A stretch of DNA of 27,082 bases, from IMG/VR virus record IMGVR_UViG_3300005918_000104, positions 1-27,082 of that record; one strand, given 5' to 3'. A program made the position numbers and the translations under genes. A model generated the notes under the pieces. The model ran no database searches. It had not been told where the DNA came from and worked only from the letters and a program-made list of their open reading frames with translations. The number at the start of each line of letters is the position of its first letter. Positions within the stretch are counted from its first letter, which is position 1. Source of the stretch: a virus. Below, one piece after another: positions 1 through 27,082 of the stretch.

Positions 1-26
1 GCTACCCCCAACCCAACAGGTGAAAC

Positions 27-263
27 ATGGACTGCCCAGAATGCGGATTGCCAAACCTACTGCCCTACGGCCCCTGTACCTCTTCGGTCTATTGCCCGGA
101 GTGCAGGAAACTTTGGGACCGGCCGGAACCGGAACCGGAACCGAGTCCGCAACCTGGCATTCGGTGCTCTTCGGTCGAAAGGGGCCGGCAATGGCGGGAA
201 AACAGAGTGGGGCCGTCGCGCCTTGTCGCGGATCGGGCATTTTACATTCCAAGAGAAAACTGA
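27..263 (+). CDS. small zinc-ribbon protein, unknown function
   Basis: A 78-residue protein with two Cys-X2-Cys knuckles (C3/C6 and C23/C26, with a further C17), the pattern of a one-zinc ribbon. The knuckles are followed by a short Pro-Glu repeat (around residues 32-40) and a basic tail. The ATG has AGGTGA upstream at a good distance. A longer overlapping frame starting at 20 lacks any such pattern and was rejected. It is the first gene of a run of small + strand genes. Zinc binding is inferred from spacing only; the partner (DNA, RNA or protein) cannot be told. Confidence 0.6.
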   Translation: MDCPECGLPNLLPYGPCTSSVYCPECRKLWDRPEPEPEPSPQPGIRCSSVERGRQWRENRVGPSRLVADRAFYIPREN

Positions 264-278
264 CGAAGGGAACCAGCA

Positions 279-368
279 ATGGCTGTACTATTCATCCTTA
301 CAGTAGCAAGTGTAGTTTGTGTCTGGCTAGTCGCCAACAGCGAATCCAGCATGACAGGCCGATTCTAA
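279..368 (+). CDS. 29-residue single-pass membrane peptide
   Basis: Short frame whose ATG at 279 is preceded by GAAGGGA. The peptide starts MAVLFILTVASVVCVWLVA, one hydrophobic helix, and ends with a short polar tail (NSESSMTGRF). It sits between two genes with 15-nt gaps on each side, so it fills an otherwise empty space in a packed operon. Phage genomes often carry such membrane miniproteins (lysis regulators, exclusion proteins). Here nothing beyond the helix, the start signal and the position supports a role. Confidence 0.45.
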   Translation: MAVLFILTVASVVCVWLVANSESSMTGRF

Positions 369-383
369 CCGAAGAGGAAACCG

Positions 384-782
384 ATGATTTTACGACACCC
401 AATTGAGATTACTTCACGCCTACTGCCCGGCGTGAAGGTGGGCGACGCCTACATTTCCATCCGCTACTCTAGCCGTCCAGGTGACGACAACAGGTTTCGC
501 TACCATTACTTCATCGACCTACCCGGCGGGGTGGAGCACGAAAACGACGATATGCAATCGGGGTGTGGGTGTGGCAATCTGTTAAACGGACTGGCCGACC
601 TGCTGAGATTCTTGTCTGCTTGCGGGGCAGACTACGCTAGTGGCATGGGTGAAGATGGCTGGGGCGAGAATGCCGACCTATTCCCGTCTGCCGTTGGGGC
701 ATGGGCTGCGGAAAATCAGGACGAATTGTCTTCGCTGCAATGCGAACTAGAGGAAACCGAAACCATTTTGATCGAGGAATGA
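384..782 (+). CDS. conserved phage hypothetical protein, 132 aa
   Basis: A soluble acidic protein of 132 residues. The start is well placed behind GAGGAAA. The N-terminal half reads like a beta-rich fold (VGDAYISIRYSS, RYHYFIDLPGG), followed by a Gly/Cys loop (SGCGCGNLLNGL) and an acidic helical C-terminus. I recall similar proteins (a YSSRPGDD...YY.DLPGG...SGCG pattern) in phages and planctomycete mobile elements, all without a function. Its stop lies inside the initiation block of the next gene, so translation is probably coupled. No catalytic motif is evident. Confidence 0.65.
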   Translation: MILRHPIEITSRLLPGVKVGDAYISIRYSSRPGDDNRFRYHYFIDLPGGVEHENDDMQSGCGCGNLLNGLADLLRFLSACGADYASGMGEDGWGENADLFPSAVGAWAAENQDELSSLQCELEETETILIEE

Positions 783-790
783 GAACATGG
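774..790 (+). repeat. 17-bp duplicated translation-start block, copy 1
   Basis: GAGGAATGAGAACATGG contains the Shine-Dalgarno GAGGA, the stop codon of the preceding gene (TGA at 780-782) and the ATG at 787. The same 17 bases recur at 1153-1169 before the next gene, so the two genes share an identical ribosome-binding site. Confidence 0.7.
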
Positions 791-1131
791 CGTATATCTA
801 TGCGGCCGATCTATGGTGCGACTCTTGCGGGGAGTCCATCCGCAAACAGATAACCGAAGAGGGAAAGGCCCCAAGCGACCCATATAAGGAATGGAGTTAC
901 GATTCCGACGAATTCCCAAAGCATGTAGGCGACAATGAAGAAAGCGACGGTCCAACAAATTGTGCGGCAGGCGAAGAGTGTCTGGAGGCCGAAACACTTC
1001 CGTCTGGCCGCAAGATCGGCAAGCAGCTTGGGGGCTTGACTCGCATAGGGGTGGAGTATCTGTATAACGCAATCGAAGAGGGCGGGGAAGTGACGGAGTT
1101 CTGGGCAGAGCATTACAGCGACTACCTTTGA
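787..1131 (+). CDS. conserved phage hypothetical, Cys-containing, 114 aa
   Basis: The protein opens with a Cys-X2-Cys knuckle (WCDSCGE, C11/C14) and has two further Cys near residues 60 and 65 (NCAAGEEC), enough for one zinc site. It then has a block reading LPSGRKIG and a C-terminal block GVEYLYNAIEEGGEV ending in W..HYSDYL. I recall this arrangement, including the SYDSDEFP segment, as a recurrent small phage protein of unknown role. The start is fixed by the GAGGAATGAGAAC leader. It probably acts in the cytoplasm. Confidence 0.7.
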   Translation: MAYIYAADLWCDSCGESIRKQITEEGKAPSDPYKEWSYDSDEFPKHVGDNEESDGPTNCAAGEECLEAETLPSGRKIGKQLGGLTRIGVEYLYNAIEEGGEVTEFWAEHYSDYL

Positions 1132-1152
1132 TCGAAACCAATCACCACACAA

Positions 1153-1169
1153 GAGGAATGAGAACATGG
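1153..1169 (+). repeat. 17-bp duplicated translation-start block, copy 2
   Basis: An exact copy of the block at 774-790, again carrying GAGGA and the ATG (1166). Here it lies in an intergenic gap and does not contain the upstream stop. Confidence 0.7.
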
Positions 1170-1522
1170 GACAATCGATAAACTTGACGCTGCGTAGGGT
1201 GAAGCGGTTCCGCGGGATGATACGTGACTTGTGGGACACAGTAGAGCGGATTAAGATGTCGCACAAGGACTACCTTGCTGACCGAAAATTGATTCAGAGC
1301 TATCGTGAGTACGAGAGTTTGCCGAACTGGGCAAAGGAACACCTCGGCGGTTACGACCTGGCCAGGTACGATATGATCTGGAAGAAGATGTCGTTCTCTT
1401 ACGTCGTCTACGGGAAGCGGATTACTACCGATTCCGACGAGTGGAAAAAGGTGGCCTCCGCCGGGGATGCGTCGGAAGGGAAACACGTCTGGACCGACAG
1501 TCCGGATAGAATATGGTCTTGA
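1166..1522 (+). CDS. hypothetical protein, 118 aa
   Basis: A basic, largely helical protein rich in Lys, Arg and Trp. The N-terminal part (VKRFRGMIRDLWDTVERIKMS) resembles an amphipathic helix. The middle holds LPNWAKEHLGGYDLARYDMIW and the end is polar. No known domain, signal peptide or membrane segment was recognised. The start is secure because it uses the same 17-bp initiation block as the preceding gene. It belongs to the early cassette of small genes and I do not recognise the family. Confidence 0.6.
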   Translation: MGQSINLTLRRVKRFRGMIRDLWDTVERIKMSHKDYLADRKLIQSYREYESLPNWAKEHLGGYDLARYDMIWKKMSFSYVVYGKRITTDSDEWKKVASAGDASEGKHVWTDSPDRIWS

Positions 1523-1602
1523 CATTCCACGGGTCGGCCGCCGCTTGGACGGCCAACTCGCGGACTGTTACGACTCTAGGTGTTTAATGAAAGGGTATTA
1601 CG

Positions 1603-1821
1603 ATGGCTAAGACTTGTTGGGTAGTTTGCCACAAGGACGGCGGACACCCCTGCCCGCCGATCGACCGCAATGATTCGTACTATGGCGGGAAAACTCCGGA
1701 CGCCGGAATGATGGCATTCTGGACAAAGGCAGGTTGCGAAGCGGCGTGCTGCAATCAAGACTACCTGTATGGTCTCAGCACGGAACCTCGGCGATTGGAA
1801 GACGTAGTCAAGATTCGTTAG
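1603..1821 (+). CDS. small Cys-rich hypothetical protein, 72 aa
   Basis: Seventy-two residues with six Cys (positions 5, 9, 17, 45, 49 and 50) and a few His, which suggests a metal site or a disulfide-free Cys cluster. The ATG follows GAAAGGG with a rather long spacer. The 80 nt before it (1523-1602) hold no other gene; a weak GGCCG...CGGCC inverted repeat lies there without a T-run. No family was recognised. This is the last gene before a recognisable promoter at 1834-1862, so it probably ends a transcription unit or is read through. Confidence 0.55.
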   Translation: MAKTCWVVCHKDGGHPCPPIDRNDSYYGGKTPDAGMMAFWTKAGCEAACCNQDYLYGLSTEPRRLEDVVKIR

Positions 1822-1833
1822 TTTGGAAATTAC

Positions 1834-1862
1834 TTGACAAACAGCGAACCGTGAATTAGACT
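1834..1862 (+). promoter_or_regulatory. sigma70-like promoter TTGACA-N17-TAGACT
   Basis: A perfect -35 hexamer TTGACA (1834-1839), a 17-nt spacer and TAGACT (1857-1862; 4 of 6 to TATAAT) lie in the gap before the gene at 1902, which has its own GGAG ribosome site. Transcription would begin near 1869. The organism's sigma factors are unknown, so this is by comparison with the general bacterial consensus. Confidence 0.5.
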
Positions 1863-1901
1863 TGAATAGTCGAAACCAATTTTCAGAACTGGAGAAAAGA
1901 A

Positions 1902-2639
1902 ATGATAAAATGTACGATTACTATTCCCGTAAGCAATTCCGATGGGCTGTCTTCGGACTCGCAAAACAGGGGGATCGTCAAGAGGCTTACACACGAGTTC
2001 GGAAATTGCACCGCTAGCAATCGCGTCACGGTTCACCGGCCGGGCGGAACAGCCGGTGTCGCAATGCGTCTTTTCGTATACGTCGCCCCCATGGACGTAG
2101 GCCGGCTCCGCGACGCTGTTGCGGAGATATGCCGGACGCTAGGCCTCGACTCGATTCAGTTCGAGAGGTCCTTGCCTAGCGTCGAGGATATCGACCCGGC
2201 GGAAGTGATGGAGCCGGCCAAAGATCCCATGGAAGAAGCTATGATGCGGCATAGCGACGCCGAACTTGAAAAGCTGGCCACCGAAGTGCAGGACAAGCCC
2301 CCGACCCCGGAGGTGCGTGCCGAAAACGACAAGCTAATTGATAGGCTTTTCGGCACTCAATCGACGAAGAGGCCGGCTAAAATGAGATTTTACCGCCACC
2401 CAGACGATCCGCCGACAATCGGGCAGGCCACAAAAAGGGCAGAAGAGGCGTTTCTAGCACCAGCTATACTCCCTCCGGAGACTGCCGCCGGGTCGATCTG
2501 CAAGGTTGTGCCAAATAGAGGTATCGAGTTCGGCGGAGAGTTGAGCACCGCAATGGTCGCCAGGCTAAAGAACATGGAGTTCGAGGTGCTGCTGTACAGC
2601 CAGCGGGGCGTAGTCTCGACAGTAATCAGGGCCAAGTAG
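1902..2639 (+). CDS. hypothetical protein, 245 aa, two-part architecture
   Basis: The first ~90 residues form a compact alpha/beta-looking domain (ITIPVSNSDG..., HEFGNCTASN..., RLFVYVAPMDVGRLRDAVAEI). This layout is shared with small phage hypotheticals in which a long helix follows an FGG-T type loop. The middle (~95-150) is acidic and helical, probably a linker or coiled coil. The last ~50 residues look beta-rich again (EFGGELSTAMVARLKNMEFEVLL). No enzyme motif is present. The GGAG before the ATG and the promoter at 1834-1862 make this the first gene of a transcription unit that continues to about 3849. Confidence 0.6.
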   Translation: MIKCTITIPVSNSDGLSSDSQNRGIVKRLTHEFGNCTASNRVTVHRPGGTAGVAMRLFVYVAPMDVGRLRDAVAEICRTLGLDSIQFERSLPSVEDIDPAEVMEPAKDPMEEAMMRHSDAELEKLATEVQDKPPTPEVRAENDKLIDRLFGTQSTKRPAKMRFYRHPDDPPTIGQATKRAEEAFLAPAILPPETAAGSICKVVPNRGIEFGGELSTAMVARLKNMEFEVLLYSQRGVVSTVIRAK

Positions 2640-2713
2640 GTTGCGACCCCGGACCCTGGGGCAGGCGTCCGCGGCCGGATCGAAAACCAACCAACAACAA
2701 CCGGAGAGAGACC

Positions 2714-2881
2714 ATGGGAGAAATTGAAGTCAAGTGCGACAATTGCGAGTGTATCGATGTTATCAGTGCGTTTGAGCCGTCTGCATGCACGGCGAACGGG
2801 TGGGACGAAGACCTGTATTGGTGCCCACATTGCGGAACCGAAACAACCGTAACGGAGGCGTCCTGCGATGCTGGCAACTGA
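2714..2881 (+). CDS. 55-residue zinc-ribbon protein
   Basis: The ATG at 2714 lies behind GGAGAGAG. The protein has CDNCEC near the N-terminus (C8/C11/C13) and WCPHCGTE in the second half (C37/C40), the classic two-knuckle zinc ribbon, with a TTVTEASC strand after it. The stop at 2879-2881 overlaps the next start (2868) by 14 nt, so translation is probably coupled. Phage zinc ribbons of this size are usually nucleic-acid or protein adaptors; no specific role can be assigned. Confidence 0.65.
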   Translation: MGEIEVKCDNCECIDVISAFEPSACTANGWDEDLYWCPHCGTETTVTEASCDAGN

Positions 2882-3074
2882 GATCATCATCGAGACCGAC
2901 GAACCGCGGACACTGTATCCAGAGAGTCCGCTGACAATCCACGAAGTACGCGACCAGTTCCGTCGCGACGGCAACGACCCGATTGTCTTTCTTGACGACC
3001 GGGGCACCGCAAGAGTGTCGTTTGTTCCACTGGACTGCCCCTACGCCTATCCAACCGAAGCTTTCTGTAACTAA
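2868..3074 (+). CDS. hypothetical protein, 68 aa
   Basis: A small acidic protein with a likely beta-strand/helix/beta-strand order (ATEIIIETDE, TIHEVRDQFRRDG, PIVFLDDRGTARVSFVPL). The start at 2868 has GGAGG-like sequence (GGAGGCG) inside the end of the preceding zinc-ribbon gene, which it overlaps by 14 nt. No motif identifies a function. A longer reading frame on the other strand here is a shadow. Confidence 0.55.
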   Translation: MLATEIIIETDEPRTLYPESPLTIHEVRDQFRRDGNDPIVFLDDRGTARVSFVPLDCPYAYPTEAFCN

Positions 3075-3091
3075 TCACAATGGAGATTACT

Positions 3092-3406
3092 ATGGACTAT
3101 TCTGACTTGAGTGACTTCGATGAACTTGACGAACCGCATGTCCCTGACAGTGCCGAGGAAATCAGAGGCTATCCGCCGGTTCCGTTTCCAGACCTGCAAG
3201 AGTTCGAGTCTACGGAATGGAAGGATACGGAAAAAAGCTGGTTCGTCGATAGCTCCGGAACGGGAGCGGACAACGAACCCGCTCTCACTATTAGCCAATT
3301 CAAGTTGAAATTGGAGGCGTATCACAAGGCCAACCCCACGCACGGGTTCGGCCTCACTGGAGTGGGGCAGTTCCAGGTGTACGTGTCTGCTTTTGCTCCG
3401 GCATAA
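3092..3406 (+). CDS. conserved acidic phage hypothetical, 104 aa
   Basis: The first ~45 residues are strongly acidic (MDYSDLSDFDELDEP), which may mimic DNA charge or act as a flexible arm. The second half holds KSWFVDSSG, EPALTISQF and a C-terminal GFGLTGVGQFQVYVSAF. I associate this pattern with a recurrent phage/mobile-element family of unknown function. I choose the ATG at 3092 because GGAG lies 6 nt upstream of it; the in-frame ATG at 3080 has no ribosome site and would add four residues. Confidence 0.65.
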   Translation: MDYSDLSDFDELDEPHVPDSAEEIRGYPPVPFPDLQEFESTEWKDTEKSWFVDSSGTGADNEPALTISQFKLKLEAYHKANPTHGFGLTGVGQFQVYVSAFAPA

Positions 3407-3466
3407 TGCAGCCATGTTGTATTGGGGTGGATTCAGTATTACTTCAACCTCACGCGGGAGAACATC

Positions 3467-3649
3467 ATGGCTGCAACTATCGGGGACATTATTTCCTACG
3501 AAAACGGAGCGTTGTCAGAAGAGGAAACAGTAGAAATGTTTCAGAGCTTAATCGACTCTGGCTTGGCGTGGTCGCTCCAAGGTTCCTACGGTAGGAAGGC
3601 GGAGCAATTGATCGAGGCCGGCCACTGTACGCCCCGGTTCACTGCGTAG
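3467..3649 (+). CDS. small phage protein, DUF7417-like
   Basis: Sixty residues with the order IGDIISYENG, LSEEETVEMFQSLIDSGLAW, LQGSYGRKAEQLIEAG. This fits a very common small phage family that I recall as DUF7417, whose function is unknown. The ATG at 3467 has GGGAG 6 nt upstream and gives the family's usual N-terminus; an in-frame ATG at 3422 would add 15 unrelated residues. The stop overlaps the GTG start of the next gene (TAGTG). Probably a helical cytoplasmic protein. Confidence 0.75.
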   Translation: MAATIGDIISYENGALSEEETVEMFQSLIDSGLAWSLQGSYGRKAEQLIEAGHCTPRFTA

Positions 3650-3849
3650 TGAAACCAATGAAAACAGAATTACGAGACGGCGAGTGGTGGATTACCGGCC
3701 AGGATCTCGAAGTCGAGTGCGGTCCCTACGATACCAAGGCCGAGGCCGAGGGCGACCGCATCGGCATGCAGCGGACTTTCAGGCTGGAGAATAAGCCCGG
3801 ATTCATCACGAGCGACACGGCCAGTGGCCTGATTACCAAGAAAATCTGA
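3649..3849 (+). CDS. small phage hypothetical, 66 aa
   Basis: The protein contains GEWWITGQDLEVECGPYDTKAEAEGDRIGMQRTFR. The WITG...CGPY.TKAEAE.DR.G..R pattern recurs in many small phage and mobile-element proteins with no known role. A GTG at 3649 overlaps the preceding TAG by one base. An in-frame ATG at 3658 (four codons in) is an equally good start, and neither has a clear ribosome site, which points to translational coupling. Its stop lies inside the inverted repeat at 3835-3870. Confidence 0.7.
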   Translation: MKPMKTELRDGEWWITGQDLEVECGPYDTKAEAEGDRIGMQRTFRLENKPGFITSDTASGLITKKI

Positions 3850-3870
3850 GAAAATTCCGGTTTTCTTGGT
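3835..3870. repeat. 10-bp perfect inverted repeat over a stop codon
   Basis: ACCAAGAAAA (3835-3844) is exactly complementary to TTTTCTTGGT (3861-3870), with a 16-nt loop containing the TGA of the preceding gene. No T-run follows on the + side. It could be a weak terminator, a 3'-end stabilising hairpin or a protein-binding site next to the promoter-like element at 3889-3897. Confidence 0.45.
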
Positions 3871-3888
3871 ACTAGACCGACTTATCGA

Positions 3889-3897
3889 TGGTACAAT
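3889..3897 (+). promoter_or_regulatory. extended -10 promoter-like element
   Basis: TGGTACAAT fits the extended -10 consensus TGNTATAAT with one change. It lies in the 116-nt gap before the gene at 3966, just after the inverted repeat. No good -35 is present at 16-18 nt. Transcription would start near 3904 and could drive the ATPase/recombination module. Confidence 0.35.
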
Positions 3898-3965
3898 AGA
3901 CCCTTATCGGCAAAGGCCAGCATTCAATGACAGCACGAAACAACGAATCTCTTGGAGCGAGAGAC

Positions 3966-4151
3966 ATGGAAGTATTTCTTATCACCGAAGACGACGAGCA
4001 CTTGCTCTGTAGCGTCGATGGAATCCGAGAGGGAAGAGACGAAGAGTATGCGGCAAGCATTCTCTTGGGTGCGGTCAAGGCTGCCGTTGGTGCATGGCTG
4101 GTCGATTCTGGGCAAGAATTTTCGCAAGACTTCAAGATAGTCATTAGGTAG
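3966..4151 (+). CDS. hypothetical protein, 61 aa
   Basis: A small acidic protein beginning MEVFLITEDDEHLLCSVDG, with a hydrophobic helix in the middle (YAASILLGAVKAAVGAWL) that looks amphipathic rather than membrane-spanning. The ATG at 3966 has GGAGCGAGAG upstream. An earlier in-frame ATG at 3927 lacks a ribosome site. It ends 10 nt before the ATPase gene and is probably cotranscribed with it. No family was recognised. Confidence 0.55.
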   Translation: MEVFLITEDDEHLLCSVDGIREGRDEEYAASILLGAVKAAVGAWLVDSGQEFSQDFKIVIR

Positions 4152-4161
4152 GGAGAGACAA

Positions 4162-4938
4162 GTGGCATTTAACCTCGACTCGATTACGAGCGGTACTGTA
4201 ATGCGTCCGCCGCGGATTATCCTTCTCGGCGTAGAAAAGATTGGCAAGAGTACCTGGGCCGCCGCGTGGCCCGGAGCTATCGGCCTGCCGGTCAAGGGCG
4301 AAGAGGGTATCGATGACATTGACGTGCCAGCGTTCCCGCCAAGTCATAGCGTCGTAGATCTCATTTCCGGGCTGTCCACGCTACGGGGTGATAACCACCA
4401 GTTCCAGACTGTGTTCCTTGACTCAGCCAGCACGTTGGAACCTCTCATTCACGCCGACGTGTGTGCGAGCAACGGAAACGTCGACAGCATCGAGAAGGTC
4501 GGCGGCGGGTACGGCAAAGGATACACGATGTCCCTGTCGCACTGGAGAATGATTACGGAGTGGCTGGATACACTGCGTACCGAACGCAACATGGCGTCCA
4601 TCATCATCGGCCACGTCAAGGTGAAACGCTTTGACGACCCGGCCGGCGACTCCTACGATCAGTACCAGTTCGACATTCACGACAAGGCCGCCAACCTTCT
4701 GTATCGGTGGGCAGATGTCATTCTGTTTGCCAACACAAAGGTTGTCGTCAAGAAAGAAGACGTTGGCTTCAACAAGGAAAAGAAGCGGGGACTCGACCTC
4801 ACTGGCGGCGCCCGGTTCTTGTATACGCAGAAGAACCCGGCACACCCCGGTGGAGGCCGCGGCGTATACGGGCGACTCCCTTACGAGTTGCCGCTCGATT
4901 TCAACGCGTTCATGGCCGCTATTGTGGCGGCCCAGTAG
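4162..4938 (+). CDS. phage RecA-fold ATPase, Sak4-like (AAA_24)
   Basis: A 258-residue P-loop ATPase. Walker A is GVEKIGKST (residues 23-31) and Walker B is TVFLDS (83-88, D87). The order agrees with the phage 'nucleotide-binding protein' family that includes Sak4-type recombinases, which load on ssDNA and anneal or exchange strands together with a phage SSB. The start is a GTG preceded by GGGAGAG. The DUF669 gene two genes downstream is the usual partner of this ATPase, with nuclease, helicase and resolvase genes further on, so a recombination or replication role is well supported. Strand exchange versus annealing only cannot be judged from sequence. Confidence 0.85.
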   Translation: MAFNLDSITSGTVMRPPRIILLGVEKIGKSTWAAAWPGAIGLPVKGEEGIDDIDVPAFPPSHSVVDLISGLSTLRGDNHQFQTVFLDSASTLEPLIHADVCASNGNVDSIEKVGGGYGKGYTMSLSHWRMITEWLDTLRTERNMASIIIGHVKVKRFDDPAGDSYDQYQFDIHDKAANLLYRWADVILFANTKVVVKKEDVGFNKEKKRGLDLTGGARFLYTQKNPAHPGGGRGVYGRLPYELPLDFNAFMAAIVAAQ

Positions 4939-4959
4939 TCTCAATAGGAAAGGCTAGGC

Positions 4960-5148
4960 ATGCCCAAGACGGAAGTAAAAGTTACGCTCGACCAGAAAGA
5001 AGTTTCAGACGCAATTATTGCGGCAGCAAGAGAGGCCGCCGGGGTGACTACTGGCGGGGCTCGCTTGGATATATACTACGACAAAGCTGCCAAGGAAGAC
5101 GGGCACGTAGACTGTGCGACCGTGCATTTTCAGCAGACGAAGAAGTAG
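4960..5148 (+). CDS. hypothetical protein, 62 aa
   Basis: A small protein beginning MPKTEVKVTLDQKEVSDAII. It has an Ala-rich helix (AIIAAAREAAG), then LDIYYDKAAKEDGHVD and a final strand ATVHFQQTKK. The start has AGGAAAGG upstream. It sits between the ATPase and the DUF669 gene, a place where such phages often carry one or two small accessory proteins. No motif gives a function. Confidence 0.55.
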   Translation: MPKTEVKVTLDQKEVSDAIIAAAREAAGVTTGGARLDIYYDKAAKEDGHVDCATVHFQQTKK

Positions 5149-5161
5149 AAGAGGGCTTTAT

Positions 5162-5300
5162 GTGGGCGTAGGTAACCACAAGGAAGAAGTGTACCCCCGG
5201 CCGAGATTCCAAAGGGCTGTGACACGGCCAGCCACGAGATGGGGGGATGCGAGGTGGAAACCGATGATGACTAACGGTGGTTCAATCCCACCCGCCTGCT
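5162..5300 (+). ncRNA. tRNA-like 3' half in an intergenic gap (candidate)
   Basis: The 194-nt gap 5149-5342 carries a perfect T-arm: GGTGG (5276-5280), loop TTCAATC (5281-5287), CCACC (5288-5292). It is followed by CGCCTGC and T at the acceptor and discriminator positions. GTGGGCG at 5162-5168 can pair with CGCCTGC over seven positions (two wobbles) and is followed by TA and a GGTA/TACC D-stem-like pair. At 139 nt it is too long for a normal tRNA and no clear anticodon arm was found. It could be a degenerate tRNA, a tRNA-like RNA or an attachment-site remnant of a tRNA 3' end. A 17-codon frame (5263-5316) with its own GAGGTG ribosome site overlaps it. Confidence 0.2.
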
Positions 5301-5342
5301 CTTTTCGGAAACCATAATCACTTCACCACAAGGGAGAATCCT

Positions 5343-6041
5343 ATGTCTACAGGCCAAGCCGGCGACCTGAGTGCTTTTTTTGCTCCGCAAGGCGGTGCTT
5401 TCGACACGAGTTCCGTTGTTCCGCTGGAAGATTTCCTGCCACTTACGCCCGGCGACTATCCGGTCCAAATTGAGGCGGCCGAGATCAAACGAACCAAGGC
5501 CGGCGATGGCAACTTCATCGAACTGAGGCTATGCGTGTTGGACGGCCCGGCGAACGGGCGTAAGCTTTGGGATAGGCTCAACATCGACAACCCCAGTGCG
5601 AAGGCCGTAGAGATCTCCATGCGGTCGCTTGCTGCCATTGGGCAGGCCACTGGGCTGGCCGTCGTGCGTGACACCCAAGAGCTTGTCGGGAAGATGTGCC
5701 TCGCTGCCGTCAAGGTCTCCGCTAAGAACGGCGACAACGAGATCCGCACCTACAAGCCTTTCGACGCCGTAGCTCCCGCGGCTCCGGCGGCTCCGGTTGC
5801 CCCGATTGCTCCCGCTCCGGCGGTCTACACTCCCGCTGCTACCGCCGCCCATCAGGCGGCCTACACTCCCGCCGCACTTGCGGCTCAGGCTCCCGCGGCT
5901 CCAGTAGCCCCTGTCGCTCCCGCCGCCCCGGCTCCCGCCGCCCCGGCTCCCGCCGCCCCGGTAGCTCCGTTCGCTCCGGCTCCCGCTGTTGGTGTCGCCC
6001 CGTGGAAGACCAACGCCGCCGTCCCGCCCGAGACGTTCTGA
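5343..6041 (+). CDS. DUF669 family phage ssDNA-associated protein
   Basis: A 232-residue protein. Residues 37-140 match the DUF669 pattern: PGDYPVQIEAAEIKRTKAGDG, LCVLDGPANGRKLWDRLN, NPSAKAVEISMRSLAAIGQATG, LVGKMCLAAVKV, YKPF. DUF669 proteins accompany Sak4-like ATPases in phages and are thought to act like single-strand binding proteins. Residues ~142-220 are an Ala/Pro/Val-rich, probably disordered tail, ending WKTNAAVPPETF. The ATG at 5343 follows AAGGGAG; in-frame codons upstream to 5277 lack a ribosome site and would overlap the tRNA-like element. A functional SSB role is an inference from the neighbourhood. Confidence 0.85.
   Translation: MSTGQAGDLSAFFAPQGGAFDTSSVVPLEDFLPLTPGDYPVQIEAAEIKRTKAGDGNFIELRLCVLDGPANGRKLWDRLNIDNPSAKAVEISMRSLAAIGQATGLAVVRDTQELVGKMCLAAVKVSAKNGDNEIRTYKPFDAVAPAAPAAPVAPIAPAPAVYTPAATAAHQAAYTPAALAAQAPAAPVAPVAPAAPAPAAPAPAAPVAPFAPAPAVGVAPWKTNAAVPPETF
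5916..5960 (+). repeat. three tandem 15-bp copies in the Ala/Pro tail
   Basis: GCTCCCGCCGCCCCG occurs three times in a row without mismatch and encodes APAAP units. It is in frame with the DUF669 gene, so copy-number change would lengthen or shorten the tail by five residues without a frameshift. Confidence 0.85.
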
Positions 6042-6069
6042 TGCTTGCGGCGGAAGCGGGAGGCTGCAC

Positions 6070-6108
6070 ATGGACCACGACTATGCCACTGGACAGTTCC
6101 GCGGGTAG
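6070..6108 (+). CDS. 12-codon leader-peptide-like mini-ORF (candidate)
   Basis: An ATG at 6070 stands 6 nt behind a perfect GGGAGG and opens a 12-residue frame, MDHDYATGQFRG, ending at TAG 6106-6108. This is the strongest ribosome site in the 121-nt gap between the DUF669 gene and the next gene. The mini-ORF could be a translated leader that couples or controls the downstream gene, or merely a chance Shine-Dalgarno. Confidence 0.2.
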   Translation: MDHDYATGQFRG

Positions 6109-6162
6109 TTGTGCATGAAGTGTAACATGACAGATAAACTATCAGAGGAAAACCAGAGCATG

Positions 6163-6579
6163 ACGAAGCAAGTATTCAGGCCGCCTACACCAGAGGAATT
6201 CGAGTCGATTGTGGTTCTCGCGTCAGACTTTGACGCGTGCAAGGTAAGGGAGGCCTCCGACAAGGCTGACCGAATCGAAGTTGAGTCGAAGCTCGCCTCC
6301 TTGATCGATGGACCGGCAGATGGCCAGCGAACGATTACTCTCCCCGGCAAGGTTAAGGTCGTCGTGAAGCGTGGCTTCACCATTTCGGCAGACTGCGACA
6401 AGATTGACGACCTGTGCAAGGAAGCCGAACTCCATCCGCCAGTCAAGTCGTCAGCGACTCGCTCTCTCGACGAAGATGGTTACGAGTGGTACAGGGTGAA
6501 TAACCCAGACTTCTTCGCGAAGCTCTCGAAGTTCGTCGAGCGGAAACCGAAGAAGGTCGCCGTAACAGTCAAGAGCTAG
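6163..6579 (+). CDS. small phage protein, DUF7173-like, 138 aa
   Basis: A helical, charged protein with RIEVESKLASLI early on, a beta-hairpin region TITLPGKVKVVVKRGF, then SLDEDGYEWYRVNNPDFFAKLSKFV and a C-terminal strand KKVAVTVK. I recall this order (helical start, a G.K.T...V.V....R core, then W.R.NNP) from a small phage family, DUF7173, found beside DUF669 and Sak4-like ATPases; the function is unknown. I prefer the ATG at 6163 because AGAGGAAA precedes it. In-frame ATGs at 6130 and 6115 have weak sites. The family assignment is from memory. Confidence 0.6.
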   Translation, partial: TKQVFRPPTPEEFESIVVLASDFDACKVREASDKADRIEVESKLASLIDGPADGQRTITLPGKVKVVVKRGFTISADCDKIDDLCKEAELHPPVKSSATRSLDEDGYEWYRVNNPDFFAKLSKFVERKPKKVAVTVKS

Positions 6580-6587
6580 CTGGTAAC

Positions 6588-6767
6588 ATGGCTCTTCGGT
6601 TTGGGTCAGTTAAAAACGACACTGGCGAGAGCCGAGTATCTTTCGTGTTCACGAACTCCGCCGAGAGGCTGTACTTCTATGAGGTGCATCCGCTGCTGGT
6701 AAACGAAACTCCACCAGCGGTATTGGCGGCGGAAATTAGTACCGGATGGGAGGCGCTGGATGGGTGA
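6588..6767 (+). CDS. hypothetical protein, 59 aa
   Basis: A short frame encoding a beta-rich small protein (MALRFGSVKND..., RVSFVFTNSAERLYFYEVHPLLV). Its stop overlaps the nuclease gene start by 8 nt (6760-6767), and the nuclease ribosome site GGGAGG lies inside its last codons, so it is probably the coupled first gene of the replication operon. Its own ribosome site is weak. No family was recognised. Confidence 0.5.
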   Translation: MALRFGSVKNDTGESRVSFVFTNSAERLYFYEVHPLLVNETPPAVLAAEISTGWEALDG

Positions 6768-8079
6768 CCTCGACAAATTTATTCCGAAAGAATCGCCGAT
6801 CACCGCGGCGATATACGCTCACTACAAGGAAGTAGGTGACGCGGACCCGTACCGCGGCTACCTCGGGGCGTCGATCATCGGGCACCCGTGTGAGCGGTAT
6901 CTGTGGTATCTCTTCCGGGCCTGCACTAAGGAAGATTTTCCCGGGAGAATCTACCGGCTATTCGAGACAGGTGACCTGGAAGAGATCCGAATGGTCAAGG
7001 ATCTCCGCGACATCGGCTGCACGGTCCACGACGTTGACCCGCGGACAGGCAAGCAGATCGAGATATCCGACCTTGGCGGCCACTTTAGCGGACACCTAGA
7101 CGCCGCCTTGATTGGTCTTATTGGTGCCGAGAAGACATGGCACGTAGGCGAATTTAAGACACACAATGCAAAGTCGTTCGCGAAGCTCAAGAAGGCGAAA
7201 GTCAAAGCGTCTAAGCCGGTCCACTATGCGCAAATGCAGATCTACATGCACAAGACTGGCATGAAGAGGGCATTGTATTTGGCGAAGAACAAGGACACCG
7301 ACGAAATCTACACAGAGCGTATCGAGTACGACAAAGAGTTCGCGCTTGGCCTGCTAGCCAAGGCAAAGAGGATAATCACCTCGAACTCTGCGCCCGAGAG
7401 AATCACTGAGAACATCGACTGGTGGGAGTGTAAATTCTGTTCGGCCCACTCGCTGTGCTGGGGAATCGGAGACGTAGCCCTCCCGGTCCCGGCCATCAAC
7501 TGCCGGCAGTGCTGCCACTCGACTCCGACTTGTGCCGGCCACGCCAGATGGGAGTGTGCAAAGCACGCACGCGGCCTGTCGATCGAAGACCAACAGAAAA
7601 CGTGCGACGATCATCTTGTCCTGCCGGGCCTGCTGAGCTTCGCGGAGCCGACCGACTACGGAAAGGACCCGGCAGGAAATGACTACATTGAATTCACAAA
7701 TGTCGACGGAAGTAAGTGGATGCACGGCGGAATCGGTTACGCGTCCACCGAACTTCACACTCTTCCCGTTTCAGCCCTCACTAATAAGTTCCTCGGATCA
7801 GCAAAGGGACTTTTTGGCGCTGAAGCTACAAGCCACTGCGCCGATGACATTATTTCCCGGTATCCCGAGGAGGATTCTCGAACTTGCTGGACTGGTGAGG
7901 CCAGCGGACTAGCGGAAGCGTGGAGCCTCAGGTATCACGACGACATTAGCAAGCTCGCTCCGATAGCAAGGTGCGACGGGTTCGGGTATCAGGCCGTGGA
8001 GTTCGAGTTCGGAGAAGTGGGCCGCGTGGCCATTGTGCGAAGCGACAGGAAGGCCGAGATTAGGGAGGGCGTGGAATGA
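6760..8079 (+). CDS. PD-(D/E)XK nuclease with likely Fe-S cluster
   Basis: A 439-residue Cas4/RecB-type nuclease. The catalytic core is GHLDAALIG (D114), then HVGEFKTH (E131, K133) and a QMQIYMHKTG helix (Q158). CX2CX5C (C224, C227, C233) together with C44 in GHPCERYLW gives the cysteine arrangement of 4Fe-4S nucleases such as Cas4 and AddB. Beyond residue ~240 is an extension with more Cys (C248, C251, C252, C258, C266). The start has GGGAGG at 6 nt and overlaps the preceding gene by 8 nt; the stop overlaps the helicase start (ATGA). A role in resecting DNA ends for recombination, with the helicase, ATPase and DUF669 protein, is likely. Confidence 0.85.
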   Translation: MGDLDKFIPKESPITAAIYAHYKEVGDADPYRGYLGASIIGHPCERYLWYLFRACTKEDFPGRIYRLFETGDLEEIRMVKDLRDIGCTVHDVDPRTGKQIEISDLGGHFSGHLDAALIGLIGAEKTWHVGEFKTHNAKSFAKLKKAKVKASKPVHYAQMQIYMHKTGMKRALYLAKNKDTDEIYTERIEYDKEFALGLLAKAKRIITSNSAPERITENIDWWECKFCSAHSLCWGIGDVALPVPAINCRQCCHSTPTCAGHARWECAKHARGLSIEDQQKTCDDHLVLPGLLSFAEPTDYGKDPAGNDYIEFTNVDGSKWMHGGIGYASTELHTLPVSALTNKFLGSAKGLFGAEATSHCADDIISRYPEEDSRTCWTGEASGLAEAWSLRYHDDISKLAPIARCDGFGYQAVEFEFGEVGRVAIVRSDRKAEIREGVE

Positions 8080-9698
8080 CGTTCACGCTGCGCCCATACC
8101 AAGTCGCGTGCGAAGAAGCGCTTCATGCGCACATTTGCACGAAGGACACGAACCCGTGCGTCGTGCTGCCGACCGGGGCCGGGAAGAGCGTGTCGATGGC
8201 CAGTATCATCAAGAAGTGGCACGTAGACTCTCCGCATGTTCGCGGTTGCATCCTGGCGCATCGGAAAGAACTGGTCCAGCAGAATGCCGAAAAGCTCAAT
8301 GCTCTTTACCCGGAAGGGAATGTCGGGGTATTCTCTGCTGGACTCGGGAAACGTGATTACGATTCGCCTCTACTTTTCGCATCGATTGACAGCATCTTTA
8401 AGCGATCTGGTGAATTCGCTCCATTCGATTTCGTGTTCGTTGACGAAGCGCATCGGATACCTCCCTCCGGAGTAGGAAAGTACCGGACGTTTATAGAGGG
8501 CTGCCGCAAGTTCAACCAACACCTCCGCGTTGTTGGCTGGACGGCCACTCCGTTCCGCATGGGCTGCGGGCCGATATGCCACAAGGACCATATTCTCAAT
8601 GAGGTGTGCTACGAAGCTGGCGTCAAGGATCTCATAGGGCAGGGATTCCTGTCGAGGTTGCGGTCCAAGGCGAGTGTGGCCACGCCGGAGTTAAAGGACG
8701 TGAAGAGAAACTCCGGCGGCGACTATATAGTCAAGTCACTGGCCGCGGCAACGAACAAGAAGGACCTGGTTAAAGAGGCGGTCAAAGAAGCTGTCGGCAT
8801 TATGCGTGCGGAGGGTCGCAAGTCTATGATTTTCTTTTGCGTAGATGTAGAACATTGCTTGCGTGTTTCCGATGAACTCAGGGCGTGGGGAATAGTGGCC
8901 CCGCCGGTTACCGGGAAGACTCCGCGCAAAGAGCGCGACATGATAATCCACGACTTCAAGGGGAAGCTGCTGAGGCATGTGTGTTGCGTAAATGTTCTCA
9001 CCGAAGGCTTCGATGCCCCGCACGTCGACTGCATCGTTTTACTCCGCCCCACCCTCTCTGCCGGACTATTCTCGCAGATGGTTGGGCGTGGCCTTCGGAT
9101 TAACCCCGGAAAGGAAGACTGCCTTGTCCTCGACTTCGCAGGATGTATCGACGAACACGGTCCCATCGACTTACTTGGTTCAGGACTCAAGACTGTCATG
9201 GCAACCTGCAATGAGTGTCGCGAGTCCTTTAGTCGATCAATACGTCGTTGCCCGGCTTGCGGCTGGGAGATCCCAAAACAAGAAGTCGAGAGACTCGAAG
9301 CGGTAGAGAAAGAACGCCGAATGCACGGCGACAAGGCATCGAAGCGGTCGATCATCTCGATGCCGGAGGCTCATGCCGTCGACTCCGTTACGGTGTCCAG
9401 GCACAAGAAGCCTGGGTCGCCGGACTCTTTGAAGGTTCAGTACAGATGCGGGCTGTCGGTGTTCAGGGAGTGGGTATGCCTCGATCACGAAGGGTACGCC
9501 GGCCGCAATGCGAAGCAATGGTGGGTTAAGCGGTCACTAGGTACGTCGAAGGCCGGGGCGGCTACTGTGAACTCCGCACTGGAGGATATGTTTCTCTCGC
9601 AGTCATTGCTGGACTGGACGAAGACAATCACGGTGCGCAAGAACGGAAAGTATTTTGAGATCGTTGGCTACAATCAGCCAGTGCAGGGTGACGAATGA
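8076..9698 (+). CDS. SF2 DEAH-box helicase with zinc ribbon
   Basis: A 540-residue helicase. Motif I is LPTGAGKS (31-38), motif II DEAH (123-126), motif III GWTATP (154-159), motif V VNVLTEGFDAP (305-315) and motif VI QMVGRGLR (334-341). This is the SSL2/UvsW-like phage group that translocates on or remodels branched DNA. A zinc ribbon CNEC...CPACG follows (C378, C381, C392, C395). The C-terminal ~140 residues are unlike the core and may bind a partner. GGAGGG stands 6 nt before the start and ATGA couples it to the nuclease. Likely roles are fork restart, unwinding for the nuclease, or branch migration with the RusA-like enzyme. Confidence 0.9.
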   Translation: MTFTLRPYQVACEEALHAHICTKDTNPCVVLPTGAGKSVSMASIIKKWHVDSPHVRGCILAHRKELVQQNAEKLNALYPEGNVGVFSAGLGKRDYDSPLLFASIDSIFKRSGEFAPFDFVFVDEAHRIPPSGVGKYRTFIEGCRKFNQHLRVVGWTATPFRMGCGPICHKDHILNEVCYEAGVKDLIGQGFLSRLRSKASVATPELKDVKRNSGGDYIVKSLAAATNKKDLVKEAVKEAVGIMRAEGRKSMIFFCVDVEHCLRVSDELRAWGIVAPPVTGKTPRKERDMIIHDFKGKLLRHVCCVNVLTEGFDAPHVDCIVLLRPTLSAGLFSQMVGRGLRINPGKEDCLVLDFAGCIDEHGPIDLLGSGLKTVMATCNECRESFSRSIRRCPACGWEIPKQEVERLEAVEKERRMHGDKASKRSIISMPEAHAVDSVTVSRHKKPGSPDSLKVQYRCGLSVFREWVCLDHEGYAGRNAKQWWVKRSLGTSKAGAATVNSALEDMFLSQSLLDWTKTITVRKNGKYFEIVGYNQPVQGDE

Positions 9699-9910
9699 CA
9701 AAAGAGCAAAAACGAATCTTCTTTCAATTTGGGTTTGATAGGCTGCTTTGCCCGAAGTGGATAACCTACAACAGCGAGTGCTTTATGCGCTGCTGCAACG
9801 GAAGTGAGCATGGAACAGCTCTTGACCTTGGGGTTGTCGCGGAAACATGCCCTCGTAGACTTACCGCGATGGAGAAGGCCCTCGGCTTGTGGGGTGAGAT
9901 GAATGAATAG
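9695..9910 (+). CDS. small Cys-containing hypothetical, 71 aa
   Basis: A 71-residue protein with four Cys (C19, C29, C33, C34) plus C52, basic at the N-terminus (MTKEQKRIFFQFGFDRL) and helical at the C-terminus. It is tied to both neighbours by overlaps: ATGA with the helicase stop (9695-9698) and 8 nt with the primase start (9903-9910). It is likely made in step with the replication proteins. No family was recognised; a zinc-binding accessory role would be a guess. Confidence 0.55.
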   Translation: MTKEQKRIFFQFGFDRLLCPKWITYNSECFMRCCNGSEHGTALDLGVVAETCPRRLTAMEKALGLWGEMNE

Positions 9911-12176
9911 CTTATACGAATACGCGTTGAAGTACGCCGACCTCGGCTGGCCAGTGTTCCCGCTGGCCCCCGGGAAGAAGACTCCGATCACGAAGAGCGG
10001 AGTAAAGGACGCCACCGTAGACAAGCTGGTGTTATCGTCGTGGTGGGAGAAGTGGCCCGACGCCAATATCGGCCTGGCATGTGGCAAGGGAAGCGGCGTG
10101 TGGGTAGTCGACATTGACATCAACGAAGCGAAGGGCATCAATGGATTTACTTCGCTGCGGGAGGCCGGCTGCACTAACCAGGCAACAGTCAGTCAATATA
10201 CGCCGCGGGGCGGGCTCCACTTGCTCTTCACAGCCACAGACCCGCCGCGGAACAAGAACTCGTTTCTTCCTGGCGTTGATATCCGCGGCGAAGGGTACTA
10301 CATTGTCTTGGCGCCATCGCATCTCGACCCATACGACGGCTGCCCGGCCGGTGGTGAGTATTACTGGGCACAGGACCTTGACCCGTGGCGACCTGGGCTG
10401 TACCCGGCGCAGTATCCGGACTGTATGCGCCCGAAGGAGATAGTCAAGTTTAATGGCACCCCCCTCGTATACAACGAGACCCTGGCGGCCCCGCGGCAGG
10501 ACACGCAGCGACGAATTAGCCTCTACCTCGCGACTGTCGACCCGGCAGTCCAGGGGTTGGACGGGCACGGCAAGCTGTTTTGGGCCGCGCAGTGCATGGT
10601 GAGTGGGTGTAGGCTGTCGGACGAAGCGGCGTTCTCGATCCTTGCGAGCGAGTACAATCCGCGGTGCAGCCCGCCGTGGAATCTAGGGGACCCCTCCGAA
10701 CTAAAGGACTTCCGCCGCAAGATTACCGAGGCCCGGAAGAACCCTCCGCAGAGCAAGCGAATCGGGTGGATTATTGACGACGACACATACGGCGACGCGA
10801 ATATCACATGCACTGTTGACCTCGAATCGATAATGTCGGCCGTGCGGGAGAAGGAAGAGTCGGCCCTGCCACCAGTCGACGAAGCTGAAGAGAAGCGCGA
10901 GCTTGAATTTCTTACGAGGCCTACCGGCTTGCTCGGGGAACTGTGTTCGTGGATTAACGCAGGGGCCATCCGCCCGCAGCCGCTACTCACGCTGGCGTGC
11001 GCCCTGACGTGGCTTGGCGCCCTATACGGAAGGAAGATAGAGGACGAACGTGGAGGAAGGACGAACATTTACTGCATGGGAATTGCGCGGTCGTCTTCCG
11101 GGAAGGACCACGCGCCGAGACAGATCCGGAGACTGGCACTTGAGATGGGCGGCCTCGGCCTAATCGGCGGCAACGACATAGCATCGGACACGGCCATAGA
11201 AGAGAGGATGTCAAAGGCGCCATCAACGCTGTTTCTCTTGGACGAAATCGGACACCTACTTGCCAGTATAAATTCCGGTCAAGACAAAAACAAGATGAAC
11301 ATCGTGTCGGTTTTAATGCGCCTGTATTCGTGCGCCTCCGACGTGTATCTCGGCAAGGAATACGCGGATGTGGAGAAGCAAAGGATAATCGTCGAGCCGT
11401 GCTGCTGCCTGTACGGAACATCTACACCAGAGAGATTCACTGACGGTGTCACGCCAGGCGAAGTGAGGGACGGTTGGCTTGGCCGGTGCCTGGTGTTTAG
11501 GACCAAGGAATTCCCTCAGAAAACTGACGCAGAAAAACTACTGGTCCCGCAGCAATTGATAGATAAGTGCGGAGCGTGGTTGGATGTCGGGAGAAAAGAA
11601 ACAGATGGGTCTTCTGTGTCGCAATATCTTGTCGCGCAAGGCAACAATCGGTACTCGCAGAATGTCGATCCGCTGGAGACGATTACGGTAAAGACCACCA
11701 GCGATGCGAAGAGTGAATTCAATAAGTTGAGCGCGCGCGCAGAGTCATTGGATTCTGGCGATTCATCATCTACTATTTGGCTAAAGGCAGAAGAGAACGC
11801 CCGCAGAGTGGCACTGATACTGGCGGCCAGCGATTGCCCGGACTCCCCTGTGATAGACGAGCGCATAGCCGACTACGCATGCAGGCTAATCAGGTATCTA
11901 GTAAAAGACTTTTGCAACGCTATTATCCCGGAGATCGTAGAAAACAGGATGCAATACGAGAAGCGCAGGATTCTAGCCGCTATCGAATTCGGCAAGAAGA
12001 ATGGCGCCTCCAAGAGAGACGTTACGAGGAAATCGCAGTGGACTAATATGTCAAACAGGGACGCCATGATTAGGGATCTGCTTGAGGCCGGTGAGGTAGC
12101 CGCCGAAAAGGAAGGGAAAACAATTCGCTTCTGGGCTTCTGAATGGTTTCTGAAGCGGGAGGCGGCAAGCAAGTGA
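9903..12176 (+). CDS. primase-polymerase fused to DUF3987-type ATPase
   Basis: A 757-residue replication protein. Residues ~5-170 are a bifunctional primase/polymerase domain: DLGWPVFPLAPGKKTP, WPDANIGLACG, VWVVDIDI (metal ligands D70, D72), RGGLHLLF (H106), and GVDIRGEGYYIVLAPS. Residues ~340-560 match the DUF3987 helicase/ATPase: a P-loop ARSSSGKD (395-402, with Asp in place of the usual Ser/Thr, common in this group as I recall), LFLLDEIGHLL as Walker B (D447, E448), then GTSTPE and a DGWLGRCLVF block. The C-terminus resembles a winged helix (RDVTRKSQWTNMSNRDAMIRDLLEAGEV). It probably primes and unwinds the phage genome. No separate DNA polymerase lies in the window. Confidence 0.9.
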   Translation: MNSLYEYALKYADLGWPVFPLAPGKKTPITKSGVKDATVDKLVLSSWWEKWPDANIGLACGKGSGVWVVDIDINEAKGINGFTSLREAGCTNQATVSQYTPRGGLHLLFTATDPPRNKNSFLPGVDIRGEGYYIVLAPSHLDPYDGCPAGGEYYWAQDLDPWRPGLYPAQYPDCMRPKEIVKFNGTPLVYNETLAAPRQDTQRRISLYLATVDPAVQGLDGHGKLFWAAQCMVSGCRLSDEAAFSILASEYNPRCSPPWNLGDPSELKDFRRKITEARKNPPQSKRIGWIIDDDTYGDANITCTVDLESIMSAVREKEESALPPVDEAEEKRELEFLTRPTGLLGELCSWINAGAIRPQPLLTLACALTWLGALYGRKIEDERGGRTNIYCMGIARSSSGKDHAPRQIRRLALEMGGLGLIGGNDIASDTAIEERMSKAPSTLFLLDEIGHLLASINSGQDKNKMNIVSVLMRLYSCASDVYLGKEYADVEKQRIIVEPCCCLYGTSTPERFTDGVTPGEVRDGWLGRCLVFRTKEFPQKTDAEKLLVPQQLIDKCGAWLDVGRKETDGSSVSQYLVAQGNNRYSQNVDPLETITVKTTSDAKSEFNKLSARAESLDSGDSSSTIWLKAEENARRVALILAASDCPDSPVIDERIADYACRLIRYLVKDFCNAIIPEIVENRMQYEKRRILAAIEFGKKNGASKRDVTRKSQWTNMSNRDAMIRDLLEAGEVAAEKEGKTIRFWASEWFLKREAASK

Positions 12177-12565
12177 CGGACGTAGAAAGTGTGACTATCG
12201 TTCTTCCGTTACCGGCCAAGGTCTTGCAACCTAACTGCACGATCGGTACTTATGGCGGGCGGATGATGAAAGCAAGTGCTATCAAGCGATACCGGCGGCT
12301 GGCCATGGAGGCCTTGGAGGCAGAGTGTATCGACACTGCCCCATGGCCGAAGGTGATCGTCGAAGCGAAGTTCTTCTTCGCCACGAAGCGCAGGCGGGAC
12401 CAGGACAACGCAATGGGGTCGCTGAAAGCAGCGTATGATGGCATCGTTGATTCTGGGCTGGTCGTCGATGACGACTACGAACACATGAAGAGAACGTATG
12501 TTGATTTCGAGATTGACAAAAAACATCCAAGGGTCGAACTGACTATCGTAAGAGGGAAAGCATGA
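12173..12565 (+). CDS. rusA: RusA-like Holliday junction resolvase
   Basis: A 130-residue protein with the RusA core: N-terminal strand TIVLPLPAKVLQPN, then RRRDQDNAMGSLKAAYDGIVDSGLVVDDD. The acidic residues D76, D78 and D99-D101 plus K85 correspond to the metal-binding site of RusA. RusA dimers cut four-way junctions symmetrically, resolving recombination intermediates before packaging. I choose the GTG at 12173, which overlaps the primase stop (GTGA) and has GGGAGG upstream. An ATG at 12143 would overlap the primase gene by 34 nt. It fits the recombination enzymes upstream. Confidence 0.85.
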   Translation: MTDVESVTIVLPLPAKVLQPNCTIGTYGGRMMKASAIKRYRRLAMEALEAECIDTAPWPKVIVEAKFFFATKRRRDQDNAMGSLKAAYDGIVDSGLVVDDDYEHMKRTYVDFEIDKKHPRVELTIVRGKA

Positions 12566-13122
12566 TTACGTTAAAGCAAGAGATGGCAGTACGGTCGATC
12601 ATTGGCAACCCGTTTAGTCTCGCCACCGACAGGGATATCGCCAAGAGTACCGGCGTGTCGCACTGGCAGGTATTGTACCAGCGCCGGCTCCTGCGGGATA
12701 TCGGCGAAATTCCCAGCGACAAGGCCCTCAAAATAAGGGATCTCATACTGGCCGGGATGCCGCTTGGTGCAATTGTGACCTCCGCGAAAGCTACGCACAA
12801 AGAGGTGAAAGTGGTCCGGAGATTCTACTACCTGAAGAGACGAGAATCTGGCGGACACAGTTCGATGATGTGCCCGACATGCGGTGCGGTTATGTCAAGC
12901 AAGGCGGCCCCGGATGTCATTCCGCCTAAAAGCCAGCATCTCGCGTCGTCCGAGCTAGCGTGCATCCCCGAAAGCGAAGCGCTCGCGCTGTACCGTGTCG
13001 TGCTTGACATTCACCAACTGAACGGCGCGCACATAATAAGCAGCCCGCTGTTCTATCACCTCGCAGAGAAGGCCAAGAAAATACTCGATTCAATCAACAA
13101 GCTTCAACGGAGCCCCGGCTAA
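12562..13122 (+). CDS. helix-turn-helix protein with zinc knuckle
   Basis: A 186-residue protein. Residues 22-44 (TDRDIAKSTGVSHWQVLYQRRLL) form a classic helix-turn-helix and residues 63-88 look like a second one. A single CPTCG knuckle (C104, C107) follows, then a helical C-terminus. One Cys pair alone would need a partner for zinc, perhaps through dimerisation. GAGGG precedes the ATG, which overlaps the RusA stop by 4 nt. It could be a transcriptional switch for the late genes or a DNA-binding part of the replication machinery; the sequence does not decide between them. Confidence 0.65.
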   Translation: MITLKQEMAVRSIIGNPFSLATDRDIAKSTGVSHWQVLYQRRLLRDIGEIPSDKALKIRDLILAGMPLGAIVTSAKATHKEVKVVRRFYYLKRRESGGHSSMMCPTCGAVMSSKAAPDVIPPKSQHLASSELACIPESEALALYRVVLDIHQLNGAHIISSPLFYHLAEKAKKILDSINKLQRSPG

Positions 13123-13361
13123 TGACAAAGAAGAGAACGAGTCCTGCCGACCTTGTCAGCAAGTCCACGGCCTACTCGAAAAACAAGACGTGGTTCAGCA
13201 CCCTTAGCGCGCCGAACAAGAGATATGTCAAGTCCGTAGCCGACGCTATTGTGGCCACGCCTGCGGCGTCGGTTACCATCGTGGCCAGAAAGCTCAAGGA
13301 AGAGCTAGGGGCCGACGCATCGGAACAAACTATTGTCAGAGCACTGAAAGGCCTAATGTAA
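13122..13361 (+). CDS. small winged-helix-like protein, 79 aa
   Basis: A basic 79-residue protein (MTKKRTSPADLVSKST...). Residues 37-76 look like a small helix-turn-helix: VADAIVATPAASVTIVARKL and then ADASEQTIVRALKGLM. It is joined to both neighbours by one-base stop/start overlaps (TAATG at 13122 and at 13361). A DNA-binding partner of the phosphoesterase that follows is a reasonable inference, since small HTH units are often next to or fused with such enzymes in phages. Confidence 0.6.
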   Translation: MTKKRTSPADLVSKSTAYSKNKTWFSTLSAPNKRYVKSVADAIVATPAASVTIVARKLKEELGADASEQTIVRALKGLM

Positions 13362-14425
13362 TGTCGAGGACGAAACCAGAGAACTTAGTCGACACCGCCA
13401 CTAGCGAAACGCACATGCTGCAAGTAGCTAAGTCGAGGCGGTCCGAGACCAGTTGGCGTAAGAGGCATAAGGATGCCGTTGCTATCGCCTGCGAACTCGA
13501 AGCGCAGCTTGAAGTTGCCATTGGCTTGAATGGCGATAAGCCATTCAAGGCGGAACAGAAATTCAATCGAATGTGCAAAGGGAATTCGCCGGGCGTCGCC
13601 GTAGTGGTGCCGGCCACGGACTGGCACGTCGAAGAACGCATCTACAAGGATGCCACCAGCGGGAAGAACGAATTCACTCTGGCGATCGCCGAGAAAAGGA
13701 TCAAGAGGTTCTACTCGAAGGTCCTGGAGTTGATTGAGTGGCAGAATGCGTTGGCCCCGGTCAAAGAGATCTGGCACCCGCTTTTGGGCGACCTGCTCAC
13801 TGGGCACATCCACGAAGACCTCGTCGAAACTAATGAGTTGAGTCCAACGGAGGCATGCGTCTTCCTCCAGGACATGATCTGCGAAGGGATCGACCTGTGG
13901 CTTCGGGAAACGAAGCTCCCTATCTTCATCCCAACGTGCGTCGGGAACCACGGGCGCACCACGACGAAGAAGCGCATTAAAACGTCATGCCGCAACAGTT
14001 ACGAGTGGTTACTATACACGACGATGGCCCGTCATTACGCGAACAACAAGCGCGTTGCGTGGGATGTCGGCACCGGCTACCATAACACGCAGGAAATTGT
14101 GGGTCGCAAGGTGCGGTTCCACCACGGCGATGGCCTGCGATACCAGGGCGGCGTCGGCGGAATAACGATCCCAGTCAACAAGTCAATAGCTATGTGGGAT
14201 AAGGTGGATACATGCGACTTCGATATCTTTGGTCACTGGCACACGTTCTTGCCTCATTACCCAAAGTGGGTCTCGTGCGGCTCATTGATGGGCTACTCGG
14301 AGTATTCTGTCGAGATTAAGGCCGAGTTCCAGCACCCAACCCAGACGTTCATTGTTCTGGACCGAGAGTATGGAATGACCCAGGCGACGCCGATCTTCTT
14401 AGAGAAACCGAAACGGAGAAAGTAG
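13361..14425 (+). CDS. calcineurin-like metallophosphoesterase
   Basis: A 354-residue protein with all metal motifs of the fold: ATDWHVEE (D87, H89), LLGDLLTGHIH (G143, D144), VGNHGRT (N196, H197), FHHGDG (H255) and FGHWHTF (H292, H294). Members act on phosphodiesters, including DNA ends (SbcD/Mre11) and nucleotides. The first ~75 residues are charged and helical (RRSETSWRKRHKDAVAIACELEAQL). Its place at the end of the replication operon and the HTH protein before it suggest a DNA nuclease, but a nucleotide or protein phosphatase is possible. It is the last member of the overlapping gene series; 65 nt follow without a gene. Confidence 0.85.
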   Translation: MSRTKPENLVDTATSETHMLQVAKSRRSETSWRKRHKDAVAIACELEAQLEVAIGLNGDKPFKAEQKFNRMCKGNSPGVAVVVPATDWHVEERIYKDATSGKNEFTLAIAEKRIKRFYSKVLELIEWQNALAPVKEIWHPLLGDLLTGHIHEDLVETNELSPTEACVFLQDMICEGIDLWLRETKLPIFIPTCVGNHGRTTTKKRIKTSCRNSYEWLLYTTMARHYANNKRVAWDVGTGYHNTQEIVGRKVRFHHGDGLRYQGGVGGITIPVNKSIAMWDKVDTCDFDIFGHWHTFLPHYPKWVSCGSLMGYSEYSVEIKAEFQHPTQTFIVLDREYGMTQATPIFLEKPKRRK

Positions 14426-14490
14426 ACTCTGATCCCTACGAGCCACCTCCGTATGGAATTCCTTACTTCATAATAAAAGAAAGAACAACT

Positions 14491-15228
14491 ATGCGAACAT
14501 TCGACACGGGCGCAACCAGAGACGGCGAAGACGGTAAGCTTGACTACGAAGGATTCCTGTCTCCGCTTACCATAAAGCGGTACGCGCAATACATGCACGC
14601 GCACCGCAAGCAGTCGGACGGCAAGATGCGCGATAGCGACAACTGGCAGAAGGGTATTCCGCTAGTTGCTTACATGAAGTCTCTAATCCGACACGTCTTC
14701 GACCTGTGGTTTCTGCACAGAGGCATGAGTGTTAGCGACAACAGGGATGGCCATGGCGTATCGAAGGAAGAGACGCTTTGCGCCGTCATCTTTAATGCCT
14801 CCGGCTACCTGCACGAGTTGCTCAAGGATAAGCGCGTGGCCGAGAGCGCACGGGCGTCCGCCCCGCCTTTAGCGGAGGTGGCGACCCCCGACTACAGCGA
14901 AGTATGCCACGACTGCGCGCACTCTTCGCGTTCATGCAGCGAAAGCTCTAAACCGCTCCAGGACCCGTGCCCTGGCAAGGAGCGCAGTACCGATGGCCTA
15001 GCGGCAGACCGCCGTTTTCGCGACGAGAGTAACGGCATTATACTAGAAACCGGCGCCGACCCCGATGGAAGCCTCAGGATTGCAGGGCTAACATGGAAGC
15101 AGTTCGACGTAGCCATGGAAGCGATCCGCAGTAATGCGCATAAGCAAGGAGTTGACGAAGGGTTCGAGGCGATAGAGGCAGCCAAACGCCTACGTCAATC
15201 TAAGCTCCCCGTTAATGAATGGAATTAA
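14491..15228 (+). CDS. dATP/dGTP diphosphohydrolase family protein
   Basis: A 245-residue protein whose first ~112 residues match the phage dATP/dGTP diphosphohydrolase N-terminal domain (formerly DUF5664): MRTFDTGATRD, KLDYEGFLSP, RYAQYMHAHRKQSDG, RDSDNWQKGIPLVAYMKSL, HVFDLW, and ETLCAVIFNASGYLHELL. Enzymes of this family cleave dATP or dGTP to the monophosphate and supply dGMP in phages that make 2-aminoadenine DNA. A Cys cluster (C139, C142, C149, C160) and a helical tail follow. No purZ-like gene is seen here. The ATG is preceded only by a weak AAAGAAAG, and the 65-nt gap before it shows no clear promoter. A deoxynucleotidase gene follows. Confidence 0.8.
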   Translation: MRTFDTGATRDGEDGKLDYEGFLSPLTIKRYAQYMHAHRKQSDGKMRDSDNWQKGIPLVAYMKSLIRHVFDLWFLHRGMSVSDNRDGHGVSKEETLCAVIFNASGYLHELLKDKRVAESARASAPPLAEVATPDYSEVCHDCAHSSRSCSESSKPLQDPCPGKERSTDGLAADRRFRDESNGIILETGADPDGSLRIAGLTWKQFDVAMEAIRSNAHKQGVDEGFEAIEAAKRLRQSKLPVNEWN

Positions 15229-15304
15229 CCGGGGCACTATCTACGTTGCCGTAGGGACTGAACATCTGTATCCTAGAACACTACTCAAAATTTGGGAGCG
15301 AACA

Positions 15305-15892
15305 TTGGCAAGGATAAAACGCATCTTCCTGGACCTCGACGATGTCCTCAATGAGTTCACGATGGAGGCCCTGCGCCACGTCACTGGGCTACAAAACTTC
15401 ACCTTTAACCCCGAGTGGGGCTACGACATAGTCCGTGCCGCGAACTCCATTTCCAAAGGCATGGGTTGCGGCGCTCCATTCACTCACGCATCGTTTTGGG
15501 GTTTGCTAGAGCGCGACTTCTGGGCGAACGTCGGGCTGTCGGAGTGGTGCCACGAACTTATCGGCATCTGCACTGACGCGGTCGGCCGGAGTAACGTGTG
15601 CATCCTGTCGGCGCCGACGACCGACCCAGACTGCCTGGCCGGCAAGCTGGAGTGGGTACAGCGAGAGATGCCTACGTGGCTGCACCACCAGTTTTTATTC
15701 GGTTCGTGCAAGAGGTTTTGCGCGTATCCTGGGTCGCTTTTGATCGACGACAGCGACGCGAACATAGACGCGTTCAGAAAGGGTGGCGGCGCTGCGATAC
15801 TGTTCCCGCGGCCGTGGAACACGCAGCACGGAGCGGACGTAAGGAAGTGGATCAACTGGCAGAAGCTACTGCTTGGCGAAAACCGGCCATGA
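15305..15892 (+). CDS. HAD-family 5'(3')-deoxyribonucleotidase-like
   Basis: A HAD phosphatase: FLDLDDVLNEF (nucleophile D10, acid D12), CILSAPTTDP as motif II, and LLIDDSDANIDAFRKGGGAAILF as the motif IV aspartates. The overall length and the W..HELIG segment fit phage/NT5C-like deoxynucleotidases that remove phosphate from dNMPs. I choose the TTG at 15305 because GGGAG stands 6-7 nt upstream and the protein then starts right at the fold (MARIKRIFLDLDD). An ATG at 15215 would add 30 unrelated residues and overlap the previous gene. With the diphosphohydrolase it could turn dNTP to dNMP and nucleoside. Confidence 0.75.
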   Translation: MARIKRIFLDLDDVLNEFTMEALRHVTGLQNFTFNPEWGYDIVRAANSISKGMGCGAPFTHASFWGLLERDFWANVGLSEWCHELIGICTDAVGRSNVCILSAPTTDPDCLAGKLEWVQREMPTWLHHQFLFGSCKRFCAYPGSLLIDDSDANIDAFRKGGGAAILFPRPWNTQHGADVRKWINWQKLLLGENRP

Positions 15893-16083
15893 GGAACTGC
15901 AAGATCTGCGGCCAAATCTTGGACGAGTACACAGTCCCGGGCGGCACGGCCACGGCATGTCCGCTCTGGCTAATGCACCCGCAATTGGAGACCGGCAATG
16001 GCGACAATAAAAGAGCACCGCGCATGGAAGAGGGCGAACCCAGGCTGGCCGCTGACTGTCCACCCCTGCGGCCAGTGGGTTAA
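15889..16083 (+). CDS. possible 64-aa zinc-knuckle protein overlapping integrase
   Basis: An ATG at 15889 overlaps the deoxynucleotidase stop (ATGA), the same coupling as elsewhere in this operon. It opens a 64-residue frame beginning MRNCKICGQILDEYTVPGG with a third Cys in TACPLW. The first third looks like half of a zinc ribbon. The rest overlaps the integrase start by 86 nt and its Pro-rich end looks like shadow translation. Either this is a real short protein or only its beginning has been conserved. Confidence 0.35.
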   Translation: MRNCKICGQILDEYTVPGGTATACPLWLMHPQLETGNGDNKRAPRMEEGEPRLAADCPPLRPVG

Positions 16084-17149
16084 GACTGTCTGCGGAAAGG
16101 AAACCTACTTGGGTTCGCTAGATGATAGGGACGGAGCCCTGAGAAAATGGAACGCGATACGGACGTGTCGCGGCGTCAGGCCGAAGCTGCCTGCTGCGCC
16201 AAAGAAAGAGAAGAAGGAGAAGAAGAAGTATGAGAGGAAAGTGCGTAATGCTTTCACTGTGGCGCGCTTGTTCGAGCGGCACCGCGCGGACCTGAACAGT
16301 CGCGTCAAGGCCGGCCGCTTAGCCAAGGCCACCATCAACGACTACGTTAGGCTTCCGGGCATTGCAGCCAGCGCCGGAGTAGATAAGCTGGGCGCTGACG
16401 ACATGAACCCGACTGAGTTCGCGAAGATTATGCACGTTATCGAGTCGTCCGGGAAGGGCCTCAGAACGCAGAAAAATTTAATCACGTCGATGAAGACGGT
16501 ATTTAATTGGGGCGCAGACATGGAGTTCTGCCGCCGCGTGAACTTTGGACCAAGAATGAAGGCGCCATCCATGCTGTCAATCGAGAAGGAACGCGAAGAC
16601 AGAGGTGTAGTCAGGTTCATTGAGCGCGAGACCATCCTGGCGGCGCTGGACATCTGCCGTCCGGAAATGAAGATAGCGATCCTTCTTGGCGTTAATTGCG
16701 CATTTTATCCATCTGATACCATCAAGATAGGCAGGGGGAACTTCCACACCGAGGGACCGATAGCCTACCATGACTTCCGCCGAGTGAAGACGCTCCAGAA
16801 GCGCAAGGCCGTGCTGTGGCCTGAGACAATCTATGCAGTCGAGCGATGGTGGCATCTCTTCAAGCCAGCGAAGTTCACTCGGCGGACTCCAGCGTTGCTG
16901 GCCAGTGGGTTCGTCCAGGTACTCAAGAAGCTTGGCATCGACCCAGGCCCGGGGGTCGGGATCGGTTCGCTCAGGCACACGTATGCCTCGGTCGTGGATT
17001 CCGTACCGGACCAGGCGATGATTGACCTTACGATGGGCCATACCAGCAGGGTCCTACAGAAGCGAGTGTATGCAACCGTCAACCTCGACGAACTGGAGAG
17101 GTTGCAAGTTCTGTCTGACAAAGTCCATGACTGGCTGTATAATGACTGA
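15998..17149 (+). CDS. int: tyrosine recombinase (integrase), planctomycete type
   Basis: A 383-residue integrase. The N-terminal arm domain (WPLTVHPCGQWVKTVCGKE, YLGSLDDRDGALRKW) is followed by a Lys-rich linker (69-82), the core-binding helices (~85-180) and the catalytic domain. Seen: GIGSLRHTYAS (R326, H327), MGHTS (H348) and KRVYATVN with the likely nucleophile Y358. Missing: the first catalytic Arg, whose place holds LLGVNCAFYPSD, and the His before LRH (G323 instead). I recall this set of changes from planctomycete integrases. GGAG stands 7 nt before the ATG. It would catalyse site-specific insertion and excision. The Cys-rich gene after it overlaps by 8 nt; attP was not identified. 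Confidence 0.85.
   Translation: MATIKEHRAWKRANPGWPLTVHPCGQWVKTVCGKETYLGSLDDRDGALRKWNAIRTCRGVRPKLPAAPKKEKKEKKKYERKVRNAFTVARLFERHRADLNSRVKAGRLAKATINDYVRLPGIAASAGVDKLGADDMNPTEFAKIMHVIESSGKGLRTQKNLITSMKTVFNWGADMEFCRRVNFGPRMKAPSMLSIEKEREDRGVVRFIERETILAALDICRPEMKIAILLGVNCAFYPSDTIKIGRGNFHTEGPIAYHDFRRVKTLQKRKAVLWPETIYAVERWWHLFKPAKFTRRTPALLASGFVQVLKKLGIDPGPGVGIGSLRHTYASVVDSVPDQAMIDLTMGHTSRVLQKRVYATVNLDELERLQVLSDKVHDWLYND
17115..17143 (+). promoter_or_regulatory. near-consensus promoter inside integrase 3' end
   Basis: CTGACA (17115-17120), a 17-nt spacer and a perfect TATAAT (17138-17143) match the bacterial consensus at 11 of 12 bases. The -10 overlaps the ATG of the next gene (17142), so RNA would start near 17150, after that start codon, and run toward the - strand genes. 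It lies in coding sequence and may be chance. Confidence 0.35.
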
Positions 17150-17483
17150 ATGTACATGTATTGATGGAGACAGTGGCGAGTACAACGATTTCCACCACGT
17201 CTCAATGGAGACGGCGCGGGAAAATCGACGCAGAGTATACTGCTGCGAGTGCGGCTTGGACATCGCACCCGGCGATCAGTACGAGCTTGCCACCGGGAAG
17301 ACCCACGGCGATCCAGACATTTGGACCGCCAAGACCTGCTGTTCGTGCGCCCGCGTCAGAGACAGCGTGATGTGCGGGTTTACATACGGAATGTTATGGG
17401 CATCGATTCACGGGGCGATCTGCGGTCGCCGGGGCGATCCCGATTACTTCTGCGTCTGCCCAGACCATCTAGGTGGCAGATAG
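17142..17483 (+). CDS. Cys-rich zinc protein, 113 aa
   Basis: A 113-residue protein with about fourteen Cys in paired knuckles: CTC near the N-terminus, VYCCECGLDIAPGDQYE, KTCCSCARVRDS, then C92 and FCVCPDH. The CCECG...I.PG..YE...TC..C..R pattern is shared with small phage and mobile-element proteins of unknown function and resembles a two-zinc ribbon. The ATG at 17142 overlaps the integrase stop by 8 nt. A longer frame from 17022 is only integrase shadow. It could be an excision or regulatory partner of the integrase by position, but nothing in the sequence shows this. Confidence 0.65.
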   Translation: MTECTCIDGDSGEYNDFHHVSMETARENRRRVYCCECGLDIAPGDQYELATGKTHGDPDIWTAKTCCSCARVRDSVMCGFTYGMLWASIHGAICGRRGDPDYFCVCPDHLGGR

Positions 17484-17600
17484 CGAAGCGGCTCGCTGCA
17501 TTTAATGGCAGATTACTGTCCACAGGCGCCTCACCTGAGCGATCCTAGCCAGTTCGCCGATGGATTTACCTTGAATGCCCCGAAGCCCCGGAAGGGCCAT
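17484..17600. other. convergent intergenic gap between + and - gene blocks
   Basis: This 117-nt stretch separates the last + gene from the last - gene. It holds an AGGCGCCT palindrome and a CTGC...GCAG inverted repeat, but no stem followed by a T-run in either direction, so no clear terminator. By position next to the integrase it is one place to look for attP. Confidence 0.4.
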
Positions 17601-17888
17601 CTACTCGCCGAAGATGGCGGCGGCCACACCGCAGGCCGTTAGAACTATCACAGACCATGCTGCCCGAAGCCCAATTAACATCACGCGCCTACTGTTCTTT
17701 AGGTTCGCGACTTCCCCCATCAACCCCGGGCTCTCGTCCTTGTTGCCGGGCACTCCGTAAACGTCAGTCCGTAGGACCTGGACAGCGCCGTCGCACGCCC
17801 CGAACCTGGCTATGTGCTCGCGCACCTCGCAATGGTAGCTGTGTAGCTCGCCCCGTAACGCGTCGATCTTCTTTTCTGCGTCCGTCAT
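17601..17888 (-). CDS. small C-terminal-anchored membrane protein
   Basis: Ninety-five residues. An N-terminal helix (AEKKIDALRGELHSYHCEVREHIARF) likely to form a coiled coil is followed by a short Gly/Pro loop and a single hydrophobic helix at ~70-93 (VMLIGLRAAWSVIVLTACGV). The coiled-coil-plus-tail-anchor build resembles XhlA-type holin helpers of phages, but that is a shape argument only. I choose the ATG at 17888, with GAGGAAG upstream and a 4-nt overlap with the SprT-like gene; a longer frame to 18062 overlaps that gene out of frame. It is the last gene of the - strand block. Confidence 0.6.
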   Translation of the reverse strand: MTDAEKKIDALRGELHSYHCEVREHIARFGACDGAVQVLRTDVYGVPGNKDESPGLMGEVANLKNSRRVMLIGLRAAWSVIVLTACGVAAAIFGE

Positions 17889-18250
17889 CGTACTTCCTCG
17901 TCGACCCCTCTCCCGAAGTTCCACTCCAGGAAGCTGCGGTACACCTTCGCGTATGATATTCCCCACTCGGCGCCATGATCGACAGCCAGCGTCTCGGCTC
18001 CGAACCATGTCATTGCGTGCGCCCATTCGTGAATTAGCGCCTCCATCCTCAGTTCGAGGCACTGCCTCTTCTCGATCTGTATCAGGAATTTCCCGCGGAT
18101 CAGTTCGCAGTTAGCTAGGTCCGCGCTCTCCCTGTAGTGGAGCTTCGGGATTTCCAGACATCGCACTGACACCGGCCGTGACGGTGGCCACTTGCGCTTC
18201 AGCCACGACAGCATCATCCGGTATCTGGTAGAGTTCTTGAGCCTAGCCAT
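17885..18250 (-). CDS. SprT-like zinc metallopeptidase
   Basis: A 121-residue protein carrying ALIHEWAHAM (H74, E75, H78: the HEXXH zinc site) and VDHGAEWG (H92 as probable third ligand), the two signatures of the SprT fold. The length is near the minimum for the domain and there is no C-terminal zinc ribbon. SprT/SPRTN enzymes cut proteins, in eukaryotes those crosslinked to DNA; the phage substrate is unknown. Because it is in the late block beside membrane proteins and cysteine peptidases, action on envelope or virion proteins is as likely as action on DNA-bound proteins. A hairpin and T-run lie just before its ribosome site. Confidence 0.75.
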   Translation of the reverse strand: MARLKNSTRYRMMLSWLKRKWPPSRPVSVRCLEIPKLHYRESADLANCELIRGKFLIQIEKRQCLELRMEALIHEWAHAMTWFGAETLAVDHGAEWGISYAKVYRSFLEWNFGRGVDEEVR

Positions 18251-18259
18251 TGTTACTCC

Positions 18260-18277
18260 AAAAATGCCCGCCGGGCA
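18260..18277 (-). terminator. intrinsic terminator or attenuator before SprT-like gene
   Basis: Read on the - strand, TGCCC-GGC-GGGCA is followed at once by TTTTT, then GGAG and the ATG of the SprT-like gene 10 nt later. The stem is short (5 GC-rich pairs, 3-nt loop) but has a proper T-run. It would end transcripts of the upstream gene, or attenuate the two downstream genes, whose ribosome site abuts the T-run. Confidence 0.5.
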
Positions 18278-18288
18278 GGGAGGTTTTG

Positions 18289-18300
18289 CATCCTAGGATG
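18289..18300. promoter_or_regulatory. 12-bp perfect palindrome, possible operator
   Basis: CATCCTAGGATG reads the same on both strands and sits in the 127-nt gap between the membrane-protein gene at 18378 and the terminator-like hairpin. A half-site-like GCATCCTT recurs near 18353. A dimeric regulator could bind here. The rest of the gap (18301-18377) shows no gene. Confidence 0.3.
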
Positions 18301-18377
18301 TCCCCCTCTATTAAGCCAGGCAGGCGAATCCCTATTATGCCGTAGGGTAGCAGCATCCTTCTATCTTCATTGCACGA

Positions 18378-18788
18378 TTACTTCGCCATTGCTCGTGGTG
18401 CATCGGTGACGATCGAGGCATCGCGTTCGCGGACTGCATCGGAGAGCTTGGCGGCAATCAATGCGCGCCCGCTCTCGGAGCGGAGGGAGGCCGTTAACAG
18501 GTTGTCGAAGACCTTCTCAAACTCAACAAGGACGCCGGCCTCCCCGCCCACGAATGTTTCGGCAAGCTCCTTGATCTTATGTGACATGCCACTATAGTCG
18601 CCGACGCTGTAGTCAATCAGAAATTCCGGCGTCTTCTTTAGGCCGAGCCCAGACAGGGACGCGGCGAGTCGTGCGGCGCCCCGCCGGCGCTCTTCAACGG
18701 CCGTGTCTTTCTTGAATAGCCAGGCTACGGCGACGTATCCGGCGGCAAGAGCAACAATAGCAAACAGAATTACTTCCAGGAAAGTCAT
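18378..18788 (-). CDS. N-terminally anchored membrane protein, 136 aa
   Basis: Residues 4-25 form a signal-anchor helix (LEVILFAIVALAAGYVAVAWL) followed by KK, so the remaining ~110 helical residues probably face the cytoplasm. The soluble part has long amphipathic helices (EERRRGAARLAASLSGLGL, EFEKVFDNLLTASLRSESGRALIAAKL). AGAGG precedes the ATG within the repeated leader described at 18797. No known family was recognised. Position between lysis-type genes suggests an envelope role, but a structural or defence role cannot be excluded. Confidence 0.6.
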   Translation of the reverse strand: MTFLEVILFAIVALAAGYVAVAWLFKKDTAVEERRRGAARLAASLSGLGLKKTPEFLIDYSVGDYSGMSHKIKELAETFVGGEAGVLVEFEKVFDNLLTASLRSESGRALIAAKLSDAVRERDASIVTDAPRAMAK

Positions 18789-18796
18789 GGCAAAAC

Positions 18797-18827
18797 CTCT
18801 TTGTTGTAGTTGGTGATGTTAACTTCA
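18797..18827 (-). repeat. repeated gene leader, copy A
   Basis: Read on the - strand, TGAAGTTAACATCACCAACT followed by ACAACAAAGAG leads into the start of the 136-aa membrane protein. It matches the leader of the Tad2-like gene (19078-19109) at TGAAGTT, TCACCA and ACAA-AAGAG in the same order, with small indels. Confidence 0.5.
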
Positions 18828-18842
18828 AGTGGTGCAGTACGA

Positions 18843-19067
18843 CTAGCCCGCCGCTATCAGCCAGTCTTTGGCCAAGAGATCGGTCTGGCTGGCCAGCCAC
18901 GGGACGAGATCTCCTTGCGCAGTTTTGATGTAGATGTAGGGCAGTGTCATCTTGCTGTGTTCGTCCGGGACCTGCAACGTGAGGCACTGATCCGGGCCGT
19001 TCCATCCTTTTCGCGAAACGGAATCCCCGTCCTTCAGGGCGTCGAGTGCTTCTCCGAAATTAAACAT
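18843..19067 (-). CDS. tad2: DUF2829 protein, Tad2-like anti-Thoeris
   Basis: A 74-residue protein with the full DUF2829 pattern: FNFGEALDALKDGDSVSRKGWNG, a strand LTLQVP, then MTLPYIYIKTAQGDLVPWL, ASQTDLLAKDWL. Phage SPO1 Tad2 belongs to this family; it binds and sequesters the 1''-3' glycocyclic ADPR signal made by Thoeris TIR proteins, so that infected cells are not killed. The length is slightly below the usual 80-100. No residue loss is evident in the conserved GWNG, LPYI and W-ASQ-D-LA-DW blocks. AGAGAG precedes the ATG. It lies among envelope-type late genes, which is not typical for an anti-defence gene needed early. Ligand specificity is inference. Confidence 0.85.
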   Translation of the reverse strand: MFNFGEALDALKDGDSVSRKGWNGPDQCLTLQVPDEHSKMTLPYIYIKTAQGDLVPWLASQTDLLAKDWLIAAG

Positions 19068-19077
19068 GGTGAGTTCT

Positions 19078-19109
19078 CTCTTTTGTAGCGACTGGTGACA
19101 GGAACTTCA
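19078..19109 (-). repeat. repeated gene leader, copy B
   Basis: The counterpart of copy A, upstream of the Tad2-like gene. On the - strand it reads TGAAGTTCCTGTCACCAGTC then GCTACAAAAGAG. The shared leader suggests shared control or a duplicated insertion point for small genes. Confidence 0.5.
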
Positions 19110-19111
19110 GA

Positions 19112-19831
19112 CTACCTTTCGGAGTAGTACAGCTTCTTCCATTGGGAAACGACACCGAGGCCAGCGCCGACTGCACCGCACAGAACGCACAGCCCAGCGA
19201 TCAGCCACCCCGACCGACGCGGTTCAGGCTCAGGCTCGGGTTGGACAGGCTCCGGAATGACAACGTCAACGTCGACAATCGGCACGGGCGTCGGGCACGT
19301 ATCGCAGTTATTCATGTTGCGCTCCATCCGTTGCCGCCACGGCAGTATCGGCCGGTTGAAGATCGGGAACAGCCTCCCGTCGAAGATCGGCCGGCGCAGA
19401 ATTTGCCACCCAGCCATGTTCGACGCGACTGCAATGTCATAGCTCAAGCCTCTGGCCGTGGTCGGGATATTATTGCCGGATGACTCGTAAACAACGAAGC
19501 CCCCTGGCTTCTGGACCCTTACGGTCGGCAGGCTTCTGATACTCTTCTTGTACCGTGACTTGTACGCGTCGCTGGTATTGTCAATCCTATGGAAATGTAC
19601 GCTAGCCTTCAGTTCATTCAATGTGCTATCACTATCGAACCAGGCAAGCAGGTTGACGTAGCGCTTGTCGCCTGGGTCCCCGACAACGGACACGAACCAC
19701 TTCCCCTCGTCGGCAGGGAGGTTCAGCACGCGCTCATTCGTAGCGGGCTCGGCAGCGCAAATTACGGCGCCGAGCGCAAGCATCGCGGTGTAGATAATCC
19801 CAACAAGGATCACAAGCAGTAGTCTTTTCAT
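19112..19831 (-). CDS. membrane-anchored thioredoxin-like exported protein
   Basis: A 239-residue protein. The N-terminal hydrophobic segment (MKRLLLVILVGIIYTAMLAL, then GAVICAAEPA) is a signal peptide or anchor. Residues ~43-125 have the order of a thioredoxin-like fold (KWFVSVVGD, LLAWFDSDST, IRSLPTVRVQKPGGFVVYE, SSGNNIP), without a CXXC in the usual place. CDTC occurs later (C176, C179). A Pro/Glu linker (EPVQPEPEPEP) leads to a second membrane helix (~209-229) and a basic tail. The start at 19831 has GAGGGAAG; the longer frame to 19912 has no ribosome site. A bitopic periplasmic protein resembling a spanin in layout, but the function is unknown. Confidence 0.6.
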   Translation of the reverse strand: MKRLLLVILVGIIYTAMLALGAVICAAEPATNERVLNLPADEGKWFVSVVGDPGDKRYVNLLAWFDSDSTLNELKASVHFHRIDNTSDAYKSRYKKSIRSLPTVRVQKPGGFVVYESSGNNIPTTARGLSYDIAVASNMAGWQILRRPIFDGRLFPIFNRPILPWRQRMERNMNNCDTCPTPVPIVDVDVVIPEPVQPEPEPEPRRSGWLIAGLCVLCGAVGAGLGVVSQWKKLYYSER

Positions 19832-19845
19832 CTTCTTCCCTCGTG

Positions 19846-20457
19846 TTAGTGCGGCAGCGGTGCCAGCGGTGAGTACATGGGCGTAACGGCCCATCCGTAA
19901 CTGCGCCTCCACTCGGCGACTAATTCGTCTCGTGGAATCCAGACAAACCTGGACGTACTATTGTTGTCGAGTACCGCGGCCCACTTAGCATCGAGATGCA
20001 CAAGAGTTATCATGTGCGCTCCGTCATTGACGGTGATGCCACAGCCGCGCCTAGTACGACATGCCCATTCAAGAAATCTTACGTCTCCCTTCGTTGTGTA
20101 CGCGTAGCGTATACCCCTGCTGTCCAGCTTCACGGCTACCGATCTTGCGAACTCTCCGCCGTGGAAGTTCCTTCGCCAATCCTTGGCCAGCCTCTCCTTG
20201 CCCTGCCACCTTAGCAATGTGATTAGCGACGCGTGAACGCACGACCCCTCACTGGAGTAGTTCGACTCACGCATCGCAATCGGTATATTTACCTCTGGTC
20301 GCTCGACGATCTTCGTGCCGTAGTCACGCCTCTCGGCGCAGCCGACCATAAAAATGAATGAGAGCACGCAAAATAGCAAGACAAAGAAGCCAAGCGAATG
20401 GAGATTGGTTTCCACACTGCCTCGCCCGTCGTAGTATTCGCGTCTATTCCATCTCAT
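19846..20457 (-). CDS. C39-like papain-fold peptidase, likely lipoprotein
   Basis: A 203-residue protein. Residues 22-40 (LGFFVLLFCVLSFIFMVGC) form a signal with a lipobox-like MVGC, so C40 may be lipidated. The catalytic domain has GSCVHASLITLLRWQG (nucleophile C73), NDGAHMITLVHLD (H148) and AVLDNNS (D164 or N165), the order of C39-type and related papain-fold peptidases. The start at 20457 has GGAGA and overlaps the preceding stop by one base (TGATG); a longer frame to 20529 has no support. It may cleave peptidoglycan crosslinks or envelope proteins at lysis or entry. Confidence 0.75.
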   Translation of the reverse strand: MRWNRREYYDGRGSVETNLHSLGFFVLLFCVLSFIFMVGCAERRDYGTKIVERPEVNIPIAMRESNYSSEGSCVHASLITLLRWQGKERLAKDWRRNFHGGEFARSVAVKLDSRGIRYAYTTKGDVRFLEWACRTRRGCGITVNDGAHMITLVHLDAKWAAVLDNNSTSRFVWIPRDELVAEWRRSYGWAVTPMYSPLAPLPH

Positions 20458-21011
20458 CACTTTAATCTCCTGGGTGGACACACAATCCCGAGTCTCCGCA
20501 GGGTGCGCATAAGATGGTTGGGATTCCATCGAGACGCGTTCGCAGTATTAAACACTCCGACATGCGACAACTGCTCGGCAACGAACTCGGAACAAAAGAA
20601 GGTTGCCAGATCCTCACCCCGGAGAGCACCATAACAGGCGGCCCAAAGCTTTCCTCCAGCGCGCAGCGCCCCGGCGGCGTCATAGTCTCTGCCAAGGCTG
20701 TTCTTAGTGCTCTCTTCGAGTCTACCATACTCGTGTCCGTATAATGGTCGGTGTAGTTTGTAAAGCCAGGCTCTTCCGTCGTACTTTTCGACGCCTTGGT
20801 AGGGGGATTGATGTCGTACTCCGAATCCAGAGGCGCTGTCAAACAGCCTGAGGTTACAGTCGCTTTCGTGGTAGGAGAAGATTCCAACATGCGACAAACT
20901 CCACCGCGGGATACCGAACGAAAGCAGGTTCACTGCATCGCTCACCAGCGAGCCACCGGAAAACCCAATGACATCGCCGGGCTCAATTGATTGCAGGACT
21001 TTGAGATCCAT
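20457..21011 (-). CDS. YiiX/NlpC-type permuted papain-fold hydrolase
   Basis: A 184-residue protein. The order is a GDVIGFSGGS loop, SLSHVGIF (H41), a YDAAGALRAGG segment and TFFCSEFVAEQL (C140), the His-before-Cys order of permuted NlpC/P60 enzymes such as YiiX. Such enzymes cleave amide bonds in peptidoglycan, proteins or lipid-linked peptides. No signal peptide is seen, so it would need a holin, act in the cytoplasm or ride in the virion. AAGGGA precedes the ATG, and a promoter-like element lies at 21032. It is the first gene of the - strand block after the giant gene and is coupled to the lipoprotein peptidase. Confidence 0.8.
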   Translation of the reverse strand: MDLKVLQSIEPGDVIGFSGGSLVSDAVNLLSFGIPRWSLSHVGIFSYHESDCNLRLFDSASGFGVRHQSPYQGVEKYDGRAWLYKLHRPLYGHEYGRLEESTKNSLGRDYDAAGALRAGGKLWAACYGALRGEDLATFFCSEFVAEQLSHVGVFNTANASRWNPNHLMRTLRRLGIVCPPRRLK

Positions 21012-21031
21012 AATTCCCTTCCATTCACAAC

Positions 21032-21040
21032 ATTATATCA
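21032..21040 (-). promoter_or_regulatory. extended -10 promoter, - strand
   Basis: On the - strand TGATATAAT matches TGNTATAAT perfectly in the 34-nt gap between the giant gene and the YiiX-like gene. No -35 was found, as expected for extended -10 promoters. Transcription would begin near 21025 and read the lysis/envelope block to 17601. Confidence 0.5.
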
Positions 21041-21045
21041 CGCCG

Positions 21046-24000
21046 CTAAAAACCATTCTTCTTTTCCTTCGCGGCCTCCACCCACCAGAGGGACATGCGG
21101 CTCTGTAGCTTGGCCGAAAACTCCTTAGCTACCCGGAACCGCTCCCGCTGGCCAGTGTTGAGGTACTCGTGCCCGAACTTCCAGCGGTCATACTCATTCA
21201 AGCTATCGGAGACCGGGTCAGGACCGCCCTGGTGCTTCCAGAACTTTTCTCCGCCCTTGTATGCACCATGCTTTTCGAGGAACTTTGTGCGCCAATCGAA
21301 GAACGCCTCCTTGTCGTCATTGATTGCTGCGTCACGCCCTGGCTTGTACTCTGAGATGTATCCGACGCCTGGTTTAGCCTTGCCCTCCTGCTTGAGGAAG
21401 TCATCGCGTAGTGAATACATCTCACTCAACGCGGCGGCCCCGGGGTCGACAACACCAACTGCGAATCTCTTCAGGTAGTGGTTACGCCACCGCTGACCAT
21501 TGCCCGTTACCGCTCCCTTGAGTTGCCTCAGTTCGTCGCTCAATCCGTAGATGTTAGCTGCCGCTTCGCCGCGATCAACCTGGCGCGGATTGAACGGGTC
21601 GGGGAAGTAGGACTTGCCGCCAACGACCTCGGCGACGGCCTTGTAATCTGGCCTAAGCAACGAGATGAACTTCTCCAGCGGAGCCGTAAGTACCTCTTTG
21701 CCTATGTCACTCCAGTCTATCTTTCCGTCGATAGCACGCGGCAGCAAGGATGCGGCCTCGTTGACTCCGAACCACGACAGAAGTTCCCCGAACGACCCGA
21801 CGTTCCTGAAGACGTTGAGTGTTCCGTCAGAGTTCGGGCCGATCAGTATATGCGACCCGTTCCTGTCGTAGTCGCCCAGCTTCTCTTCGTCATCCTCGCC
21901 CCAGATCATCGGGTACATGAGGTTGTTCCATACCCATAGCGCGCCATTCATTTGGGCAATCCTGAAGACCGCTATCTTCGCCAAGACTGCACCCGTCGCC
22001 GTCCTACCCTTGCCGGACTTGAATGCGTTGTGTAGGATCTTCGGGTATCTCGTGGCGTTGATCTCGCAGAACGACCAGAAGTACAGTAGGTGATCGCGCA
22101 GCCAGTTACCCATCATCGACAGGTTGCTGTAGTCGCCAAGCAAGTTGCGCGCCATGTGGGCGGCGGCGGCCTCGTCCCCTAGTTCTTCTTGAATAATCTT
22201 GACGGTCGACTCCATCGCCGCCCCGTAATGCGAAAGCTTTCCAGACTTCAGTTGTTCGAGATACCGGAGGTACGCAGTGTACCGCAGTATGTTTTCTCTG
22301 CCTTCGGTTGCTCCGCGTGCAACGCGAGTGTAAGTCTTGAGCGGATTCTTGCTGAGATATTTTCCGAAGCCTGGCTTCGTGATATCTATTGCCCCAACAT
22401 CCCCCATCTCGGCTGCTATCTGACCGGAGCCTATCACTCCGTAGCGCTCTGCGTTAAGAGAGTCCTTCGACTGCGGCTTCGACAAGTTTTGGAGATCCAG
22501 CACTTCCTTGAGCGCCCTGCCCATGTGCTTTACCATCCCGAAGTCGGTAGCAAGAACTGGGTCCAGGTCGCCGACGAAGTTGCGAAGCTGGTGGCCAGTG
22601 AAGTTCTTCGGGCCAATGAGCATGAACGCCTTCCAGGAATTCCGCATGGCCTTCGACACTTCTTCTACGAAATCAGGCTCCTTGATTTGCCCGTCGTGCT
22701 TGATCTGATTCACTATCTCAGTCGGCATCACAAGGATCTCTGCGCCAGTGCCGCCGACAGCCAGGTCGACCTCTTCGTCGGTCATGTTCAGGTCCTCTTG
22801 GACAGCCTGGCTGTACTGCTCCTGAATCGACGACGTGAGGCCGGCCTTCATGTTGCCGAAAAGTTTCCGTCTGCTCGTTACGGTGTGCCCGTTCTCCCTT
22901 GCGACCGAACCGAGTGATCGCTCTTCGCTCTCGGCCTGCTTTGTGAACTCGTCCGTCTTGCTATACTTCTCAAGCGCGTTGTTGTAATCCTTCTTGATAA
23001 GCTTCTCGTATGCGCTGGCCATCCACGCTAGCTCTGGCGCTATGTAGCTCGTGTTGTAATCGAACTCTGCGTCCAGGCTGATAGGCCCTGTGATTCTTTT
23101 CCGCATCCAACCGGCGGCGCCCGTCTGCCGCTCCTGGCCGATGCGCATGGCGTTACGATACAGCAGAACTTCCTGGTGGACATACGACTCGACATCGTCA
23201 AGCATCGCTGGGTTCATACCAAGCTCCTCAACAAGCCGCAGCACGAGATCACCAACCATCTTGCCGCGCCGGTCCAGCGCTGCCTTCACCTTCGGAGTAG
23301 CCTCAACCAAAGTGCGAAGCTGCCGCTCGTACTTAGCCGCGGCCTCTCGCGACTTCACGCGATGCCGAAGCGGCTCCGGTTTGGAGACGAGCCCAATTCG
23401 CTCGCCAGTCTTCTTGTCGACTCCCTCGCCGACCATATCCAGCGAACGAATCTGATTCTTTGTGACAAGATATCTTTCAAGCAAGTCGACCTGGGTTGGC
23501 CCCAGTTCCTCGTTCTCCTTTGCGATAACAGAGGACACCTGCCGAGCCGCCCACGAGCGAGCCGCAATAGGCGCTTCACGCAGCAACCTAAAAGACTCCT
23601 GGGCAGACTTCCACTTCGCACCGAAATTCGGGATGTACTTGTTTGCACGAACCGTGGCCTGACCAAGAAGGCTCAACCTATTGCTTATCCTCTTCCAGAA
23701 CTTATCGCCCTTCTCGCTGACATTCGACTTGACGTAGGCGGCCTCGTGCTCTGGGTCGGGCGACTTCATCGCCTCGACGGCCCGCTCGTGCTCCATGCCG
23801 GCCACGGTATCATCGACCACCCTACCGATCGGGACGGCGCCAGATTCCCCGGCCAGAAGGTCGGCGATACCCTGTTGCGTTGTCTTGTCGTCGACCACCG
23901 CGGGCTCTACGGCCGCCTCGGTTTTCGCCATCGATGGCGGTGGTTTCTGCTTTTCGTCGGCCTTTCGTGCTTGTTTTGCAGCAGCAACCTTCTCAACTCT

Positions 24001-25386
24001 CGCATCGATGGCGGCAGTCTCGTCGGGAATATCGGCAATGCCTTCAACAAGCTCAGCCGGCTGATCCGGGATCGCGACCTCTTCTCCTGCGCTAACGTCC
24101 TTCTCGACGGACACCTGGATCTCGTCGATCGCGCGGTACGAATCAGCGAGCGCCTTGGTGTACTCCAACCTCTGCTTGGCATGCACACCCTCTTCAGCGG
24201 GGAGTCCTAGCTCCTTCCACTTCTTCCTGGACGGCGCCCTGTTCTTGTCTGCGAACTCAATGATCTCGGCGCGCGCTTTGGCGGCCTGCACGTCCCCAGC
24301 GATGCGTGCTCCGCCCCCAAGCATGGTGATGGGAAGCAACGGAAGGGCTGACTCGCGAGCGCCCGCAAGAGCCTCCCGTGGGACCTCAGCCAGACTGCGC
24401 CCGCTGGTCTGCCCAGAGACTACGCCGCCGGCCAGACTACCGACAGCTTCGCCGCCTGCCTGAACAAACTCTTCCCCGACCTCGCCCAGGTACTCGGCCG
24501 CGGCACTGCCGGCCGTGCCGGCGATCTTCTTTTTGAGACCCTTGGCGCCAAGCTTAGCGGCAGCACTACCGATAACTTCTTTCCCAACGCCGCCGAGACC
24601 GCTTCGTCCCACGCCGGGAACTGGAACGGCCGCCTCGACTGCGCCGCCGAACGCCGACGTTAGACTCGAAATGGTGTTGGCCGCGGTAGGGTCGACTCCC
24701 TCCGATATGAGCCTCCCGCGCGTCGCCGGGAACATTTGCAGGCCGGCTTGGGTGGCGAGTCCCGCCCCACCACCGATGCTGTACGCAGCTTTGCCGACAA
24801 GAATCTGCGGGGCAAGCTTCGCGCCGCCGATCAACGTCTTGAACGCAATGTTGTCTTCTTTTGTTTTCTTCGGGTCGCCGTACTGGTACGCGGCCTCCAT
24901 GAGATCGCGGTACTTCATCTCTCCGGCGTCGGTGTCGCTACCGCCCAGCACTCTCCCTAGCCCCTTGTGCGCCTCTGCTATCTCGTTGGCGCCTTCCAAG
25001 AACGCCTCGGGGATCTCCATCAACTTGTCTCCCCACCGCTGCAGGAAGTTGCTGTTGTTCCAGTCCTCGCGCTTCTTCTTGCCGAGCACCTGCGAGGCCT
25101 GCATCACCTTGCTCATAATCCAGGCGCGATCCTCGGTATCCTTGACCTCGCTGGCCACCTGGCGCGCCTTCTCCTTGCGCGACGGGCTGTATGGATTCAC
25201 GAGAGGCATAACGTACTTACGCATGTACCCCTTGCGCTTCTCTTCCTCATACGCAATATCGCGCTTGTCCTCGGAGATCCGCTGAAGGACGGACTTAGCG
25301 CCACGATCTCTCTCTGCTGCATCGTGCCTAGAGGCGAACAACTGCGCCTTTGCGTATGGAGACAGCGCCGGATCATTTTCCGCCAT
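21046..25386 (-). CDS. giant internal virion/ejection-type protein, 1446 aa
   Basis: A single frame of 1446 residues. Residues ~1-170 are charged and helical. Residues ~185-350 are Gly/Ala-rich with several near-hydrophobic segments (LIGGAKLAPQILVGKAAYSI, GSAAAEYLGEVGEEFVQAGG), as in membrane-inserting ejection proteins. Residues ~400-560 are acidic and low in complexity. The C-terminal ~700 residues contain KAFMLIGPKNFTGHQLRNFVGD and EGRENILRYTAYLRYLEQL, which resemble domains of large phage polyvalent or internal proteins. GGAG precedes the ATG, and the start overlaps the preceding gene by 14 nt. A role in DNA ejection (T7 gp15/gp16-like) is inferred from size, composition and its place among likely structural genes; no enzymatic motif was seen. 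Confidence 0.6.
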   Translation of the reverse strand: MAENDPALSPYAKAQLFASRHDAAERDRGAKSVLQRISEDKRDIAYEEEKRKGYMRKYVMPLVNPYSPSRKEKARQVASEVKDTEDRAWIMSKVMQASQVLGKKKREDWNNSNFLQRWGDKLMEIPEAFLEGANEIAEAHKGLGRVLGGSDTDAGEMKYRDLMEAAYQYGDPKKTKEDNIAFKTLIGGAKLAPQILVGKAAYSIGGGAGLATQAGLQMFPATRGRLISEGVDPTAANTISSLTSAFGGAVEAAVPVPGVGRSGLGGVGKEVIGSAAAKLGAKGLKKKIAGTAGSAAAEYLGEVGEEFVQAGGEAVGSLAGGVVSGQTSGRSLAEVPREALAGARESALPLLPITMLGGGARIAGDVQAAKARAEIIEFADKNRAPSRKKWKELGLPAEEGVHAKQRLEYTKALADSYRAIDEIQVSVEKDVSAGEEVAIPDQPAELVEGIADIPDETAAIDARVEKVAAAKQARKADEKQKPPPSMAKTEAAVEPAVVDDKTTQQGIADLLAGESGAVPIGRVVDDTVAGMEHERAVEAMKSPDPEHEAAYVKSNVSEKGDKFWKRISNRLSLLGQATVRANKYIPNFGAKWKSAQESFRLLREAPIAARSWAARQVSSVIAKENEELGPTQVDLLERYLVTKNQIRSLDMVGEGVDKKTGERIGLVSKPEPLRHRVKSREAAAKYERQLRTLVEATPKVKAALDRRGKMVGDLVLRLVEELGMNPAMLDDVESYVHQEVLLYRNAMRIGQERQTGAAGWMRKRITGPISLDAEFDYNTSYIAPELAWMASAYEKLIKKDYNNALEKYSKTDEFTKQAESEERSLGSVARENGHTVTSRRKLFGNMKAGLTSSIQEQYSQAVQEDLNMTDEEVDLAVGGTGAEILVMPTEIVNQIKHDGQIKEPDFVEEVSKAMRNSWKAFMLIGPKNFTGHQLRNFVGDLDPVLATDFGMVKHMGRALKEVLDLQNLSKPQSKDSLNAERYGVIGSGQIAAEMGDVGAIDITKPGFGKYLSKNPLKTYTRVARGATEGRENILRYTAYLRYLEQLKSGKLSHYGAAMESTVKIIQEELGDEAAAAHMARNLLGDYSNLSMMGNWLRDHLLYFWSFCEINATRYPKILHNAFKSGKGRTATGAVLAKIAVFRIAQMNGALWVWNNLMYPMIWGEDDEEKLGDYDRNGSHILIGPNSDGTLNVFRNVGSFGELLSWFGVNEAASLLPRAIDGKIDWSDIGKEVLTAPLEKFISLLRPDYKAVAEVVGGKSYFPDPFNPRQVDRGEAAANIYGLSDELRQLKGAVTGNGQRWRNHYLKRFAVGVVDPGAAALSEMYSLRDDFLKQEGKAKPGVGYISEYKPGRDAAINDDKEAFFDWRTKFLEKHGAYKGGEKFWKHQGGPDPVSDSLNEYDRWKFGHEYLNTGQRERFRVAKEFSAKLQSRMSLWWVEAAKEKKNGF

Positions 25387-26644
25387 AGTATTGCTCCGCG
25401 AATTCCAAGAGCTTTATGTAGGCAGGACGCAACTCAGCGGGGACATCTTCGTACTTCGGATACTTATTGTACAGCGAGTCGAACATCGCTAACTGAGCAC
25501 CTTGCTCCGGCGGAAGCTGTGCCTGCTCAGCAGTTACCTTGACAGGGATCTTCAGCCCGCCGACATCAATCCCCTTTTCCTCAAGCTCGGCGTTCCATGG
25601 CTTAGTCTGCGGGGCAGGTGCGCCTCCCATTCCTGGGGCAGCGTGCTGCTCGTCCCATTGCTGCTTGGCGTTTACGCGAGCCGCTTCGTTGCGGGCGTCA
25701 ACACCACCCATGTCGCCGCCACTCGCAGCTTGCCTCTGGACAGCATCCCGAATCTCGTATTCGGCAATCTGCTTGTCGTACTCAGCCATCATGTCGGAGA
25801 CCTGCTTGCTTGTCGCTGGGACCTCTCCGCCGCCACTGAAGTCCTTGAACTTAGCCGATACCGCATCTGTCAGCATCTTGCTCCTGGCATCGAATTTCGC
25901 CTGCTGTGCATCGTATTGCAGCTTTTCGCTAGCCTTCTCCTGTTCGGCCTCGTAGCCAGCTTTCGTAGTCTTGAATGGTATATACCTAGGCCCGCTTGAA
26001 CTAGGGACCCACGTTTCCCCGTCCACAACTTTGATCTGTTCTTCCAGTGACGGCGGCGCGTCCGGGTCGGCCGGTTGGGCAGTAGCCTGGTAACCGTCCA
26101 GCCTGGCGTTGATTTTTCCGATCTCGGCCTCGCCCTGCTCCGGACTGATCCTTCTTTCTTCTACTGCATCCTGGATGGCCTGACGCTCCATGTTGTCCTT
26201 AGCCATCCTGCGCTTTACGTCCGGGCTGAATCCCCACTTAAACTTTTGGGCGTCAGCCTTGGCCTGCTCTTGCATCCTCTTGACTTCACGATCATACTCC
26301 TGATCTTTCATCTCCTTGTCCATACCCTGCTGTATGGCAACCTTCTTCATCGCGTCGTCGGCCGACTGCTTCTGCATGTCAGCGTCGGCGTCGATCTGAC
26401 GCATCTGATTATCGCGAGTGGCTTGCAACTCCGCGGCCTGGGCCGCGAACCTGTCACGCGATGCGCCTATGCTACTACGGCCAATGCGGCCACCACCGCC
26501 CCCGCCCCCGCCACCCCCGCCCTGAATGCCGATCTGCTGGGTTACTCCGGGCACATTGGCTTGCGCGCCGCCGGCTGCTGCCGCCAGCATTAGTAAGCCG
26601 GAGATGTCCCCGCCGCCGGTGTCGTGTTTAACTGTAATTGGCAT
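25373..26644 (-). CDS. Gly-rich coiled-coil phage structural-type protein
   Basis: A 423-residue protein. The N-terminus is Ala/Gly-rich with eleven Gly in a row (42-52) encoded by a GC-rich simple tract at 26488-26521. Residues ~65-140 are a long charged helix rich in Gln, Met and Asp, probably a coiled coil. Later parts alternate disordered Pro/Gly stretches with helices and end PAYIKLLEFAEQYYGGK. There is no signal peptide. Its neighbours (the giant protein after it, a Gln/Ala-rich protein before it) suggest a virion or internal core protein. Only 5 nt separate it from the upstream stop, and its own ribosome site is weak. The family is not recognised. Confidence 0.55.
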   Translation of the reverse strand: MPITVKHDTGGGDISGLLMLAAAAGGAQANVPGVTQQIGIQGGGGGGGGGGGRIGRSSIGASRDRFAAQAAELQATRDNQMRQIDADADMQKQSADDAMKKVAIQQGMDKEMKDQEYDREVKRMQEQAKADAQKFKWGFSPDVKRRMAKDNMERQAIQDAVEERRISPEQGEAEIGKINARLDGYQATAQPADPDAPPSLEEQIKVVDGETWVPSSSGPRYIPFKTTKAGYEAEQEKASEKLQYDAQQAKFDARSKMLTDAVSAKFKDFSGGGEVPATSKQVSDMMAEYDKQIAEYEIRDAVQRQAASGGDMGGVDARNEAARVNAKQQWDEQHAAPGMGGAPAPQTKPWNAELEEKGIDVGGLKIPVKVTAEQAQLPPEQGAQLAMFDSLYNKYPKYEDVPAELRPAYIKLLEFAEQYYGGK

Positions 26645-26649
26645 TATGC

Positions 26650-27082
26650 TTACCCAGTCCTCATTCCAGAGAGAGCGCTCATTATGTCGCCACCGCCGCC
26701 GCCCACACCAGCCGACCCAAGCGCCTGAACCAGCGCCATAATCATGTCGGACTTCGGATACTCGTCAGTCCGGCGCTCCATGATTCCGAGCTTCCTGCCC
26801 TGGAGAGCGTCCGCCGACCTATCGAGCGCGGCCTGCTTCTCGCGCTCGATGCCAGCCCCCATCGTTGGAGCGACGGTGGTATTCGACATACCAAGGCTGG
26901 CCAAGCGCTGCATCATGTCGCTCTGCTGTCCGGACGCGTCGCTGCGAATGTCCGCCGCCCGCTGGCCGCTGGTCTGGTCAGTGATGCCGAGCATCTGCTG
27001 GTATCTTGCTTCATTGGCAGTCTTCGCTTCCCCGTAGGCTTGGTTATATTGCCCGACCATACTGGAGAGGCCAGTGGCGGCC
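26650..27082 (-). CDS. Ala/Gln/Met-rich structural-type protein, 5' end cut
   Basis: The open frame runs through the right edge of the window without a stop. The ATG at 27060 has no ribosome site and is preceded by the in-frame residues AATGLSS, so it is most likely an internal methionine and the gene starts beyond the window. The visible ~143 residues are helical at first (YNQAYGEAKTANEARYQQML), then polar with an internal REKQAALDRSADALQGR helix, and end in a Gly-rich segment with ALSGMRTG. The composition resembles phage internal or tail-tube-associated proteins. No domain can be named. Confidence 0.5.
   Translation of the reverse strand, partial: AATGLSSMVGQYNQAYGEAKTANEARYQQMLGITDQTSGQRAADIRSDASGQQSDMMQRLASLGMSNTTVAPTMGAGIEREKQAALDRSADALQGRKLGIMERRTDEYPKSDMIMALVQALGSAGVGGGGGDIMSALSGMRTG

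Follow-up and report, generated by a model that had tools for sequence, protein, structure and literature searches.

Whether a 74-residue protein bearing Tad2-like motifs, encoded between membrane-protein genes in a virus record of 27,082 nt (IMGVR_UViG_3300005918_000104; the whole stretch is hereafter called the window), acts as a sponge for an immune signal, and for which one, is the question raised by this locus. The tad2 ORF is read on the minus strand from the ATG at 19067 to the stop codon at 18843-18845, and its 74 codons are translated as MFNFGEALDALKDGDSVSRKGWNGPDQCLTLQVPDEHSKMTLPYIYIKTAQGDLVPWLASQTDLLAKDWLIAAG. The initial annotation gave the right coordinates and length and omitted the strand; the DUF2829 block pattern that it claimed was found in full, comprising FGEAL, RKGWNG, LPYIYIKTAQG and VPWLASQTDLLAKDW. 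The HMM search that it proposed returned a significant match to Pfam PF11195 (Tad2-like, formerly DUF2829; E 4.3e-25, 88.5 bits against a cut-off of 25) spanning residues 3-71 and profile positions 2-72 of 73, nearly the whole profile, and tad2 alone matched PF11195 in the 27-kb record. A phmmer search against the PDB retrieved seven distinct Tad2/AcrIIA7 chain sequences (E 1.5e-14 to 4.7e-11), including SptTad2, which was the closest (E 1.5e-14), HgmTad2/AcrIIA7, ModTad2 and SPO1 Tad2. Judged by the Pfam and phmmer E-values, the quoted motifs are far beyond chance. The GC content of the tad2 segment (0.54-0.58) was not odd.

The AlphaFold2 model of the monomer, built from an alignment of 83 sequences, reached a mean pLDDT of 92.1 and a pTM of 0.80; in it, a helix and four strands are followed by a short helix and a final strand (Table 1). 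In a Foldseek search of the PDB with this model, all 24 of the 24 matches at E<=0.001 were Tad2/AcrIIA7 proteins, each of them also reaching E<=1e-5, the best being 8smf, SPO1 Tad2 with 1''-3' gcADPR (TM 0.84-0.86), and the first non-Tad2 match appeared at E 0.21. The Tad2 fold, with which the initial annotation had suggested a comparison, was thus recovered, and the pocket was examined element by element rather than per atom. The 74-residue protein is a further member of the known Tad2 family, and both family and fold are firmly supported.

Table 1. Coordinates of tad2, its predicted pocket segments and the adjoining minus-strand genes in the window.
Feature	Position	Strand	Remarks
tad2, predicted order of elements	18843..19067	-	H4-12, E17-19, E28-32, E44-48, E54-56, H61-65, E69-71 (model)
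tad2 codons 19-24, R-K-G-W-N-G	18996..19013	-	Connects strands 1 and 2 as a loop; part of the pocket in SPO1 Tad2
tad2 codons 57-69 (W57..W69)	18861..18899	-	Loop joining strand 4 to helix 3, plus helix 3; both part of the pocket in SPO1 Tad2
Large protein, 1446 aa, probable virion protein	21046..25386	-	L106 counterpart carries LPD38
184-aa protein	20457..21011	-	L106 relative weakly like permuted papain-like amidases (PF05708, E 0.0056, below cut-off)
Putative lipoprotein, 203 aa	19846..20457	-	Lipobox-like LSFIFMVGC; relative in L106
Gene upstream of tad2, 239 aa	19112..19831	-	Two membrane segments, one per end; L106 and L107 have relatives
tad2 leader, 44 nt	19068..19111	-	Purine-rich, ribosome-site-like AAAAGAGAG
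Gap from tad2 to next gene, 54 nt	18789..18842	-	Next gene's leader AAAGAGGTTTTGCC resembles that of the L106 relative
Gene downstream of tad2, 136 aa	18378..18788	-	N-terminal membrane segment; 71% (L106) and about 54% (L107) identity
121-aa protein	17885..18250	-	HEWAH motif; weak SprT-like match (E 0.009, below cut-off)
95-aa protein, possible holin	17601..17888	-	C-terminal membrane segment; 52% identical to L106 gene

In Tad2, the gcADPR pocket is formed by loop β1-β2, loop β3-β4 and strand β4 of one protomer together with loop β1-β2, loop β4-α3 and helix α3 of another, and cyclic dinucleotides are held by a β2-β5 insertion (review PMC12043709). Tad2 sponges of the anti-Thoeris type are homotetramers whose pockets lie where protomers from different dimers meet. 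Nine residues (R19, W22, N23, G24, W57, S60, D63, D68 and W69) were invariant in all 83 aligned relatives and fall in or beside loop β1-β2, loop β4-α3 and helix α3, pocket elements according to the same review; all nine also occur in SPO1 Tad2 and are common to compact and long forms. SPO1 Tad2 (gp34.65; PDB 8sme, 8smf, 8smg) further shares the RxGWNG and W..SQTD.LA.DW blocks, but it has 89 residues, an insertion separating its strands 2 and 3. HgmTad2/AcrIIA7 and SptTad2 (PDB 8kbi-8kbk, 8wjd) likewise share the family, the fold and the conserved blocks, whereas they have 101-104 residues and carry a long, cyclic-dinucleotide-binding β2-β5 insertion. An insertion of this type is missing here: the two conserved Trp residues are separated by 34 residues versus about 59-65 in HgmTad2/SptTad2 and 42-67 in the long forms from IMG/VR, a set of matches that also held a few compact rows. 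Considering that the pocket elements are kept, that the insertion is missing and that SPO1 Tad2 does not bind 3'3'-cGAMP (PMC11722364), we infer an ADPR-type signal pocket that would not bind dinucleotides.

A dual sponge that also takes up CBASS cyclic dinucleotides, as HgmTad2/AcrIIA7 and SptTad2 do, is accordingly a very improbable reading, even though the protein belongs to the same family and its closest PDB sequence by phmmer, SptTad2, is a cGG binder; besides the missing insertion, the failure of SPO1 Tad2 to bind 3'3'-cGAMP concerns a protein whose insertion is longer than the segment found here, and relatives often have a separate Acb2-like gene next door. Still less credit is given to an anti-CRISPR function, which is suggested by the name AcrIIA7 of some PF11195 members and by the deposition of HgmTad2 as an inhibitor of type II CRISPR-Cas; the likeness to that protein is at family level only, crystals of HgmTad2 itself were obtained with cADPR and cGG, in support of sponge activity being a general family property, and no CRISPR context was seen.

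PF11195 proteins with different targets are documented, since ModTad2 binds His-ADPR and SPO1 Tad2 binds gcADPR (PMC13299392), and the ligand is therefore not readable from the family name. ModTad2, from a Myroides odoratus prophage (PDB 8v3e, 9eib), resembles the 74-residue protein in family and fold (TM 0.80-0.85), but its signal belongs to type II Thoeris, it has an insertion, and of SQTD it keeps the S and the D, not the Q. In the compact clade, the segment between strands 2 and 3 reads PDxxSKMTLPYI, is strongly conserved and is unlike that of SPO1 Tad2; because this segment is part of the pocket surroundings there, the ligand may differ from that of SPO1 Tad2.

At least 249 relatives of the protein were found in IMG/VR, the best 80 of which showed up to 76% identity, and 366 annotated phage records contained relatives, with hosts ranging from Acinetobacter to Mycobacterium; among about 85,000 prokaryote genomes, only 16 relatives were detected. 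A tree was built on 68 core columns, and with so few columns and many open forks it serves as a guide only; it placed all 75 compact rows inside one starred set of 80 rows, the other five being longer, and put SPO1 Tad2, ModTad2, HgmTad2 and SptTad2 outside the compact group. On this guide, the compact forms would be essentially one lineage. No solved structure was found in the compact clade, outside which lie all four characterised Tad2 proteins of the tree, and we know of no tested member, although Hadary 2025, a sponge-diversity preprint that PMC13232231 cites, may have tested some. The compact clade is a widespread branch of a known anti-defence family.

These observations bear on a sub-case of the sponge reading, namely that the same fold captures a signal other than gcADPR, for example His-ADPR, as in type II Thoeris, or a different TIR product. 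The single lineage, the invariant spacing with the conserved PDxxSKMTLPYI in place of a variable insertion, and the documented diversity of targets within PF11195 speak for it, while gcADPR-bound SPO1 Tad2 matched best by structure and also has the residues that stay invariant in both compact and long forms. We regard this sub-case as possible and give it somewhat less than even weight.

Additional evidence on function came from the neighbourhoods of relatives. Gene calling around 64 distinct loci found a same-strand neighbour upstream in 60/63 and downstream in 58/63 cases, and the neighbours were very mixed, including terminase large subunit, portal, ribonucleotide reductase, thymidylate synthase and nuclease genes. 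The commonest small neighbours of compact tad2 encode Acb2/Tad1-hairpin proteins (PF24729), which are also phage sponges for immune nucleotides but have an unrelated helical fold. PF24729 matched over the cut-off in 18 of 67 whole relative records; by distances derived by hand from the coordinates, it lay within about 0.3 kb of tad2 in 13 of them, two of which (L066 and L072) are close relatives, and at about 0.7 kb in one more, so that such genes adjoin compact tad2 in at least 14/67 relatives. Random placement would put about 1.1 near tad2 (P(>=13) 2e-14). In a mostly long-form set, PF24729 was present in 3/50 records, all within about 0.3 kb, and the adjacency is thus somewhat commoner with compact forms (14/67 versus 3/50, Fisher P 0.03). 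The window itself contains no PF24729 match. Considering that Acb2-like genes recurrently adjoin tad2 in relatives, an anti-defence role gains independent support.

Some relatives lie among ribonucleotide reductase and thymidylate synthase genes, which raises the alternative that the protein is no immune sponge and has a housekeeping role, binding nucleotides in the metabolism of the phage. Such operons surround the copies of Acinetobacter phage XC38 and of three further records (neighbours in L012, L013 and L054), and in the archaeal virus vir335 (L089:719-1561, BK063680.1; host Methanomassiliicoccales) an N-terminal Tad2 part is fused to a DUF3310-like part (E 0.0007, below cut-off) in a protein annotated as a nucleotide kinase. 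This alternative is nevertheless unlikely, as the neighbours are otherwise very mixed, Acb2-like sponge genes recur beside tad2, all solved proteins with a strong sequence or fold match inhibit defence, and tad2 is accessory in the window rather than conserved with its neighbours, as set out below. In Aeromonas phage Ahp1 (L088, MT161459.1 20621-30830), compact tad2 stands directly upstream of a nicotinamide phosphoribosyltransferase gene, and the two possibly form an NAD-centred counter-defence pair.

In the window, the minus-strand block running from 27060 to 17604 faces the plus-strand genes at 384-17480, which encode Sak4-like, single-strand-binding, Cas4-type exonuclease, helicase, primase, RusA and integrase proteins. 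The block encodes, in order, proteins of 136, 423, 1446, 184, 203 and 239 aa, Tad2, and proteins of 136, 121 and 95 aa. The initial annotation had described a late/envelope gene block; strong membrane segments or a lipobox-like end were found in the 203-, 239-, 136- and 95-aa proteins and none in Tad2, whereas no membrane-type same-strand neighbour reached the cut-off in a Pfam search. The word envelope is thus based on hydropathy, and the word late on the large LPD38-type protein upstream in L106, a related 52-kb contig. LPD38 is a domain of phage polyvalent proteins; taken with the membrane genes, its presence in the L106 counterpart suggests that the block is expressed late. No sigma-70-like promoter was found near tad2 on the minus strand.

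L106 keeps the same order, with homologues of the 184-, 203-, 239- and 136-aa genes followed by the 95-aa gene, but just 40 nt and no tad2 separate the 239- and 136-aa homologues, and PF11195 was absent from the whole L106 record. In a second relative, L107, tad2 is likewise missing between the same homologues. Since L106 and L107 have the block without it, tad2 is considered an accessory gene at one point of a conserved block; on these sequences, its gain in the window and its loss in L106 and L107 are not strictly distinguishable. The likeness of the two leaders (score 12; 5/2000 shuffles scored as high) was considered as a trace of insertion through direct repeats flanking tad2; this reading was dropped because a further leader in the window reached a score of 11 and a search for direct repeats was negative.

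The initial annotation had also called the position of tad2 unusual, a remark that the relatives in this clade do not bear out. The SPO1 gene does lie in a cluster of small genes and not in a late block, but clade copies often adjoin terminase, portal or lysis genes, as near the terminase in Mycobacterium phage Curiosium and after a lysis gene in CBW1004C-Prop1, and placement among late genes is common in the compact clade. Even a fusion occurs, in which a GH25 lysozyme (PF01183, E 6e-29) carries a C-terminal compact Tad2 (PF11195, E 2.5e-23; L038:5383-6213, also L039 and L047), and this protein may be a lysin carrying a signal sponge. Thoeris in Staphylococcus and Streptococcus is triggered by the major capsid protein (PMC12578639); a late sponge need not be odd, because the capsid-triggered signal and the late-made sponge would coincide.

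The explanation that we consider likely is a compact Tad2-type sponge for an ADPR-derived immune signal, encoded by an accessory gene in a late-type membrane-gene operon, and the 74-residue protein is a probable ADPR-signal sponge. The protein, small, soluble and presumably tetrameric like SPO1 Tad2, would bind an ADP-ribose-derived signal inside infected cells, either gcADPR or an ADPR conjugate related to it, and the capture would keep a TIR-based (Thoeris-type) defence from firing its effector, presumably to the benefit of the virus in its real host. As tad2 sits in a late-type membrane-gene operon, the protein is probably made late, and such timing would fit defences triggered by a capsid protein.

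A wider picture, tentative and on balance doubtful, is that the compact clade forms a distinct, very widespread Tad2 subtype that lost dinucleotide binding and answers one TIR signal, that its pairing with an Acb2-like partner makes a two-gene cassette covering CBASS signals as well, and that late-operon and lysozyme-fused copies are timed to capsid-triggered defence. The ligand of the clade would reveal which TIR-based defences these phages face. The compact form is among the smallest natural Tad2 pockets and offers a clean test of whether the insertion alone confers cyclic-dinucleotide binding, and the tad2-acb2 neighbourhood provides a simple rule for finding more anti-defence genes.

Regarding the virus itself, searches with the 1446- and 184-aa proteins found no phage relatives, and the DNA-metabolism genes matched many unrelated phages, all below 60% identity, so that no host was assigned. 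The block varies at a further point: after the 136-aa membrane gene, the window has the SprT-like HEWAH protein (17885-18250) and L106 an unrelated 86-aa protein (L106:6476-6736), and this is the block's second variable slot. In L107, the gene after the 136-aa homologue codes for a thioredoxin-type lipoprotein (PF00085, E 1e-11; L107:1239-1607), which also falls at a varying point of the block. In the window, the integrase-like gene (15998-17149) and the late block are on opposite strands, but in L106 (L106:7492-8640) they share one; the two copies are 48% identical, and the gene seems to have been inverted or moved between the two.
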